Of a stretch of DNA of 64,000 nucleotides, positions 1 to 64,000 are shown one piece after another. The notes beneath the pieces were generated by a model. The model was not told the origin of the DNA. It ran no database searches and saw nothing but the letters and a program-made list of their open reading frames with translations. The stretch covers positions 1 through 64,000 of the forward strand of contig PABK01000006.1 of assembly GCA_002699145.1 (NCBI GenBank). Direction: 5' to 3'. Within the stretch, counting starts at the first letter, position 1. Each line of letters starts with the position of its first letter. The DNA is from Halioglobus sp. Lineage in GTDB: Bacteria; Pseudomonadota; Gammaproteobacteria; Pseudomonadales; Halieaceae. A program made the position numbers and the translations under genes.

Positions 1-89
1 AAGAAACCTAAAACTACGCCATAATCTGGCGACCAGGGTGGGTCAATATTAGATGCAAATCCTGGGTCAGTTTTAAGTGCAAATCAACA
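1..89. mobile_element. Terminal repeats of an IS21-like insertion sequence (end only)
   Basis: Two direct copies of a 21-base unit lie at 40-60 and 64-84. They share 17 of 21 positions and the pattern GGGTCA..TTT....TGCAAAT. The sequence after the second copy ends in TCAACA at 84-89. Repeated units at the ends and a terminal CA are typical of IS21-family elements (istA/istB). No transposase lies inside the window, so the body of the element would be to the left. The family assignment rests on the resemblance of the repeats to remembered IS21 ends and was not searched. Confidence 0.5.
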
Positions 90-805
90 GCTCTTTTGTC
101 GCCACTGACGGCGAAACCGACAGCCTGTTCGAGTTTACCGGCGCGCTATGGGCCGAGAGTAAACATGTCTTCGACCCCACAACCCGCATCCTGGACAACT
201 GCTACGATAGCGAGGGCAAGTTGCGCGCCTCGCGAGAGCAGGTCAACGGCATTCTGAAGCTGGTCGGATTTCAGCACCTGGAACGCACGGAGGCGGGCGT
301 TCATCTCGCTCGCAAGGGCATGGTGATCGACCTGAACAACTGTGTTCGTCCCTACGCGGTTGACTGCCTGCGCAAACTATTGCGCAAACACGAAGCCAGG
401 CATGCCCTGATAGAGATGGATTCAGACATCGCCACGATTGGCAAACAGCAGGGTGGCGCCAACTGGCTTGTTGGAATTCGGCTGCCGAAAGGCAGCCGGG
501 CGACCATCACCAGGTTGAAGCTCAACGATCGGTGTTTTGCCATGCGCGGCAATTTCGAGCGCGCCACCATCGAGGACGGAGAGCGCTACGGCCGGGCACT
601 CAGCCCTATCGACGGGCAACCCATACCGGGGTTACTGGGCGTAGGAGTCTCCGCCGACAGTTGCCTTGAGGCCTGCAGCGCCGCCAGCATCGCTCGACTG
701 AAAACCGAGGCCGCCGGCTTGAAATGGCTGGATTCACTGGGCCTGCCGTGGGTGGCGATCGGGCGGGACCTGCGCTGCCACGGTCCGCTGGCGCCTTGGC
801 CCTGA
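77..805 (+). CDS. Truncated, degenerate ApbE-like FAD:protein FMN transferase
   Basis: The 242-residue product matches the C-terminal two thirds of the ApbE flavin transferase family, which attaches FMN to threonines of proteins such as RnfG/NqrC. Recognisable parts are the region around residues 85-130 (VDLNN..., IEMDSDIATIG), NWLVGIRLP, and AMRGNFE followed by a DG.RYG.A.SPIDGQP segment. Family members are usually about 330 residues and carry a signal peptide; roughly 90 N-terminal residues are missing here. The GTG start lies inside the insertion-sequence end, so the first few residues come from the mobile element. The family's catalytic-loop signatures (HIIDP and DALsTa) read GRALSPIDG and LEACSAAS, so activity is doubtful. 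It is probably a decaying gene fragment. Confidence 0.5.
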   Translation: MQINSSFVATDGETDSLFEFTGALWAESKHVFDPTTRILDNCYDSEGKLRASREQVNGILKLVGFQHLERTEAGVHLARKGMVIDLNNCVRPYAVDCLRKLLRKHEARHALIEMDSDIATIGKQQGGANWLVGIRLPKGSRATITRLKLNDRCFAMRGNFERATIEDGERYGRALSPIDGQPIPGLLGVGVSADSCLEACSAASIARLKTEAAGLKWLDSLGLPWVAIGRDLRCHGPLAPWP

Positions 806-810
806 TCGCA

Positions 811-1569
811 CTACCGGCCGACAAACTGCGGCGGCCGCTTGCCGCGCTGTGCTTCCAGTCCTTCCTGCAAGTCCTGCGAAGCCATGCACTGGGCGGAGAG
901 TTCGCGCGCTACATCGGTGTCAATGCAGCCCGCGGCAGCCTGTCCCAATACTGCCTTCATGGACTGTACCGCCATCGGCGCCAGCTCGGCCAACTGCCTC
1001 GCGCGGTCTGTTACCGACTTCCCGAAGTCATTCCGCGCAACCAGTTGGTCGAGAAAGCCGATGTCCAGCAACGCCCTGCCCTCGAATGATTCAGCGGCCA
1101 TGAGAATGCGGCGTGTCACCCGCACCCCCAGACACTGGACGAACCGCTCTATCCCCGGGGCCGGATAGCATATCCCCAGCTGCGCCGCGGGGACGCGCAT
1201 GCGCATGCCTTGCACTCCAATGCGAAAATCGCAGCTCACGGCTAGCTCGACGCCTCCGCCGAAAACGTTGCCGTTGAGCGCGCAGAGCGTAGGGACGCGC
1301 AGCGCAGCCAATCGCGTGGTCATATGCTGGAATGCGTCGTCGCTCATCTCACCGGAGCCAAGCTCCTGCAGCGCCGCACCGGCACAGAATGTCTTCTCTC
1401 CTGCGCCGGTCACCACGAGCACACGCACCGAGGGATCATTGTCCACTTCCTCGAGTCGTGCCTCTATCGCATCCAGCTGTTCGCGACCGAGTGAGTTGTG
1501 CCGGTCGGGATGGTTGAGCAATAGCGTAGCGACGTGTTCAGAACAGCTGTACTGTACGGTTTCGGTCAT
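811..1569 (-). CDS. Enoyl-CoA hydratase/isomerase family protein
   Basis: This 252-residue crotonase-fold protein probably acts on the double bond of an acyl-CoA in fatty-acid or aromatic degradation. The oxyanion-hole segments are clear: FCAGA near residue 61 and GNVFGGG near residue 98. The first catalytic glutamate is kept in GGGVELAVSCD. The position of the second (PEi.LG in classical hydratases) reads PAAQLG, so one of the two acid/base residues is absent. That fits isomerase-like or other crotonase chemistry better than classical hydration. The ATG start at 1569 gives a normal length. It is convergent with the ApbE-like fragment and divergent from tag. The substrate cannot be read from the sequence. 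Confidence 0.85.
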   Translation of the reverse strand: MTETVQYSCSEHVATLLLNHPDRHNSLGREQLDAIEARLEEVDNDPSVRVLVVTGAGEKTFCAGAALQELGSGEMSDDAFQHMTTRLAALRVPTLCALNGNVFGGGVELAVSCDFRIGVQGMRMRVPAAQLGICYPAPGIERFVQCLGVRVTRRILMAAESFEGRALLDIGFLDQLVARNDFGKSVTDRARQLAELAPMAVQSMKAVLGQAAAGCIDTDVARELSAQCMASQDLQEGLEAQRGKRPPQFVGR

Positions 1570-1681
1570 GGATACTTACGCATTCGTTTTTCTTTAGTGT
1601 GGCATAGGAAAAGGGCCGCGCCAATCCTGGGTGAGCAGGATAGCTGGAGGAGCCTGTCATGGTGAATGCCGGGGAATCGCG

Positions 1682-2254
1682 ATGACCACGCGTTGCAGTT
1701 GGTGCGGGGACGATCCCCTATACATGGCTTACCACGACGAGGAATGGGGCGTCCCGGTAACAGACGATCGTGTGTTGTTCGAGTTCCTGCTGCTGGAGGG
1801 CGCCCAGGCGGGATTGTCCTGGATCACCATCCTGCGCAAGCGCGAGGGCTACAGGGAACTCTTCGACGGTTTCGATCCGGAAAAAGTGGCGCGCTACACC
1901 GACAGGCGCCTGGACAAGATCCTCAGCAACCCGCGCATCGTGCGCAATCGGCTCAAGGTCTACGGGGCGCGCAAGAACGCGCGCGCTTTCCTCGCTGTAC
2001 AGGAGCAGTACGGCAGTTTTTCTGACTATATCTGGGGCTTCGTCGATGGGCGGCCAATACAAAATCGCTGGGGCTCGACAAGCGAGGTTCCGGCAACCAG
2101 TGACGTGTCCGACCGCCTGAGCAAGGACATGAAAAAGCGCGGTTTCACCTTCGTGGGCTCCACCATCATGTACGCGCACATGCAGGCTACGGGTATGGTA
2201 AATGATCATACCACCGACTGTTTTCGTCACGCCGCGTGCCGCAACATGGCCTGA
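1682..2254 (+). CDS. tag: DNA-3-methyladenine glycosylase I
   Basis: Removes 3-methyladenine from alkylated DNA to start base excision repair in the cytoplasm. The 190 residues begin MTTRCSWCGDDPLYMAYHDEEWG, the family N-terminus. The zinc ligands are visible: a Cys near residue 5, a His in YHDEEWG, and the C-terminal HTTDC motif. The core SWITILRKREGYRELF also matches. I chose the ATG at 1682 because the product then begins exactly where Tag proteins begin; an in-frame upstream start would add 17 unrelated residues. Stand-alone gene, divergent from the enoyl-CoA hydratase gene. Confidence 0.95.
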   Translation: MTTRCSWCGDDPLYMAYHDEEWGVPVTDDRVLFEFLLLEGAQAGLSWITILRKREGYRELFDGFDPEKVARYTDRRLDKILSNPRIVRNRLKVYGARKNARAFLAVQEQYGSFSDYIWGFVDGRPIQNRWGSTSEVPATSDVSDRLSKDMKKRGFTFVGSTIMYAHMQATGMVNDHTTDCFRHAACRNMA

Positions 2255-2311
2255 ACGATACCGCGCCGGGGAGGAAGTGCTAAAATAGCGCCCCCTTTAT
2301 GGAAGTCACCC

Positions 2312-3712
2312 TTGTCGCCTCCCGCCCCCAACAAACCCGCGTCACCCAGTCGCCGCGTATGGCAACTGGCCTGGCCAAATATCATCTCCAACCTGCTGTT
2401 TACCACGGTCGGCTTCCTGCACATCAAGATCGTGGCCCAGCTGGGCACCAGTTCGGTGGCGGCGGTGACCACCGGGCACAGGGTGTTCTTCCTGATCCAG
2501 GCAATACTGATGGGCGTATCCGTCGCCGCCACGGCGATGGTCGCACGGGCCTGGGGCGCTCGCGACGCGGCACAGGCCGAAATCGTCTCCTGGACATCGA
2601 TCACGCTGGCCATGGCGCTCGCCCTGGCACTGAGCGTTCCGGTCCTACTGGTCCCCGAGGCAATTGCCGGGCTTTTTGGCCTGGATGACGAAACCACCGA
2701 ACTGGCCGCCCGCTTTATCTTCTGGCTGGGCCTGTTCAACGTTTTCACCGCCATCAATATGATGCTGAGTACGGCGCTGCGGGCGATCGGCGACGTCATT
2801 ACACCGCTGTGGTTCCTGCTCGGCAGTTCCATTCTCAACGTGCTGCTCGCCTGGATGCTAGCGTTCGGGGCAGGGCCGATACCCCAACTGGGAGTTGCGG
2901 GGGTGTCACTGGGCGGCGGCATCGGTGGCGCGATCATAACCCTCACCTTCCTGATCGCCTGGTGGCGCGGCAAATTCAGCCTGCGCCCGGTGAAGCGCCT
3001 GGCAATCGACTGGGGCACCGCGCGCCAACTGGTCTCCATCGGTGCGCCCTCGGTCATCGAGCAGGGGGTCGTGCAGTCGGCCTTCCTGGCGTTTTTCGCC
3101 ATCGTGGCGCAATACGGCACCGAGCCGTACGCCGCCTACGGTATCGGCATCAGTCTGGTGGCATTCTCCATCGTCATCGGCTTTGGCTTCGGTATCGCCA
3201 CCGCCACCCTCGTGGGCCAGCAACTGGGCGCCGGGGACCCGGAGCAGGCGGTGCTCGCCGCCACGCGCTCGCTGCGCATGGCCCTGGCGGCCATGATCTC
3301 CCTCTCGGTACTGCTCGCCTGGGCGGCGCGACCGCTGGCCACGTTCATGATCGACGACCCGGCGGTCATCGATCTCACCGTGGTGTTTATCTACATGATC
3401 GCCGCCGCGCAGCCGCTCATGGCCTTCGAATTCACCCTGGGTGGCGCCCTGCGAGGAGCCGGCGACACCCGCTCGCCACTGCTGGCTACCTTCTGCGGCA
3501 TCATCCTCGGCAGGCTGCTTCCGGCGCTGGTCTTTTACTGGCTGGGCCTGTCCGTGTACTGGATCTTCGCGGTGATGATCCTGGATTACAGCATCAAGGC
3601 GAGCATCCTGATCTATCAGTTCCGCAGGCGCAAATGGCTGGAGGTCAAAATGGACCGCGACCAGGCCCGCTCCCGCCTCCCGGTAGTGGACAGCGACAAA
3701 AAAAATACTTAA
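2312..3712 (+). CDS. MATE family efflux transporter
   Basis: This 466-residue inner-membrane protein has about twelve hydrophobic segments arranged as two similar halves, as in multidrug and toxic compound extrusion transporters driven by Na+ or H+. The N-terminal signature is WPNIISNLL...HIKIVAQLG. The second half repeats the pattern (SIGAPSVIEQGVVQSAFLAFF, then GALRGAGDTRSP). The start is TTG at 2312, with GGAAG six bases upstream; no better in-frame start fits before the first membrane segment. An AT-rich TAAAAT just upstream of the reading frame could be a -10 box. The substrate is unknown. Confidence 0.88.
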   Translation: MSPPAPNKPASPSRRVWQLAWPNIISNLLFTTVGFLHIKIVAQLGTSSVAAVTTGHRVFFLIQAILMGVSVAATAMVARAWGARDAAQAEIVSWTSITLAMALALALSVPVLLVPEAIAGLFGLDDETTELAARFIFWLGLFNVFTAINMMLSTALRAIGDVITPLWFLLGSSILNVLLAWMLAFGAGPIPQLGVAGVSLGGGIGGAIITLTFLIAWWRGKFSLRPVKRLAIDWGTARQLVSIGAPSVIEQGVVQSAFLAFFAIVAQYGTEPYAAYGIGISLVAFSIVIGFGFGIATATLVGQQLGAGDPEQAVLAATRSLRMALAAMISLSVLLAWAARPLATFMIDDPAVIDLTVVFIYMIAAAQPLMAFEFTLGGALRGAGDTRSPLLATFCGIILGRLLPALVFYWLGLSVYWIFAVMILDYSIKASILIYQFRRRKWLEVKMDRDQARSRLPVVDSDKKNT

Positions 3713-3770
3713 AGTTGGAATCACCGAATCACCAGTAGGTTGCGACCTCGCCCGAGGCGTCATCCCCCCC

Positions 3771-5075
3771 ATGGCAGAGGACAATCCCGGCGGCCAGGGC
3801 GACCAGGCCTCGCCTTTCAACCGTACCGCGCAACATGATGCCAAGCGCACGGCCATCCTTTCGCAGGCCGCCAGGCTGTTCAATTCCAACGGCTCCAGGG
3901 CGACCACCCTGCGCGATATCGCCGAGGCGCTGGGCCTGACCAAGACCAGCCTTTACTACTACGTCAAAACCAAGGAAGAGCTGATCTACCAGTGCTACAT
4001 GGCGACGCTGGACCACCAGCACAGCAGCCTGGATGACATCGAGCAAAGCTACACCGCCCCGCTGGAGCGGCTGTCGGCCTATTTCCTGCGCCACTTCGAG
4101 GACTGGCAGGCCGCACAGGAGGGCCGCGCCCCGCACAACGCCGTGCTGCTGGAGATCGCGGGCCTCAAGGGCAGCCATCGGGAGGAAGTGGAGGCGCGCT
4201 ACATTGCCATGTTCAAACGCCTGCGGCGGTATATTCGCCAGGGCGTCGAGCGCGGCGACATGCGCCCCTGCGAGCCGACCTCCACCGTACTGGCCCTGCT
4301 TGGCTCGCTGGACTGGACGTTTTCCTGGCTGCACAGCGTGCCGCCGGGGTCTGTCGAGGCCACGGCGGCCAAGGCCCTGGAACTGATCTCCCGCGGACTC
4401 TACGCGGGGGACAGGGAGTACCAGCCGCGCAAGCTCAACCGGGAAGCCAATCACCAGTCCGGCCTGCCCGGTTTCAACCGCGCGCAACAGAACCGGCTGA
4501 AGCAGGAGGCCTTCTACAAGACCGGCACCTGGTTTTTCAACAAGCAGGGCTTCAACGGCACCTCCCTGGATGAAATTGCGGAACACCTCAGCGTGTCCAA
4601 GGGCGCTTTCTACTACCACATCAAGAACAAGGAAGACCTGCTGGTCAGTTGTTACAACCGTTCGCTGGACATACTCGAACGTATTCACGCGGAGGCCGCG
4701 CAGGCGGGTGGTAACGGTCTGGAGAAGGCCGGGTTGACCTGTCGGCGCATCTTCTACATTCAGAACTCCGCCGAAGGGCCGCTCATTCGCTACAACTCGA
4801 TCACCGCCCTGCCCCTGGAGCGACGCCGCGCCGTGCTGCGAAGAACCGAGGCAGCCAACCGGCACCTCAGCGATTTTCTCGCCGAGGGCATCGAGGACGG
4901 CAGCGTCCGCCCGGTCGACACCTTCGTGGCGCAAAATCTCATCGCCGGGGCCGTCAATGCCGCGATGGACATCGACCTGTGGCGCAAGGTCGGCGATATC
5001 GACGCCGTCGCACTGGATTATTTCGACGTTTTCTTCAATGGCCTGCTGCCGCGCGGCCAGGTTTCAACACAGTAA
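3771..5075 (+). CDS. Tandem (double-domain) TetR/AcrR family regulator
   Basis: The 434-residue protein contains two complete TetR-type units in one chain. The first helix-turn-helix lies at about residues 25-70 (AARLFNSNG..TTLRDIAEALGLTKTSLYYYVKTKEEL). The second is at about 243-290 (TWFFNKQGFNGTSLDEIAEHLSVSKGAFYYHIKNKEDL). Each is followed by its own helical ligand-binding region of about 140 residues. Ordinary TetR proteins are about 200 residues and dimerise; here the dimer may be covalent or the two halves may bind different operators. The stop is followed 17 bases later by tesB on the same strand, so an acyl-CoA or lipid ligand is a reasonable guess. Confidence 0.9.
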   Translation: MAEDNPGGQGDQASPFNRTAQHDAKRTAILSQAARLFNSNGSRATTLRDIAEALGLTKTSLYYYVKTKEELIYQCYMATLDHQHSSLDDIEQSYTAPLERLSAYFLRHFEDWQAAQEGRAPHNAVLLEIAGLKGSHREEVEARYIAMFKRLRRYIRQGVERGDMRPCEPTSTVLALLGSLDWTFSWLHSVPPGSVEATAAKALELISRGLYAGDREYQPRKLNREANHQSGLPGFNRAQQNRLKQEAFYKTGTWFFNKQGFNGTSLDEIAEHLSVSKGAFYYHIKNKEDLLVSCYNRSLDILERIHAEAAQAGGNGLEKAGLTCRRIFYIQNSAEGPLIRYNSITALPLERRRAVLRRTEAANRHLSDFLAEGIEDGSVRPVDTFVAQNLIAGAVNAAMDIDLWRKVGDIDAVALDYFDVFFNGLLPRGQVSTQ

Positions 5076-5092
5076 TTACGGAGCACCCTATC

Positions 5093-5947
5093 GTGGCCAG
5101 TGATCTGGACAAACTCTTCAGGTATCTTGAAGTCGAACGCATCGACAAATACCTGTTCATCGGCGATAGCCCAGCGAAGCCCGAGCGCATTTTTGGTGGC
5201 CAGGTGCTTGCCCAGTCGCTCAACGCCGCCAGCAGGACCGTCGACGAAGAGCGCCCGGCGCACTCCATGCATGCCTACTTCCTGCGCCCCGGCGACCCCT
5301 CGAAGCAGATCGTCTTCGAGGTCGACCCCATACGCGACGGCAGGAGTTTCAACACCCGCCGGGTGGTGGCCAAACAGGACGGCATGGCGATTTTCAATAC
5401 GGCCATCTCCTTCCACCGCCCGGAGCCCGGACTGTCCCACCAGGCCGAGGCGCCCCGCGTGGCCGGCCCGGAGGACCTGGAGTCCGACTACGACTACTGG
5501 ACCAGGCTGGCCCGCGATCATCCCGACAGGTTCGACGCTCCCAGCTTCAGGGCAATCGAGCGCAGGCCGGTACAGCGCCGGGACATTCTCGATCCACAGC
5601 CCCGCGAGGCCGAGCAGAACGTCTGGGTATGCGGGCTGGGCGACCTGGGCGATTCGCTGCTGCGGCAACAGACCCTGCTGGCCTACATATCGGACTTCGG
5701 GCTGCTGGGGACGGCCCTCTACCCGCATCCCTACGCCGGGCTTAGCGGCGACATACAGGGCGCCAGCCTGGACCACGCCCTGTGGTTTCACCGCCCGTTC
5801 CGCGCGGACGACTACCTGCTCTACTCGTTGGACAGCCCCAGCGCGGAGGGGGCCAGGGGATTCAGCCGCGGCAGTTTCTATACGCGCGATGGCGTGCTGG
5901 TGGCGAGCACGGCGCAGGAGTCGCTGCTGCGCGTACGCGAGGACTAG
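5093..5947 (+). CDS. tesB: Acyl-CoA thioesterase II
   Basis: Hydrolyses acyl-CoA to free acid and CoA. The 284 residues form the double hot-dog fold of TesB. Diagnostic segments are RIFGGQVLAQSLNAA, the HSMHAYFLRPGD motif of the first half, and GASLDHALWFHRPFRADDYLL with FSRGSFYTRDGVLVASTAQE in the second. The catalytic Asp (SLDH), Ser/Thr and Gln (AQE) are all present. The start is GTG at 5093 with a GGAG-type site about nine bases upstream; a longer in-frame reading would overlap the preceding regulator. Its stop overlaps the end of the convergent phosphatase gene by four bases. Probably co-transcribed with the TetR gene. Confidence 0.93.
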   Translation: MASDLDKLFRYLEVERIDKYLFIGDSPAKPERIFGGQVLAQSLNAASRTVDEERPAHSMHAYFLRPGDPSKQIVFEVDPIRDGRSFNTRRVVAKQDGMAIFNTAISFHRPEPGLSHQAEAPRVAGPEDLESDYDYWTRLARDHPDRFDAPSFRAIERRPVQRRDILDPQPREAEQNVWVCGLGDLGDSLLRQQTLLAYISDFGLLGTALYPHPYAGLSGDIQGASLDHALWFHRPFRADDYLLYSLDSPSAEGARGFSRGSFYTRDGVLVASTAQESLLRVRED

Positions 5948-6492
5948 TTGACCCGGGTACGTACTTCCTCGCCCAGGGCGACAAGCTCGAGGCCCTGACC
6001 GGTTCGGCGCAGTTGCGTTATCGAGCCGTTGTCCGGCCAGAAACACAGCGTCTGGGCACGCCCCTGCAGGCGTCCGACGATCGCATTGATGACCAGGAAA
6101 TGTGTAAACACCGCCGTGGGCGCCTGCAGCGCCAACAGGGTGTCGAAGGCGGCATCGCGCCAGTCCTGCAGCACTGCCTCCTGGGTGTCCCAATGTTCGC
6201 GCATAAACTGGCGCAACCAATCCTGGCGCTGTTCCAGGGGTACCGGCGAGGGAATTTCACGAAAGGCCGGCTCGATCACGAGCTGCGCGGCCAGCGTGTC
6301 CGCCAGGGGCTGTGCCGTCTGTCGCGCGCGCGCCAGGGGGCTGCTGCGCAGCTGGGCCTTGGCGGACAGGCGCGGTGCCAGGTACGCCGCGGCCTGTTGC
6401 GCCTGCGCGACACCCAGTTCACTCAACCCCGGGTCGCTCGCCTCGCCCCAGCGTGCCGCGGCCTCGCCATGCCTGACCAGGTAGATATCCAT
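5944..6492 (-). CDS. SixA-like histidine phosphatase
   Basis: A 182-residue phosphoglycerate-mutase-fold phosphatase. The phosphorylated histidine sits in the RHGE motif at residues 7-10 (MDIYLVRHGEAA). Later core elements are SSPLARARQTAQPLA and VFTHFLVINAIVGRL, where the second catalytic His is THF. The size and simple architecture resemble SixA and related small phosphatases. The physiological substrate is unknown. It is the last gene of a three-gene minus-strand run aceK, phosphatase, phosphatase, with only six bases between the two phosphatases. Confidence 0.8.
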   Translation of the reverse strand: MDIYLVRHGEAAARWGEASDPGLSELGVAQAQQAAAYLAPRLSAKAQLRSSPLARARQTAQPLADTLAAQLVIEPAFREIPSPVPLEQRQDWLRQFMREHWDTQEAVLQDWRDAAFDTLLALQAPTAVFTHFLVINAIVGRLQGRAQTLCFWPDNGSITQLRRTGQGLELVALGEEVRTRVN

Positions 6493-6498
6493 TGCCCG

Positions 6499-7206
6499 CT
6501 AGCGGTAGCTGGTCAGGTCTTCCCCGCGTCGGGCCCCGTACACCCGCAGGTAAGAACAGTCGTTGAAATAAGACAGGGAGACCCGCTCACCGCTGTAGAA
6601 CAGTTGGGTGACGGAGCAGTTCATCACCGGCTCATAGAAACGGTAGGTGTGATCCCCGGCCAGTCCCAGCACCTGTGAAACCATCGTCGCCAAAGTCCCC
6701 CCGGAGGTAAAAATGGCCAGCGTCTTGCCGCTTCCCTGGCGCGCTATCACCTCCGCCAGGGCGGCGCGCACAGCGCCGGAGTAATCCGGCCAGCTCTGCA
6801 GGTCGGGGTTGTCACAGGCAGGGGACACCCAGTGGTTGAACACCGCCTCGATGACCTTCTGGTAATGCTTGCTGTCACTCAGGCCGGCGTCCACCAGGGC
6901 CTGTATCGACGGGTTGTGTGCCACGACATCGGGCAACAAATGGCGGATCTGCGCATCGTTATCCACCTCGTTGAAGCGGGGATCTACCGTCAGCGGGACC
7001 TCCCCCGGCTGGGCGGCGAGCGCCAGGCGCGCGGTATCGCGCTGCCTTTTCAGGTCACCGCAGTACGCCGCATCCAGGCGGATATCGCAGTCGCGGAAGT
7101 ACTCGCCCAGCACCTGTGCCTGGCGGCAGCCCAGCTCGGACAGCGCATCGTAATCCTCGGCGCCAAAAGAGGCCTGCCCGTGGCGCACCAGGTAAATCGT
7201 CGCCAT
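6499..7206 (-). CDS. Histidine phosphatase family protein (phosphoglycerate mutase-like)
   Basis: The 235-residue product has the RHGQ signature at its N-terminus (MATIYLVRHGQASFG), the CGDLKRQRDTA segment and a C-terminal IFTSGGTLATMV. In that last segment the usual GH of the second catalytic histidine reads TSGG, so this part of the site deviates. It is larger than the neighbouring phosphatase and carries an inserted helical region. I start it at ATG 7206, which shares one base with the aceK stop (TGATG), implying translational coupling with aceK. A TTG one codon upstream is possible. Substrate unknown; a sugar phosphate or phosphoprotein linked to carbon metabolism is only a guess from the coupling. 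Confidence 0.78.
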   Translation of the reverse strand: MATIYLVRHGQASFGAEDYDALSELGCRQAQVLGEYFRDCDIRLDAAYCGDLKRQRDTARLALAAQPGEVPLTVDPRFNEVDNDAQIRHLLPDVVAHNPSIQALVDAGLSDSKHYQKVIEAVFNHWVSPACDNPDLQSWPDYSGAVRAALAEVIARQGSGKTLAIFTSGGTLATMVSQVLGLAGDHTYRFYEPVMNCSVTQLFYSGERVSLSYFNDCSYLRVYGARRGEDLTSYR

Positions 7207-8948
7207 CAACCGTTCTCCGTCAGTGGCAGGGGGTCGCGGCTGAAGCGCAACTCCCGTCGGTAGGGGAAGAAATCCTCGACATAGCCACTGCGAATGCGTT
7301 CCTGCAGACCCTGCCAGAAAGCGGCCTCGTAGATGTCACTGTGCAGTTTGTCGAAGACCACTCGGGCGCGCTGGTTGCCGGAGAAGAACAGGGAGAACTC
7401 CTCGGGAAAGATATCGTTGGGCGCGACGGTGTACCAGGGCTTGCTCGCCATTTCCTCCGCCTCGGTACGCGGCTGGGGAATCGTGCGAAAGTTGCAGTCG
7501 GTCAGCGGCACGATTTCGTCGTAATCGTAAAAAACCACGCGCCCGTGCCGTGTCACGCCGAAATTCTTCAGCAACATATCCCCCGGGAATATATTCGCCG
7601 CGGCGAGTTGCTTGATGGCGTTGCCATACTCGTCCATGACATCGTGTACCTGTTCATCGGTGGCATTGCGCAGGTACAGGTTCAGCGGTGTCATGCGCCG
7701 TTCGACATACAGGTGCTTGATAATCAACGCCTTGCCGTGTTCCTCCAGCAGCGAGGGCGCGACCTCGCGCAACTCTTCCATCAACTCCTCGGAAAAACGT
7801 TCGCGCGCGAAGGCCAGGTTGTTGAACTCCTGGGTATCGGCCATACGGCCGGCCCGGTCCCAGCGCTTGACCAGCGCATACTTGGCCTTGACCTGCTCGC
7901 GAGTCATATCCTTGGGCGGCGTGAAGCGGTCCTTGATCACCTTGAACACAAAATCGTAGGACGGCATGGTAAATACGCTCATCACCATACCCTTGATCCC
8001 CGGCGCGATCATGAACTGGTCGCTGGTGCTTTTCATATGACGGAAAGCGCAGCGGTGATAATAGGTTTTTCCGTGCTTGTTGTAGCCCATTGCGCTGTAG
8101 ATTTCGGAGATCGGCTTGGCGGGCATCAACTGCTGCAAGAAGAGCACGTACTGCGAGGGGATACTGGCGTCCACCAGGAAATACGAACGGGTGAAGCTGA
8201 ACAACACACTGACCTTGTCCGAGCCGAACAGGATCGTATCCACGTAAACGCCGCCGTTTTCGTTGTGCAGAATCGGCAATACGAAGGGCATGGACTGCCC
8301 CCCGGAGAGGATCCGCCCCACCACGTAGGCGCCCTTGTTACGGAAGAAGTGATGCTCCAGCACCTGGAACTGGATATCGTCATTGTTCAGGTCGAAGCGC
8401 ACCGCCAGGTAGCCCACTATCGCCTGCTTGATATGGGCGATATCCCGCTGCTTGTCCTCGTAGGGAATGCTGAACGCGTAGTCGTCGAGCAGCGACTCCA
8501 GCAGCGTGTCGAGCGCGCCATCGAGGTGATAGGTGCGGTAAACCTTGCTCATATCCGAGGGAGGCATGTCTCCCAGGGGCGAAAATACGAAGACGTATTC
8601 ATCGCGGATCTTGCGATGCTTGAACACCGCGCAGTACACCGAGTTGAAAAAGGTCTCGGCGATCTCGAAGTTGTTGTGCCCCTCGATCAGCTCGGAGTAG
8701 CGCTGCCGGGCCTGGCGCCAGAAGTCCAGGTTGCGCAACTCGTCACCCGCAATCAGCTTGACGTAGTCGTGGACCTTGGTGGTCTTGGCCTTGTAGAGGT
8801 CGATGCGCTGGATGGCGGCACCGCGGATTCCGTGCCAGTCGGCATTTTCAAACTGCGACTTGGCCGCCAGGGTGACGTTCTGGAAATCCGCAAAATACGA
8901 CTCGAAGCCGTTGAGAATGGTGCGCACGAAGCGCTCTAGCGTTTCCAC
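7206..8948 (-). CDS. aceK: Isocitrate dehydrogenase kinase/phosphatase
   Basis: This bifunctional enzyme phosphorylates and dephosphorylates isocitrate dehydrogenase, setting the split between the TCA cycle and the glyoxylate shunt. At 580 residues it has the normal size. Family segments are clear: an N-terminal regulatory part (KVYRTYHLDGALDTLLESLLDDYAF), the ATP-binding kinase part (FTMPSYDFVFKVIKDRF), and the catalytic stretch NIFPGDMLLKNFGVTRHGRVVFYDYDEI. The start codon is GTG at 8948 with only a weak ribosome-binding site. aceA and aceB are not adjacent, unlike in E. coli. The downstream phosphatase starts on its stop codon. Confidence 0.95.
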   Translation of the reverse strand: METLERFVRTILNGFESYFADFQNVTLAAKSQFENADWHGIRGAAIQRIDLYKAKTTKVHDYVKLIAGDELRNLDFWRQARQRYSELIEGHNNFEIAETFFNSVYCAVFKHRKIRDEYVFVFSPLGDMPPSDMSKVYRTYHLDGALDTLLESLLDDYAFSIPYEDKQRDIAHIKQAIVGYLAVRFDLNNDDIQFQVLEHHFFRNKGAYVVGRILSGGQSMPFVLPILHNENGGVYVDTILFGSDKVSVLFSFTRSYFLVDASIPSQYVLFLQQLMPAKPISEIYSAMGYNKHGKTYYHRCAFRHMKSTSDQFMIAPGIKGMVMSVFTMPSYDFVFKVIKDRFTPPKDMTREQVKAKYALVKRWDRAGRMADTQEFNNLAFARERFSEELMEELREVAPSLLEEHGKALIIKHLYVERRMTPLNLYLRNATDEQVHDVMDEYGNAIKQLAAANIFPGDMLLKNFGVTRHGRVVFYDYDEIVPLTDCNFRTIPQPRTEAEEMASKPWYTVAPNDIFPEEFSLFFSGNQRARVVFDKLHSDIYEAAFWQGLQERIRSGYVEDFFPYRRELRFSRDPLPLTENG

Positions 8949-9062
8949 CTGTCAGGCCGCAACCTTGTGTGTTGCCTCTGCTATCACGGCAGACTACCAG
9001 AATCGGCCGCGGCCGAAGGCCGCAGCGCCGGCGCGCTGCCAACTAGTTCACAAGAACAGCGT

Positions 9063-9083
9063 CGCCGCGACGCAATCGCGGCG
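9063..9083. terminator. Hairpin between aceK and a convergent flavin-oxidoreductase gene end
   Basis: An 8-bp perfect stem (CGCCGCGA with TCGCGGCG) closes a 5-base loop. It sits 15 bases beyond the stop of the minus-strand monooxygenase gene. There is no T-run on either strand, so its role as a terminator is tentative. The surrounding 8949-9097 gap holds nothing else recognisable. Confidence 0.3.
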
Positions 9084-9097
9084 GCGGTGCGGTGGCC

Positions 9098-10138
9098 TTA
9101 CAGCAGCTCCTTGGCGAACAGTTCCATGACCGCCGGGTCGGCGACACCGAGCAGCATCGACCCCACCTCATTGCGCTTGCCGGCCTCTTTCCAGGCGCCC
9201 AGTCGATCGCGGATCCGGTCATAGGAGCCGATCAGGGAGACCTCGTCGAGCAGCTCGTTGGGCACCTCGGCCGCCGCCTCGTCCTTCTTGCCGTCGAGGT
9301 AGAGGTCCTGGATTTTCTTCGCCGCATCGCCGTAGCCCAGGCGTGTCGCGTAGTCGTTGTAGAAGTTCTTGTCCCTGGCGCCCATGCCGCCGATATACAG
9401 GGCCAGCCAGGGGCGCAGTGAATCGAAGGCCGCATCCAGGTCGTCATTGACGGCTACCGTGACAAACGGCGCGATGTCGAAATCCGCCAGGCTCTTGCCA
9501 TTGCCGGCCTTGGCGAAGCCCGCCTCGATGTGCTCGCCGAGCACGTCGTACTTGTTCGGGTCCATCCACACCGGGAATACGCCGTCGGCCACCTCGCCGG
9601 CGCAGCGCAATCCGGCGGGCGTAATGGACGCGGTGTAGATCGGGATATCCGGCGCGCCCTCGAGGATCGATTTCAGGGGTTTACCCAGGCCCGTCGTGCC
9701 CTCGCCCTTGTTCGGCAACTGGTACATCTGGCCGTCGAATTCCACCGGGCCGGCGCGTTCCATGATCGCGCGCATGATCTGGATGTATTCGCGCGTGCGG
9801 GTCACGGGCTTGCCGTAGGGCACGCCGTGCCAGCCCTCGACGACCTGCGGCCCGGAGGCGCCCAGCCCGCAGATGAAGCGCCCACCGCTGAGCTGGTTCA
9901 GGGACATGGTGGTCATTGCGCACATGGCCGGCGTACGGGCGGGCATCTGCATGATGGCGGTGCCGACGCGGATTTTCTCCGTCTGGGCCAGGACCCAGGC
10001 GGCGGTGGATACCGCGTCGTTGCCGTAGGCCTCCGCGGTCCAAACCGAGTCAAAGCCCATGGACTCCGCCTGGCGGATCAGGTCGATGGGGATGTGGATA
10101 TTTTTGCCGGAGTAGCCCAGCAGGAAGCCCAGTTTCAT
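9098..10138 (-). CDS. LLM class (luciferase-like) flavin-dependent oxidoreductase
   Basis: This 346-residue bacterial-luciferase-fold protein uses FMN or F420. Typical elements are MKLGFLLGYSG at the N-terminus, SVWTAEAYGNDA, KIRVGTAIMQMPARTPAMCAM, and LSGGRFICGLGASGPQVVEGWHG. It resembles the F420-dependent-oxidoreductase-like group common in actinobacteria and in marine gammaproteobacteria; proteobacteria generally use FMN for this fold. The substrate is unknown. It is a single gene between aceK and the thioredoxin-like gene, with 212 bases before the next gene showing no feature. It is not closely similar to the two luciferase-like genes at 32 and 38 kb. Confidence 0.82.
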   Translation of the reverse strand: MKLGFLLGYSGKNIHIPIDLIRQAESMGFDSVWTAEAYGNDAVSTAAWVLAQTEKIRVGTAIMQMPARTPAMCAMTTMSLNQLSGGRFICGLGASGPQVVEGWHGVPYGKPVTRTREYIQIMRAIMERAGPVEFDGQMYQLPNKGEGTTGLGKPLKSILEGAPDIPIYTASITPAGLRCAGEVADGVFPVWMDPNKYDVLGEHIEAGFAKAGNGKSLADFDIAPFVTVAVNDDLDAAFDSLRPWLALYIGGMGARDKNFYNDYATRLGYGDAAKKIQDLYLDGKKDEAAAEVPNELLDEVSLIGSYDRIRDRLGAWKEAGKRNEVGSMLLGVADPAVMELFAKELL

Positions 10139-10350
10139 AGAGAATCTCCCGTCGCGGCCAGCAGGTGCCGGCCTTGCAGTTGATAGATGTCCGCGTTGCC
10201 GCCCTGGTCGCCGCCGGCATCACGCCGCAGGCTGTTTTGACCTTTGGGTATGTTTTTCCGTATCCGGGAATGCACCATAGCGACTCCCGCCGGCCAAGAC
10301 AAGGACCTGGACGACACAATTATTGACCGCAGCGCACAGCCGCACGCGGC

Positions 10351-11205
10351 TCAGTAGAGCAAGCTGTAGAGCTTGCGCTGGTATTCCGCCGCCAGGGGGT
10401 CGCCCTTGCCCAGCGCGGCGATCGTGTCCAGCAGCAGCCGCTTGGTCGCGCCGTCGGCGTGATCCAGGTCGGTGCGCAAGATCGTGATGAGGTGTTCCAT
10501 GCCCTCGCGATACTGCCCGCTGTCGGTACATTGCACGCCGAGCTGGTGGCGCAGGTCCAGGTCGTCGGGATTGGCCGCGAGTTGCGCTTCCAGCGCCTCG
10601 ATCTCCGGGGACTTGGCCGCCTCGCGCTTGATCTCCAATTGTGCGTTCACCTGCTCCCAGGCGGCGTCGCGGTCGGCCAGGCGCACCTCGTCGAGCACGG
10701 CCTGCGCCTCGTCCAGGCGCAGGGCCTCGACCAGCGCGCTGGCGTAAACCACGGCGATCTCGTGTTTTTTACCCGACTCCTCCCACGCCTGGCGCAGGGG
10801 TGGCAGGGCCTCGCGCGGCTCGCCGCGCTGCAGCGCCTCCATGCCCTGCTGCAGCAAGGCGTCCCAGGGGCTGGGCAGGTACTTGGCGAGCATCTCGCGC
10901 ACCTGGGCCTCGGGCTGGGCACCGACAAAGCCGTCCACCGGCTGACCGCCCTGCACCACCATCACGGTGGGCAGGCTGCGCACGCCGAACTGCTGGGCGA
11001 TCATGCCCTGTTCGTCGGCATTGACCTTGGCCAGCAGGAAGGCGCCCTGGTATTCGTTGGCGATACTCTCCAGCATCGGCATCAACACCTTGCAGGGCTC
11101 GCACCAGTCGGCCCAGAAATCCACCACCACGGGGCGCTTGTGGGATTCCTCGATCAACAGCGCCGCGGCGTTGCTCTCGTCGATGTTTACGATGAAGTCT
11201 GACAC
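10351..11205 (-). CDS. cnoX: Thioredoxin-domain co-chaperone CnoX/YbbN
   Basis: The N-terminal thioredoxin domain (residues about 5-110) has the active site WCEPCK, so it keeps both cysteines; E. coli YbbN lacks the usual CXXC. The C-terminal half (about 115-284) is helical and TPR-like (REALPPLRQAWEESGK, LRHQLGVQCTDSGQYREGMEHL). The family protects unfolded proteins from oxidation and passes them to DnaK and GroEL, which suits its place near dnaK and dnaJ. I chose the GTG at 11205: GGAG lies eight bases upstream and the product then begins VSDFIVNIDES. A longer in-frame version starting at 11262 would add an unconserved Ala/Gly-rich leader. Confidence 0.87.
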   Translation of the reverse strand: MSDFIVNIDESNAAALLIEESHKRPVVVDFWADWCEPCKVLMPMLESIANEYQGAFLLAKVNADEQGMIAQQFGVRSLPTVMVVQGGQPVDGFVGAQPEAQVREMLAKYLPSPWDALLQQGMEALQRGEPREALPPLRQAWEESGKKHEIAVVYASALVEALRLDEAQAVLDEVRLADRDAAWEQVNAQLEIKREAAKSPEIEALEAQLAANPDDLDLRHQLGVQCTDSGQYREGMEHLITILRTDLDHADGATKRLLLDTIAALGKGDPLAAEYQRKLYSLLY

Positions 11206-11286
11206 TGGTATTGCTCCGCCTGGGCCCGCGTCAGCGTCGTGGCGTTCGCGGGCGGGTATCATTTTTCGCCAAAGACCGGTCCGGGG

Positions 11287-13226
<1,940 letters not shown>

Positions 13227-13251
13227 AGGATTCCGACTTATTCTGTAAAAA

Positions 13252-13320
13252 CGTCATTCCCGCGACGGCGCGAGTCCAGCCGGGCCAGGCCCCTGGACCC
13301 GCGCCGGCGCGGGAACGGTC
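13252..13320. repeat. REP/MITE-like 69-bp imperfect inverted repeat between dnaK and dnaJ
   Basis: The left arm 13252-13279 and the right arm 13293-13320 are 28 bases each and match as inverted copies at 22 positions. They flank a short GC-rich loop. The arms begin GTCATTCCCGCG-like, a motif seen in dispersed palindromic elements of many proteobacteria. A perfect 16-base palindrome, CCCGCGCCGGCGCGGG, lies inside the right arm at 13298-13313. In RNA this would form a strong hairpin between the two coding regions and could lower dnaJ expression relative to dnaK or protect the upstream mRNA end. Confidence 0.6.
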
Positions 13321-13392
13321 GGGCCGCCACGGCCCGGTGTCACCTGCTCCCCGGGGCGCCGCCTCGACGCCTGCCGGGCAGGACGCTGCGCG

Positions 13393-15324
<1,932 letters not shown>

Positions 15325-15382
15325 TGCTTCTCTCCAGTATGACGGGCCGGCAAACCGGCCAATGCGTTTCCGATGTTCTGTG

Positions 15383-15410
15383 ATATTGGCCCTAATGGAC
15401 CGATTTCAAG
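15383..15410 (-). promoter_or_regulatory. Possible sigma-32 promoter directly upstream of dnaK
   Basis: On the minus strand the -35 element is CTTGAAA (15404-15410), a perfect match to the heat-shock consensus. After 14 bases comes GGCCAATAT-like sequence, which matches only part of CCCCATNT. It would drive dnaK separately from grpE. The weak -10 keeps confidence low. Confidence 0.4.
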
Positions 15411-15458
15411 GCCGAACCCCGTTATTTCTGCGTCCGCGAGGGCGGCGCGGGACACGTC

Positions 15459-16100
15459 TCAGCCGCCCTCACCGCCCTTGCTCACCATGACCATGGCCGG
15501 GCGCACCAGGCGCCCGCTGAGGGTGTAGCCTTTCTGCATGACGGCGATCACCGTGTTGGGCTCCACGTCGGGGTTTTCCACCATGCTCATGGCCTGGTGC
15601 AGGTTGGGATCGAAGGGCTCGCCCTGGGGATCCACCACCTCGATGTTGAACTTGCCCAGCACGTCGAGGAAGCTCTTCAGGGTCAGCTCCACACCCTCGG
15701 CAATCGGTTTCAGGGCCTCGTCGTCTCCCGAGGCCGCCTCCAGCGCCCGCTCCAGGTTGTCCACCACGGGCAGCAGCTCGCTGGTGAAGCGCTCCAGGGC
15801 GAACTTGCGCGCTTTCTCCACGTCCTGCTCGGCGCGCCGCTGGATGTTCTGGACGTCCGCCAGGGCGCGCAGCTCGGCCTCCCGGGCCGCCGCCAGGTCC
15901 TGCTCCAGTTTGCCCAGTTCGTCATCCAGGCTGGATTCCTGCTGCTCGCTCGGCGTTTCCCCGCCGGACGTTTCCCCGCCGGACGTTTCCCCGCCGGACG
16001 TTTTCACGCCGGACGTTTCCGCGGCCTCCGCGACGCTTGCGCGGGACTCTTCCCCGGGCTGCTCCCCGTTCTCGTGTGTGGTCTGCTTGTCTTGCGACAC
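15459..16100 (-). CDS. grpE: Nucleotide exchange factor GrpE
   Basis: Releases ADP from DnaK. The 213 residues show a long N-terminal coiled-coil ([40 protein letters not shown]...) followed by the beta domain with the family signature [46 protein letters not shown]. The N-terminal 45 residues are unusual: they contain consecutive TSGGE pentapeptides encoded by a 15-base tandem repeat, giving a low-complexity acidic tail. A near-consensus sigma-32 promoter lies upstream. Gene order hrcA-grpE-dnaK-dnaJ. Confidence 0.97.
15961..16020. repeat. Four tandem 15-bp repeats in the 5' part of grpE
   Basis: Units at 15961-15975, 15976-15990, 15991-16005 and 16006-16020 share the core CCGCCGGACGTTTCC with one or two changes in the last two. 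In frame they encode copies of the pentapeptide Thr-Ser-Gly-Gly-Glu (one reads TSGVK). The unit length is a multiple of three, so copy number can change without breaking the frame. Confidence 0.9.
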
Positions 16101-16159
16101 GTTTTCACTCCATGGCTGGCACAGTCCTCACCCGCCGCCTCACGGCGGGCCTGTAGCGC

Positions 16160-16188
16160 ATATGGGGGCGTTGCGCAGGACTTTCAAG
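16160..16188 (-). promoter_or_regulatory. Sigma-32 heat-shock promoter of grpE-dnaK-dnaJ
   Basis: On the minus strand, CTTGAAA (16182-16188) is followed after exactly 14 bases by CCCCATAT (16160-16167). This matches the RpoH consensus CTTGAAA-N(11-16)-CCCCATNT at every defined position. Transcription would begin near 16150. A 7-bp hairpin (CCCGCCG/CGGCGGG, 16131-16149) would then sit at the very 5' end of the mRNA, about 30 bases before the grpE ATG. Confidence 0.8.
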
Positions 16189-16248
16189 GGCTGCGGGGAA
16201 ATGGCCGGAAACCCGCGCGGGCGGCGGCCTGGCGGCGCCGCGGGAGGG

Positions 16249-17283
16249 TCAGGAGGAGAGCGCCGAGCTGAGCATCCTGGCGGTGACGTCGACGATCGGG
16301 ATCACCCGCTCGTAGGCCATGCGCGTGGGCCCGATCACGCCCAGCACGCCGAGGGTGGCGGCGCCGTCGCTGTACGGCGCCGTGATCACGCTGTAGTCGC
16401 CGAACACCTCGTAGCCGGCCTCCTCCCCGATGAAGATCTGCACGCCCTGCGCGCGCGAGCAGCGCTCCAGCAGGTGCAGCAGGTCCTTCTTCTCCTCAAA
16501 GGAATCGAACAGCTCGCGCAGCTTGAGCATTTCCTCGGCGGTGGCGTTGTCCAGCAGGCGGCTCTGCCCGGCCACCACGTATTCATCTCCGGACTCGTCG
16601 TGGTCCAGGGCCTTGCTGGCCAGGTCCAGGGCGTGTTGCAGGTAACTGTCGATCTGGCTGCGCGCATCGCGCATCTCGCGCACGATGCGCTCCTGCACCA
16701 GGCGCAGGGGTTGGCCGGCGAAGCGCTGGTTCACCATTTCCGCCGCCGCGCGCAACTGCTCCTCGGAAAACACGCGCCGGGTATGGATGATGCGGTTTTG
16801 CACCTCGCGCTCGTTGATCACCAGGATGACCAGCACGCGATCACCCGACAGCGGCAGGAATTCCACGTGGCGCAGGTCCTGGTCCTCCGGCCGCGGCACC
16901 GTCACCAGCCCGGCCTGGGCCGAGATCGTCGACAACAGCGAGGAGGCGGACTGCACCAGTTCGGTCGAGGACTTGTCCGGGTGCAGTTCCGCGCGCAGTA
17001 TCGCCATGGCCTCGTCTTCCAGCGGCTGCACCTGCAGCAGGGTGTCGACGAACAGCCGGTAGCCCATGGCCGTGGGCACCCGCCCCGCGGAGGTGTGCGG
17101 GGAATGCAGGTAGCCGCGCTCCTCCAGGTCCGACATCACGTTGCGGATGGTCGCGGCGCTGACCGGCAGCCCCGCCGCCTCCTGCAGGGTACGCGAGCCC
17201 ACCGGCTGCCCGTCGCGGATGTGCTGTTCCACCAGCGTCTTGAGCAGAATCCCGGCGCGTTCCGATATCTGGCTGTCGGCCAT
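16249..17283 (-). CDS. hrcA: Heat-inducible transcription repressor HrcA
   Basis: The 344 residues match HrcA, which binds CIRCE elements and represses chaperone operons. They show an N-terminal winged helix (residues 5-75: ERAGILLKTLVEQHIRDGQPVGSRTL..., SAATIRNVMSDLEERGYLHSPHTSAGRVPTAMGYRLFVD), a GAF-like middle and the C-terminal GPTRMAYERVIPIVDVTARMLS. I find no CIRCE (TTAGCACTC-N9-GAGTGCTAA) upstream of hrcA or of grpE, so its targets probably lie elsewhere, for instance groESL. It is divergent from recN. Confidence 0.95.
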   Translation of the reverse strand: MADSQISERAGILLKTLVEQHIRDGQPVGSRTLQEAAGLPVSAATIRNVMSDLEERGYLHSPHTSAGRVPTAMGYRLFVDTLLQVQPLEDEAMAILRAELHPDKSSTELVQSASSLLSTISAQAGLVTVPRPEDQDLRHVEFLPLSGDRVLVILVINEREVQNRIIHTRRVFSEEQLRAAAEMVNQRFAGQPLRLVQERIVREMRDARSQIDSYLQHALDLASKALDHDESGDEYVVAGQSRLLDNATAEEMLKLRELFDSFEEKKDLLHLLERCSRAQGVQIFIGEEAGYEVFGDYSVITAPYSDGAATLGVLGVIGPTRMAYERVIPIVDVTARMLSSALSS

Positions 17284-17426
17284 GCCACCCTCGACTCACC
17301 TGTACATACCGGATTTTTATCACAGCCCCTGCGGTTTACACAATGTCGCCGGCGCGCCGCGTGACGCCGATGTTTCCGCGACGCCGCAGTTGCGGTATAA
17401 AGTCGAAAAACGGCGAGTCCGGGCCC

Positions 17427-19076
17427 ATGCTCAGCCAGATCAGCATCAACAACTACACCGTTGTCTCCAGCCTGGAAGTGGAGTTCGGCGACGGCATGAC
17501 GGTCATCACCGGCGAAACCGGGGCCGGCAAGTCCATCATGATCGACGCCCTGGGCCTGTGCCTGGGCGACCGCGCCGACCCCAAGGCGGTACGCCCCGGC
17601 TGCGCGCGGGCCGAGATCGTCGCCGGCTTCGACCTCGCCGGCCACCCCGTGGCACGGGAGTGGCTGCGCCAGCGCGACCTGGACGCGGGCGACGAACTGT
17701 TGCTGCGCCGGGTCATCACCGCCGAGGGCCGCAGCCGCGCCTACATCAACGGCAGCGCCTCGACCGCCCAGGACTGCGCGGAGCTGGGCGCGCTGCTGGT
17801 CGATATCCACGGGCAGCACGCCCACCAGTCACTGTTGCGCCGGGCGGTGCAGCGCGAACTGCTGGACAACTACGCCGGCCACCAGCCCCTGTGCGAGCGC
17901 ATCGAGCAGTGCGCCTCGGACTGGCTGCGCAAGCGGCGCGAACTGGACCTGCTGGCCGGTGCGGGGGAAGAGCACGCGGCGCGCCTGGACCTGCTCGCCT
18001 ACCAGGTGGAGGAACTCGACAGCCTGGCGCTGCAGGAGGGCGAACTGGGCAAGCTGGAGCAGGAGCAGGCGCTACTGGCCAACGCCCAGGACATCCTCAG
18101 CAGCGCGCACCAGGCCCAGGCCCTGTGCGAGGAGCAGGAAAGCGGCCTGCGCCAGGCCCTGCAACTGCTGGGAGAGGGGCTACATCCCGGCGCCGCGGCG
18201 GCGGACGCGCGCGAACTGCTGGACTCCGCCGCGATCCAGGTGAGCGAGGCGCGCGCGGAGATCCAGCGCCACATCGACGCCGTCGAGGACGACCCGCAGC
18301 GCCTGGCCAGTGTCCAGGCGCGCCTGGAAAGCATCTACGACGTGGCGCGCAAGCACCGTGTCATGCCGGAGGAACTGGCGGCGCGCCACGGCCAGCTCGC
18401 CGAGGAGCTGGAGCAGCTGCGCGCCGGCGGCGAACGCATCGAGGCGCTGCGCGACGAGCTGGACACCCTGGCCCGGCGCTACCGCAAGGAGGCGGCGAAG
18501 CTGTCCCGGCAACGCGCCCGCGCGGCGAAAAAACTCGCCGCCAGCGTGGAAGAGGTACTGGGCTCCCTGGCCATGGGCCAGTGCCGGCTGGAGGTGGCCC
18601 TGCCGGCGGTCGCCGGCGAGGACCCGCGACCTCACGGCGCGGAGGACATCGATTTCCTGGTCAGCACCAATCCCGGCGCCGCGCCGCAGCCACTGGGCAA
18701 GATCGCCTCCGGCGGGGAGCTGTCGCGCATCAGCCTGGCGATACAGGTGGTGACCGCCAGCGGCGCGACGGTGCCGAGCATGGTGTTCGACGAGGTCGAC
18801 GTCGGCGTGGGCGGTGCGGTGGCGGAAGTGGTCGGTCGGCTGCTGCGCGAGCTGTCGGCGCGCTCGCAGGTGTTGTGCGTCACCCACCTGCCGCAGGTCG
18901 CGGCACAGGGCCAGACCCACTTGCAGGTCAGCAAGCAGGCGCAGGACGACGCCGTGCACACGCGCCTGGCGCGCCTGGAAAACGAGGACAAGGTGCGCGA
19001 GATCGCGCGCATGCTGGGCGGGGTGAAGATTACCCGGCAGACGCTGGCGCACGCGCGGGAAATGCTGGAGGGCTAG
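17427..19076 (+). CDS. recN: DNA repair protein RecN
   Basis: An SMC-like ATPase that acts at double-strand breaks. 549 residues: Walker A GETGAGKS near residue 35, a long coiled-coil middle region (about 155-370) rich in Glu, Leu and Arg, the ABC signature ASGGELSRISLAIQ, and Walker B MVFDEVDVGVGG, followed by CVTHLPQVAA. I start at ATG 17427, where the family N-terminus MLSQISINNY begins; an upstream in-frame start adds 28 unconserved residues. E. coli RecN is 553 residues. I see no LexA-type CTGT-N8-ACAG box in the 143-base gap to hrcA, although recN is often an SOS gene. Confidence 0.96.
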   Translation: MLSQISINNYTVVSSLEVEFGDGMTVITGETGAGKSIMIDALGLCLGDRADPKAVRPGCARAEIVAGFDLAGHPVAREWLRQRDLDAGDELLLRRVITAEGRSRAYINGSASTAQDCAELGALLVDIHGQHAHQSLLRRAVQRELLDNYAGHQPLCERIEQCASDWLRKRRELDLLAGAGEEHAARLDLLAYQVEELDSLALQEGELGKLEQEQALLANAQDILSSAHQAQALCEEQESGLRQALQLLGEGLHPGAAAADARELLDSAAIQVSEARAEIQRHIDAVEDDPQRLASVQARLESIYDVARKHRVMPEELAARHGQLAEELEQLRAGGERIEALRDELDTLARRYRKEAAKLSRQRARAAKKLAASVEEVLGSLAMGQCRLEVALPAVAGEDPRPHGAEDIDFLVSTNPGAAPQPLGKIASGGELSRISLAIQVVTASGATVPSMVFDEVDVGVGGAVAEVVGRLLRELSARSQVLCVTHLPQVAAQGQTHLQVSKQAQDDAVHTRLARLENEDKVREIARMLGGVKITRQTLAHAREMLEG

Positions 19077-19080
19077 CGGC

Positions 19081-19110
19081 GGGACGCCGCCCGGCGGGGC
19101 GCCGCCCGGC
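19081..19110. repeat. Tandem 15-bp GC repeat between convergent recN and fur
   Basis: Copies 19081-19095 (GGGACGCCGCCCGGC) and 19096-19110 (GGGGCGCCGCCCGGC) differ at one base. Each contains the short stem CGCC-GCCC-GGCG. The pair of hairpins lies exactly between two convergent stop codons and could act as a bidirectional terminator, although T-runs are absent. Confidence 0.5.
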
Positions 19111-19121
19111 GACCAGGCGCG

Positions 19122-19532
19122 TTACTTCTTGCGCACGTAGAGCACCAGGGAGTGGTCTATCAGCTCGAAGCCGTGCTCATCGGCGATCTCCCGCTGGCGG
19201 CGCTCGATGACGTCGTCGTGAAACTCCACCACCTCGCCAGTCGCCTCACAAATCATGTGGTCGTGGTGCTCGCCCTTGGCCAGCTCGAACACCGAGTGCC
19301 CGGTCTCGAAGTTGTGGCGCATCACCAGCTTGGCATTCTCGAATTGGGTCAGCACGCGGTACACCGTGGCCAGGCCCACGTCCTCGCCCGCGTCGCGCAG
19401 GGCGTCGTACACCTCCTCGGCGCTCATGTGCTGGCCCTCTTCCTGGGAGGCCTCGAGAATTTGCAGGATTTTGACGCGCGGAAGGGTCACCTTGAGACCC
19501 GCTTTACGCAATTCCTGGTTTTGTTCGGCCAT
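19122..19532 (-). CDS. fur: Ferric uptake regulator
   Basis: Iron-responsive repressor, 136 residues. The DNA-binding domain (1-85) reads ELRKAGLKVTLPRVKIL...DVGLATVYRVLTQFENAKLV. The metal site is GEHHDHMIC and the C-terminal part is GFELIDHSLVLYVRKK. Only one cysteine follows the HHDH motif (CEATGE), so the structural CXXC zinc site of E. coli Fur is absent, as in Pseudomonas Fur. I use the ATG at 19532; the frame stays open much further upstream into bamE but is not conserved there. It is divergent from bamE with 72 bases between the starts. Confidence 0.97.
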   Translation of the reverse strand: MAEQNQELRKAGLKVTLPRVKILQILEASQEEGQHMSAEEVYDALRDAGEDVGLATVYRVLTQFENAKLVMRHNFETGHSVFELAKGEHHDHMICEATGEVVEFHDDVIERRQREIADEHGFELIDHSLVLYVRKK

Positions 19533-19604
19533 GGCCGGGGGTTCTCTGTGCAATCCAGTGGCTGTATGATGCCACCCCAGACTGGCAAGTGGAAGAAATA
19601 CCCG

Positions 19605-20000
19605 ATGCGGATTGCATGCATCGCCCTGCTCGCGACATGCCTGGCCGGCTGCGGGTTCATCGGCTTCCCCGGCGTGTACCGGATCGACGTGGAGCAGGGC
19701 AACATCGTCACCCAGGACATGGCGGACCAGCTCAAGCCGGGCATGAGCCGGCGCCAGGTGCGTTTCATCCTGGGCACGCCCCTGGTCGAGGATACCTTCA
19801 ACCAGGACCGCTGGGACTACCCCTACGTCAAGCGCAACGGGCCCGACGTACTCGACGAGTCGCGGCTGAGCGTGCGCTTTGACGGCGACACCCTGGTCGA
19901 GGTCAGCGGCGACTACCTGCCGCCGGCCTGGCGCGACGCCGACACCCCCGCCCCGACAACCAGCGACACGCCCGAGGGGCAGGCTGCCGCGCAGGACTGA
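19605..20000 (+). CDS. bamE: Outer membrane assembly lipoprotein BamE (SmpA)
   Basis: 131-residue component of the Bam machine that inserts beta-barrel proteins. A lipoprotein signal is clear: MRIACIALLATCLAGC, with the lipobox LAGC at residues 13-16. The mature part has the SmpA/OmlA signature (QGNIVTQDMADQLKPGMSRRQVRFILGTPLVEDTFNQDRWDYPY). The C-terminus adds an unconserved Pro/Thr/Asp-rich tail. The ATG at 19605 has GGAAG upstream; an ATG at 19566 is possible but would place extra residues before the signal peptide. It is convergent with rnfH (10-base gap). Confidence 0.95.
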   Translation: MRIACIALLATCLAGCGFIGFPGVYRIDVEQGNIVTQDMADQLKPGMSRRQVRFILGTPLVEDTFNQDRWDYPYVKRNGPDVLDESRLSVRFDGDTLVEVSGDYLPPAWRDADTPAPTTSDTPEGQAAAQD

Positions 20001-20010
20001 CGCGCCCGGC

Positions 20011-20322
20011 TCAGGCCTCGCCCTGCTCGCGCCGCTCCCGCGCGCGCGCCGCCCGCGCCTTGCGCACTTCCTTCGGGTCGGCGACCAGCGGCCGGTAAAT
20101 CTCGACGCGGTCGCCGTCGCTGAGCACCTGGGCGGGGGACACCACCTTGCCGAAAATGCCCAGCTTGGCGTCGTCCAGGTCCAGGCCCTCAAACCTGTCG
20201 ACGATACCCGACAGCCGCGCGGCCTCCAGGGCGCTGGAGCCGTCGGGCACCTCCACTTCCAGGATGGCCTGTTTCTGTGGCAGCGCGTAGGCTACCTCCA
20301 CCTTGATGGTCTGTGCACTCAT
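20011..20322 (-). CDS. rnfH: RnfH family ubiquitin-like protein
   Basis: 103 residues matching UPF0125/RnfH: a beta-grasp, ubiquitin-like fold with EVAYALPQKQAILEVEVPDGSSALEAARLSGI and GIFGKVVSPAQVLSDGDRVEIYRPLVADPKEVRKARA. The function is poorly known. It is typically encoded next to ratA, and here only four bases separate the two genes, so they form an operon. Confidence 0.92.
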   Translation of the reverse strand: MSAQTIKVEVAYALPQKQAILEVEVPDGSSALEAARLSGIVDRFEGLDLDDAKLGIFGKVVSPAQVLSDGDRVEIYRPLVADPKEVRKARAARARERREQGEA

Positions 20323-20326
20323 GGTT

Positions 20327-20758
20327 TCAACCGTATAGTGTCCTGGCGCGTTGCGCCACCGCGTCCACCAGGTCGTTGCTGACCCGGTCGAACAACTTCG
20401 TCGCCGCCACCCCCAGCACGCGGCTGTTGATGCGGAACTGCAAATCCAGGCTCATTTTACACCCGGCGTCGCCGAGTTGCTGGAAATCCCAACGCCCCTG
20501 AAACTGGTCGAAGGGGCCGTCGAGCAGCTCCAGCACGATTTCCCGTCCCGGCACCAGGTGGTTGCGCGTGCTGAAGCTCTGCCGGACGCCGCCGCGCGCC
20601 AGGTCCAGGCGCGCCTCGACCAGGTGCGCCTCGCGGCGCAATACCTGCGCTCCCACGCAGCCGCCCATGTACTGCGGGTAGGCCTCGACATCGTTGACGA
20701 GGTCGAACAGGCGCCGGGCGTCGTGGGGCAGCAGTGCGCTGCGGCTAATGTGCGTCAT
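20327..20758 (-). CDS. ratA: RatA family protein (SRPBCC/START-like; CoQ-binding type)
   Basis: 143 residues with the START-like cavity fold. The signature is SRSALLPHDARRLFDLVNDVEAYPQYMGGCVGAQVL, followed by FSTRNHLVPGREIVLELLDGPF and FQGRWDFQQLGD. E. coli RatA was reported to block ribosome subunit joining; the wider family resembles the Coq10 ubiquinone-binding proteins. The conserved neighbourhood ratA-rnfH and the nearby smpB support the assignment. The job in this organism is not settled by sequence. Confidence 0.9.
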   Translation of the reverse strand: MTHISRSALLPHDARRLFDLVNDVEAYPQYMGGCVGAQVLRREAHLVEARLDLARGGVRQSFSTRNHLVPGREIVLELLDGPFDQFQGRWDFQQLGDAGCKMSLDLQFRINSRVLGVAATKLFDRVSNDLVDAVAQRARTLYG

Positions 20759-20798
20759 GATGTCTTTGCGTCTGCGCGGCGGGCACGGCGATCACGGT

Positions 20799-22172
20799 TC
20801 AACTGGACACCCCGTCCGCCAGCGAGGCCAGTAGTAGCAGCGCTATCGCCAGCGGCACCGGCCAGCGCAACAGGAAGCGCCACACCTGTACCAGCGCGGG
20901 CGATTCCCGCTGCAGCTGCCGGCGCAGGATTTCCGGCCGCAACCGCCAGCCGACGAAGAGCGCGGTCAGCAACGATACCAGAGGCAGCAGGACGTCCGCG
21001 CCCAGTCGGTCGAAAAGCGCAAAAAAGTTCTGTTTACCATACCAGCGGACCGCGTCGCCCCCGGTAAAGGAATAGGTCACCAGCAGTGCCAACGCCCACA
21101 CCAGCACCCCCACGATCAGCGCCGCGGTCAGGCGCTCCAGCCGGGCCAGCTGCATCAGCGAGGCCACCAGCGGCTCCAGGATCGCCACCGCCGAGCCCAG
21201 CGCCGCAAACACCACCAGGAGGAAGAACAGGGCGCCGAACAACTCGCCCTGGGCCAGGTTGCCGAACGCGTAGGGTACGCTCACGAACAGCAGGCCCGGC
21301 CCCATGGACGGCTCGAGATTGTTGGCGAACACCACCGGGAAGATCGCCAGCCCCGCGAGCAGCGCGATCATGGTGTCGAACACGGCGACCGCCATCACCG
21401 AGCGACCGATGGGAATGCGCTCCGGGGCGTAGGCGCCGTAGACAATGCCCGTGCCCACCCCCACACCGAGCGTGAAGAACGCATGCCCCAGCGCCACCAG
21501 CGCACTGGCGGGGGTGAAGTCCACCAGGCGGGTACTGAACAGGAACTCGCCCGCGCGCACCGTGTCGCCGCTGTCCAGCGCAAAGCGCACCAGGTAGCCC
21601 AGCAGCGCGACGAGCACCGGCACCGCCAGCCACACCAGCAACCCCAGGCCGCGACGCACGCCCAGCACCACCGCGCCGCCCGCCAGGAGCAGGAACAGGC
21701 TCTGCCAGTAAACCTGTGGCAGCGGGTCGGTGACGAAGCGCTCGAACTGCCCCGCCACCTCCGGCGCCGATGCGGCGGAGAACACGCCGATGTAGGTGTA
21801 GCGCACATAGGCCAGCGCCCAGCCGGCGACCACCACGTACAACGCGAGGATCAGCAGCCCGGTGACACAGGCCAGTACCCCGGCGCCGACCCAGGCGCGC
21901 GACACCAGCGAGCGGTCACAGGCATGGCGCCATGCGCGCAGGGGCCCGGCGCGGCCGTGGTGGCCGATAACGACCTCGGCGACCAGCACCGGCACGGCAA
22001 GCAGGAACAGGCAGGCGACGTAGGTCAGCACGAAGGCGCCCCCGCCGTGCTCCCCGGCGAGGTAGGAAAAACGCCACAGGTTGCCCAGCCCGACCGCCGA
22101 GGCGGACAGGGCCAGGACGAAGGTGGTGCGCGTGCGCCAGCGATCCCCGGCGCCGAGGATGCCTGCTATCAC
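20799..22172 (-). CDS. Sodium-dependent transporter of the neurotransmitter:sodium symporter (SNF) family
   Basis: 457-residue inner-membrane protein with about eleven to twelve hydrophobic segments. The first two helices carry the family signature WRTRTTFVLALSASAVGLGNLWRFSYLAGEHGGGAFVLTYV, with the unwound-helix residues for sodium and substrate. Bacterial members such as LeuT import amino acids. Here the later part contains GVGTGIVYGAYAP and SMGPGLLFVSVPYAFGNL. The substrate is unknown. It is divergent from smpB. Confidence 0.9.
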   Translation of the reverse strand: MIAGILGAGDRWRTRTTFVLALSASAVGLGNLWRFSYLAGEHGGGAFVLTYVACLFLLAVPVLVAEVVIGHHGRAGPLRAWRHACDRSLVSRAWVGAGVLACVTGLLILALYVVVAGWALAYVRYTYIGVFSAASAPEVAGQFERFVTDPLPQVYWQSLFLLLAGGAVVLGVRRGLGLLVWLAVPVLVALLGYLVRFALDSGDTVRAGEFLFSTRLVDFTPASALVALGHAFFTLGVGVGTGIVYGAYAPERIPIGRSVMAVAVFDTMIALLAGLAIFPVVFANNLEPSMGPGLLFVSVPYAFGNLAQGELFGALFFLLVVFAALGSAVAILEPLVASLMQLARLERLTAALIVGVLVWALALLVTYSFTGGDAVRWYGKQNFFALFDRLGADVLLPLVSLLTALFVGWRLRPEILRRQLQRESPALVQVWRFLLRWPVPLAIALLLLASLADGVSS

Positions 22173-22286
22173 CGGAAAAAAGTGTAGATAATCATGCGCT
22201 TAGGTTGCCCCAGCCCGGGGCCTCGAAAAAGGGAAAGATTCACGATTCTACGCGTATCCGCGCCGGTTATCCGTATAATGCGCGCC

Positions 22287-22769
22287 ATGGCGAAACGCAA
22301 GCCGAAAACGGCGGACAATACGATCGCGCGCAACAAGCGCGCCTCCTTCGACTACCAGTTGCTGGACAGCTTCGAGGCCGGTGTCGCACTGCAGGGCTGG
22401 GAGGTGAAGAGCCTGCGCATGGGCAAGGTGGACCTGGCGGATTCCTACGTGTTGATGAAGGACGGCGAGGCCTGGTTGCTGGGTGCGACGATTCACCCCC
22501 TGGACACCGCGTCGACACACTTTGTCACCGACCCCACGCGCACGCGCAAGCTGTTGCTGCAGAAAAAACAACTGGCGCAGATCCTCGCGGCCACCACGCA
22601 AAAAGGACAGACCTGCGTGTGCACGGGGCTGTACTGGAAAGGCCACCTGGTGAAGGCGCGCATCGCGCTGGCGGTGGGCAAGAAGTCCCACGACAAGCGC
22701 GACACGCAGAAAGAGCGCGACTGGAACCGGCAGAAACAACGCATCCTGCGGGACAACGTGAAGCAGTAG
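22287..22769 (+). CDS. smpB: SsrA-binding protein SmpB
   Basis: Binds tmRNA and delivers it to stalled ribosomes. 160 residues: the N-terminal oligonucleotide-binding fold ([35 protein letters not shown]), [18 protein letters not shown], and the basic C-terminal tail [21 protein letters not shown] that enters the mRNA channel. The ATG at 22287 gives the usual MAKRK-type start; an ATG nine bases upstream is in frame. Its partner ssrA lies 5.3 kb downstream on the same strand. Confidence 0.97.
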
Positions 22770-23087
22770 CAGGCAGCATTATTACGCGCAGCCGGGTTAG
22801 AAACACATCGTCTAAAAACCGGATTGCGCAATCCGCGATTGCCAACCATAGTTAAGACTGCGCGAAAGGCACCGCCGCGCCGTGCAGCGCACGACAGGCG
22901 CGACACCCCTGAGCGCAGTGTTATACGGCGTACTGCCGCAATACTTTCCCACGGAGGAAAGTGCCCATCGGGGAAGTTGCCGACAGCGTCCCCGACCGGG
23001 CTCCTGCCCGATGCCGTTTTCGGTTGGCGACAAGCTGGCCGAAGGCGGCGTTTTAAGCGTCCCGTTGCCCGGCGGCTGACCAGCGAC
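22770..23087. other. 318-base gap between smpB and the DUF481 gene
   Basis: No convincing gene. It holds a perfect 14-base palindrome GGATTGCGCAATCC at 22821-22834, 51 bases after the smpB stop. It also holds a 7-bp hairpin ACTTTCC/GGAAAGT at 22943-22962. Neither is followed by a T-run. The left part is less GC-rich than the genes around it. Confidence 0.5.
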
Positions 23088-24107
23088 TCACCAACGATAG
23101 CCGAGCTTGAATTTGTAGGTTTCGTCCGTAGTGTCGACACCCTCCACGGCCCCGCCATCGTACTCGTAGACCGCTTCCGCGGCCGCCTCGAAGCCGAAGA
23201 TCAGCGGAAAGCGCAGCCCGGCGGTGGTATTGAGAATCAGGTCGCTGGACTGCACGAAATTGTAAACGCCGGTCTGGTCGAGATAGAACTCCAGCCCGCG
23301 GATCACCTCGCTGCTCAGGCGCACCTCCCAGTTGCTGCCCCAGAAATCGTTGTCCTCGGCCATGTCGAACTGTTCGTCGACATAGACCAGACCGAGCTCG
23401 GCGTGCAGCGTCAGGTAGGGGTGTTCAAAAAACTGCCGGCCCAGGTACGGGCCCAGTCCCGTGCGCAGGTCGAGGTCGGCGAACTGGTCGTGGCTGGCGA
23501 CGAGTTGAAAGCCGACGTAGTTGTCGGGATCTTCGCGGCTGAAACGGTCGTACTTGTCGCGCAGCAACCAGCGGTACTTGTTGCGCTCGCCGTTGGACTC
23601 GTCGATCTCCCACTCGGCGCGGAGGGTATAGCGGTCCTCCAGGCTGCGCCAGATACTTTCCAGCTCGAGGTCCAGTTCATCGGTGTCGGTATTGCCGCGT
23701 TCCGACTGCAGCGCGGTGTTGAAACGGCCGAACCATTTATAACCCTCGCCGAGACGCCAGGGCTCCGGGTTGACCAGGCGGATGTCGGGGGCGTCGAAGC
23801 GCACCGGGCGCGCCTCGTCACTGAGCACCACCAGGTCCTCGCCCTGGGCGACGATGCGCTTGTCGCGATAGACCGTGCCGTCGCGCATCAGCAGGTCGAC
23901 ATTGCCGTCGGTGACGATGGTCTTGATGGTGCCGCGGGCGATGGTGATGTCGCCGGCAAACGGCGTGTTGAACACCACCCCCTTGTCGTCGGCGCTGACC
24001 AGCGTACCGATCAACAGTGAGCCGTTGTGCATGACCAACTGGTCGGCGCGCGCGCCGGCGCCGAGCAACAGCAGGACGAACACGCCCCAAAGCCACCTGA
24101 AAAGCAT
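23088..24107 (-). CDS. DUF481 family outer-membrane beta-barrel protein
   Basis: 339 residues. A signal peptide (MLFRWLWGVFVLLLLGAGARA) precedes a short SH3-like part (QLVMHNGSLLIGTLVSADDKGVVFNTPFAGDITIARGTIKTI) and a DUF481/YdiY-type barrel of alternating strands. The barrel ends in an aromatic C-terminal residue (KLGYRW), as expected for Bam-dependent outer-membrane proteins. I start at ATG 24107, which has GGGGGA just upstream, rather than the in-frame GTG twelve bases earlier. The function of this family is unknown; YdiY homologues are salt- or acid-responsive in some bacteria. Divergent from the AsmA-like gene. Confidence 0.82.
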   Translation of the reverse strand: MLFRWLWGVFVLLLLGAGARADQLVMHNGSLLIGTLVSADDKGVVFNTPFAGDITIARGTIKTIVTDGNVDLLMRDGTVYRDKRIVAQGEDLVVLSDEARPVRFDAPDIRLVNPEPWRLGEGYKWFGRFNTALQSERGNTDTDELDLELESIWRSLEDRYTLRAEWEIDESNGERNKYRWLLRDKYDRFSREDPDNYVGFQLVASHDQFADLDLRTGLGPYLGRQFFEHPYLTLHAELGLVYVDEQFDMAEDNDFWGSNWEVRLSSEVIRGLEFYLDQTGVYNFVQSSDLILNTTAGLRFPLIFGFEAAAEAVYEYDGGAVEGVDTTDETYKFKLGYRW

Positions 24108-24230
24108 GGTTTCCCCCACCCTGGTTTACACAGCGGCGGCATTATACAGCGCGGCCGCGGCGGGTGCTGGTGCAGCCCCGGGCCGGTTGCTACCATAGCC
24201 GCCCTGCCGTGAGCCGCGTGAGCCTCGCCG

Positions 24231-27200
24231 TTGAAACGACCGCTGTATTCGCTGTTGCCACTGGTGCTGATCGTCGTGCTGGCGGTATTCGGCAACTACA
24301 TCGTGGCGCGGACACTGGACGCGCAGCTGCCGCAGCTGCTGCGCCAGGCGCTGGGGCAACCGGTGCGCCTCGCCCCGCTGCAGGTCAACCTGCTCAACCT
24401 GACCGCCCGCAGCGCCGAACTGGCCATTGGCCCGCAGCAGGATGCCGCCGTGCAAGCCAGCGACGTGCGGGTGCAGCTCGCCCTGCGCCCGCTGCTGCGC
24501 GGTGAGATCCACTTCCTGCTGGCCACGGCCGGCGATCTCGGCGTCAACCCCTCGGCCTGGCCCGCCGGTGACGGCGAAGCGCCGTCGGATTACCGCTTCC
24601 TCGAACCCTGGCTGCCCGACAGGCTGGCGTTGCCACGCGCGCGCTTCATCGATGCCCGGGGCGCGGCGCTGGACCTGCAGGACCTGCAGTGGCAGCGCGA
24701 GGGCGACGGCCCCGCCACGGCCCGCTGGCGGCTGCCGCTGCCGCGCGGCGCCGGCGTCGCGCTGAACCTGCAGCTCGCCTCCCTGGCGGACCTGCTGGCG
24801 CTGGAGGCGCTGGCGCTGACGCTGCAGGCGCAGCCGCCCGACGACCCGGACACGACCATCAGCGCGCAGCTGCAGTTGCGCCCCGGCGAAGACAGCGGCT
24901 ACCAGCTCACGGCCGAGGCCTCCGCCGCCGGCAGCCAACTCCAGGTCAGCGCCGGCAACAGCCTCAGCTGGCGGGCGCCGGACCAGTCGAGCGTCCACAT
25001 CGACAAGCTGGTGATCGAGGACCTGCTCGCCCTGTGGCGCGCCTTCGCCGCACCCGGGGAGGACGACGCGCAGGCCCTGCAACTGGATGCGCCGCTGGCC
25101 GAGTTGACACTGCCGGCGCACGACAGCCACGTGCGCATCGACACGTTGCGCCTGGGCAAGGAGGTCGGCATCGACACCGCCTTCGACCTGCACACCGGGG
25201 CCGACGGCATCCACATCGAACACTTGCGTAGCACCGGGCCGGCGGCGCGCATCGCGGGCACGGCCGCACTGCGCCCGGGCGACCACGGCTGGTCCGTCCG
25301 CGCCGAGGCGCAACTGGCGGCCAAATCGAACCAGGACAGTATCGCCAGCCCCTTCCTGGACTCGCAGTGGCTGCTGCAACAGGGCCAGGTCAGCCTCGCC
25401 GGCAGCGGCGCCACCTGGGCGGCGCTGCTGGACTCACTCGCGGGCCAGGCGCGCCTGCAGGGCTATCACCGCGGCCAGGGCGAGACGCCGTTCGAGATCA
25501 GCGCGCAACTGGACCAGGAGACCGATGTCTTCTCCCTGGACGATGTCTCCCTGCGCCTGGGCGACGGCCAGCTCAGCGGCTCCGCCAGCCTCTCCGGCAA
25601 CGACCGCCGCCTGCTGACGGTGCGGCTGCAGGGCCAGGATGTCGATCTCGGTTTCCTCTTCGGCGACAGCGAGGAAAAAGCCCCCGCCGGCATGGCGCTG
25701 CCGGACTACCTGCGCTTCCTGCCCGGCATCGACCTGCACGCCAGCGTGGACGTGTCGGGGCTGCGCGCGCCGGGCCTGGCTATCGCCCGGGTGCAGGGCG
25801 AGCTGCAGCGCGACAGCGGCGGCGGCCAGCTGGACATCCACGCCGCGGGCATCGGCGGCGGCAACCTGCAACTGGCGCTGACCTCGCAGCGTAAAGACAA
25901 ACACTCCGACCTGGCGCTGAAGACGACGCTGGACAGCATCGACCTGCCGGCCATGTTCGGGCGCGCCGGCCTGCTCTACAGCCGCACCTCGGGCAGCTTC
26001 GGCTTCAGCAGCAGCGGCGCCGACACGCGCGAGATGTTCGCGCGCATGCGCGGCAGCGCCGACCTGACCGTGCGCGTGCGCGCCGACAACGACTGGCAGC
26101 GGGCGTCGCGCGAGGGCGAGGAAGTAGCGCTGTCCGGCAAGGCGCAGCTGGTGCTGGCCGGCGAGCGCATCACCGGCGTCCAGATCAGCGACCTCGACAT
26201 CGCCTCCCTGCAGCAGGACCTCACCGGCAGCCTGTCGCTGGTCGCCGGCCGCACGCCCTGGCTGGAGGCCGACCTCGCCTCGAAAAAACTGGATATCACC
26301 GCCCTGACGGAGCTGCTGCCGCAGTCCGAGGAGGAGGCGGACCAGCGCGATGTCCTGCGGAGCCTGCGCGACCTCGGCGAGGCGCGCATCGCCCTGCGGG
26401 CGCAGACCCTGGTGGTCGCCGCGGTGCCGCTGGCCGACTTCACGGCCACCTTGCAATCCGGCGCCGACCAGCTGCAGATTCCACAGCTGAGCTTCGGCGC
26501 CAGGGGAACCTCCGTGCGCAGCAGCGCCAGCCTGGCCTGGCAGGGCGACACGGCGCAACTGCAGGCCAGCGCAAAGCTCGGCAACGTCAACATCGACCAG
26601 TTCCTGCTCGGCGACGGCGGCGATTTCGTGCCCGTGTCCGGGACGCTCGCGCTGCGCGCCGAGGGCGATTCCGTGGCCGACCTGCTGGCGCACCTCGAGG
26701 GCAACATCGAACTGGCCGCGACCACAACCAGCCAGGCCGTGGACAGGCGTCGCCGGCTGAGCGTGCACGCCAGCCGCCTGGCCGACGGCATGCAGGCGCG
26801 GGTGAGCAGCGCCCAGTTCGGCGCCAGCGAGTTGTCCGGCACACTGCGCCTGGTGCAGGCCACGCGGCCCAAACTGGATATCGAGCTGCAGGGCGGCACC
26901 CTGTCACTGCTGGCGTGGGAGGCGCGCAACCAGGCGCCGCCCGACAGCGACCCACAGGCGGGCGGCTCACTGCTGGCCGACACCGCCCGCGCCAGCGCCG
27001 ACCTGGCGGGCAAGGTGCTGCGCGCGCCCCTGCGCCTGCTGGGCGAGCGCGAAAAGAGACAGGCCGGGGAACGGCTGTTCAGCCCGGAACCCCTGCCCCT
27101 GGAGAGCCTGCGCCGCTTCGACCTGGAACTGCGCGGCCACCTGGACCAGTTGCAGAGCCGCGAGCTGACCGCCGGCGACCTGGACCTCGACGCGACGCTG

Positions 27201-28013
27201 CGCGACGGCCGCCTGGACCTGTCGCTCAGCTCGCGCGCGATGAACGGCGGCAAGGGGGCGCTGAACGCACGGCTGGACAGCGCGGCCGTGCCGCCCACGC
27301 TGCACCTGCAACTGGACTTCGACGGCGTGCGCGGGCTCACCGGCGGCGACACCTACCCGCGCAGCGGCTTCACCTCACTGACCACGCAGGGCGCCAGCCT
27401 CGCCGCCCTGGCGGCCAACAGCAACGGCCTGTTCTACCTGGAACTGGGCGAGGGCCCCATCGATTTCGCCAACCCCACGCTGTTGACCGCGGACATCGCC
27501 ACATCCGTGTTCAGCGCCCTGATTCCCGGCTTCGAAAGCAGCCCGCCCACCCTGGACTGCGGCATCGTGCCCGGCGTGTTCCAGGACGGGGTCGGGGTGA
27601 CACCCTACGGCTACGCCCTGCGCACCGACCAGGCCAATATCCTCGGCCGCATCGAGGTGGACCTGACCGACGAGAGCCTGAAGATGACCCTGGACTCGCG
27701 CAACCGCCAGGGCGTGGGCATCTCCGTCGGCAGCGTGTTCGCCAACACCATCCTGGTGCGCGGCAGCCTCGCCGAACCGCGCATCGTGCCGAACACCACC
27801 AGCCTGCTCTGGCGCGGCGGCGCCGCCTTTCTCACCGCGGGTTTGTCCGTGGTCGGCGAGAGCGTGATCAAGCGCGCCCTGGCCAGCGAGAACCCGTGCC
27901 AGTCCATCAAGCACCTGGTCACCCAGGACCTGTGCCCGAAAAGCGAGGAGGCGGCGGCCTCGACCCTGGTCTGCCCGCCCGGGGGCGGCAAAAAGCCGCC
28001 GCCAAGCAACTGA
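24231..28013 (+). CDS. AsmA-like (DUF748-type) large envelope protein
   Basis: 1260 residues. A single N-terminal membrane anchor (residues 5-27: LYSLLPLVLIVVLAVFGNYIVA) is followed by a very long, repetitive, beta-rich periplasmic region with AsmA-family features, such as the ARSAELAIGPQ-type start and repeated LSGSASLSG/DLTVRVRAD strands. It ends in a conserved AsmA_2-like C-terminal part (GVGISVGSVFANTILVRGSLAEPRIVPN). AsmA-type proteins (TamB, YhdP, YdbH) form hydrophobic bridges that move phospholipid between membranes; this role is inferred by family. The start is TTG at 24231, the only start just ahead of the anchor. The C-terminus ends in a Pro/Lys/Gly-rich tail after four cysteines. 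Confidence 0.75.
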   Translation: MKRPLYSLLPLVLIVVLAVFGNYIVARTLDAQLPQLLRQALGQPVRLAPLQVNLLNLTARSAELAIGPQQDAAVQASDVRVQLALRPLLRGEIHFLLATAGDLGVNPSAWPAGDGEAPSDYRFLEPWLPDRLALPRARFIDARGAALDLQDLQWQREGDGPATARWRLPLPRGAGVALNLQLASLADLLALEALALTLQAQPPDDPDTTISAQLQLRPGEDSGYQLTAEASAAGSQLQVSAGNSLSWRAPDQSSVHIDKLVIEDLLALWRAFAAPGEDDAQALQLDAPLAELTLPAHDSHVRIDTLRLGKEVGIDTAFDLHTGADGIHIEHLRSTGPAARIAGTAALRPGDHGWSVRAEAQLAAKSNQDSIASPFLDSQWLLQQGQVSLAGSGATWAALLDSLAGQARLQGYHRGQGETPFEISAQLDQETDVFSLDDVSLRLGDGQLSGSASLSGNDRRLLTVRLQGQDVDLGFLFGDSEEKAPAGMALPDYLRFLPGIDLHASVDVSGLRAPGLAIARVQGELQRDSGGGQLDIHAAGIGGGNLQLALTSQRKDKHSDLALKTTLDSIDLPAMFGRAGLLYSRTSGSFGFSSSGADTREMFARMRGSADLTVRVRADNDWQRASREGEEVALSGKAQLVLAGERITGVQISDLDIASLQQDLTGSLSLVAGRTPWLEADLASKKLDITALTELLPQSEEEADQRDVLRSLRDLGEARIALRAQTLVVAAVPLADFTATLQSGADQLQIPQLSFGARGTSVRSSASLAWQGDTAQLQASAKLGNVNIDQFLLGDGGDFVPVSGTLALRAEGDSVADLLAHLEGNIELAATTTSQAVDRRRRLSVHASRLADGMQARVSSAQFGASELSGTLRLVQATRPKLDIELQGGTLSLLAWEARNQAPPDSDPQAGGSLLADTARASADLAGKVLRAPLRLLGEREKRQAGERLFSPEPLPLESLRRFDLELRGHLDQLQSRELTAGDLDLDATLRDGRLDLSLSSRAMNGGKGALNARLDSAAVPPTLHLQLDFDGVRGLTGGDTYPRSGFTSLTTQGASLAALAANSNGLFYLELGEGPIDFANPTLLTADIATSVFSALIPGFESSPPTLDCGIVPGVFQDGVGVTPYGYALRTDQANILGRIEVDLTDESLKMTLDSRNRQGVGISVGSVFANTILVRGSLAEPRIVPNTTSLLWRGGAAFLTAGLSVVGESVIKRALASENPCQSIKHLVTQDLCPKSEEAAASTLVCPPGGGKKPPPSN

Positions 28014-28036
28014 TTTTTGGGGATTTTTACAGATAG

Positions 28037-28068
28037 TTGCGCACCGGGGCCGGCGTTTGCGTTATACT
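28037..28068 (+). promoter_or_regulatory. Promoter of ssrA
   Basis: A good -10 hexamer TATACT lies at 28063-28068, ending 12 bases before the mature tmRNA 5' end. The best upstream match TTGCGC (28037-28042) is 20 bases away, so the -35 is weak or unusual. The short extra 5' sequence would be removed by RNase P. Confidence 0.55.
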
Positions 28069-28080
28069 GTGCGATCACAC

Positions 28081-28438
28081 GGGGGCGATTTGGATTCGAC
28101 GACGGTAACGAACCCTCAGGTGCATGCCGTGATGGCAGCGAATCACGTTAATCCAAAGCTGTAAACTGTTAGTTGCCAACGACGACAACTACGCTCTGGC
28201 GGCATAAACCCCGCTAGCGGTCTTTAGCAAGGTGCCAGTACCGCGCTACTGACTGTCATATAGAACTGGATCGCAGTGAGGCATGTCCCGGGCACCGCTG
28301 CTAAATCCTTTACGGGGCTCGCCAATCACGTCCTGACCGTTGGGCTGTGTGCGGTTAAATCAATTAACGGACTCTAAGCATGTAGAGCCTCAGGCAGAGT
28401 GCTGGCGGACGCGGGTTCAACTCCCGCCGCCTCCACCA
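28081..28438 (+). ncRNA. ssrA: Transfer-messenger RNA (tmRNA)
   Basis: 358-base tmRNA for rescue of stalled ribosomes. The 5' end GGGGGCGATTTGGATTCGAC and the 3' end GGTTCAACTCCCGCC...CTCCACCA form the tRNA-Ala-like acceptor and T arms; seven acceptor pairs can be drawn (GGGGGCG with CGCCTCC, one G-U). The 3' CCA is encoded. The resume codon is GCC at 28175 and the tag frame at 28175-28207 reads ANDDNYALAA followed by TAA, the Pseudomonas-type variant of the E. coli tag. Its partner smpB is upstream. The lower-GC accessory block begins immediately after it. Confidence 0.97.
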
Positions 28439-28961
28439 AATTTTCACAACAGGCTGCCACAAGGTAGCCATAGCGTTCACTTACACACCCAACAGTCACC
28501 TCACACATCACCAGCGTCAGGCATCGCTCCCGCCACCGTGTCGTGATGATCAGCACCACCCGATATTAAACTTCAGATTGTACCGCTTGCCAAACGGTTG
28601 GTGTGGCGTAGTACCGTCGGTATTCTGTACCTTCTGTAGCAGTTTCTGGGCGAGCTTTCGCGCCAACATAATCCAGAGGGACTCGCCCTACTCGACACCC
28701 GAAGCCTGTTGATGACTATACCGGCCCAGCGCAAAAAATATCAGCAGTCCGGGTTCGCGCACAGCGCGCCTGCGACAAAGAACTGCCGGAATTGCTGTGC
28801 TAAGCTGAGCCAGCGCAGACGATTGTCGAGCCACACGGGGCTCACCGCGTCAACAGCAATAACGAAGGCTACTGTAACAAGCTGTTCACGGCTACACAGC
28901 CAACAACCCGCGGCGTTGTAATGCACGATCAATGGCGTAGTCACTTCGAGGTAAGGACAAC
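28439..28961. other. 523-base gap after ssrA, left edge of the accessory block
   Basis: No complete gene is visible. GC content drops right after the tmRNA end. On the minus strand at about 28549-28692 an open stretch reads GESLWIMLARKLAQKLLQ..., and ends with a stop after KFNIGWC; it is preceded by a stop and has no start, so it may be the C-terminal remnant of a lost gene, or chance. A TACCG-T-CGGTA dyad sits near 28607-28617. No integrase or recognisable attachment-site copy was seen. The last 50 bases hold the ribosome-binding site of the LuxR gene. Confidence 0.45.
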
Positions 28962-30092
28962 ATGTCGGAAACGATCGACTGCTCCGAACTCAGCCACTTG
29001 CTAGAACTTCTTTACGAAGGCGTTGAAAAATACGGGCTGTGGCAGGAGTTCCTCGAGCGCTTCAACGAGATGTGCAAGGCCAGGGATGCGTCCTTGATGA
29101 TGGTGAATCCGGGGCTCGATAATGTGTTGTACATCCTGTTTACCGATACGCGGCCCGAGGTCTCATCCGATTACATCGATGGTTCGCTCCGGGCGGCGGC
29201 GTTGATAAATGAGATACCCTGCCCGGTTCCTTCCACCATAACCGAGCTTATCTCAGAGGAGCGTTATCTCAACAGCGTGCTTTATCGCCAGTATTTCCAG
29301 CCTGTCGGCGTACGTCATATGTTAATGCAGGATATTCGACGAACGGGAGATTTCGTCATGCGCCTCACGGTGAAGCGGTCGGAGGACCAACCGCCGTTCG
29401 GCGACAGGGAGAAGCACATTTTCGACCTTATAGTGCCCCACCTGCGCAGAGCGCTGACCTTGCGATCGCATCACTACGAGAACCAGTACAGGCGCATTCT
29501 CTTTGAGGATACGATCAATCGCATGCGGGTCGGCTACATACTGCTCGATAGAAAGCTGCGCATCGTGGAACTCAATGACGTCGCCCAGGAATTCCTCCAG
29601 AATCGCGTGGGCCTGGCATCCAGCCGAGGAGTGCTGAAACTAGCCGAGCACGCCCGCAGCGACGAGTTCGAGTCACTACTTGCTGCGCTGATCGAGGAAG
29701 AGAACCACCGATTGCCGCACGACGGAACGATTGGCTGCCGTATCGACAATGAGATCGGTGAGCCGCTACTCAATATCGCCATGCGGCCGATACACGAGAT
29801 ACAGCAGGTCGCGCACGGCCCCGTCGTACTGCTGTACCTGTGCGATTTTAGCCCAGAAACAAAGCTCATCGAAGCCGATTTGCTGCGCGAGATCTTCGGT
29901 TTTACCCGCAGTGAAGCGAAACTCGCGGCGCTGCTGGCGATGGGGGAAAGCTCTGCCGAGGCCGCCGAGAAGCTCCACGTTTCAATCAACACCGTGCGCA
30001 CCCATTTGCGCGGCATCTACCATAAACTAGGCACGCACAAACAATACAAACTGGTCTCCATTCTCAATAGAAGCGTCGCCAGATTCCTCTGA
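28962..30092 (+). CDS. LuxR-type (helix-turn-helix) transcriptional regulator
   Basis: 376 residues. The C-terminal 65 residues are a LuxR/FixJ DNA-binding domain (FTRSEAKLAALLAMGESSAEAAEKLHVSINTVRTHLRGIYHKLGTHKQ). The N-terminal 300 residues have no phosphoacceptor receiver. They contain a PAS-like part around residues 185-250 (INRMRVGYILLDRKLRIVELNDVAQEFLQ), so the signal is probably a small molecule. AAGG lies six bases before the ATG. It is the first gene of the accessory block and points into the VOC-VOC-SDR operon; the most economical view is that it controls this catabolic cluster in response to its substrate. Confidence 0.85.
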   Translation: MSETIDCSELSHLLELLYEGVEKYGLWQEFLERFNEMCKARDASLMMVNPGLDNVLYILFTDTRPEVSSDYIDGSLRAAALINEIPCPVPSTITELISEERYLNSVLYRQYFQPVGVRHMLMQDIRRTGDFVMRLTVKRSEDQPPFGDREKHIFDLIVPHLRRALTLRSHHYENQYRRILFEDTINRMRVGYILLDRKLRIVELNDVAQEFLQNRVGLASSRGVLKLAEHARSDEFESLLAALIEEENHRLPHDGTIGCRIDNEIGEPLLNIAMRPIHEIQQVAHGPVVLLYLCDFSPETKLIEADLLREIFGFTRSEAKLAALLAMGESSAEAAEKLHVSINTVRTHLRGIYHKLGTHKQYKLVSILNRSVARFL

Positions 30093-30222
30093 TCGCGGTT
30101 CCCACCCTCGCGCCAAGGCATCGCCGTGGCACAAGTAAAATCATCAAAAGTAATGAAGATATACGCGCTGCGGACGATAAGAATTAGCTGCATCCAGAAT
30201 CAAAACAAAGTGGAGACAGCGC

Positions 30223-30696
30223 ATGATTCAATTCCTCAAAGTAATCGATATTGCGGTCAAGCTCGAGAATCTCGACAAGGCCACCAAGACCTGGGAAGAC
30301 CTTCTCCAGGTTGAACACATTCCGATGAAGGAAGAGTACAACCCGGACGGCGGCGTAAGGGCCAATCACCTGCCGCTCCCCGCCGGAGAACTGGCCTGTC
30401 ATGCGATCGGCTTGATGGCACCGAAAGATGACGGCAGTGAAGGTGGCCAGGTTTTGCGACAACATCTCGAGCGTTACGGGGAGAGCGTCTACCTGCTGGG
30501 TTTCATGGTTGAAGACGTTTACAAAACGCAGCAAGAGCTCATGAAGAAGGGCTTCGAGTTTCGCTCGCCTGAGCCTACCCGCTACGCAGCCGGCATCCAC
30601 AACATCACCAAACCCCATGACGGGCTCCAGGGTCTGAGTATCCAGATCGCCTGTCATGACCAGGGTGCGCTGGACCGCTGGCGAGACGGGCAGTAA
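30223..30696 (+). CDS. VOC-fold protein, first of a tandem pair
   Basis: 157 residues resembling the vicinal-oxygen-chelate (glyoxalase/dioxygenase) superfamily: FLKVIDIAVKLENLDKATKTWEDLLQVE, then a second half beginning YLLGFMVEDVYKTQQELMKKGFEF. Position four of the first strand, where metal-binding VOC proteins have His, is Ala within DIAV, so the canonical metal site is not intact. Two histidines occur elsewhere (HLPLPAGELACHAIG). It is about 40% similar by eye to the next gene. GGAG precedes the ATG by seven bases. Probably an operon with the following VOC and SDR genes. The reaction is unknown. Confidence 0.7.
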   Translation: MIQFLKVIDIAVKLENLDKATKTWEDLLQVEHIPMKEEYNPDGGVRANHLPLPAGELACHAIGLMAPKDDGSEGGQVLRQHLERYGESVYLLGFMVEDVYKTQQELMKKGFEFRSPEPTRYAAGIHNITKPHDGLQGLSIQIACHDQGALDRWRDGQ

Positions 30697-30720
30697 GGCA
30701 AACAAAGGGGGGAGCTCCCG

Positions 30721-31269
30721 ATGAGATACTTGCAATTCATTAAGACCATCGATGTCGCTGTCAGGGACAAGAAGTCACTGGATTTTTCCGTCGCAACCTG
30801 GGAGAACTTACTGGGCGCGGACGCCATCGAAATGAAGCCAGAGTATAGTCCCGCCGGTGGCGTGTCCGCTTTTCATGTGCCCATGCCCACCGGAGAGTTG
30901 GCTTGTCATTCAATCGGCGTGTTCATGCCGACCAACGATGAGGCCGTCAACCCGGTTGGCGGCAGCAACCTGAAGGATTTTATGGACAAACATGGCGAGT
31001 CGACTTTCCTGCTGTCCTTCATGGTCGAGAACGTCGAGGAAGCCCAGGCCTACCTGGAGGGCATCGGATTCAAGTTCTTCTACGATGAACCCGTACGCTA
31101 TGCCGCCGGTACGCACAACTTCATGCAGGGACCCGAGGAACTGCAGGATCTCTGGATTCACATCTGTCGTCATGACGAGGGCGGTCTTGAACGATGGCTT
31201 GAGGGAGAGGAAGATTCCGGCCCCTATGCCGATCAGGAGATGGGCAAAAAAGCTCGCGACTACGACTGA
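30721..31269 (+). CDS. VOC-fold protein, second of a tandem pair
   Basis: 182 residues, clearly a paralogue of the preceding protein. Shared landmarks are the FxKxIDxAV start, the EYxPxGGVxAxHxPxPxGELACHxIG block, the FMVE(N/D)V strand and a PxRYAAGxHN motif near residue 127. It has an extra acidic tail after residue 160. Like its neighbour it lacks the first-strand metal histidine. A strong GGGGGGAG site lies upstream and only 24 bases separate the two genes. Two diverged copies side by side suggest either a hetero-oligomer or two successive steps on related substrates. Confidence 0.7.
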   Translation: MRYLQFIKTIDVAVRDKKSLDFSVATWENLLGADAIEMKPEYSPAGGVSAFHVPMPTGELACHSIGVFMPTNDEAVNPVGGSNLKDFMDKHGESTFLLSFMVENVEEAQAYLEGIGFKFFYDEPVRYAAGTHNFMQGPEELQDLWIHICRHDEGGLERWLEGEEDSGPYADQEMGKKARDYD

Positions 31270-31311
31270 TGCACCGTCCGTGTCTTCTCCTGCTCCAGTC
31301 TGTGACAGCGC

Positions 31312-32070
31312 GTGATTGATCTGCGAAACGATGGCAGGGTCGCCCTGGTTACCGGCGCCGCCTCTGGCATCGGCCGGGCGACCGCCTTCGAATTGGCGCA
31401 GTACGGCGCAACAGTAGCGCTGGCCGACAGAAACGAAAAAGGACTCGTTTCTACCGCCGAACTGGTCCGCGCCGAAACCGGTGCCGATCATCACGCCTTC
31501 GTCTACGATGCCGAGCAGCCCGATTCCTGCCGCGCGCTCGTGAAATCCGCGTTCAAACACTTCGGGCGCCTGGATGCGGTGTGCAACATCGCAGGCATCG
31601 CCGGCTCCTGGCACTCTCACGAGATGCCTTCGGCAGCATGGAACCAGATGCTCGCCATCAACCTTACCAGTACCTTTACCATCTGCCAGGCGGCGATTCC
31701 GTACTTGCACGATGGGGCCGCCGTTGTCAATGTGGCGTCCGCCTCGGGGGTCATTGGACAGGCGTATCATGCCGGTTACTGCGCAAGCAAGGCCGGCGTC
31801 ATCGGCCTGAGCAAGTCGCTCGCCATGGAGTACGCGGACCGTGGCATTCGTGTCAACGCGGTTTGTCCAGGCGGCACCACCACACCGCTACTGGATGACT
31901 ATCGATTCCCTGAAGGTTACAACGAGGCGCTGATCTCACGCTTACTGCCCAAGCTACCGCAGGCAGAACCATCAGAGATCGCGGGCTTGATCGTACTTCT
32001 CTGCAGTCCTGCGGGACGCTTTTTCACGGGCGCCGCTATTTCAATGGACGGCGGGCAAACCGCGGGCTGA
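31312..32070 (+). CDS. Short-chain dehydrogenase/reductase
   Basis: 252-residue classical SDR. The NAD(P)-binding glycine motif TGAASGIGRA lies near residue 14, the NAG-equivalent NIAG near residue 92, the catalytic Ser in VNVASASG, YCASK as the Tyr-x3-Lys pair, and the C-terminal GAAISMDGGQTAG. An acidic residue after the second strand (LADRNE) suggests NAD preference. The start is GTG at 31312. It is the last gene of the LuxR-side operon and is convergent with a luciferase-like gene. Confidence 0.85.
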   Translation: MIDLRNDGRVALVTGAASGIGRATAFELAQYGATVALADRNEKGLVSTAELVRAETGADHHAFVYDAEQPDSCRALVKSAFKHFGRLDAVCNIAGIAGSWHSHEMPSAAWNQMLAINLTSTFTICQAAIPYLHDGAAVVNVASASGVIGQAYHAGYCASKAGVIGLSKSLAMEYADRGIRVNAVCPGGTTTPLLDDYRFPEGYNEALISRLLPKLPQAEPSEIAGLIVLLCSPAGRFFTGAAISMDGGQTAG

Positions 32071-32074
32071 GCCG

Positions 32075-32089
32075 CCTGATCACATCAGG
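32075..32089. terminator. Hairpin between convergent SDR and monooxygenase genes
   Basis: A perfect 6-bp stem CCTGAT/ATCAGG with a 3-base loop sits four bases after the SDR stop, in a 39-base gap between convergent genes. No T-run follows, so termination is a guess from position. Confidence 0.35.
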
Positions 32090-32109
32090 GCAGGTTCAGC
32101 CTTACCGGC

Positions 32110-32985
32110 TCAACTCATCACCGCAATCACTTCGTCAGCAAATCGTGCAATAGCATCCACTTTCTCGGCCACTGGGGGATTGATAGCACCGCAATACGTC
32201 ACCCAGGGCATCAATGTAACCGTGTCGATACCCATATCGAACATGCTCTGGAATCCCGCAACACCAACCGCATCCGTACATCCGAAGGCAAAGCGACGGA
32301 ACTGACGCGACTGGGTTCCCGCGGCCACGCGACATGCTTCCAAATCGCCCACCAGCTTCTCCAGTTCCGCGAGCGAATGCAGGTCAGCGATCCAGCCATC
32401 ATGCCGGGCGGCCCGTTTCAATGCCGGCGTGGAGAAACCGCCGACGTAAACGGGAATGTCCGTGTACGGTCGGGGCAACATGCGCATCGGCTGCAAGGTG
32501 TAGTGCTCTCCATCGAACTCAACGTACTCCCCCGTCCACAACGCCCGCATAACCTGCAGCATTTCGTCGGCACGCCTGCCGCGCCTGGCAAAATCCTGGC
32601 CCGCCGCATCGAACTCCTCCGGCATCCACCCCATTCCTATGCCCAGCCCGATCCGGCCGCGGCTGTAGATGCTGGCGGACGAAAGAATCTTCGCTACCTG
32701 CACAGGATTTCTCGCAGGCAATACAAAAACATTGGTGAGGAATTCCAGTTGGCGTGTAATCGCCGCCATCGCGGTGATGGCAATCCACGGATCGGGGAAG
32801 TCGTCCTTGTCACCAAAACGCGGCACACCGTCATCGGTATAAGGGTAGGGTACTGAAAACGACTTCGGATAAATCAGGTGGTCGGCAACTGATACGGCAC
32901 GGAAACCATTCTGCTCAGCGGCCAACGCCAGTGTTGTGTAGTCCTCGGGGGAAGAAAATGCGATGGAAAGACAGAACTTGGGCAC
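32110..32985 (-). CDS. LLM class flavin-dependent oxidoreductase (TIGR03619-like)
   Basis: 291 residues of the luciferase-like fold. Landmarks are AAEQNGFRAVSVADHLIYP, QLEFLTNVFVLPARNPVQVAKILSSASIYSRGRIGLGIGMGWMPEEFDAAGQDFARRGRRADEML and a GGFSTPALKRAARHDGW segment. This pattern matches the subgroup often named probable F420-dependent oxidoreductase. It probably oxidises or hydroxylates an intermediate of the catabolic cluster with FMN or F420. It lies downstream of the TonB receptor on the same strand but behind a terminator. Confidence 0.82.
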   Translation of the reverse strand: MPKFCLSIAFSSPEDYTTLALAAEQNGFRAVSVADHLIYPKSFSVPYPYTDDGVPRFGDKDDFPDPWIAITAMAAITRQLEFLTNVFVLPARNPVQVAKILSSASIYSRGRIGLGIGMGWMPEEFDAAGQDFARRGRRADEMLQVMRALWTGEYVEFDGEHYTLQPMRMLPRPYTDIPVYVGGFSTPALKRAARHDGWIADLHSLAELEKLVGDLEACRVAAGTQSRQFRRFAFGCTDAVGVAGFQSMFDMGIDTVTLMPWVTYCGAINPPVAEKVDAIARFADEVIAVMS

Positions 32986-33029
32986 GATGACCTCCGGCTG
33001 GTATGGGGTCCTGGAAACGGGTTCAGACC

Positions 33030-33069
33030 TAAAAAGCGGAGCGCCGGCGGAAGAGTCCGCGGGCGCTCC
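33030..33069 (-). terminator. Intrinsic terminator after the TonB receptor gene
   Basis: The arms GGAGCGCC (33037-33044) and GGCGCTCC (33062-33069) pair perfectly, with an inner GCGGA/TCCGC extension. On the minus strand the stem is followed by a run of five T (33030-33034). It starts 11 bases beyond the receptor stop codon. This is a standard Rho-independent terminator. Confidence 0.75.
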
Positions 33070-33080
33070 GAAGGCTCGGC

Positions 33081-35624
33081 CTAGAATTCCTTCATCAGTT
33101 GAAGGGAATAGGTGCGGGGAGTCTGGATAGCGCCTATCACCAGCTCACCCACCAGGTTGGTCGGTTGCCGGGTCACGATTGCATCTTCGTCGGTGATATT
33201 GTCGATGCGCGCCGCGACGGTCCAGCCGTTGCCGGGGCTGAGCAAGGCTACCCGCGCGAACATACTGTGCGTATCCTCCGAGTAGAAGTCATCCGAAGCA
33301 GAAACGGAGAACTCGTCGGTGTAGGTTGCGCCCAGTGAAGTCTCCAGGGCGAGATTACCACCCAGCGGCCGGTTGTAATCGAAGATAAGGGTCGCCTGGT
33401 TGTCCGGTGCTCTTTGCAGGGGTTTGCCGCCCAGGTCTTGTGTGCAACCGTCACCCACATTGGGATCAAAGATCGAGCACGGCGCCGTGTCAAAATCATC
33501 GTACTCCGCATCAAGATAGGTATAGGCGAAGTAGGCGGTCAAGCCCTCGCTGATAAGCCATGTCGACTCGATCTCCAGGCCTTGGGATGTGGCGTTCGCG
33601 GCATTCTGAAAGCTAAAAGTCCCTGTCTCGTTCACAGCGGCCAATTGCAGGTCGTCGAATTCCGTGCGGAAAAGAGAGAGGTTGAGCTGCGCTGCACCAT
33701 CCATCAGCCCGAGCTTGGCGCCCAGTTCATAGCTGATCGCTTCCTCGCTGTCGAATTCGGTCACGCCGGCCGACGTAACCGAATCGAGATTGAAACCACC
33801 GCCCTTGAAACCCGTGGACACGGCGGCGTAGTACATGGAGTCGCCGTGAAAGTACTGCAATTTGACACTTGGTGTCACTGCATCCTCATCCCGGCTGTCA
33901 TCGAATTTTCCGTCGGGTAGCTGGACATAGGAATAGGCCAGTGCCACGGTATCTGCGACGGCCGTATAGAAGTCATCGGACAGATCGCCTACCGGGAACC
34001 CTGGCGCCACCGAGCCGGCGTCGAGGCCGCCCGGATAGGCCGCAGCGGCCGCCAGGACGGCGGGGTCTGCGCTGATCTGGGCCATGTAACCGTCGATCCA
34101 GTCGTAGGAGCTCAGCGGATCACCTATCGAATTGCGATTGATAAACGGTTTTTTCGCATCCAGTTCGTCGTAGTTGTAGCGCACCCCGGCGATCAGTTGC
34201 CAGCTGTCATTGAACTGATAACGACCCTCGAAATAAACCGACCAGATATCACGTTCCAGCTCCTGAACACCAGGCCCCAGGTCCACAGTAAGTCGTGCCC
34301 CGCTGATCAAGGCATCCTGGATCGCCTGGATACCCGGCTGCGCAACATCCAGGCTGTCAGGGTCGAGCACCTGATAGGGAACCAGCAGGGTCGGCACCAC
34401 AAGGCCGTCCGAGATGCCACCGCTGGCGTCGAAATCCAGTGCCGCCGGACCCGAGCGCTCAATCTGGTTGTTCTCGACATAGGCGCCAGCGATGAACGAG
34501 AAGCGGCCATCGTCCGGCGAACGAATCTGGATTTCCTGAGACCAGGTCTCGTACTCCTGATCATTCCATGTCGGGAGAGAACCCAACATCAGGAAATCCG
34601 AGTCGATACGGCGCTCATTAGTGTAGTCCACGTAGTTGGTAGTTGCCGTAAGGTCGTATCCGGAGTCAAACTTATACATGAATTTCAGCAGGGCGAGATC
34701 GCCGTCCTGCCCCTGGCCCTTGGTTTCCCGGTCGAGAATCGTACCCTGCACGAAGTCTGCGGGCCCCACAGCCTGATTCTTGTCAACCCTGGCTTCCAGT
34801 TGCTCCTGGGGCAATAACTGGAATCTCCGGGTTTGCAGAATAGAGGGATCCAGCACTTCCACTAGCTGGTAGATCGAACCCACGTTCTGGTGATCGATGT
34901 TCTCATACTTCATATCGACACTGAGCGCGTCAGATGCATCCCAGCGCAACCGCAGGCGAAAATTCTCGTCCTCTATGCCGCCACCATCGCGCCCGGCCGA
35001 GTTATCCATCCAGCCGTCACTCTCTGCCTTCAACGCGGACACTCGGCCATACAGGCCATCGGCCAACTGACCGGAAACCGCCATCTCGCCACGGTACAGT
35101 TCATAGTTCCCAGCCTCGAGCTTGACATACCCCTCAAATTCCTCGGTGGGCTGTGTTGTCGAGATCTGCAGCACGCCGCCAAGCGCATTCTTGCCGAACA
35201 GCGTACCCTGTGGGCCACGTAGGATCTCGATTCGATCCAGGTCGTAAAAACCGGAGGCAATCAGCCTGTTGTTGCTGATGAATGCCCCGTCGATCAGGGT
35301 AACGACCGGACTCTCGATAATGTCGGAGCCCGTTCCCGCAAAGCCCCGAATGGCGACCCTGGTAACCGACTCGGCACCCCCCACCTGGAAGCCAGGCACA
35401 TAATTCGCAAGGTCGTTGAGATTATTGATCCCGCGGGATTCGAGTTCTTCACGGGTGGTTACCGACACTGAGATGGGCACATCCTGCAAACTCTCGGTTC
35501 GCTTCTGGGCTGTGACCAGGACCTCCTCCAGCTTCAGACCCGGAGCATCCTGCCCCAACGCAACACCGGACGAGAGTGCGGTGAAAATCGAAAAACAATG
35601 AACAGAAATTTTGCGTACTTTCAT
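33081..35624 (-). CDS. TonB-dependent outer-membrane receptor
   Basis: 847 residues. A signal peptide ends near residue 24 (ALGQDAP). A TonB-box-like LEEVLVTAQKR is followed by the plug domain (residues about 45-160, with GINNLNDLANYVPGFQVGGAESVTRVAIRGFAGTGSD) and a 22-strand barrel ending in the typical aromatic terminus (YSLQLMKEF). It belongs to the large sphingomonad/Cellvibrionales-type receptor group used for carbon compounds and not only for siderophores. Its place within a catabolic cluster, with no siderophore genes, suggests import of the cluster's hydrophobic substrate. Confidence 0.93.
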   Translation of the reverse strand: MKVRKISVHCFSIFTALSSGVALGQDAPGLKLEEVLVTAQKRTESLQDVPISVSVTTREELESRGINNLNDLANYVPGFQVGGAESVTRVAIRGFAGTGSDIIESPVVTLIDGAFISNNRLIASGFYDLDRIEILRGPQGTLFGKNALGGVLQISTTQPTEEFEGYVKLEAGNYELYRGEMAVSGQLADGLYGRVSALKAESDGWMDNSAGRDGGGIEDENFRLRLRWDASDALSVDMKYENIDHQNVGSIYQLVEVLDPSILQTRRFQLLPQEQLEARVDKNQAVGPADFVQGTILDRETKGQGQDGDLALLKFMYKFDSGYDLTATTNYVDYTNERRIDSDFLMLGSLPTWNDQEYETWSQEIQIRSPDDGRFSFIAGAYVENNQIERSGPAALDFDASGGISDGLVVPTLLVPYQVLDPDSLDVAQPGIQAIQDALISGARLTVDLGPGVQELERDIWSVYFEGRYQFNDSWQLIAGVRYNYDELDAKKPFINRNSIGDPLSSYDWIDGYMAQISADPAVLAAAAAYPGGLDAGSVAPGFPVGDLSDDFYTAVADTVALAYSYVQLPDGKFDDSRDEDAVTPSVKLQYFHGDSMYYAAVSTGFKGGGFNLDSVTSAGVTEFDSEEAISYELGAKLGLMDGAAQLNLSLFRTEFDDLQLAAVNETGTFSFQNAANATSQGLEIESTWLISEGLTAYFAYTYLDAEYDDFDTAPCSIFDPNVGDGCTQDLGGKPLQRAPDNQATLIFDYNRPLGGNLALETSLGATYTDEFSVSASDDFYSEDTHSMFARVALLSPGNGWTVAARIDNITDEDAIVTRQPTNLVGELVIGAIQTPRTYSLQLMKEF

Positions 35625-35743
35625 ATTATTCTCTCCAACTCAATGTGTAGCAGACGCCGATCAAGCATGGTGAGTCGCTATGTTCCACGATATCCGCTGC
35701 CGTTTGCTTCACCATAAATGATGAATTCCCCGCAGAACCGGGC

Positions 35744-36505
35744 TCAGAACAAATCGGGACGCAGTGTGGCGTCGTGTCCGCCATCTACAAACAGAACTGA
35801 TCCGCATACATAGCTCGCTTCCCTGCGCAGTAAAAAGCAGATCGCCGCGGAGATATCTGTGGGTTTGCCTTCGAATCCCACCGGGATAGTCTTGATGAAC
35901 TCCTCGATCATAGGCCCGTACTCGGGGTTCTTCCGGCCGGCGTCGGTGAGTGCTGTCTTTGTGAATCCAGGCGCAACCGCATTAAGCCGTATACCGTCCC
36001 GGGAATAATCCCGCACATGATTGCGCATCCAGGTGGCCACGCAGTACTTCGATGTCGCATAGGCTGACTGCCCTTCAATCCCGGCGCAATAGGCCCGGGC
36101 ACCGCACTCATCAAGCGACCCCAGCAAGCGCGCCAGCTCCTCGTCCCGCTCATAAGCCGCCGTATTGGACGACACCAGGACTGCCGCTCCCTTACGTTGT
36201 GAAAGCCGGCTCCTGACACCCTGCAACAGGTCGATGGTTCCAAAGAAATTCAGGCTGGCAATTTCCTCCACCGGCTGGAAATGCGGTCCGACCCCCGCGC
36301 AGGAAACAAATCCATCGAGGCCGCCCTCAAGCGATCCCTGCAACTCCCGGATGGCCGCCGACCTGCCATCGCTGGTGGACAGGTCGGCATTGACGTCGCC
36401 CCCCCGGATATCCACCACTACGACAGAGTGTCCCTCTCCCCGTAATGTCTCTACTACGGCGCCCCCGATCCCGGCAGCGCCTCCTGTCACCAGATATTTC
36501 CCCAT
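35744..36505 (-). CDS. SDR resembling 3-alpha-hydroxysteroid dehydrogenase (HsdA-like)
   Basis: 253 residues. It is distinguished from ordinary SDRs by a set of features I recall from Comamonas testosteroni 3-alpha-HSD/carbonyl reductase: VVDIRGGDVNADLSTSDGR after the second strand, the CAGVGPHFQPVEEIASLNFFG segment, and the ending GHDATLRPDLF. The catalytic pair is YATSK. The glycine motif is TGGAAGIGGA. The steroid link is a remembered similarity and not a search. It is divergent from the next SDR; the 186-base gap has two short dyads (CTGAT/ATCAG 36551-36569 and TCATC/GATGA 36611-36626) that could be operators. Confidence 0.75.
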   Translation of the reverse strand: MGKYLVTGGAAGIGGAVVETLRGEGHSVVVVDIRGGDVNADLSTSDGRSAAIRELQGSLEGGLDGFVSCAGVGPHFQPVEEIASLNFFGTIDLLQGVRSRLSQRKGAAVLVSSNTAAYERDEELARLLGSLDECGARAYCAGIEGQSAYATSKYCVATWMRNHVRDYSRDGIRLNAVAPGFTKTALTDAGRKNPEYGPMIEEFIKTIPVGFEGKPTDISAAICFLLRREASYVCGSVLFVDGGHDATLRPDLF

Positions 36506-36691
36506 ATCAATTTCCCTCAGGTAAGTTCGCCGGCATTATCGGATGAAATCCTGATACCTGCTTCATCAGAAACTATGAAATCTCAGCCCTGGCTTATGCG
36601 CTGCCCAATTTCATCGATTGTGATGAGGTGATTCGCTGCGCGTTGTCTAGAATCCGCAATAGTCATTGCAAATTCAGGAGTTACTACCGCC

Positions 36692-37471
36692 ATGCAATCT
36701 CCCTGGTCCAGGGTTCAGTTTGATTTCTCGGGCCTGACCGTGCTCGTAACCGGCGGCACGGCTGGCATTGGGGCCGGCATCGCCGCGGCGTTCCACGACG
36801 CCGGTGCCACGGTCGCCATCACCGGAACGCGGGACAGCCCGGACAGCTACCCCGACGATCTGACCCGCTTCCGCTATCTGCAATACCGTGCGGACAGACG
36901 CGACGATATCGACAAGATCGGGAATCAGCTCGATTCCCTGGATGTGCTGGTCAATAACGCTGGTGGCACGGGAAAGCAACCGGAGGACTTCGCCGCCTCC
37001 ATGCAAAATAACCTGATTGGCACCTACTATCTGTCGGACCGGTTGCATACGCTCCTTGCTCAATCCAAGCTGGAAGGCGGGGCCAGCATCGTCAATATCA
37101 GCTCCTTCTACGCGGTATTCGCCTCCGTGTACTACCCCGGTTACGGCGCGGCGAAGGCCGGCCTTGTACACCTGACTAAGACACATGCCGCCAACTGGGC
37201 TCCCCTTGGAATCAGGGTGAACAGCCTCGTGGTCGGCTCCGTCGAGAGCCGCATGACAGCCGAATACGTGACGGAGGAAGAAGTCACTGCCAAACTTATG
37301 GAACGCACCCCGATCGCGCGCTGGGGTACCCCTAAGGACGTGGCAGGCGCGGCACTGTTCCTCTCATCCCCCGCGGCGGCCTATATCACCGGCGATTCCC
37401 TCGCGGTCGATGGTGGCTACTGCGCCATCGACAGGGCCTGGGGGAGCATGGCGGACCTGAGCAGGGAGTAA
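36692..37471 (+). CDS. Short-chain dehydrogenase/reductase
   Basis: 259-residue SDR with TGGTAGIGAGIA, the NNAGG motif near residue 90, SSFYAVFASVYYPGYGAAK holding the catalytic Tyr and Lys, and a C-terminal AVDGGYCAIDRAWG. AGGAGT precedes the start ATG. It starts a three-gene plus-strand operon with the SnoaL-like and luciferase-like genes (gaps of 35 and 52 bases). Substrate unknown. Confidence 0.85.
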   Translation: MQSPWSRVQFDFSGLTVLVTGGTAGIGAGIAAAFHDAGATVAITGTRDSPDSYPDDLTRFRYLQYRADRRDDIDKIGNQLDSLDVLVNNAGGTGKQPEDFAASMQNNLIGTYYLSDRLHTLLAQSKLEGGASIVNISSFYAVFASVYYPGYGAAKAGLVHLTKTHAANWAPLGIRVNSLVVGSVESRMTAEYVTEEEVTAKLMERTPIARWGTPKDVAGAALFLSSPAAAYITGDSLAVDGGYCAIDRAWGSMADLSRE

Positions 37472-37506
37472 CCCATGAACAATCAGTAAAGGAGTGCCGA
37501 GAAATC

Positions 37507-37980
37507 ATGCCTGATAACGACATAGTCGAGCTGTTTGCCATCGAGGCGATCAAATCGCTGAAGCACCGCTACATTCGCGCCATGATCACTGCCGACTGGG
37601 CGCTGTTCGAGGATTGCCTGACAACTGACGTAAAAACCCAATACTCCGACGGCGCATACACGTTCTCCGATCGTGAATCGGTCGTCAAGTTCCTGCGCAG
37701 CACACACGATCCGGCAGGAACCAGCGCTCTCGGCTACTGGCATGTCACCATGCCGGAAATTTCCCTTACAGGAGAAGACGAGGCGGATGGCACCTGGGCC
37801 ATGTACCACTTTTTTCTCGATCGGTCCCACAATCGACAACTCGAAATGTTTGCTTACTACCATGACAGGTACCGGCGCGAGAACGGGCACTGGAAAATCT
37901 GCGAGACTGGCTACACAAGAGTGCTGGAACAGCAACTGGACCGCAATACCGTATCCGGTTACGAGGTGCTGATACCGTGA
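37507..37980 (+). CDS. SnoaL/NTF2-like protein resembling bile-acid 7-alpha-dehydratase (BaiE-like)
   Basis: 157 residues with the alpha+beta-barrel cone fold (SnoaL_4 type). The order of motifs is close to what I recall of Clostridium scindens BaiE: EAIKSLKHRYIR near residue 13-24, a YSDG block near 46, WHVTMPEI at 78-85, a WAMYHFFLDR strand at 97-106 and GHWKICETGYTRVLE near 132. Tyr22, His79 and Asp105 fall where BaiE has its Tyr30, His83 and Asp106. BaiE's Asp35 has no equivalent at that exact position. A dehydratase or isomerase role on a polycyclic substrate is inferred. Second gene of an SDR-SnoaL-LLM operon. Confidence 0.72.
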   Translation: MPDNDIVELFAIEAIKSLKHRYIRAMITADWALFEDCLTTDVKTQYSDGAYTFSDRESVVKFLRSTHDPAGTSALGYWHVTMPEISLTGEDEADGTWAMYHFFLDRSHNRQLEMFAYYHDRYRRENGHWKICETGYTRVLEQQLDRNTVSGYEVLIP

Positions 37981-38032
37981 ATGCTAACAGCGCCCGGCAA
38001 CCGTTCACTCCCGGCTACAGTATAAACAACAG

Positions 38033-38941
38033 ATGACCGAGATCAGCCTGTCTCTGTATGGCCTGGACAGGCTATGCGGAAATCGCATCGAGCCGGTACT
38101 GGACATTGTCAGGGAGATCGACGCGTCCTCGGTCGACACGCTGATTGTCACGGACCACGTGGTCATGGGTGAGCACACTGAAGCCTACCCCTATGGCGAC
38201 TTCCCCACCCCGCCCGACACCCCCTGGTGGGAGCCGATGATCCTGCTTGCGCACATCGCGGCTATCAGCCGCCGCGTACAGTTAGGCACTGGTATCTTGA
38301 TCGCGCCCCTGCGCCCCCCTGCCCTCCTGGCCAAGCAATGCACCACGCTCGACCAGCTGTGCGGTGGAAGACTTGTGCTCGGCGTAGGCTCAGGCTGGCA
38401 ACGTGAAGAATTTCAGGCCTGCAACGTCTCTTTCGCAAACAGGTTTCAATTGATGCGCGAGCAGTTACGAGCATGCCGCGCGATGTGGAACGATTCGCCG
38501 GCCACGCATCACTCCAAACATGTCAACTTCGACCGAATCTACTGCCGACCCGGGCCCTGTAGTGAACGGCGAATTCCACTTTGGTTCGGCCTAAAGGCGA
38601 CTCAACGCAACGCGCAGTTTATCGCCGAGGTGGGAGATGGGTGGTTACCGATTATCAATACGCCGGAGACAGAACTGGAACGCTCCATCACCTTGCTGCG
38701 CCACAGTTACGACGTAGCGGGGCGCGACCCATCGAGCCTGCGGGTCAAAGTCAGCATGATCCCCCGCCGGCGCGACGAGGGAATGCCAGACCTGGACGTG
38801 ACTGTGAAAGACATGCGCCGCCTACAGGCTCTTGGCGTCACGGACTTCGAATTCAACTCGTCCATGTTTGTGCAGGCGCCCGAGGATGTGCCCTCGCTCC
38901 TCTCCTGGCTGGATGCGGTGCGCGCCGCGATCAACGCGTGA
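38033..38941 (+). CDS. LLM class flavin-dependent oxidoreductase
   Basis: 302 residues of the luciferase-like fold, with SVDTLIVTDHVVMGEHTEAYPYGDFP, RRVQLGTGILIAPLRPPALLAKQCTTLDQLCGGRLVLGVGSGWQREEFQACN and a GLKATQRNAQFIAEVGDGW segment. It is related to, but clearly different from, the protein at 32110-32985. Last gene of the plus-strand operon; it is convergent with the SRPBCC gene, with an 8-base gap. Having two such enzymes in one cluster suggests two oxygenation or F420/FMN redox steps. Confidence 0.82.
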   Translation: MTEISLSLYGLDRLCGNRIEPVLDIVREIDASSVDTLIVTDHVVMGEHTEAYPYGDFPTPPDTPWWEPMILLAHIAAISRRVQLGTGILIAPLRPPALLAKQCTTLDQLCGGRLVLGVGSGWQREEFQACNVSFANRFQLMREQLRACRAMWNDSPATHHSKHVNFDRIYCRPGPCSERRIPLWFGLKATQRNAQFIAEVGDGWLPIINTPETELERSITLLRHSYDVAGRDPSSLRVKVSMIPRRRDEGMPDLDVTVKDMRRLQALGVTDFEFNSSMFVQAPEDVPSLLSWLDAVRAAINA

Positions 38942-38949
38942 AGCGGCGC

Positions 38950-39384
38950 TTAGGCGTCCAGGTGTAATTCGATCCAGCCGGCGATTTGCCGGTATACAGC
39001 AAGCATGATCTCGCGGGCCTCCTCCGGCGAGGCCCCTCGCGGCCGAAAAGTGCCATGCCAGGTTACTCGGCACGTCGAAGGTCCCTCCATTGAGAGACTC
39101 ACCTCTGCGCGGTAATCGGCAACAGGGTATGGAAGATCGCCGCTTACGACGTAGCCATAATGGTGCGCACCGGGTTCCTTGAAGGCCAGCTCCTCGCGCA
39201 CGGCGCCGACACCTGGCAGAGCGATAGTCCTGGACATGCCGACGCCCGTACCTTGCGTCGTCACATTGAGATCGCCGGGAATCCAGTGCAGGTCGCCAAA
39301 GTTATCCAGCAATCGCCACACTGTATCGAGCGGCAGAGCCAGGTCGTGACTATAGACGGCTTCCACCGCTTCCAGCGCGCTCAT
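38950..39384 (-). CDS. SRPBCC (polyketide cyclase/START-like) protein
   Basis: 144 residues: AVYSHDLALPLDTVWRLLDNFGDLHWIPGDLNVTTQG... and YRAEVSLSMEGPSTCRVTWHGTFRPRG, ending in a long C-terminal helix, as in polyketide_cyc2/SRPBCC proteins that hold hydrophobic ligands. It is the last gene of a minus-strand operon and overlaps the preceding VOC gene by four bases (ATGA). A binding or cyclase-type role is possible; nothing more specific can be read. Confidence 0.75.
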   Translation of the reverse strand: MSALEAVEAVYSHDLALPLDTVWRLLDNFGDLHWIPGDLNVTTQGTGVGMSRTIALPGVGAVREELAFKEPGAHHYGYVVSGDLPYPVADYRAEVSLSMEGPSTCRVTWHGTFRPRGASPEEAREIMLAVYRQIAGWIELHLDA

Positions 39385-39863
39385 CGCAGGTGTGACGGAA
39401 TCCAGCCACCCTCGCTACGATGGTCGGTGATCACTTCGATGAGCTGCCCATCCGGGTCACGTACATAGGTCGCGTGGCTAAATGCAGCGCGCGCACCGCT
39501 CAGCTCGGGGAGGATAGTCTCCTCCAGCACCTCTCCTCCATACTGCACGACCCGCCTGCGCACCTCGGCCACGTCTTCTACCCGCATGTTAAGGTGAGTA
39601 AGCCCAGGCTCATTCAGTGCCCGCTCACGAAATGGCTTCATGCCGGGATCGAGATTCTGCATCAGTTCCAGCGTGAAACCGCTCTTGACGAGCATCATGA
39701 CCCTGACGCGACAGGGGAGTGGGAGCCGCATCAGGGTGGCGGTATCCTCTCCCTCCACATCGATCGTTGTGTCGAGGCTGAATCCAAATACCTCTTCATA
39801 GAAAAGTCGGGACCGTTCCAGATCGGTGACCGACAGCCCGATATGACTCCAGTGAATCTCCAC
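39381..39863 (-). CDS. VOC family protein with intact metal site (glyoxalase/dioxygenase-like)
   Basis: 160 residues. The four expected metal ligands are all present: His in WSHIGLSV at residue 7, Glu in FTLELMQ, His in LTHLNMRV and Glu in LIEVITDH. That makes it a functional-looking metal VOC enzyme, unlike the two VOC genes at 30-31 kb. Possible reactions are lyase, isomerase, epimerase or extradiol dioxygenase. It is nine bases downstream of the SDR gene in a four-gene operon (flavoprotein, SDR, VOC, SRPBCC). Confidence 0.82.
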   Translation of the reverse strand: MEIHWSHIGLSVTDLERSRLFYEEVFGFSLDTTIDVEGEDTATLMRLPLPCRVRVMMLVKSGFTLELMQNLDPGMKPFRERALNEPGLTHLNMRVEDVAEVRRRVVQYGGEVLEETILPELSGARAAFSHATYVRDPDGQLIEVITDHRSEGGWIPSHLR

Positions 39864-39872
39864 GCCCTTCTC

Positions 39873-40661
39873 CTAGTGTGGCAGGTAATCGCCGCCATTC
39901 ACATCCAGATTCGCTCCAGTTACCGCACTGGCGTAATCAGACGCCATGAACAGTGCGGCGCCGGCGCACTCCTCGTCCGTTGGAATTCTACGCAGTGAGA
40001 TGCGTTGCGCGATTTCCGCCTCCACTTCCTCTCGGGGGATACCGCGTTCAGAAGCCTGGTGTTCAAGAAAGGCGACAACATTGGGGCCATGCATCCAGCC
40101 CATAAACAGGGAGTTGACCCTGATGCCGTACTGTCCTAACTCCAGCGCGAGGTGCGAGGATGCGCTGCCGAGCGCAGCCTTGGACGCCGCGTAGCCGGCG
40201 TTATACATCATGGGCTTGTGTACCACCATGGTGTTGATCATGACAATTGATCCTGAACCCTGCTCCTTCATGGCGCCGATCACGGACTGTGTGATATGCA
40301 TACTACCGACAAGGTTGGTATTGACCGTGTCGATCCAGTCGTCCATGTCGGCGTGCTCAATAGGCCCCATGCTACCACCGCTGTAGGCATTGTTGATCAG
40401 CACGTCGATGCGGCCGAACTCGTCGATTGTTTGTTGCGCCAGCCGTTCGCACTGGCCACGGTCACGAATGTCGGTCTGAACCAATAGCAGGCGGGCGTCC
40501 GGCGTGACGTCGAGCACGTGCTGGCGCGCTCTTTCAAGTCCCTCCTCGCCGCGGGCTGCCAGCACCACCGCGGCGCCTTCCGCCGCCGAACGTGCAGCCA
40601 GATGCTGGCCGAGACCTGGCCCTATGCCGGAAACGATAACAATCTTGTCTTGAAGCAGCAT
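39873..40661 (-). CDS. Short-chain dehydrogenase/reductase
   Basis: 262 residues. The glycine motif is SGIGPGLGQH, in place of the classical TGxxxGIG, a variation seen in a subset of SDRs. NNAYSGG replaces the NNAG motif. The catalytic YAASK is intact and the C-terminus reads TGANLDVNGGDYLPH. An alanine-arginine pair after strand two (LAARGE) suggests NADP use. It is the second gene of the minus-strand operon, 31 bases after the flavoprotein gene. Confidence 0.82.
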   Translation of the reverse strand: MLLQDKIVIVSGIGPGLGQHLAARSAAEGAAVVLAARGEEGLERARQHVLDVTPDARLLLVQTDIRDRGQCERLAQQTIDEFGRIDVLINNAYSGGSMGPIEHADMDDWIDTVNTNLVGSMHITQSVIGAMKEQGSGSIVMINTMVVHKPMMYNAGYAASKAALGSASSHLALELGQYGIRVNSLFMGWMHGPNVVAFLEHQASERGIPREEVEAEIAQRISLRRIPTDEECAGAALFMASDYASAVTGANLDVNGGDYLPH

Positions 40662-40691
40662 GATGTTCCTCTTCGTGTATCAAGTAATGGC

Positions 40692-42821
40692 CTAGACGGT
40701 GCGCCCGGCCTCGAAGCCCTGTGAGATGGCACCGGGGATATAGCCGACGTCGTTACAATCACCCGCCAGGGTAACGTCGAAGCCGGCTTCACGAATCGTC
40801 TCCGCCAGCGGTGAACCAGCTGTCACCCCGACACAAAGGATCACGGTGTCGACCTGGATCGTCCGCTCCTGTGTACCATTGAAGGTATGCGTTAGACGCC
40901 CTTCCGCGATTCGCAGTACCTGGGTATTTCCTAGCAGCTTGACGCCCAGCTGGCGGATATCGTGGAGATTGCGCCACCGACGGACCAGTGAAAGCTCTTT
41001 GCCAAACACTGAACCAGATTCGAGAATCGTGACGTTGCGACCGCGCTGTGCAAGAAACTCCGCGAGTTCCACAGCGACGAGTCCGCCACCTACCAGCGCC
41101 ACGTTCTTGCCCAGTGGCATCCAGACACGGGTAAAAAGCCGCAGGAACGCACTATTGGCCGTCAGGCCGCTCAAGTGGCCCATGCGCATCATAAGGCGGG
41201 TAAGGGGGTTGGTCCGCTGCAACAGGCGCGGTGTAACATTCCCGGTCATCATATCGCGAATATCGTCACCATCCAGCACATGTGGCAGGTCCACCCCGGG
41301 GATTGGCGGCAGCTCTCGGCCAGCACCCGTTGCCACGATCACAGCGTCTGCGGATATCCTGCGCAACATGTCCGCGGTCACCTCCTTTCCATAACGGACG
41401 GCGACGGCATGCTTACGCAGTTGCGCGGACAGGTAACGCACCAGCGGACCGTTCTCGGGATAGGAGACGGCCGAGAAGCCAGTCGTTCCTCCGAGCCTGG
41501 CGTTTTTCTCGAAAAGCGTCACGCTATGTCCCCGAGAAGCGGCTACTCTGGCTGCTTCCATCCCCGCGGGACCGCCACCGATCACCGCCACTCTTTTCGG
41601 TTGCCCGGCTTGCTCGAGAGCAACCGCATGCTCGTTCCCGGTGAGCGGATTTACCGCACAGCAGATACTCTCACGCCTGAAAATTCGTGAAATACAGGTG
41701 TAGCAGTAGATGCAGGGGCGGATATCCTGTGTCCGACCTTCGCGTAGCTTGTTAGGAAGCTCCGGGTCCGCAAGCAGCTTTCTAGCCATAGCGACGAAAT
41801 CGATGCTGCCTTCGTCGATAAGAGCCCTGGCTCTCTCCGGTTCCAGACGCCCAACGCCAATGACGGGAATATCCAGTACAGAGCGGATTCTGGCCGCGTA
41901 GGGAATAAAACTTTCCGGCGTGTGCGTGGCGTGGGCTGTAGAGTAGCTCACACCGCGGCTGGCATCGGCATAGGCGGAGCAGTGAATCGCGTCCGCGCCG
42001 GCCTCCTGTGCCAGTTGCGCCGTGACACATGCGTCCTCCACCGAGATGCCGCCAGTCGTGAGAAATTCCGTAGAATCCAGGCGGCACCATACGGGATAGT
42101 CCCGCCCGATTTCCTCCTTGATCGCCCGGATGATCTGCACCAGCAGCCGCGAGCGGTTCTCGATACTGCCGCCATACTCGTCCGTGCGACAGTTAACCGA
42201 GGGGTTCAGGAAATTGGAAATCAGGTAACCATGCCCGGCGTGGATTTCTACGCCATCGATTCCGGACTCACGCGCCCTGCCAGCGGCCGAGACGAAGTGG
42301 GAGATTACCCATTCAATATCGCTGGCCTCCGCGACCCGGTATGAAACGGACGCTCCGGGCCGCATGTAAGGCTCGGACATCAGCCCGATTTCCTCTGGCT
42401 GACAGTCTCCCGCCATGTCAGCATCTTTCGCGGCCGGCTCCGAGGGACACAACAGCGGTCGACCATCACCACAGTCGTCCACTGCGCCGAGCCCTGCGTG
42501 TTGCAACTGCAGCGCAATTCGGCTGCCGTGCTTGTGAACGCGACTCGCCAGTTCCGTGAGCCCGGGAATAAACCTGTCTTCTGAAACCGCGACGTGCCGC
42601 GGGTTTGCCGCTCCGGACGGCCAGGCCACCGCTACCGATCCCATGGTCACCATCGCAGCCCCGCCCGCGGCACGCGCTTCGTAGTAGGCCTGGATACGGT
42701 CACCGCAGAATCCACCCTCTTCCGCAAGGTTGGAACCCATGGGGCTCATGATAATGCGATTACGCAGTTCCAGTTTGCCGATCCGGCCAGGCCTGAAGAG
42801 ACTCTCGAAACGCCGACGCAT
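40692..42821 (-). CDS. OYE-like NADH:flavin oxidoreductase fused to FAD/NAD domain (BaiCD/2,4-dienoyl-CoA reductase type)
   Basis: 709 residues. An N-terminal FMN TIM barrel (1-370: FRPGRIGKLELRNRIIMSPMGSN, HAGHGYLISNFLNPSVNCRTDEYGGSIENRSRL) is followed by a [4Fe-4S] cysteine cluster (RPCIYCYTCI...ICCAVNP, about 385-405) and a C-terminal FAD/NAD(P) part with GGGPAGMEAARVAASRGH and GGGLVAVELAEFLAQRG. This is the architecture of 2,4-dienoyl-CoA reductase, trimethylamine dehydrogenase and the bile-acid enzymes BaiCD/BaiH. It probably reduces or oxidises an enone C=C in the catabolic cluster. First gene of a four-gene operon. Confidence 0.85.
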   Translation of the reverse strand: MRRRFESLFRPGRIGKLELRNRIIMSPMGSNLAEEGGFCGDRIQAYYEARAAGGAAMVTMGSVAVAWPSGAANPRHVAVSEDRFIPGLTELASRVHKHGSRIALQLQHAGLGAVDDCGDGRPLLCPSEPAAKDADMAGDCQPEEIGLMSEPYMRPGASVSYRVAEASDIEWVISHFVSAAGRARESGIDGVEIHAGHGYLISNFLNPSVNCRTDEYGGSIENRSRLLVQIIRAIKEEIGRDYPVWCRLDSTEFLTTGGISVEDACVTAQLAQEAGADAIHCSAYADASRGVSYSTAHATHTPESFIPYAARIRSVLDIPVIGVGRLEPERARALIDEGSIDFVAMARKLLADPELPNKLREGRTQDIRPCIYCYTCISRIFRRESICCAVNPLTGNEHAVALEQAGQPKRVAVIGGGPAGMEAARVAASRGHSVTLFEKNARLGGTTGFSAVSYPENGPLVRYLSAQLRKHAVAVRYGKEVTADMLRRISADAVIVATGAGRELPPIPGVDLPHVLDGDDIRDMMTGNVTPRLLQRTNPLTRLMMRMGHLSGLTANSAFLRLFTRVWMPLGKNVALVGGGLVAVELAEFLAQRGRNVTILESGSVFGKELSLVRRWRNLHDIRQLGVKLLGNTQVLRIAEGRLTHTFNGTQERTIQVDTVILCVGVTAGSPLAETIREAGFDVTLAGDCNDVGYIPGAISQGFEAGRTV

Positions 42822-43241
42822 GTTCCATCCTCAGTTAGACGAGGAGTCACATCATGAGCCAGCGCCGCGCTCACAACTTCATTCAATTCAATGATTTTTC
42901 ACCGCGAAGCCACGGGGTAGTAGGTAACTCTCCGTATGTTCTCTCGCAGGATTTACTGCCGCAGGTTGCTGCACAACGTATGCATGATTCCAGCCAGCTT
43001 TATAAGGAATGATCATAGCTCTGGTAAGGAAGCCCCATACTTGTCCCTTGCCTGCAAGGAACGCTCATTCGCAGAGGCTCGCCCCCCAAAAAAAACTGTG
43101 AACTAGTTTTCACCCAAACAATTTCCCCCCGTTCATCCCCCCCCAGCTACCGCTCATCCCCCGCCCCGCTTGCGCTGCACAGCCGACCCGTTAGCATATC
43201 CACCCAAAGCGCATAATTTCACGGAATAGAAGGCGGACCCG
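42822..43241. other. 420-base gap between the accessory block and the pilin operon
   Basis: No gene. This is the right edge of the low-GC block. It contains homopolymer-rich sequence (six C followed by eight A at 43082-43095; runs of C to about 43160) and a dyad AAAACT/AGTTTT at 43092-43110. No copy of the ssrA 3' end was found that would mark an attachment site. A promoter for the pilin operon must lie here, but no clear -35/-10 pair or sigma-54 element can be picked out. Confidence 0.45.
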
Positions 43242-43835
43242 GTGCGAAACACGATCAGGAATGGCAGCGCCCCCCTTGGCCTGACGCTCATTGAACTGAT
43301 GGCCGTGCTGGCCATCATGACCGCATTGCTGACCATGGGCATTCCCCTGTTCCAGGCGACCGTCAAGAACAACCGCCTGCAGGCCGAGACGCTGGCGCTG
43401 CGGGCCATACTCACCAATGCCCGCACCGAGGCGCTGGCGCGGCGCATGCCGGTGACGGTGTGCGAGAGCGCCGATGGCGAGAGCTGCGCCACGGATGCGG
43501 CTACCTGGAGCACCGGCTACATCGCCTTTGCCGACCAGGACAACGACCGCGTGGTCGACGACAGTGAGGACGTGTTCCTGGTGCGCAGCGTGGACGCCCC
43601 CGGCATCACCCTGGCCTTCGACGGCAGCGGCAGCGACAGCCACCTGCGCTTCAGCCCGCGCGGCGATAGCCTGAATTTCAGCGGCACCTTCATCCTCTGC
43701 GACAACCGCGGCGACAGGGAGGCGCGGGGACTGCTGCTGGCCAACTCGGGCGCCGTGACGGTGGCGACCGACAGGGACAGTCCGGCCAACGATATTATCG
43801 ACGACCTGGGAGGCGACGATGTCAGCTGTCCGTAA
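43242..43835 (+). CDS. fimT: GspH/FimT family pseudopilin
   Basis: 197-residue minor pilin of the type IV pilus. A class III signal is at the N-terminus: cleavage after Gly13 in PLG^LTLIELMAVLAI, with Glu5 of the mature protein present and a hydrophobic helix of about 20 residues. The C-terminal GspH-type domain has CESADGESC and FILCDNRGDREARGLLLANSG. The start is GTG. First gene of an operon fimT-pilV-pilW-pilX-pilY1-pilE with short gaps or overlaps, which primes pilus assembly at the inner membrane. Confidence 0.88.
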   Translation: MRNTIRNGSAPLGLTLIELMAVLAIMTALLTMGIPLFQATVKNNRLQAETLALRAILTNARTEALARRMPVTVCESADGESCATDAATWSTGYIAFADQDNDRVVDDSEDVFLVRSVDAPGITLAFDGSGSDSHLRFSPRGDSLNFSGTFILCDNRGDREARGLLLANSGAVTVATDRDSPANDIIDDLGGDDVSCP

Positions 43836-44442
43836 TACCTGCGGCGCGGGCCGCATGCGCGGCTTCACGCTGATCGAGGTGCTGACCACCTTCGTCATCC
43901 TCTCGGTGGGCGTCCTCGGTGTGGTCACCATGCTGATCGGCTCCAAGAGCTCGCAGCACGAGGCGATCCAGCGCGCTCGCGCGGTCAGCATCGCCGACGC
44001 GATGATGGAGAAGATCCGCGCCAACCCGGCGGGCCTGACCGGCTACGTCACCGGCCTGGGCGACCCGGTGGGCAACGAATCCATCGGCGCCGAACCCGAC
44101 CCGGACTGCGTGGGCGAACAGTGCAGCGCCGCGCAGCTCGCCGCCCACGACCTGTGGTGGTGGGAACAGATGCTCGACGGCGCCGCCGTCACGGTGACCG
44201 TGGACGGCGATACCGACAATGTCGCCGGCCTGCGCGAGCCGCGCGGCTGCATCACCTTCACCTCCTGGGCGGGCAAAGCGCGCACCGGCCAGATCCGCGT
44301 CATGGTGCAGTGGCAGGGGCTGAAGGAGACGCTGGACGACGTCGACGACTCGGACCACGCCTGCGCCGGCGTCGAGGAAAACAGCGACAAGCGGCGGCGC
44401 AGCGTGGTGGTCAGCTCGTTCGTGACCGACTTCAGCGCCTGA
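43819..44442 (+). CDS. pilV: Type IV pilus minor pilin PilV
   Basis: 207 residues. The prepilin signal is MRG^FTLIEVLTTFVILSVGVLGVVTMLIGS, the typical PilV start, followed by AVSIADAMMEKIRANPAGLTGY. GGGAGGCGAC just before the ATG supplies the ribosome-binding site inside the end of fimT; the genes overlap by 17 bases. It forms the minor-pilin tip complex with PilW, PilX and PilE. Confidence 0.9.
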   Translation: MSAVRNTCGAGRMRGFTLIEVLTTFVILSVGVLGVVTMLIGSKSSQHEAIQRARAVSIADAMMEKIRANPAGLTGYVTGLGDPVGNESIGAEPDPDCVGEQCSAAQLAAHDLWWWEQMLDGAAVTVTVDGDTDNVAGLREPRGCITFTSWAGKARTGQIRVMVQWQGLKETLDDVDDSDHACAGVEENSDKRRRSVVVSSFVTDFSA

Positions 44443-44446
44443 ACCG

Positions 44447-45535
44447 ATGAACCGACGGAGAGCAGCGATCTTGAGCGCACAAACCACACGGCAGCAACGC
44501 GGCGTCTCGCTGATCGAGTTCATGGTGGCGATGCTGCTGGGCACGATTCTTATCGGCGGCGCGGTCACGCTCTACCTGGCCTCGCAGCGTTCCTTTGTCA
44601 AGTCGGAGCGCGCCGGTGAACTGGCCGACAACGGCCGCTTCGCGCTGCAACTGATCAACGACACCCTGCGCCACGCGGGCTTCAGCGGCAACGTGCGCCC
44701 GGGCATCGACTTCGACGCCTCCTCCGAGGCCACCGCACCGCCCGGCGACTGCGACGACGGCGCGAGCGTCATGCGCCCCGGGGACTACCTGTACGCGGCG
44801 GACCCTAACGACCCGAGTTTCGTCAACTGCCTGGACGGCGCCGACAACGCCAAGGGCGGCACCGACGTGCTGGTGGTCAAGTCCCTGCAGGCCGCCCCCA
44901 CCTACGACGCCAACCCGGTCGACCCCAACGACCCGGGCACCTCGGGCGCCATCATCGACGGCGTGCTGGACTTCCCGGGGCCGTTGGATACGGCGGAGAC
45001 GACCTACATCATCGCCAACGCCGAGAGCGGCATCATGGTGGACCCCACCGGCACCGCGCCCTCGGTCAACGACTCCTACAACCCCTATTTCGGCGGCACG
45101 GCGTGGCCCTACCAGTACCAGATTTTCTACGTGCGCGATGTGAGCCTGCCCGAACGCCCCTACCCGACGCTGGCGCGCAAGGTGCTGCGCTGGGGCGGCG
45201 GCACGAACGAGATCGGCGAGCCGGAAGACCTGGTGGTCGGCGTGGAGGACGTGCGCTACCGCTTCGGCTGGGACAGCAACGGCGACGGCGAGGTGGATAC
45301 CTTTGGCAGCCACGACGATCTCGCCGCGGGCGACTGGCGCCGCGTACTGACCGTGGAAGCCTTCGTCCTGGTGCGCAGCCTGGACCAGGACCACAACTAC
45401 CAGAACGACAAGTCCTACACGCTGGGCGACGAGATATTCACGCCGGACGGGACGGACGAAAGAAAGTATCACCGCCTGCTGGTGAACAGTTCCATCCTGC
45501 TGCGCAACCCGCAACTTCGCCTGGGAGGTAGCTGA
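44447..45535 (+). CDS. pilW: Type IV pilus assembly protein PilW
   Basis: 362 residues. The prepilin peptidase site is RG^VSLIEFMVAMLLGTILIGG near residue 19, followed by the PilW-type segment SERAGELADNGRFALQLINDTLRHAGFSGN. The long C-terminal domain is Asp/Pro-rich. Its stop shares a base with the pilX start (TGATG-type coupling). A membrane-anchored minor pilin of the tip complex. Confidence 0.92.
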   Translation: MNRRRAAILSAQTTRQQRGVSLIEFMVAMLLGTILIGGAVTLYLASQRSFVKSERAGELADNGRFALQLINDTLRHAGFSGNVRPGIDFDASSEATAPPGDCDDGASVMRPGDYLYAADPNDPSFVNCLDGADNAKGGTDVLVVKSLQAAPTYDANPVDPNDPGTSGAIIDGVLDFPGPLDTAETTYIIANAESGIMVDPTGTAPSVNDSYNPYFGGTAWPYQYQIFYVRDVSLPERPYPTLARKVLRWGGGTNEIGEPEDLVVGVEDVRYRFGWDSNGDGEVDTFGSHDDLAAGDWRRVLTVEAFVLVRSLDQDHNYQNDKSYTLGDEIFTPDGTDERKYHRLLVNSSILLRNPQLRLGGS

Positions 45536-46014
45536 TGACGCATTCAATCACGCAACACCGGCAGCGCGGCGCGGCCCTGGTCGTCGCCCTGCTGTTCCTG
45601 CTGGTGGTCACCATCATCGGCGTGACCGCCTCCTGGAACAGCTCGCTGAGCCTGAAGATGTCCACCAACATGCAGGACCAGTACGACTCGCTGCAATCAG
45701 CCGAAGCCGCGGTATTCGCCACCGTCGCCCTGGCCGGCGACGTGGATGACGACCCGTTCAGGGATCGCGGCGACCGCATCAACCCCTTCGCCGGCGTCGA
45801 CCCGCTGGACTCGCTGAACGACCCCAATTCGGTTACCGCCGAGGTGGTACTGGCGAATGTCAACGCGCAGTGCCCCACCGGCGGCTGGAGCGTCGAGTAC
45901 AAGTGCGACCTGTTCCGCATCGACGCCCTGCACGACAAACCCCGGCGCGCCCGCACCCAGCTGTCACTGGGCGTGGCGCGCCGCCTGAACAAGCAACAGG
46001 CGGGAGAATTCTGA
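45535..46014 (+). CDS. pilX: Type IV pilus assembly protein PilX
   Basis: 159 residues with RG^AALVVALLFLLVVTIIGVTASWNSSLSLKMSTNMQDQYDSLQSAEAA, the PilX signature. Position five of the mature chain is not Glu, as is normal for PilX and GspK-like subunits that sit at the pilus tip. It is coupled to pilW upstream and to pilY1 downstream through overlapping stop/start codons. Confidence 0.9.
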   Translation: MTHSITQHRQRGAALVVALLFLLVVTIIGVTASWNSSLSLKMSTNMQDQYDSLQSAEAAVFATVALAGDVDDDPFRDRGDRINPFAGVDPLDSLNDPNSVTAEVVLANVNAQCPTGGWSVEYKCDLFRIDALHDKPRRARTQLSLGVARRLNKQQAGEF

Positions 46015-49000
46015 TGAATACGCCAAACCTGCAAGGCCTGTACAGCAACAGCGAAGGCAGCGGCACGCTGCCCGCGCGCGCACCGCTGCGCCGCCTGCTG
46101 GCGCTCGCCGCCGCGTGCTGCGCCACGCTCGCGCTGCCCGGCCACGCCGACGACACGGAAATCTACAAGACCCTGGCCAACAACGAGAATTCCGGCCGGC
46201 CCAAGGTCATCATCGTGTTCGACGACTCCGGCAGCATGGGCACCGAGGTGAGCGAGCAGCGCCCCGCCTACGACCCGGACAAGACCGACTACGACGGCGG
46301 CGTCAGCAGCAGCCAGATGAACCGCATCTACTGGTCCACCACCGGCTCGGTGCCCTCGGCCAACAGCAACCAGTGGTTCGAGGCCTCGGCAAACCGCTGT
46401 GCGTCCTCCTACGAGCCGCTGGCCGAGCAGGGCCTGTTCCTCGCCGGCGCCGCGCGCAGCTGGGAGCTGCAGAGCTGCGAGTCGAGCTGCCAGTTGCCCT
46501 TCCTGCCCTTCCCCATTCCCTGGAACGACCAGGCGTTTTGCGAGGCGATCGGCGGCACCTTCAATGCCTGCAGCGGCACCGGCGCCGGCGGCGACACCGG
46601 GACCTGGGAGGTGCTCGGCGCCGGCCAGGGACAGACCGACGTCGACTGCCAGGTGGACCACACCGCGCCGGGGCTCGCCTCCAACAGCCCGCTGGTGCCG
46701 CCCTCCCCCGCCAACGGTTTCGCCGTGGACGGCGTGGCCGACAGCGAGAAATACAGCGCCGCCACCCTGGCGGATTCCAACGTGGAGTGGTTCGCCCAGG
46801 CCGGCCAGGGCTTCACCTTCTACAGCGCCAACTACGTCGACTACTGGAACGACGACTCCATACTGACCGAACGCTCGCGACTGGACATCGCCCAGGAGGT
46901 GATCAGCAGCCTGGTGCAGGCCAATACCCTGGTCGACTTCGGCCTGGCCGTGTTCAACGACAACAGCGACGGCTCGGACGACGACGACACCGACGGTGAC
47001 GATCACGGCGGCCGCATCGTCCAGCGCATCATCGAGAATATGTCGGACGAGGACCGCACGAACCTGGTCGATCTCTCGGACAGCCTGACAGACGACGGCT
47101 GGACGCCGCTGTGCGAGACCACCTACGAGGTGTACCGCTACCTCTCCGGCAGCTCCGTGCTGTACGGCGACAACCGCGACACCAGCGGCAACCCTGACCG
47201 CGACCTGCCCGAACGCGACCTGCTGGCGGAGGACGAAAACGGCAATTACCTGTCCCCGACCTCGGACTGCGCCTACGTGTACATCATCCTGATGACCGAC
47301 GGCCTGCCGACGTTCGACTACGCGGCCAACGACGCCATCGAGTCCAACCTGCTGGATGACGGCGAGTCCTGCCGCGACTGGGAGGACGACCACGGCGGCA
47401 CCTCCAAGAACTGCCTGCCGGAACTGGCCGGCTACATGGCGACCCACGACCTGGACGGCGACGCCAGCAACGGCAACCAGTTCGCCATTACCTATACCAT
47501 CGGCTTCCAGACCAGCCAGGAACTGCTCAACGAGACGGCGACCCTGGGCGGCGGCAGCTACTACGAGGCGACCAACGCCGATGAACTGCAGGAAGCCTTC
47601 CAGGGCGCCCTCATCGAGATCAGTACCTCCGACACGACGCTGACCTCGCCGGCGGTCGCGGTGGACTCCTTCAACCGCACCCAGACCCGCGAAGAGGTCT
47701 ACTACGCGATGTTCAAGCCGGACAACCGCGTTGACTGGCGCGGCAACGTGAAAAAACTGAAGATCGATGTCGACAACGGCGACGTGGTCATCGTCGATCG
47801 AACCAACCAGCCGGCCTTCGATGCGACCACCGGGCAGTTCAGGTCCGACGCGAGCACTTTCTGGAGCACGGCGGACGGCGGCACGGTGGACAAGGGCGGC
47901 GTCGGCGAACTGCTCGCCGCGCGCAATCCGGCCGACCGTACCATTCTCAGTAACACCGGGGCGGGCAACACGCTCGAACCCTTCGTGCTGGAGAACCTGT
48001 CGCCGGTCGACTTCGGCCTGGACGCCGACGACGACGCGGGCATGTACCTGGCCTTCGGCGTGGAGAGCGCGGCGGAGTTCGAGGCGGCGGTGTACTACGG
48101 CCGCGGGCATGGCATCAACGCGGACGGCACGCCCACCGACGGCGCCCGCGAGTGGGTCATGGCCGACGTGATGCACAGCCAGCCGATCATCCTCGACTAC
48201 GGCGCCCTGGGCAGCGCCACCCTGGACGATCCCGACCTGCGCCTGCTGGTGTCCACCAATGGCGGCTTCCTGCACATGTTCGACGACACCGACGGTAGCG
48301 AAGACTGGGCCTTCTTTCCCAAGGAACTGGCCCCCATCCTCAACCGGCGCAGGCTCAACCCGGTGTCCAACGACAATGTCTACGGCCTGGACCTGACCCC
48401 GGCGGCCTACCGCCACGACGAGAACGGCGACCGCACCATCGACGCCAGCGACGGCGACAAGCTCTGGGTATACCAGGGCATGCGCCGCGGCGGACGCAAC
48501 CTGTACGCCCTGGACCTGTCCAACCCGGACAGCCCGTCGCTGATGTGGATGAAGACGCCCGATGACGTGGGCATGTCGGAGCTGGGGCAGACCTGGTCCG
48601 CACCGCTGCTGACGCGCATCCCCAGCTACCGCAACGACGAGGGCGAGGCCCTGCCGGTGATCATCGTGGGCGCCGGCTACGACACCAGCAAGGACAACAA
48701 GAACACCATCGCACAGGCCGACAGCATGGGCCGCGGCGTGTTCATCCTCGACGCCGAGACCGGCGAACTGGTGCGCAGCCTCACCCCGGCGCCCTTCAGC
48801 CCCACCAACATGCAGGTGCCCCTGGCGCACTCGGTGGCCGCCGACATCACGCTGCTGGACAGCAACGCCGACGACCTCACCGACCGCTTGTACATCGCCG
48901 ATACCGGCGGCAACCTGTGGCGGGTGGACCTCAGCGGCCCACTGCCGACCAGCGGCGACGAGACCTGGCGCATCGTGCTGATGGCCACGCTCAATGGCGG

Positions 49001-49745
49001 CGAGACGGACTCGGACCGGCGTTTCTTCAACAAGCCGGACGTGGTGCGCACGCTGGTGAACGGCCGGGCGGTCGATGCGCTGCTGATCGGCAGCGGCGAC
49101 CGCACCAACCCGCTGGCCACCGACGTGGAGAACTTCTTCTACCTGATCTACGACGAGCAGACCCGCCTGTACACGACCGACTATCCCACGGACGAGGAAT
49201 GTGAACCCAGCGACGATGCCGAACCGGTGAATGACTTCCGCTGCAAACTGCCGGTGGGACAGGACAGCCTGTTCGAGATCACCGAGGGGCCGGGCGAACT
49301 GGAGGAACTGCGCGGCTGGAAGTTCGACCTGCCGAACCTGGGTGAAAAGGCGCTGTCGGAGTCAGTGACACTGGCCAACACGGCCTTGTTCACCACCTTT
49401 ACGCCCGCCTCGGTGGTCGACGACATCAACGTCTGCGAGCCGGTATCCGGCGTGGGCCGGTTGTACGGCATAGACATCGACGCCTTCCTCGACCCGAACG
49501 ACCCGTTGGACCCGAACGAGCCGGTGCCGAGCTATCAAATCCCCGGGATCATCCCTGACCTGCCGGCGCTTATCATCCCGCCGGACCCGGACGGCGATGA
49601 CTCGCGCGACATCCACCAGTTGCTGCCGCCGAGCCCCGGCGGGGACGATGACGGCGATGAAGAGGGGTGCCGCGACGGCGCCTGCGAAACCGGCAAGGCA
49701 CTGCCGACGCCCCAGGGCTACTTCTGGTACCGGGAAGAGTACTGA
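46014..49745 (+). CDS. pilY1: Type IV pilus tip adhesin/mechanosensor PilY1
   Basis: 1243 residues. A cleavable signal sits inside a longer N-terminus (hydrophobic stretch residues 27-42, ending LPGHA). Next comes a von Willebrand A domain with the MIDAS motif DDSGS at 70-74 (KVIIVFDDSGSMG). The C-terminal half is the PilY1 beta-propeller: MADVMHSQPIILDYG, then LVSTNGGFLHMFDDTDGSEDWAFFPKEL, with an EF-hand-like calcium loop DENGDRTIDASDGD at about 803-816. The start ATG overlaps the pilX stop. It regulates extension, adhesion and surface sensing. The C-terminus is an unconserved Asp/Pro-rich tail. Confidence 0.95.
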   Translation: MNTPNLQGLYSNSEGSGTLPARAPLRRLLALAAACCATLALPGHADDTEIYKTLANNENSGRPKVIIVFDDSGSMGTEVSEQRPAYDPDKTDYDGGVSSSQMNRIYWSTTGSVPSANSNQWFEASANRCASSYEPLAEQGLFLAGAARSWELQSCESSCQLPFLPFPIPWNDQAFCEAIGGTFNACSGTGAGGDTGTWEVLGAGQGQTDVDCQVDHTAPGLASNSPLVPPSPANGFAVDGVADSEKYSAATLADSNVEWFAQAGQGFTFYSANYVDYWNDDSILTERSRLDIAQEVISSLVQANTLVDFGLAVFNDNSDGSDDDDTDGDDHGGRIVQRIIENMSDEDRTNLVDLSDSLTDDGWTPLCETTYEVYRYLSGSSVLYGDNRDTSGNPDRDLPERDLLAEDENGNYLSPTSDCAYVYIILMTDGLPTFDYAANDAIESNLLDDGESCRDWEDDHGGTSKNCLPELAGYMATHDLDGDASNGNQFAITYTIGFQTSQELLNETATLGGGSYYEATNADELQEAFQGALIEISTSDTTLTSPAVAVDSFNRTQTREEVYYAMFKPDNRVDWRGNVKKLKIDVDNGDVVIVDRTNQPAFDATTGQFRSDASTFWSTADGGTVDKGGVGELLAARNPADRTILSNTGAGNTLEPFVLENLSPVDFGLDADDDAGMYLAFGVESAAEFEAAVYYGRGHGINADGTPTDGAREWVMADVMHSQPIILDYGALGSATLDDPDLRLLVSTNGGFLHMFDDTDGSEDWAFFPKELAPILNRRRLNPVSNDNVYGLDLTPAAYRHDENGDRTIDASDGDKLWVYQGMRRGGRNLYALDLSNPDSPSLMWMKTPDDVGMSELGQTWSAPLLTRIPSYRNDEGEALPVIIVGAGYDTSKDNKNTIAQADSMGRGVFILDAETGELVRSLTPAPFSPTNMQVPLAHSVAADITLLDSNADDLTDRLYIADTGGNLWRVDLSGPLPTSGDETWRIVLMATLNGGETDSDRRFFNKPDVVRTLVNGRAVDALLIGSGDRTNPLATDVENFFYLIYDEQTRLYTTDYPTDEECEPSDDAEPVNDFRCKLPVGQDSLFEITEGPGELEELRGWKFDLPNLGEKALSESVTLANTALFTTFTPASVVDDINVCEPVSGVGRLYGIDIDAFLDPNDPLDPNEPVPSYQIPGIIPDLPALIIPPDPDGDDSRDIHQLLPPSPGGDDDGDEEGCRDGACETGKALPTPQGYFWYREEY

Positions 49746-50176
49746 TGACCCGGGGCCGGGCACCGAACGGCTTTACGCTGATCGAGCTGATGGTGGTGCT
49801 GGTCATCGTCGCCGGGCTGCTGCTGGTCGCCCTGCCGGGCTACCGCGACGCCATGCAGAAAGGGCGCCGCAGCGACGCCAGGGCGACGCTGCAGGAAGTC
49901 GCGGCGCGGCAGGAGAAATTCATGTCGGGCAGGTCCACCTATACCACCAGCGTGGTCAACCTCGGCTACGAGAACCCGCTGGTCAGCCCCGAGGCGCACT
50001 ACCAGATCGCGGTGGACGCGCCCACCGGCGACTGCCCCATCGATACCTGCTACAGCCTGACCGCGACACCGCGGGCCGATTCACCGCAAAGTGACGACAA
50101 GAACTGTACCAGCTTCACCCTCGCCTCCAACGGTGCGAAGACGGCCACCGGCGAGCGCGATGACGAGTGCTGGTAA
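49745..50176 (+). CDS. pilE: Type IV minor pilin PilE
   Basis: 143 residues: PNG^FTLIELMVVLVIVAGLLLVALPGYRDAMQKGRRSDARATLQEVAARQEKFM, typical of PilE. The C-terminal loop has cysteines (CPIDTC, DDKNCTSF, ECW) for disulphides. The start overlaps the pilY1 stop (TGATG). Last recognised pilin of the operon; no pilY2 or pilD is seen here. Confidence 0.92.
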   Translation: MTRGRAPNGFTLIELMVVLVIVAGLLLVALPGYRDAMQKGRRSDARATLQEVAARQEKFMSGRSTYTTSVVNLGYENPLVSPEAHYQIAVDAPTGDCPIDTCYSLTATPRADSPQSDDKNCTSFTLASNGAKTATGERDDECW

Positions 50177-50195
50177 GCAAGGGGAGGAACCGACC

Positions 50196-50519
50196 ATGGC
50201 TAGAATGAAAGCATCACTGCAACGTGCGGCCCGCCCGCTGCTGCTGGCGGCGCTCGCCCTGCCCGGCGCCGCGGCACTGGCGCAGTTGCCACCGAACAGC
50301 TACGCCTGCGAGGTCACCACCCAGTCCGGCGTGGCCGGCCTGGTGCTGGTGCAGGCCAGTAGCGCCGAGCAGGCCGCCGCCACCGCCGGCGAGTCCCTGG
50401 CCCACACCATGGACGGCGCGCGCAGCCAGGCGCTGGCCGTGGTCGAATGTATCAGCACGCGTGGCCAGGCGTTCAGCGACCCGAGCTTCCAGGCCTTCTA
50501 CCAGCGCTTTCCCCGGTAG
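50196..50519 (+). CDS. Small secreted protein of unknown function at the end of the pilus operon
   Basis: 107 residues. An N-terminal signal peptide (ARPLLLAALALPGAAALAQ) precedes a compact mature part of about 80 residues with two cysteines (YACEV and VVECIST). That part includes an Ala/Ser-rich helix (ASSAEQAAATAGESLAHTMDGARSQALAVVEC). GGGGAGG lies nine bases before the ATG at 50196. The 19-base gap after pilE puts it in the same transcript. I do not recognise the family. The position suggests a periplasmic or extracellular accessory to the pilus. Confidence 0.65.
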   Translation: MARMKASLQRAARPLLLAALALPGAAALAQLPPNSYACEVTTQSGVAGLVLVQASSAEQAAATAGESLAHTMDGARSQALAVVECISTRGQAFSDPSFQAFYQRFPR

Positions 50520-50523
50520 TACA

Positions 50524-50538
50524 CTGCGCCCGGCGCAG
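50524..50538 (+). terminator. Short GC hairpin after the pilus operon
   Basis: CTGCG/CGCAG with a 5-base loop starts four bases after the last stop codon. No T-run follows, so it may be a weak or Rho-assisted end. Confidence 0.3.
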
Positions 50539-50588
50539 CACACCGGCTGGCGCCCTGGCGCGGTGCGCGGCCCATTGCGGTGCGGCGG

Positions 50589-50606
50589 CGCACTACCATG
50601 GCGCTC
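50589..50606. promoter_or_regulatory. NtrC-like binding site upstream of the nitrate operon
   Basis: CGCACTACCATGGCGCTC compares well with the NtrC consensus TGCACC-N5-GGTGCA: the half-sites GCAC and GGCGC have the right spacing around CCAT. The site is about 100 bases before the predicted sigma-54 start at 50697, the usual distance for an NtrC enhancer. Confidence 0.5.
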
Positions 50607-50670
50607 GAAGGGAGCGTGTCGTTCGATAAGCTGCAGTTAATTTCGTTTATATTCAAATAGTTGAAAATTA

Positions 50671-50686
50671 TGGCGCGATGTTTGCT
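50671..50686 (+). promoter_or_regulatory. Sigma-54 (-24/-12) promoter of the porin-nasT-nasS operon
   Basis: TGGCGCGATGTTTGCT matches TGGCAC-N5-TTGCW, with the invariant GG (50672-50673) and GC (50684-50685) exactly 12 bases apart. Transcription would start near 50697, giving a leader of about 90 bases before the porin ATG. Confidence 0.75.
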
Positions 50687-50715
50687 GAGTCCATCGTGCC
50701 CCCCCAACAAGATGA

Positions 50716-50731
50716 CAGGCAACGGAGCCTG
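50716..50731 (+). promoter_or_regulatory. ANTAR-type antiterminator hairpin (hexaloop AACGGA)
   Basis: CAGGC and GCCTG form a 5-bp stem around the six-base loop AACGGA (50721-50726). A at loop position 1 and G at position 4 are the bases characteristic of RNA hairpins bound by ANTAR proteins such as NasR and EutV. Its 3' arm (50725-50731) is the same sequence as the 5' arm of the following terminator, so only one of the two can form. NasT, with an ANTAR domain, is encoded 1.3 kb downstream. Confidence 0.7.
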
Positions 50732-50772
50732 GGCGCGAGCACCTTCACCGGTGCAGCGCACGGGCTCTTTTT
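50725..50772 (+). terminator. Leader attenuator (intrinsic terminator) before the nitrate porin
   Basis: A long stem-loop: GAGCCTG pairs with CGGGCTC, then GCGC with GCGC, then GCACC with GGTGC, around the loop TTCACC, with only small internal bulges. TTTTT (50768-50772) follows directly. The porin ribosome-binding site GGAG comes five bases later. It should stop transcription unless the preceding hexaloop hairpin is stabilised. Confidence 0.8.
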
Positions 50773-50788
50773 ATATGGAGAAACCACA

Positions 50789-52021
50789 ATGCGTTCAAAT
50801 GTCATCTACCGCTTCTTCCTCGCCACCCTGGCCGCAGGTTCAGCACCCGCCCTGGCCGAGCAGGCCACCGTGGAAGACTTCACCAGCATGTTCACCGAGG
50901 GCAAGGCTTCACTCAATTTTCGCTACCGCTACGAGTACGTCGACCAGGATGGCTTCGACGACGAGGCAAACGCCTCCACGCTGCGTTCGCGCCTGACCTT
51001 CGCCACGGCGGCCTATAAAGGCTTTTCCGGCCTGATCGAGTTCGATGACGTCTCGGACATCGGCTCCGATGACTTCAACTCGACGGCCAACGGCAACACC
51101 GAGTACCCCGTCGTTGCAGACCCCGAGGGCACCGACCTGAACCAGGTCTGGGTCAAGTACGCGTTCGAGGACGCCGCCGGCACCCTCGGCCGCCAGCGCA
51201 TCCTGCACGGCAACCAGCGCTTTATCGGCGGCGTGGCATGGCGCCAGAACGAGCAGACCTACGACGGCCTGCGCGCCACCTGGGCGGGCGATATCGGCCT
51301 GTCCGTGGACTACGCCTACGTCGACAACGTCAACCGCATCTTCGGCCCGGACGACGGCCCGGTACAGCCGGCGGACCTGAAAGGCGACAATCACTTCTTC
51401 CGCGCCGACTTCACTTTCCTCGAGCACCACACCGTCAGCGGCTACGCCTACCTGCTGGATGTCGACGAGGTGGACGGCTACCCGGCGGGCCGCTCCGTCG
51501 GCAACTCCTCGGACACCTACGGCATCGAGTACAGCGGCAAGTTCGGACCCGTCTCGGCGCACCTGGCCTACGCCGACCAGGAGGAGGCCGGAGACAACCC
51601 CGCCGAGTACAGCGCGGAGTACTACCTGGCCGAGGCCTCGGTCGTCATCGCCGGGGTAAAAGGCACGCTGGGTTACGAGGTGCTCGGCGCCGGCGACGGC
51701 GTCGGTTTCAAGACGCCCTACGCGACCCTGCACAAGTTCCAGGGCTGGGCGGACCAGTTCCTGGCCACTCCGGCCGACGGGGTCGAGGACAGCTACGCGG
51801 GGATAGCCGGCAAGGTGGGGCCGGTATCGCTGGCCGCCTGGTACCACGACTTCCAGGCGGAGGATTCCAGCGATGACTTCGGCACGGAAATCGACCTGGT
51901 GGCCACCTGGGCGATCAACAAGCAGTGGAGCGTGCAGCTCAAGTACGCCGATTTCGACGCCGACTCGGAGCGCTATGCCGATACCGAGAAGGCCTGGATG
52001 ACTGTAAACTTCAAGATTTGA
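50789..52021 (+). CDS. Outer-membrane porin (alginate-export/OprO-like beta-barrel) of the nitrate cluster
   Basis: 410 residues. A signal peptide (RFFLATLAAGSAPALAEQA) is followed by a repetitive antiparallel barrel: ASLNFRYRYEYVDQDGFDDEANASTLRSRLTF, LGRQRILHGNQRFIGGVAWRQNEQTYDGLRATW, and a C-terminal VQLKYADFDADSERYADTEKAWMTVNFKI ending in Phe-Lys-Ile. It resembles alginate-export-family proteins. First gene after the attenuator and directly upstream of nasT, so nitrate uptake across the outer membrane is the likely role. I use ATG 50789 with GGAG upstream; an earlier in-frame ATG lies in the leader. Confidence 0.8.
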   Translation: MRSNVIYRFFLATLAAGSAPALAEQATVEDFTSMFTEGKASLNFRYRYEYVDQDGFDDEANASTLRSRLTFATAAYKGFSGLIEFDDVSDIGSDDFNSTANGNTEYPVVADPEGTDLNQVWVKYAFEDAAGTLGRQRILHGNQRFIGGVAWRQNEQTYDGLRATWAGDIGLSVDYAYVDNVNRIFGPDDGPVQPADLKGDNHFFRADFTFLEHHTVSGYAYLLDVDEVDGYPAGRSVGNSSDTYGIEYSGKFGPVSAHLAYADQEEAGDNPAEYSAEYYLAEASVVIAGVKGTLGYEVLGAGDGVGFKTPYATLHKFQGWADQFLATPADGVEDSYAGIAGKVGPVSLAAWYHDFQAEDSSDDFGTEIDLVATWAINKQWSVQLKYADFDADSERYADTEKAWMTVNFKI

Positions 52022-52040
52022 TCCCGGAGTCGAACATCGC

Positions 52041-52062
52041 CTGCACCCCTGCCGGGGTGCAG
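52041..52062 (+). other. Stable stem-loop between the porin gene and nasT
   Basis: CTGCACCCC pairs perfectly with GGGGTGCAG around the loop TGCC. It lies 20 bases after the porin stop and 16 before the nasT start. No T-run follows. It may partly terminate transcription, protect the porin mRNA 3' end, or sequester the nasT start region, so that the porin is made in excess over the regulator. Confidence 0.6.
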
Positions 52063-52077
52063 GCGTGCCTGAGAATC

Positions 52078-52698
52078 GTGTCACCGCCTACCAGCGCCAG
52101 CCGTCCAGTAACGGTCATCCTCGTGGATGACGATCGCGATCGCGCCAGCCTGGTGGAGGCTCGCCTGGGCGAGGTCGGCTTCGAGGTCCTGTCGGTCATC
52201 CCCACAGCCGCCGGCCTGCTCTACCAGGTCGCGCAACGCGAGCCCGACGTGGTGATCATCGCCCTGGATTCGCCGGACCGCGACGTGCTCGAGAGCCTGA
52301 GCGTGACTTCCGCCCACAACCCCCGCCCGGTGGTGATGTTTTCCGAAGCCGGCGATGAGCGCTTTATCAACGACGCGATCCGCGCCGGGGTGACCGCCTA
52401 CCAGGCGGAGGACATCAGCCCGGCGCGCGTGCGCGTGGCCATCGACATCGCCATGGCGCAGTTTTCCGCCTTCAGTTCACTGCGCGAGGAACTGGACGAT
52501 ACCCGGCGGCAGCTGGCCGGGCGCAAACTGGTGGAGAAAGCCAAGGGCCTGCTGATGGCCGCACACGGGGTGAGTGAAGAGCGCGCCTTCGCCACCATGC
52601 GCAAGCTGGCCATGGACAAGAGCCGTTCGCTGGAGGAGACCGCCAGGGACGTCATCGCCATCCTCGACGGGGCCGAACTGTCCGGGGAGGACACATGA
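52078..52698 (+). CDS. nasT: NasT, ANTAR-domain antiterminator for nitrate assimilation
   Basis: 206 residues. A receiver-like domain (13-125: VTVILVDDDRDRASLVEARLGEVGFEV, VVIIALDSPDRD) is followed by a coiled-coil (LREELDDTRRQLAGRKL) and the ANTAR RNA-binding domain (LVEKAKGLLMAAHGVSEERAFATMRKLAMDKSRSLEETARDVIAI). NasT binds leader RNA and prevents termination; NasS holds it inactive without nitrate. I choose GTG 52078; the frame is open upstream through a stem-loop, and GTG 52057 is an alternative. It overlaps nasS by four bases. Confidence 0.9.
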   Translation: MSPPTSASRPVTVILVDDDRDRASLVEARLGEVGFEVLSVIPTAAGLLYQVAQREPDVVIIALDSPDRDVLESLSVTSAHNPRPVVMFSEAGDERFINDAIRAGVTAYQAEDISPARVRVAIDIAMAQFSAFSSLREELDDTRRQLAGRKLVEKAKGLLMAAHGVSEERAFATMRKLAMDKSRSLEETARDVIAILDGAELSGEDT

Positions 52699-53882
52699 AC
52701 GACATCTCCCGCCTGGCGCCGGCGGAAAAATCATCCATCACCCTGGGCTTCCTGCGCCTGACCGACAGCGCGCCGCTGATCATGGCGCAGGAGCTGGGCC
52801 TCTACGAACGCTACGGCCTGCAGGTACAGCTGCAGCGCGAGGTCTCCTGGGCCAACGTCCGCGACCGCGTGGTCATCGGCGACCTGGACGCCGCGCAGAT
52901 GCTCGCGCCGCTGCCGCTGGCCACCTCCATGGGTATCGGCGGGATGCGCGCGGACATGCTCACCGGCCTGGCGCTGAGCCTCAGCGGCAACGCCATCACC
53001 CTGGGCGAGCCGCTGTCGGCGGAGATACGCGCGCGCACCACGAGCACGGATGCGGCCGCCACCGCGCGCGCCCTGGCGGACTGCCTGGCCGGCGGTTCGC
53101 GCCAGGTCACCCTGGCCGCGGCGCACACATTTTCCTGCCATATCCTGTTGCTGCGCCGCTGGTTGCGCGCCGGCGGTATCCAGCCCCAGGGCGACGTCAA
53201 CATCATCGTCCTGCCGCCGGAGCAGATGGTAGACAGCCTGTCGCGCGGCGTCATCGACGGCTTCTGCGTCGGCGAACCCTGGAACAGCATCGCGGTGCAG
53301 CAGGGGGTGGGCAGCGTGCAGGCGACGGGCTACCAGGTGTGGAACAACGCGCCGGAGAAGGTGCTGGGCGTCACCGAAAGCTGGCACCGGCTGCACCCGG
53401 GTACACACCTGCGGCTGCGCCTGGCCCTGATGGAGTCCTGCGCCTGGCTGGCCGATCCCGCCAATCGCGAAGAGGCGGCGCGGGTGCTGTCCCAGGCGCA
53501 CTACCTGGACCTGCCGCTGGACAACCTCACGCCCTCGCTCAGTGGCCGCTTCACCCTGCGCAAGGGCGAACCGCCCATCGACTGCCCGCACTTTCACGTC
53601 TTCGGTCGCTTCCAGGCGGGCTTTCCCTGGCGCTCGGACGGCGAGTGGCTGCTGCACGACATGGGCGCCCTGCTGGGCAAGTCCTTCGGGCCCGACGAGA
53701 TCATGTCACAGGTACAACGCAGCTTCCGCACGGACCTGTACCGGGAGGCCGCGCGCCACCTCGGCATCGCCTCGCCCAGCCAGGACTACAAAAGCTACGA
53801 CCAGCACGACACGCCCTGGGAGTTCGAACCGGGCATCGAGCTCGGTGCGGACCGGGTGCTGGACGTCCCCCAGGCGCAATAA
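52695..53882 (+). CDS. nasS: NasS, cytoplasmic nitrate sensor
   Basis: 395 residues related to NrtA but with no signal peptide, so it stays in the cytoplasm. It starts ITLGFLRLTDSAPLIMAQELGLYERYGLQVQLQREVSWANVRDRV. The nitrate-pocket region reads DGFCVGEPWNSIAVQQGVG. Known role: binds nitrate and then releases NasT. The ATGA overlap with nasT ensures matched production of the pair. Confidence 0.92.
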   Translation: MNDISRLAPAEKSSITLGFLRLTDSAPLIMAQELGLYERYGLQVQLQREVSWANVRDRVVIGDLDAAQMLAPLPLATSMGIGGMRADMLTGLALSLSGNAITLGEPLSAEIRARTTSTDAAATARALADCLAGGSRQVTLAAAHTFSCHILLLRRWLRAGGIQPQGDVNIIVLPPEQMVDSLSRGVIDGFCVGEPWNSIAVQQGVGSVQATGYQVWNNAPEKVLGVTESWHRLHPGTHLRLRLALMESCAWLADPANREEAARVLSQAHYLDLPLDNLTPSLSGRFTLRKGEPPIDCPHFHVFGRFQAGFPWRSDGEWLLHDMGALLGKSFGPDEIMSQVQRSFRTDLYREAARHLGIASPSQDYKSYDQHDTPWEFEPGIELGADRVLDVPQAQ

Positions 53883-53893
53883 TGGTGAGCCCC

Positions 53894-53910
53894 TGCACCG
53901 CAACGGTGCA
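53894..53910. promoter_or_regulatory. NtrC-binding palindrome upstream of nrtA
   Basis: TGCACCGCAACGGTGCA is a perfect dyad with the exact NtrC architecture TGCACC-N5-GGTGCA. It begins 12 bases after the nasS stop and lies about 115-130 bases before the predicted sigma-54 start at 54024. The same sequence could also form a hairpin after nasS. Confidence 0.65.
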
Positions 53911-53985
53911 GCATACCCCTGGCCAGGCGCCGCTCAAACGACCTCCCGGGCAGCCAGAAATACTTATCTAGTTGTTTTGATTGGG

Positions 53986-54005
53986 CTTTGCTGAAATTGG
54001 CAAAG
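53986..54005. repeat. Inverted repeat overlapping the nrtA promoter
   Basis: CTTTGC and GCAAAG are perfect inverted copies separated by eight bases (20 bases overall). The right half overlaps the -24 element. It could bind a repressor or other regulator; the factor is unknown. Confidence 0.4.
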
Positions 54006-54012
54006 TTCTTGT
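53998..54012 (+). promoter_or_regulatory. Sigma-54-like promoter of nrtA-nrtB-nrtC-nirBD-nasA
   Basis: TGGCAAAGTTCTTGT has the GG and the -12 G exactly 12 bases apart and a good -24 half. The -12 half reads TTGT where TTGC is expected, so it deviates at one conserved base. With the NtrC palindrome 90 bases upstream it is a plausible start of a second nitrate transcript. Confidence 0.5.
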
Positions 54013-54042
54013 AAGTACCTCGTCGCAGTTCAAACCATTCAT

Positions 54043-54110
54043 CGGACACTTCCCCTGAGCAACGTCGCTCTTCCCGTAACCGCCGACGCGGTGCGCGAGA
54101 GGAGTGTCCG
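54043..54110 (+). promoter_or_regulatory. Structured nrtA leader with a second AACG hexaloop hairpin
   Basis: CGGACACT (54043-54050) pairs with AGTGTCCG (54103-54110), closing a domain. Inside it lies GAGC-AACGTC-GCTC (54057-54070), whose six-base loop again has A at position 1 and G at 4. The hairpin ACCGC-CGAC-GCGGT (54079-54092) follows. The loop shares AACG with the porin leader. No T-run follows, so if NasT acts here it is not by the simple terminator mechanism. Confidence 0.45.
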
Positions 54111-54138
54111 CTTGTTCAATCGAGGTACAGGGAAAACG

Positions 54139-55527
54139 ATGTTTGCATCCACACTGTTCGCCACCGCACGCCGCGGTTTCGCCATTCTGCTCGCCAGCGC
54201 CGCCGTCGTGGCGCAGCTCCCCACGGTCCAGGCCGACATCGGCGAGCCCGAGAAAGACGAGCTGAAGTTCGGCTTCATCAAGCTGACCGACATGGCGCCG
54301 CTGGCCGTGGCCTATGAGAACGGCTACTTCGAGGACGAGGGTCTCTACGTCACGCTGGAGTCCCAGGCCAACTGGAAAGTCCTGCTCGACGGCGTCATCG
54401 ACGGCCAGCTCGACGGCGCGCACATGCTCGCCGGCCAGCCCCTGGCCGCGACGATAGGCTTCGGCACCCAGGCGCACATCGTCACGCCGTTCTCCATGGA
54501 CCTGAACGGCAACGGCATCACCGTCTCCAACGCGATCTGGGAACAGATGAAGAAACACATCCCGCACGAGGGCGGCAAGCCGGTACACCCGATCAAGGCG
54601 GACTACCTCAAGCCGGTGGTGGACAAATATATCGAGCAGGGCAAGCCCTTCAACATGGGCATGGTGTTCCCGGTCTCCACGCACAACTACGAACTGCGCT
54701 ACTGGCTGGCCGCAGGCGGCATACACCCGGGCTACTACGCACCCCACAAGGGCGATATCTCCGGGCAGATCGACGCCCAGGCGTTGCTCTCGGTCACCCC
54801 GCCGCCGCAAATGCCCGCAACCCTGGAAGCGGGCACCATCTACGGCTACTGCGTGGGTGAGCCGTGGAACCAGCAGGCCGTGTTCAAGGGCATCGGCGTT
54901 CCGGTCATCACCGACTACGAGATCTGGAAGAACAACCCGGAGAAGGTCTTTGGCCTGACCCAGGAGTTCACCGAGAAGTACCCCAACACCACCGTGCGCA
55001 TCGTCAAGGCGCTGCTGCGCGCCGCGCAGTGGCTGGACGCCAACGACAACGCCAACCGTCCGGCCGCGGTGGAGATCCTGTCGCGCTCGGAGTACGTCGG
55101 CGCGGACTACGACGTGATCGCCAATTCCATGACCGGCACGTTCGAGTACGAAAAGGGCGACAAGCGTGAAGTGCCGGACTTCAACGTGTTCTTCCGCTAC
55201 TTCGCGACGTACCCCTACTACTCCGACGCCATCTGGTACCTGACGCAGATGCGCCGCTGGGGGCAGATCGCCGAACCCAGGGACGACAGCTGGTACTTCG
55301 AAGTGGCCAAAAGCGTGTACCGCCCGGACATCTACCAGCAAGCCGCCGAGGCACTGATCGCCGAGGGCGAACTCGCGGCGCATGACTTCCCCGATTTCGC
55401 CAGCGAGACCGGCTTCCGCCCGCCGCAGAGCGAATTCATCGACGGCATGGTGTTCGACGGCAGCAAACCCAACGACTATCTCGCGCAGTTTCCCATCGGC
55501 CTGAAAGGCGCCGAGGTCGTCGAGTAA
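54139..55527 (+). CDS. nrtA: Nitrate ABC transporter, periplasmic nitrate-binding protein
   Basis: 462 residues. The N-terminal signal ([25 protein letters not shown]) has a twin arginine and RRGF, so Tat export is possible. The mature part is an NrtA-type binding protein: [83 protein letters not shown], and a long C-terminal domain. AGGG precedes the ATG at 54139; an in-frame ATG 48 bases earlier lies in the leader. First gene of the import and reduction operon; it is a paralogue of NasS. Confidence 0.95.
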
Positions 55528-55567
55528 ACAGCGAACGTCGCAATCCTGAATCCCGGAGACCACTGAC

Positions 55568-56560
55568 ATGCCACAACCTGCCACTCTCACCGCGACCGAC
55601 GACCGCTTCGAGCGCATGATGAGCCGGCTGCGCTCGCCGGGCTTCACCGAAGCCCTGGTGCTGCCGGCGCTGGGCATCGCGCTGTTCCTGCTCGCCTGGC
55701 AGTTCGCCGCCAACCGTATCGACACCTCGCTGGGCCAGTTCCCCGGCCCGGTGCAGGTGTGGGAACAGATGGGCAACCTGGCGCAGGAACACCAGCGCGA
55801 GCGGGACAAGGCCGAGGCCTTCTACGAGCGCCAGGAGGCGCGCAACGCGAAGAAGCTCGCCGCGAATCCCGACGCCACGATCAAGTGGCGCGACTACACC
55901 GGCAAGGACACCTTCGTCGACCAGATCGGGACCAGCCTGTTGACCGTGGCCGCCGGCTTCATCATCGCCAGCGCCATCGCGGTGCCGCTGGGCATCCTGT
56001 GCGGGCTCAGCGGGCGCGCCTACAAGGCGATGAACCCGATCATCCAGATCTTTAAGCCGGTGTCCCCGCTGGCCTGGCTGCCGCTGGTCACCATGGTGGT
56101 GAGCGCCACCTATACCGGGGACGACCTGTTCTTCGAAAAATCATTTCTCAACTCGGCGATCACCGTGGCGCTGTGCTGTCTCTGGCCCACGCTGATCAAC
56201 ACCACTGTCGGCGTGGCGGGCATCGACCGCGACCTGGTCGACGTCAGCCGGGTCATGGCGCTGTCGCCGGCGGTGCACGTGCGCAAGATCGTGGTGCCGG
56301 CCGCCCTGCCCATGGTCTTCACCGGCCTGCGCCTGTCGCTGGCGACCGGCTGGATGGTGCTGATCGCCGCGGAAATGCTGGCGCAGAACCCGGGGCTGGG
56401 CAAATTCGTCTGGGACGAGTTCCAGAACGGCAGCTCGAACTCCCTGGGCCGCATCATGGTCGCCGTGGTGACCATCGGCGCCATTGGCTTCGCACTGGAT
56501 CGCCTGATGCTGCTGGTACAGCGCCGGGCAAGTTGGGACAAGAGCGCGGTACTGCGCTGA
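55568..56560 (+). CDS. nrtB: Nitrate ABC transporter permease
   Basis: 330 residues with about six membrane helices and the ABC-permease signature VAGIDRDLVDVSRVMALSPAVHVRKIVVPAALPMVFTGLRLSLATGWMVLIAAEM. It includes the charged, coiled periplasmic insert (QEHQRERDKAEAFYERQEARNAKKL) seen in NrtB. GGAGA lies before the ATG. It pairs with NrtC. Confidence 0.95.
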   Translation: MPQPATLTATDDRFERMMSRLRSPGFTEALVLPALGIALFLLAWQFAANRIDTSLGQFPGPVQVWEQMGNLAQEHQRERDKAEAFYERQEARNAKKLAANPDATIKWRDYTGKDTFVDQIGTSLLTVAAGFIIASAIAVPLGILCGLSGRAYKAMNPIIQIFKPVSPLAWLPLVTMVVSATYTGDDLFFEKSFLNSAITVALCCLWPTLINTTVGVAGIDRDLVDVSRVMALSPAVHVRKIVVPAALPMVFTGLRLSLATGWMVLIAAEMLAQNPGLGKFVWDEFQNGSSNSLGRIMVAVVTIGAIGFALDRLMLLVQRRASWDKSAVLR

Positions 56561-56571
56561 GGAGAGACACC

Positions 56572-57483
56572 ATGACTGCTACCTATCTCGACATCTCCGA
56601 CGTGGGCATCGAGTTCGACACCGGTGGAGAGAAGTTCCGCGCCCTGCAACACGTCAACCTGAAGATGCGCAAGGGCGAGTTCGTCTCGCTGATCGGACAC
56701 TCCGGCTGCGGCAAGTCGACCCTGCTCAACATCGTCGCGGGACTGCTGCGCGCCACCGAGGGCGGTATCGTCCTCGAAGGCAGGGAGGTCGTCGACCCCG
56801 GTCCGCAACGCGCGGTGGTGTTCCAGAACCACGCCCTCATGCCCTGGCTGAGCGTCTACGACAACGTCGCCCTGGCGGTGGACCAGGTGTTCAAGCGCGA
56901 CAAGACGCGCGCCGAACGCCGCGAATGGATCGAGCACAACCTGGCCCTGGTCAACATGGAGCACGCCATGCACAAGCTGCCCGGCGAAATCTCCGGCGGC
57001 ATGAAGCAGCGCGTCGGCATTGCCCGGGGCCTGGCCATGCAACCCAAGGTACTGTTGCTGGACGAGCCCTTCGGCGCCCTGGACGCGCTCACCCGCGCCC
57101 AGTTGCAGGACTCGCTCATGGATATCCAGGCGGAACTGGGCAACACGGTGATGATGATCACCCACGACGTGGACGAGGCGGTCCTGCTGTCGGACCGCAT
57201 CGTCATGATGAGCAACGGCCCCGCCGCGACCATCGGCGACATCCTCGAGGTCGACCTGGCGCGGCCGCGCGACCGCCTGGAACTGGCGGAGGACCCGGTC
57301 TTTGTGCACCTGCGCCAGCAGGTGCTGGAATTCCTCTACGCCAAGCACGGGCACGTCAAGCGCGACGCCCCGCGAGCACCGGCCGCCGGGCAGGCGGATG
57401 TGCAGGCAGGGCCCGCGGCGCAACTGGAACCGCTGCCGACGGCCGCGGACGGCAAGCGCGGCCCGGACACGGTCGCCGCCTGA
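56572..57483 (+). CDS. nrtC: Nitrate ABC transporter ATP-binding protein
   Basis: 303 residues. Walker A GHSGCGKST (about residue 43), the Q-loop FQNHALMPWLSVYDNV, the signature ISGGMKQRVGIARGLAMQP, Walker B VLLLDEPFGALDALTR and a switch His (MMITHDVDEAV). The protein has the plain ATPase size plus a short Ala/Pro-rich tail, so it resembles NrtD/NasD and not the long cyanobacterial NrtC with a fused binding domain. The ATG at 56572 follows GGAGAGACACC, 11 bases after nrtB. Confidence 0.93.
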   Translation: MTATYLDISDVGIEFDTGGEKFRALQHVNLKMRKGEFVSLIGHSGCGKSTLLNIVAGLLRATEGGIVLEGREVVDPGPQRAVVFQNHALMPWLSVYDNVALAVDQVFKRDKTRAERREWIEHNLALVNMEHAMHKLPGEISGGMKQRVGIARGLAMQPKVLLLDEPFGALDALTRAQLQDSLMDIQAELGNTVMMITHDVDEAVLLSDRIVMMSNGPAATIGDILEVDLARPRDRLELAEDPVFVHLRQQVLEFLYAKHGHVKRDAPRAPAAGQADVQAGPAAQLEPLPTAADGKRGPDTVAA

Positions 57484-57495
57484 GCGCGCTGCACG

Positions 57496-58779
57496 ATGGC
57501 TGCAACGCAGACAAGAGAGCTCCTGGTGGTGGGCGCCGGCATGGGCACCGCCTACCTGCTGCAAGAACTGGCGCGGCTGCCCCACGACTGGTCGATCACG
57601 GTCATCGGTGAGGAAGCCCGGCCCTGTTACAACCGCGTGCTGCTGTCCAGCCTGCTCGCCGGTGAGTTGGCCGCGGCTGACCTGGACATGCTGCCGGCGG
57701 ATTGCGCGGCGCGGTTCCACAGCGGCGTGCGGGCCACCGCGCTGGATACACGGGCGCGACAGGTGCACTGCGATGACGGCGTGGCCAGGCACTACGACGC
57801 ACTGGTCATCGCCACCGGCGCGCGGGTGGCGCTACCGCCCATCGATACACTGCGCGCGGCGGACAACATCCACGTGGTGCGCACGCTGGCCGATGTGGAT
57901 GCGCTGCGTACGCTGTCGTCGCAGCGCGGCGCGCGCGCCGTGGTGCTCGGCGGCGGCCTGCTCGGGCTGGAGGCCGCCCACGGGCTGAACAGTCTCGGCT
58001 TCTCCACCGCGGTGCTGCACCGCAACCCCACGCTGATGAACCGCCAGCTCGACCGCGAGGGCGGACAGTACCTGCAGCGCATCCTCGAGGGGCGTGGACT
58101 GGGCATACGCACCGGCGTCACACCGGCGGCGCTCGACTACAGCCGCGACGGGCGGCTCCGCGGCCTGCGCCTGGAGGACGGCGGCAGGATCGACTGCGAC
58201 CTGCTGGTACTGGCCACGGGCATCGTGCCCAACAAGGACCTCGCGGCACAGCCGGCGCTGCGCAGCGAGCGGGGCATCCTGGTCGACGAGCAGCTGCGCA
58301 CCTCGGTGCAGGACGTCTACGCCCTGGGCGAATGCTGCCAGTACGGCGAGCACACCTTCGGCCTGGTGGCGCCGGTGCGCGAGCAGGCGGCCGTGCTGGC
58401 GCGCGCGCTCTGCGGCGTCCGCAGCGGAGGCTTCAGCCCCTCCGACTGGCCGGTGCAACTGAAAATATCCGGGGTCGACATCTTCCGCGCCGGGCGGCTC
58501 GACCCCGGGGACGAACACATCGTCTTCAGGGCCCCGGCGCAGGGGGTTTACCGCCGCCTGGCCATTGCCGACAACCGGCTCGTGGGGACCCTGCTGGTCG
58601 GCGACGGCGCCGGCAGCAGCTGGTACGCACAGCTCATCCGCGAGGGAAGCCCCATCGACGCCCTGCGCCAGGGGCTGATGTTCGGCCGCGATGTGGCCAC
58701 GGCCAGCGCCGCGGCGGGCAGCGCTGGCGACGCGCACACACGCACATCCGCAGAAATCATTGAGAGAGATACCGCATGA
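57496..58779 (+). CDS. FAD-dependent NAD(P)H oxidoreductase, probable electron donor to NasA or partner of NirB
   Basis: 427 residues similar to the N-terminal FAD/NAD module of NirB but lacking iron-sulphur and siroheme domains. It contains VVGAGMGTAYLLQELARL, ARPCYNRVLLSSLLAGE, VVLGGGLLGLEAAHGLNSLG, ATGIVPNKDLA and VQDVYALGECCQYGEHTFGLVAPVREQA. It fits NasB/NasC-type proteins that carry electrons from NADH to assimilatory nitrate reductase. It overlaps nirB by four bases (ATGA). Confidence 0.82.
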   Translation: MAATQTRELLVVGAGMGTAYLLQELARLPHDWSITVIGEEARPCYNRVLLSSLLAGELAAADLDMLPADCAARFHSGVRATALDTRARQVHCDDGVARHYDALVIATGARVALPPIDTLRAADNIHVVRTLADVDALRTLSSQRGARAVVLGGGLLGLEAAHGLNSLGFSTAVLHRNPTLMNRQLDREGGQYLQRILEGRGLGIRTGVTPAALDYSRDGRLRGLRLEDGGRIDCDLLVLATGIVPNKDLAAQPALRSERGILVDEQLRTSVQDVYALGECCQYGEHTFGLVAPVREQAAVLARALCGVRSGGFSPSDWPVQLKISGVDIFRAGRLDPGDEHIVFRAPAQGVYRRLAIADNRLVGTLLVGDGAGSSWYAQLIREGSPIDALRQGLMFGRDVATASAAAGSAGDAHTRTSAEIIERDTA

Positions 58780-61301
58780 GTGAACTAGATATCGTCGTGA
58801 TCGGCAACGGCATGGTCGGTCACCACTTCGTCAAGACGCTGGTGGAGAGCGGCGCCCCGGTGCGCATCACGGTCCTCGGTGAGGAGCCCCGCCCCGCCTA
58901 CGACCGCGTGCACCTGTCGGACGTGTTCGGCGGCAGCGCCCCGGAAGCGCTCGCGCTGACCGACCGTGAGACCTACGAATCCTGGGGCGTGCAGGCGCAC
59001 TTCGGCGAGCCGGTGAGCAGCATCGACACCGCGGGCAAGGCGGTGGTCACCAGCCTGGGGCGGCGCTTCAGCTACGACAAACTGGTCATGGCGACCGGCT
59101 CCTACCCTTTCGTGCCGCCGGTTCCGGGCCACGAGCACAAACGCTGCCTGACCTATCGCACCATCGACGACCTCGGCGAAATCCGCGCGCGGGCGAAGGA
59201 CAGCAGGGTCGGCGTGGTGGTCGGCGGCGGCCTGCTGGGACTGGAGTGCGCCAACGCGCTGAAAAACCTCGGGCTGGAGACCCACGTGGTGGAGTTCGCC
59301 CCGGGCCTGATGGGCGTACAACTCGATCCGGGTGGCTCCGGCATGCTGCGGCGCAAGATCGAGGCCCTGGACGTGCGCGTGCACACCGGCAAGAACACCA
59401 GCAACATCGGCGCGGGCGACAGCTGTGCGCTGAAAATGGAGTTTGCCGACGACACGGAGCTGCAAACCGACATGATCGTCTTCTCCGCCGGCATCCGCCC
59501 GCGCGACGAACTCGCGCGCGAGGCCGGCCTGGCGCTGGGCGAACGCGGCGGCATCGTGGTCAACAGCAGCCTGCAAACCAGCGACGCGGATATCTACGCC
59601 ATCGGCGAGTGTGCGCTCTACGAAGGGCGCATCTACGGGCTGGTGGCGCCGGGCTACCGCATGGCCGAGGCGGTGGCGCAGCAGATCGCGGGTAGCGAGG
59701 GGGCGTTCACCGGCGCCGACATGAGCACCAAGCTGAAACTGCTGGGCGTGGACGTCGGTTCCATCGGCGACGCCCACGGACGCAGCCCCGGCGCCATCTC
59801 CTTTGTCTTCAGCGATGAGCGCAAGGAAGTGTACAAGCGCATCGTGACCAGCGCCGACGCCAAACACCTGCTGGGCGCCGTACTGGTGGGCGACTGCGGC
59901 GAGTACGACAGCCTGCTGCAGTATCACCTCAATGATATCGAGCTGCCCGCAGAGCCCGAGGCGTTGATCGCGCCGGCCATGGGCGACGCACCGGTACTGG
60001 GCGTGGCGGCGCTGCCGGCCACGGCCACGGTCTGCTCCTGCCACAACGTCACCAAGGGAGACATCGTCAGCGCGCTCGACCAGGGCTGTTGCGACCTCGC
60101 CGGCGTCAAGAGTGCAACCGCCGCGAGCACGGGCTGCGGCGGCTGCGCGGCGATGCTGAAGAACCTGGTGGAAGATGAACTGGCCGCGCGTGGCGTGGTG
60201 GTGGACAAGAGCCTCTGCGAACACTTTCCCTACACGCGCCAGGAGCTGTACCACCTGGTGCGGGTGGGCGAGCTGAAATCCTTCGACGCACTGCTTGCCG
60301 CCCACGGCCGTGGCAGCGGTTGTGATATCTGCAAGCCCGCGGTGGCGTCGATCCTCGCCTCGCTGTGGAACGACCATGTTCTCGATGCCGCACACGCGAC
60401 GCTGCAGGACACCAACGACCGCTTCCTGGCCAACATGCAGAAGGACGGCACCTACTCCATCGTACCGCGCGTCGCCGGCGGCGAGATCACCCCCGACAAA
60501 CTGGTGGTGCTGGGCGAGGTGGCGAAAAAGTACGACCTGTACACCAAGATCACGGGCGGTCAGCGCATCGACCTGTTCGGTGCGCGTGTGGAGCAGTTGC
60601 CGCTGATCTGGCGCGAACTGGTCGACGCCGGCTTCGAGACCGGCCACGCCTACGGCAAGGCCCTGCGCACGGTGAAGTCCTGCGTCGGCAGCACCTGGTG
60701 CCGCTACGGCGTGCAGGACAGTGTCGGCATGGCCATCCTCATCGAAAACCGCTACAAGGGCCTGCGCGCCCCACACAAGCTCAAGTCCGCCGTGTCCGGT
60801 TGCACGCGCGAGTGCGCGGAGGCGCAGTCCAAGGATTTCGGCGTGATCGCCACGGAGCACGGCTGGAACCTCTACGTCTGCGGCAACGGCGGCATGAAAC
60901 CGCGCCACGCGGACCTGTTCGCCACCGACCTGGACGACGCGACACTGATTCGCTACATCGACCGCTTCCTGATGTTCTACGTGCGCACGGCCGATCGCCT
61001 GCAGCGCACCTCCACCTGGATGGACAATCTCGAGGGCGGCATCGACTACCTGCGCGAGGTGGTGATCGAGGACTCCCTGGGTATCGGCGCGGAACTGGAG
61101 GCGCAGATGGCGCACGTCATCGACAGCTACCAGTGCGAGTGGAAAACCACCATCGACGACCCGCAGAAAGCCAGGCGCTTCCGCAGCTTCGTCAACTCCG
61201 AGGAGCAGGACAACACGGTGACGTTCGTCACCGAACGCGAGCAGAAACGGCCGGGGCGCAAGGTGAAAGCGCAGGCGCAACGGATCGCGGTGGGTGAATA
61301 G
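58776..61301 (+). CDS. nirB: Assimilatory nitrite reductase [NAD(P)H], large subunit
   Basis: 841 residues reducing nitrite to ammonium. Domains in order: FAD/NAD(P) reductase (1-400, VIGNGMVGHHFV and VVVGGGLLGLECANAL), a BFD-like [2Fe-2S] domain near 420-475 (CSCHNVTKGDIVSALDQGCCDLAGVKSATAASTGCGGC), and the nitrite/sulphite-reductase ferredoxin-like and siroheme domains (560-841). The siroheme-[4Fe-4S] cysteines are visible as CVGSTWC and CTREC. E. coli NirB is 847 residues. A 36-base gap precedes nirD. Confidence 0.97.
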   Translation: MSELDIVVIGNGMVGHHFVKTLVESGAPVRITVLGEEPRPAYDRVHLSDVFGGSAPEALALTDRETYESWGVQAHFGEPVSSIDTAGKAVVTSLGRRFSYDKLVMATGSYPFVPPVPGHEHKRCLTYRTIDDLGEIRARAKDSRVGVVVGGGLLGLECANALKNLGLETHVVEFAPGLMGVQLDPGGSGMLRRKIEALDVRVHTGKNTSNIGAGDSCALKMEFADDTELQTDMIVFSAGIRPRDELAREAGLALGERGGIVVNSSLQTSDADIYAIGECALYEGRIYGLVAPGYRMAEAVAQQIAGSEGAFTGADMSTKLKLLGVDVGSIGDAHGRSPGAISFVFSDERKEVYKRIVTSADAKHLLGAVLVGDCGEYDSLLQYHLNDIELPAEPEALIAPAMGDAPVLGVAALPATATVCSCHNVTKGDIVSALDQGCCDLAGVKSATAASTGCGGCAAMLKNLVEDELAARGVVVDKSLCEHFPYTRQELYHLVRVGELKSFDALLAAHGRGSGCDICKPAVASILASLWNDHVLDAAHATLQDTNDRFLANMQKDGTYSIVPRVAGGEITPDKLVVLGEVAKKYDLYTKITGGQRIDLFGARVEQLPLIWRELVDAGFETGHAYGKALRTVKSCVGSTWCRYGVQDSVGMAILIENRYKGLRAPHKLKSAVSGCTRECAEAQSKDFGVIATEHGWNLYVCGNGGMKPRHADLFATDLDDATLIRYIDRFLMFYVRTADRLQRTSTWMDNLEGGIDYLREVVIEDSLGIGAELEAQMAHVIDSYQCEWKTTIDDPQKARRFRSFVNSEEQDNTVTFVTEREQKRPGRKVKAQAQRIAVGE

Positions 61302-61337
61302 CCGCGAGGCTGCACGGATCCAGAAGGAGAAACAAGC

Positions 61338-61682
61338 ATGACCGCAGTAACCCAACCTGACTGGCAGGCGATCTGCCAGCGCGACGATCTGGTCGCCGGC
61401 GGCGGCGTCTGCGCGCTGCTGGGGCAGGAACACGTCGCATTGTTCTACCTGCCGGCACAGGAACGCTCGCTGTACGCCCTGGGCAACTACGACCCCATCG
61501 GTTGCGCCAGCGTGCTGTCGCGGGGCATCGTCGGCAGCATCGGCGAGCGCCTGGTGGTCGCCTCGCCACTGTACAAACAGCATTTCGATCTCGTCACCGG
61601 CGAATGCTTGGAGGAGGCCTCCGCGGCGGTCCCCGTGTACGAGGTGCGACTGGACGGTGACAGCGTGCTGATCCGGGGTTGA
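61338..61682 (+). CDS. nirD: Nitrite reductase small subunit NirD
   Basis: 114 residues with a Rieske-like fold (WQAICQRDDLVAGGGVCALLGQEHVALFYL, LYALGNYDPIGCASVLSRGIVGSIGERLVVASPLYKQHFDLVTGECLEE). As is normal for NirD, the Cys/His pairs that would bind a Rieske cluster are absent. The stop is one base before the nasA ATG. Confidence 0.95.
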   Translation: MTAVTQPDWQAICQRDDLVAGGGVCALLGQEHVALFYLPAQERSLYALGNYDPIGCASVLSRGIVGSIGERLVVASPLYKQHFDLVTGECLEEASAAVPVYEVRLDGDSVLIRG

Positions 61683-61683
61683 T

Positions 61684-64000
61684 ATGCAGCGCTGCTCCAC
61701 CACCTGCCCCTACTGCGGCGTCGGCTGTGGCGTCGTCGCCGCATACGATTCCGCCGGCGACGACGTGCGCAGCGTCAGCGTCTCGGGAGAGAAGAATCAT
61801 CCCGCCAATGCCGGCCGCCTGTGTGTAAAGGGAACCGCGCTGGCTGAAACCCTGTCTACACAGGGCCGCCTCCTGTACCCCCGCCTTGGCGGCAGGCAGT
61901 TACACTGGGACGCCGCCCTGGACGAGGTCGCGCAGCGCCTGCGCGACACCCGGCGCGAGCACGGCCCGCAATCCATCGCGTTCTACCTGTCCGGGCAACT
62001 GCTCACCGAGGACTACTACGTCGCCAACAAGCTGATGAAGGGCTTTCTGGGCAGCGCCAATGTCGACACCAACTCGCGGCTGTGCATGTCTTCGGCGGTG
62101 GCGGCCTACCAGCGCGCCTTCGGCGAGGATGTCGTGCCCTGCAACTACCAGGACCTGGAATCCTGCGACCTGCTGGTGATGGTGGGTTCCAACGCGGCGT
62201 GGACGCACCCGGTGCTGTACCAGCGCGTCGTCGCGGCAAAACAGGCCAATCCGCACAAGCGTGTGGTGGTCATCGATACCCGGCGCACCGCCAGCTGCGA
62301 CGTCGCCGACCTATTCCTGCAGGTCAGGCCGGGGACCGATGCCGCGCTGTTCGGCGGCCTGTTGCAGTTTCTCACCAACCACGGAGCACTGGACGAGCGC
62401 TACATCGCCGCGCACACCCAGGGCCTGGCCGACGCCCTGGCGGCCACCGCCGCCTGCGACCTGGACGCGGTGAGCGCCGCCACCGGGCTTGCGCACGAGG
62501 CCCTGCAGACCTTCTATACCTGGTACGCGAACACCCCCGCCACCGTGACCCTGTACTCCCAGGGCATCAACCAGTCCCGCACCGGCAGCGACAACTGCAA
62601 CGCCATCATCAACTGCCACCTGGCGACCGGGCGGATCGGCAAGCCGGGTGCGGGACCGTTCTCCATCACCGGCCAACCCAACGCCATGGGCGGGCGGGAA
62701 GTCGGTGGACTGGCCAACCAACTCGCCGCGCACCGCGGCTTTGACGCGCAGGACGTCGACGCCGTCGGCCGTTTCTGGCGCGCCACTGACATGGCCAGCG
62801 CGCCGGGACACAAAGCCGTGGACCTGTTCCAGGCGGTGGAGCGCGGCGAGATCAAATTCCTCTGGATCATGGCCACCAACCCGGTAGTGAGCCTGCCCGA
62901 CGCCACGCGCGTGGCCAGGGCATTGCAACGCTGCGACTTCGTCGTGGTCTCGGACTGCAGCGCGGACACCGCGACCGCGCAGTTGGCCGACCTGCTGCTG
63001 CCCGCCGCCGGCTGGGGCGAGAAAGCCGGCACCGTCACCAACTCGGAGCGGGTGATCTCGCGGCAACGCAAATTCGCGCAGCCGCCCGGTGAAGCCAGGC
63101 CGGACTGGTGGATCGTGACGCAGGTGGCGCGCCGCCTGGGTCACGCGGACGCCTTCGACTACGACAGCCCCGCCGCCATTTTCCGCGAACACGCGGCCCT
63201 GTCCGGCTTCGAAAACCAGGGAGCGCGCTGCTTCGATATCAGCCCGCTGGCCGGCCTGAGTGACGACGAGTACGAGGCGCTGCCACCGCAGCGCTGGCCG
63301 CTGGCAGCGACGGGGGCGGCAGGCCCGCCCGAACAGCCCTTCGCCGACGGCCGTTTCCCGACGCCCGACGGCCGCGCGCGCTTCGTTGCGGTGCACCCCG
63401 TCGCGCCGGCGGCGGACGGCCGCTTCGTGGTCAACACCGGCCGCCTGCGCGACCAGTGGCACACCATGACGCGCACCGGCACGGTGCCGCGCCTGTCGCG
63501 CCACCGCGATTTTTTCGCTATCAGCATCAACCCGGAGGATGCGCGCGAACTGGGGCTGGACGAGGAATCCCTGGCGCGGCTGGGCAACGAACGCGGCACC
63601 GTGGTCGGCGTCCCCGCGCCGGACCCGGACCTGCCGCGCGGACAGGTCTGGGTGCCCATTCACTGGAGCGGGCCCTTCGCAGCCGCCGGCCGGGTCAACG
63701 ATCTCATCGCGCCCCTGACCGACCCGGTATCCGGCCAGCCGCAATCCAAGTTCGCGCTGGCGCAGCTGACGCGCGAGGCCCCGGCCTGCTGGGGCATGCT
63801 GTTCTCGCGCCGTCCACTGGAACTGGCGGGCACGGACTACTGGTCACGCCTGCAGGTGGCCGGCGGTCACCTCGCCCTGCTCGCACACAGCCGCCCGGCT
63901 TCCCGGCTCGCAGCGCAGTTGGACGCCGTGCTGTCACAACCCGACCTCAAACCGGTCAGCTACCAGGACGAGGCGAGCGGGGACCTCAGGCGGCTGTGGC
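61684..64000 (+). CDS. nasA: Assimilatory nitrate reductase catalytic subunit (3' end beyond window)
   Basis: Molybdopterin oxidoreductase reducing nitrate to nitrite with bis-MGD and a [4Fe-4S] cluster. The cluster ligands are at the N-terminus (CSTTCPYCGVGC and GRLCVKG). The cofactor-binding parts follow: TNSRLCMSSAVAAYQRAFGEDVVPCNY, DLLVMVGSNAAWTHPVLYQR, QGINQSRTGSDNCNAIINCHLATGRIGKPGAGPFSITGQPNAMGGREVGGL, and the dinucleotide-binding domain from about residue 590 (FVVNTGRLRDQWHTMTRTG). About 772 codons are present without a stop; a C-terminal BFD [2Fe-2S] domain, found in many NasA proteins, may follow. Start ATG at 61684. Confidence 0.95.
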   Translation, partial: MQRCSTTCPYCGVGCGVVAAYDSAGDDVRSVSVSGEKNHPANAGRLCVKGTALAETLSTQGRLLYPRLGGRQLHWDAALDEVAQRLRDTRREHGPQSIAFYLSGQLLTEDYYVANKLMKGFLGSANVDTNSRLCMSSAVAAYQRAFGEDVVPCNYQDLESCDLLVMVGSNAAWTHPVLYQRVVAAKQANPHKRVVVIDTRRTASCDVADLFLQVRPGTDAALFGGLLQFLTNHGALDERYIAAHTQGLADALAATAACDLDAVSAATGLAHEALQTFYTWYANTPATVTLYSQGINQSRTGSDNCNAIINCHLATGRIGKPGAGPFSITGQPNAMGGREVGGLANQLAAHRGFDAQDVDAVGRFWRATDMASAPGHKAVDLFQAVERGEIKFLWIMATNPVVSLPDATRVARALQRCDFVVVSDCSADTATAQLADLLLPAAGWGEKAGTVTNSERVISRQRKFAQPPGEARPDWWIVTQVARRLGHADAFDYDSPAAIFREHAALSGFENQGARCFDISPLAGLSDDEYEALPPQRWPLAATGAAGPPEQPFADGRFPTPDGRARFVAVHPVAPAADGRFVVNTGRLRDQWHTMTRTGTVPRLSRHRDFFAISINPEDARELGLDEESLARLGNERGTVVGVPAPDPDLPRGQVWVPIHWSGPFAAAGRVNDLIAPLTDPVSGQPQSKFALAQLTREAPACWGMLFSRRPLELAGTDYWSRLQVAGGHLALLAHSRPASRLAAQLDAVLSQPDLKPVSYQDEASGDLRRLW

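Follow-up and report, generated by a model that had tools for sequence, protein, structure and literature searches.

A low-GC gene block beside the tmRNA gene of a Halioglobus sp. as a candidate module of aerobic steroid catabolism employing cofactor F420

Introduction

Contig PABK01000006.1 of a Halioglobus sp. (Halieaceae) carries, within the stretch of 64,000 nucleotides analysed here (the window), a compact block of enzyme, uptake and control genes, which raises the question of what compound these genes serve to degrade and how they came to lie where they do. Members of the Halieaceae and Spongiibacteraceae are demonstrated steroid degraders with a little-studied biochemistry (PMC5790920). 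The best reading of the cluster is that it represents an unreported variant of aerobic steroid catabolism employing cofactor F420, an uncommon electron carrier; its substrate and individual steps we infer.

Results and Discussion

Gene content of the block

The region between 28962 and 42821 contains 14 intact ORFs, at the positions originally predicted and including every gene type named in that prediction. A 376-amino acid LuxR-family regulator (28962..30092, + strand) possesses a GerE domain (34.8 bits); a PAS-like sensor part had also been ascribed to it, but Pfam detects no PAS domain at E ≤ 0.001. It is followed on the same strand by VOC1, a Glyoxalase_4-type protein by Pfam (30223..30696), its tandem relative VOC2 (30721..31269; 48–49%, under the Pfam gathering score) and SDR1 (31312..32070). 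The minus strand then encodes the luciferase-like oxidoreductase LLM1 (32110..32985), a TonB-dependent receptor (33081..35624; barrel 108.9 bits, plug 74.6 bits) and SDR2 (35744..36505), after which SDR3 (36692..37471), a SnoaL_4/NTF2 protein (37507..37980) and a second luciferase-like protein, LLM2 (38033..38941), lie on the plus strand. The last four genes are again on the minus strand: an SRPBCC (Polyketide_cyc2) protein (38950..39384) and the glyoxalase-type VOC3 (39381..39863), SDR4 (39873..40661; NF005909, 325.4 bits against a cut-off of 258), and a 709-amino acid OYE/[4Fe-4S]/FAD flavoprotein with the architecture of BaiCD and 5-beta-delta4-KSTD (40692..42821; PF00724, PF07992), hereafter OYE.

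The best family match in the block has an E-value of 2.3e-127, and none of its genes reaches a steroid-specific equivalog cut-off. Scans of the block for promoters and terminators gave chance-level results only. The strong family matches, a base composition differing from that of the flanks and the partial recurrence of the genes as a cluster argue that the block is not a chance find. A chance gathering of SDR genes was likewise rejected, the core being found again in other genomes.

Position and origin

The block sits directly 3' of the tmRNA (ssrA) gene (28081..28438, + strand, located with ARAGORN), which forms its left border. Its GC content is 0.58 against 0.658 and 0.67 in the flanks, and the third-position GC of its 14 genes (0.65–0.76) differs from that of five flanking genes (0.88–0.93). 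Given this low GC content and the position 3' of the tmRNA gene, the block was probably acquired from elsewhere. The original prediction mentioned neither the tmRNA gene upstream nor the break in composition.

The tmRNA gene is an integration hotspot in the genus; an integrase lies immediately downstream of it in three of nine relatives inspected, two of these three having been submitted to the Pfam test. Insertion of the present block at ssrA is no more than plausible, since no empty site, att repeat or relict integrase was found. Tblastn with the integrases of two congeners revealed no relict in 28440–28960, and the block holds no convincing match to the same two proteins. Neither convincing exact att repeats nor another copy of the 3' end of the tmRNA were found. 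In nine relatives with at least 3 kb of sequence beyond the tmRNA gene, the pilin operon that flanks the block on the right was not detected behind that gene; two additional stretches stopped at or close to a contig end.

The SnoaL and SDR proteins

BaiE is the sole true sequence relative of the SnoaL protein in the PDB (E = 1.6e-17), and BaiE chains occupy ranks 1–4 in a fold search with its predicted model. The catalytic dyad of BaiE is D35/H83 (PMC11045871). In all seven cluster orthologues of SnoaL the position of D35, within an ungapped stretch, is I or T. In the six SnoaL sequences aligned with BaiE, W takes the place of H83 and the next residue is H (Q in the protein of locus L127), though HMMER placed this histidine differently. 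These positions depend on the numbering offset that we take the BaiE PDB chain to have; Tyr30 we presume to be catalytic in BaiE as well. Two relatives from outside the cluster, SARO19600 (pNL2) and L189_14093, retain both D and H. A role for SnoaL as a 7-alpha-dehydratase was rejected.

SDR2 belongs to the HsdA family (3-alpha-hydroxysteroid dehydrogenase/carbonyl reductase) and has a visible YxxxK motif. Its best PDB matches are the 3-alpha-hydroxysteroid dehydrogenases 1fjh (E = 1.5e-46) and 2dkn (3.4e-44), which lead the next family (2e-19) by 25–27 orders of magnitude. SDR3 has no PDB kin at E ≤ 1e-40, and SDR4 has a single match at E ≤ 1e-45, named just short chain dehydrogenase.

With a 3-alpha-hydroxysteroid dehydrogenase-like SDR2, an OYE of the right architecture and a BaiE-related SnoaL, the block might be thought to act on bile salts through successive 3-alpha-hydroxysteroid dehydrogenase, 5-beta-delta4-KSTD and 7-alpha-dehydratase steps, as in Sphingobium sp. 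Chol11. We hold this to be improbable, given that D35 is replaced in seven of seven orthologues, that W stands in place of H83 in the six sequences compared with BaiE, and that the block lacks a gene for a side-chain CoA ligase. In addition the five other gammaproteobacterial clusters that share the core yielded no SDR2; this enzyme stands outside that core, which makes the three-step set a peculiarity of the window.

The OYE flavoprotein and its relatives

Cys370, Cys373, Cys376 and Cys388 are invariant in six aligned OYE sequences, that of the window included, and together with the domains they give the OYE/FMN, [4Fe-4S] and FAD architecture of 5-beta-delta4-KSTD1. Against the BaiCD equivalog model NF041087 the protein scores 417.7 bits, missing the cut-off of 825. 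Only one of four 5-beta-delta4-KSTD1 homologues tested was active (CasH, 28% identity), three with 44–62% identity being inactive, and the substrates of OYEs in this subgroup include non-steroids, daidzein among them (PMC8044976). Since three of these four were inactive, function cannot be transferred to the OYE at 44–57% identity.

The annotated OYE relatives considered (47–51% identity) lie, as judged from their sequence neighbourhoods, in steroid-type clusters or plasmids. In Sphingobium sp. TomTYG65 KstD-like and KshA-like genes lie no more than 5 kb from the relative; on pNL2 the distance is 11 kb to an IpdA-like gene and 25 kb to one annotated as FadD3; and the Vibrio plasmid pYa108, home of a further relative, carries by annotation a Rieske protein and a ligase of the FadD3 type.

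A conserved core in other genomes

The neighbourhood survey covered fetched loci of at least 12 kb with an OYE of at least 40% identity over 500 columns, and the relatives counted from the OYE scan of genome contigs are among the matches listed. It took in 35 loci, or 33 distinct places (L182 repeats L014, and L144 repeats L034). OYE, SDR1 and SDR3 occur together in 6 of these 33, with SDR1 at 44–53% and SDR3 at 45–51% in all six. LuxR homologues (29–33%) accompany them in five, and LLM1 (58–64%), SnoaL and SDR4 (42–56%) in four each. The core, mostly with LLM1, SnoaL and LuxR, thus recurs in at least five other genomes of the order. VOC1, VOC2 and LLM2 have no close counterpart in most core clusters; with VOC1 as anchor two marginal matches were obtained in 139 other genomes of the family, as well as one plasmid record and none in viral contigs.

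Comparison with known systems

With the bai operon of Clostridium scindens and its relatives the block has in common a SnoaL protein of the BaiE family, the OYE/FeS/FAD architecture and an SDR. The original prediction saw in this a likeness to the logic of bile-acid dehydroxylation. Membership in the bai system was rejected on the BaiCD score, the lost BaiE dyad and the lack of CoA genes: as had been noticed from the start, the BaiB CoA ligase and BaiF CoA transferase are absent among the 14 ORFs. The host, moreover, has genes for ring degradation. The further suggestion of a different, possibly aerobic route is supported, aerobic steroid degradation of the Chol11 type being the better fit.

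For Chol11, an aerobic pathway that combines a dehydratase homologous to BaiE with an OYE dehydrogenase resembling BaiCD has been published (PMC12175502, PMC8044976, PMC8399759), so that this part of the earlier reading is not new. Chol11 employs a delta4,6 variant of the 9,10-seco pathway (Hsh2; 5-beta-delta4-KSTD1, Nov2c019), and has the NTF2 dehydratase family and the OYE/FeS/FAD enzyme, in an aerobe, in common with the present strain. In both genomes, KshA and HIP genes are present at other loci as well. The OYE is likened to Nov2c019 by architecture, not by sequence. In contrast to Chol11 the SnoaL here has neither D35 nor H83, and LLM, VOC and LuxR genes are added; the regulators described for Chol11 and Caenibius are of the AraC, TetR and Lrp types (PMC12882949).

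A plasmid cluster of TomTYG65 (TomTYG65_37020–37150) encodes relatives of OYE (51%), SDR4 (49%), SDR3 (47%), SDR1 (44%) and LuxR (29%), and like the block includes TonB receptors and SnoaL-type proteins. It differs in having KstD-like and KshA-like genes, an MFS protein and an alcohol dehydrogenase, and no LLM gene was found there. Related Sphingobium strains break down steroidal glycoalkaloids, as described for strain RC1 (PMC10653915).

Steroid-degradation genes of the host

Outside the block the host possesses a FadD3-IpdA ring-degradation operon co-linear with that of pNL2 (FadD3, 727 bits; cut-off 657) and six KshA_C matches over cut-off. On contig 55 a KstD-like gene stands beside a KshA-like gene, approximately 7 kb from a second OYE. 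The host KstD-like protein (582 bits) is under its cut-off of 789, as is the HsaC-like extradiol dioxygenase (249.9 bits against 366 for TIGR03213; nearest PDB entry 2zi8), and none of six genomes passes the TIGR03213 cut-off.

The same module could instead act on a non-steroid alicyclic substrate, such as a di- or triterpenoid, a cyclic monoterpenoid or a plant or algal polycycle, its resemblance to steroid systems reflecting enzyme families common to alicyclic ketone pathways. The SDR, SnoaL, LLM, VOC and KstD-type families do serve many such pathways, the block has no steroid equivalog, and the KstD-type NCBIfam matches in three loci (L013, L014, L145) are under their equivalog cut-offs. 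One core genome (G189, 93% completeness) also has neither a KshA_C nor a TIGR03213 dioxygenase match. We nevertheless regard a non-steroid substrate as unlikely, since SDR2 is of the HsdA family, BaiE is the only PDB relative of SnoaL, the OYE relatives have steroid-type neighbourhoods, and OYE and LLM1 co-occur with IpdA at the genus level. Together with the host genes, the same observations support the steroid-like substrate first suspected.

The luciferase-like enzymes and cofactor F420

LLM1 (200.0 bits) and LLM2 (204.8 bits) both exceed the cut-off (166.9) of TIGR03619, an F420 subfamily. In the host npdG, cofE, cofD, cofC and fbiC, all above their cut-offs, are adjacent on contig 41 and make up a complete F420 operon. 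The two enzymes had been taken as generic additions to the pathway, their tie to F420 being overlooked.

Scans of the order drew 390 genomes from a larger group, with E-value limits of our choosing (OYE 1e-120, LLM1 1e-60, IpdA 1e-70). CofE was found in 44 of 45 genomes carrying LLM1; as genome counts are not independent of kinship, counts by genus (142 genera) are given too. CofE is present in 19/19 genera with LLM1 and in 27/123 without it. IpdA is present in 18/19 of the LLM1 genera versus 18/123 others, and in 19/20 genera with OYE versus 17/122 others. Among the 46 F420-positive genera IpdA occurs in 18 of the 19 with LLM1 and in 6 of the 27 lacking it. LLM1 orthologues also occur outside the cluster in further genomes (G132, G142, G156, contig 1 of G189, and G229), and no LLM gene was seen in the sphingomonad clusters L013 and L014.

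The LLMs might alternatively be FMN-dependent monooxygenases, for example of a ring Baeyer-Villiger type, the correlation with F420 being a by-product of lineage. The fold neighbours of LLM1 do mix FMN enzymes (SfnG, SsuD, MsuD) with F420 enzymes. We consider this rather unlikely in view of the distribution of CofE among LLM1 carriers and the TIGR03619 scores; the first match in a PDB sequence search is likewise an F420 enzyme (4.8e-15), with a luciferase-like monooxygenase close behind (6.2e-14). The LLMs share their family and an F420-producing host with the actinobacterial F420-dependent luciferase-like hydride transferases (FGD2/Rv0132c and other TIGR03619 members), but are found in a gammaproteobacterium and clustered with steroid-type enzymes.

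Proposed function

The gene families, the conserved core, the composition break, the host pathway genes, the F420 operon and the co-occurrences are direct observations. In our judgement the block is rather probably a catabolic module for the aerobic degradation of steroids, acquired from elsewhere, that feeds the host's own 9,10-seco/HIP route, with an LLM using F420. The substrate, the order and direction of every step and the cofactor bound by LLM1 we infer as follows. The TonB receptor would take up a steroid or close polycyclic relative, which the LuxR-type regulator would sense. SDR2 would oxidize a ring hydroxyl to the ketone, C3 being its likeliest position. The OYE may then form or remove a ring double bond next to this ketone, either turning a 3-keto into a delta4-3-keto compound as 5-beta-delta4-KSTD does or working in the opposite direction. 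Further hydroxy and keto groups may be interconverted by SDR1, SDR3 and SDR4. The enone so formed would be the substrate of SnoaL and the SRPBCC protein, which would carry out an elimination or an isomerisation at a catalytic site other than that of BaiE, and LLM1 (and LLM2) would transfer hydride, with F420 instead of NAD(P)H, to or from a ketone or enone in the ring. The product would enter the 9,10-seco/HIP route encoded elsewhere (KstD-like, KshA-like and HsaC-like genes, FadD3-IpdA operon).

A broader proposal can be put forward only tentatively: that aerobic steroid catabolism in Gammaproteobacteria of this order makes use of F420, with LLM1 as a hydride transferase that depends on this cofactor and has a ketone or enone of a steroid ring as its substrate; that this is a main reason for which the F420 pathway is kept; and that the block is a mobile unit carrying this chemistry, whose SnoaL clade has lost the BaiE dyad in favour of a different site for elimination or isomerisation. 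Among open-licence papers we found none joining F420 with steroid degradation or with the Halieaceae.

Conclusions

The cluster supplies candidate enzymes for steroid degradation in the Halieaceae and Spongiibacteraceae. Why Proteobacteria and similar producers make F420 is listed as unanswered in a 2021 review of the cofactor (PMC8498797); for one proteobacterial group, the link between LLM1 and IpdA in F420-positive genera offers a concrete, testable answer as to its purpose.

Gene content and origin of the block

Positions 28962-42821 of the window hold 14 ORFs, all intact. Pfam and NCBIfam assign them to a LuxR-type regulator, a TonB receptor, three VOC proteins (VOC1-3), four SDRs (SDR1-4), two luciferase-like proteins (LLM1 and LLM2, which both exceed the cut-off of TIGR03619, an F420 subfamily model), a SnoaL_4 protein, an SRPBCC protein and a 709 amino acid OYE/FeS/FAD flavoprotein (OYE). 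No PAS domain was detected in the regulator, for which a PAS-like sensor part had been claimed. The G+C content of the block is 0.58 as against 0.658 in the left and 0.67 in the right flank, and its genes have GC3 values of 0.65-0.76 as against 0.88-0.93 in five flanking genes. Because of this base composition, acquisition from elsewhere is well supported.

The block starts directly after the tmRNA gene (28081-28438). In three of nine relatives inspected in the genus (L201, L204 and L206) a phage-type integrase, confirmed by Pfam in two, lies directly 3' of the tmRNA, and this side of ssrA is an insertion hotspot in the genus. Searches for an integrase, an att repeat and an empty site belonging to this block found none; entry at ssrA is no more than plausible.

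Conservation of the cluster

Strong OYE relatives occur in 50 of the 390 genomes of the order that were scanned, the host's own included. Among 20 regions fetched around strong OYE matches, five (L127, L128, L129, L130 and L132) carry OYE, SDR1 and SDR3 together, a core which is also present on a plasmid of Sphingobium TomTYG65 (L013); it was thus seen in 6 of the 33 distinct OYE neighbourhoods checked. The regulator accompanies it in five of these six clusters, and LLM1, SnoaL and SDR4 in four each. OYE identity is 53-57% in all five gammaproteobacterial cores; the core was not seen where it fell below 51%, nor in L133 (51.9%), and some contigs with good OYE matches, such as that of G166, were too short to be judged for the core. 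In L128 and L129 the cluster adjoins what by eye appear to be threonine dehydrogenase and KBL genes.

SDR2 is absent from the five gammaproteobacterial cores and lies near other, more distant OYEs in six of the 33 places (L030, L034/L144, L140, L141, L143 and L171). VOC1 and VOC2 resemble a two-domain VOC protein at a second TomTYG65 locus (L017, 13527-14471), each half of which is related to VOC1 and VOC2; it adjoins a P450, and the locus also has SDR3-, SDR4- and VOC3-like genes. Inside the L127 core cluster, SRPBCC and SnoaL_2 domains are fused in one protein (6309-7202), which suggests that the two fold types may act together.

Evidence for a steroid substrate

In the PDB, SDR2 is closest to the 3-alpha-hydroxysteroid dehydrogenases 1fjh (E 1.5e-46) and 2dkn (3.4e-44), the next family following at 2e-19. 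OYE scores 417.7 bits with the BaiCD model, below the cut-off of 825. An aerobic enzyme of the same OYE/FeS/FAD architecture, 5-beta-delta4-KSTD1, is described in PMC8044976; of four homologues reported there as tested one was active, CasH (28%), and three with 44-62% identity were inactive.

Steroid-type genes lie near several OYE relatives. KstD-like and KshA_C genes are found within 5 kb of that in L013. On pNL2 (L014, L182 and L183) an IpdA-like gene, whose best PDB match is 6co6 (E 5.1e-78), which we take to be IpdAB, is situated 11 kb from the OYE relative; some 25 kb from the latter, genes are annotated as FadD3 and as a steroid delta-isomerase. The annotation of plasmid pYa108 of Vibrio alfacsensis, which also bears an OYE relative, lists a ligase of FadD3 type and a Rieske protein and suggests a gene set for degrading steroids or bile acids. 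The pYa108 loci (L015 and L210) show an OYE of 47% identity, a thiolase adjoining an OB-fold protein, and a 4-hydroxy-2-oxovalerate aldolase.

On contig 28 of the host itself lies an operon, co-linear with that of pNL2, which comprises FadD3 (727 bits; cut-off 657), IpdA and its beta partner, a nitronate-monooxygenase-type protein (presumably IpdC), a hydratase, acyl-CoA dehydrogenases, SDRs and thiolases. There are six KshA_C matches in its genome, one of them adjoined on contig 55 by a KstD-like gene, with a second OYE some 7 kb further on. This second steroid-type region (L145 and L163) contains KstD-like and KshA-like genes, the OYE (46%), a P450 and an SDR3-like gene (45%). The nearest PDB entry to the host's extradiol dioxygenase, which scores below the TIGR03213 cut-off, is 2zi8, presumably HsaC. 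Across 142 genera of the order, IpdA was found in 19 of 20 OYE carriers versus 17 of 122 others, and in 18 of 19 LLM1 carriers versus 18 of 123 others. Counting against the steroid reading, one genome with the core (G189) gave neither a KshA_C nor a TIGR03213 match.

Relationship of SnoaL to BaiE

Three BaiE sequences were the only meaningful PDB sequence matches of SnoaL, and a fold search with its predicted model (mean pLDDT 85.5) placed BaiE chains at ranks 1-4, followed by LinA. When a stretch of BaiE was compared locally with six SnoaLs of the cluster, scores ranged from 64.6 to 85.4 bits, the window's own protein giving 64.6. Among 25 other NTF2-type proteins from the fetched loci, L189_14093 reached 86.4 bits, higher than all six, and SARO19600 of pNL2 72.2 bits, higher than the window's protein; six of the remaining 23 scored 12.8-46.0 bits and 17 gave no match. 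The likeness to BaiE therefore extends beyond the cluster.

D35 of BaiE belongs to a D35/H83 dyad (PMC11045871). All seven cluster SnoaL orthologues have I or T in place of D35, and the six that were aligned with BaiE have W in place of H83. The cluster clade has a BaiE-like fold and ancestry and has lost BaiE's known catalytic site. Both D and H are retained outside this clade, in L189_14093 (L189 14093-14776, genome G142) and SARO19600 (L014 7589-8122), which are candidates for true BaiE/Hsh2-type steroid dehydratases. Steroid dehydratases of BaiE-type fold are described from aerobes: Hsh2 (PMC12175502) and SteC (PMC13101464).

Link to cofactor F420

On contig 41 the host carries a complete, contiguous F420 operon, npdG-cofE-cofD-cofC-fbiC (L164 7942-14569), all members of which exceed the NCBIfam cut-offs. 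An SDR3-like gene (37%) adjoins it, and a LuxR regulator resembling that of the block (27%) lies about 4 kb beyond. A further luciferase-like oxidoreductase of 346 amino acids, of F420 type by eye, is encoded outside the block in host-like DNA (window 9098-10138, minus strand).

CofE was present in all six genomes searched, the host's included. Of the 390 genomes, 104 carry CofE. LLM1 was found in 45, and 44 of these have CofE; the sole exception is 78% complete. By genus, CofE was found in 19 of 19 with LLM1 versus 27 of 123 without, and among the 46 CofE genera IpdA occurs in 18 of 19 with LLM1 versus 6 of 27 without. Within CofE genera, LLM1 predicts IpdA. Several results count against an F420-steroid link: LLM1 orthologues were found outside the cluster too, the LLM1 fold search gave mixed neighbours, and no LLM gene was seen in L013 or L014, with one weak match in L017.

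Proposed function

We propose that the block serves aerobic steroid degradation as a redox module for the A and B rings; its substrate and the order of steps are inferred. Substrate uptake would come first; SDR2 would oxidise the C3 (or another ring) alcohol, OYE would do the double-bond chemistry, and SDR1, SDR3 and SDR4 may make further hydroxyl and keto changes. SnoaL and SRPBCC would serve in elimination or isomerisation of the enone, and LLM1 and LLM2 would transfer hydride with F420.

The original prediction likened the block to bai, the 7-alpha-dehydroxylation cluster; with the BaiCD cut-off missed and the BaiE site lost, the block is not a bai cluster. For Chol11, an aerobic route that uses relatives of BaiE and BaiCD has already been published, and so has steroid degradation by Halieaceae and Spongiibacteraceae (PMC5790920). 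The new elements are the cluster as such, the fact that it has lost the BaiE site, and the link to F420. The block probably works like the aerobic 9,10-seco pathway family, as a variant of the same.
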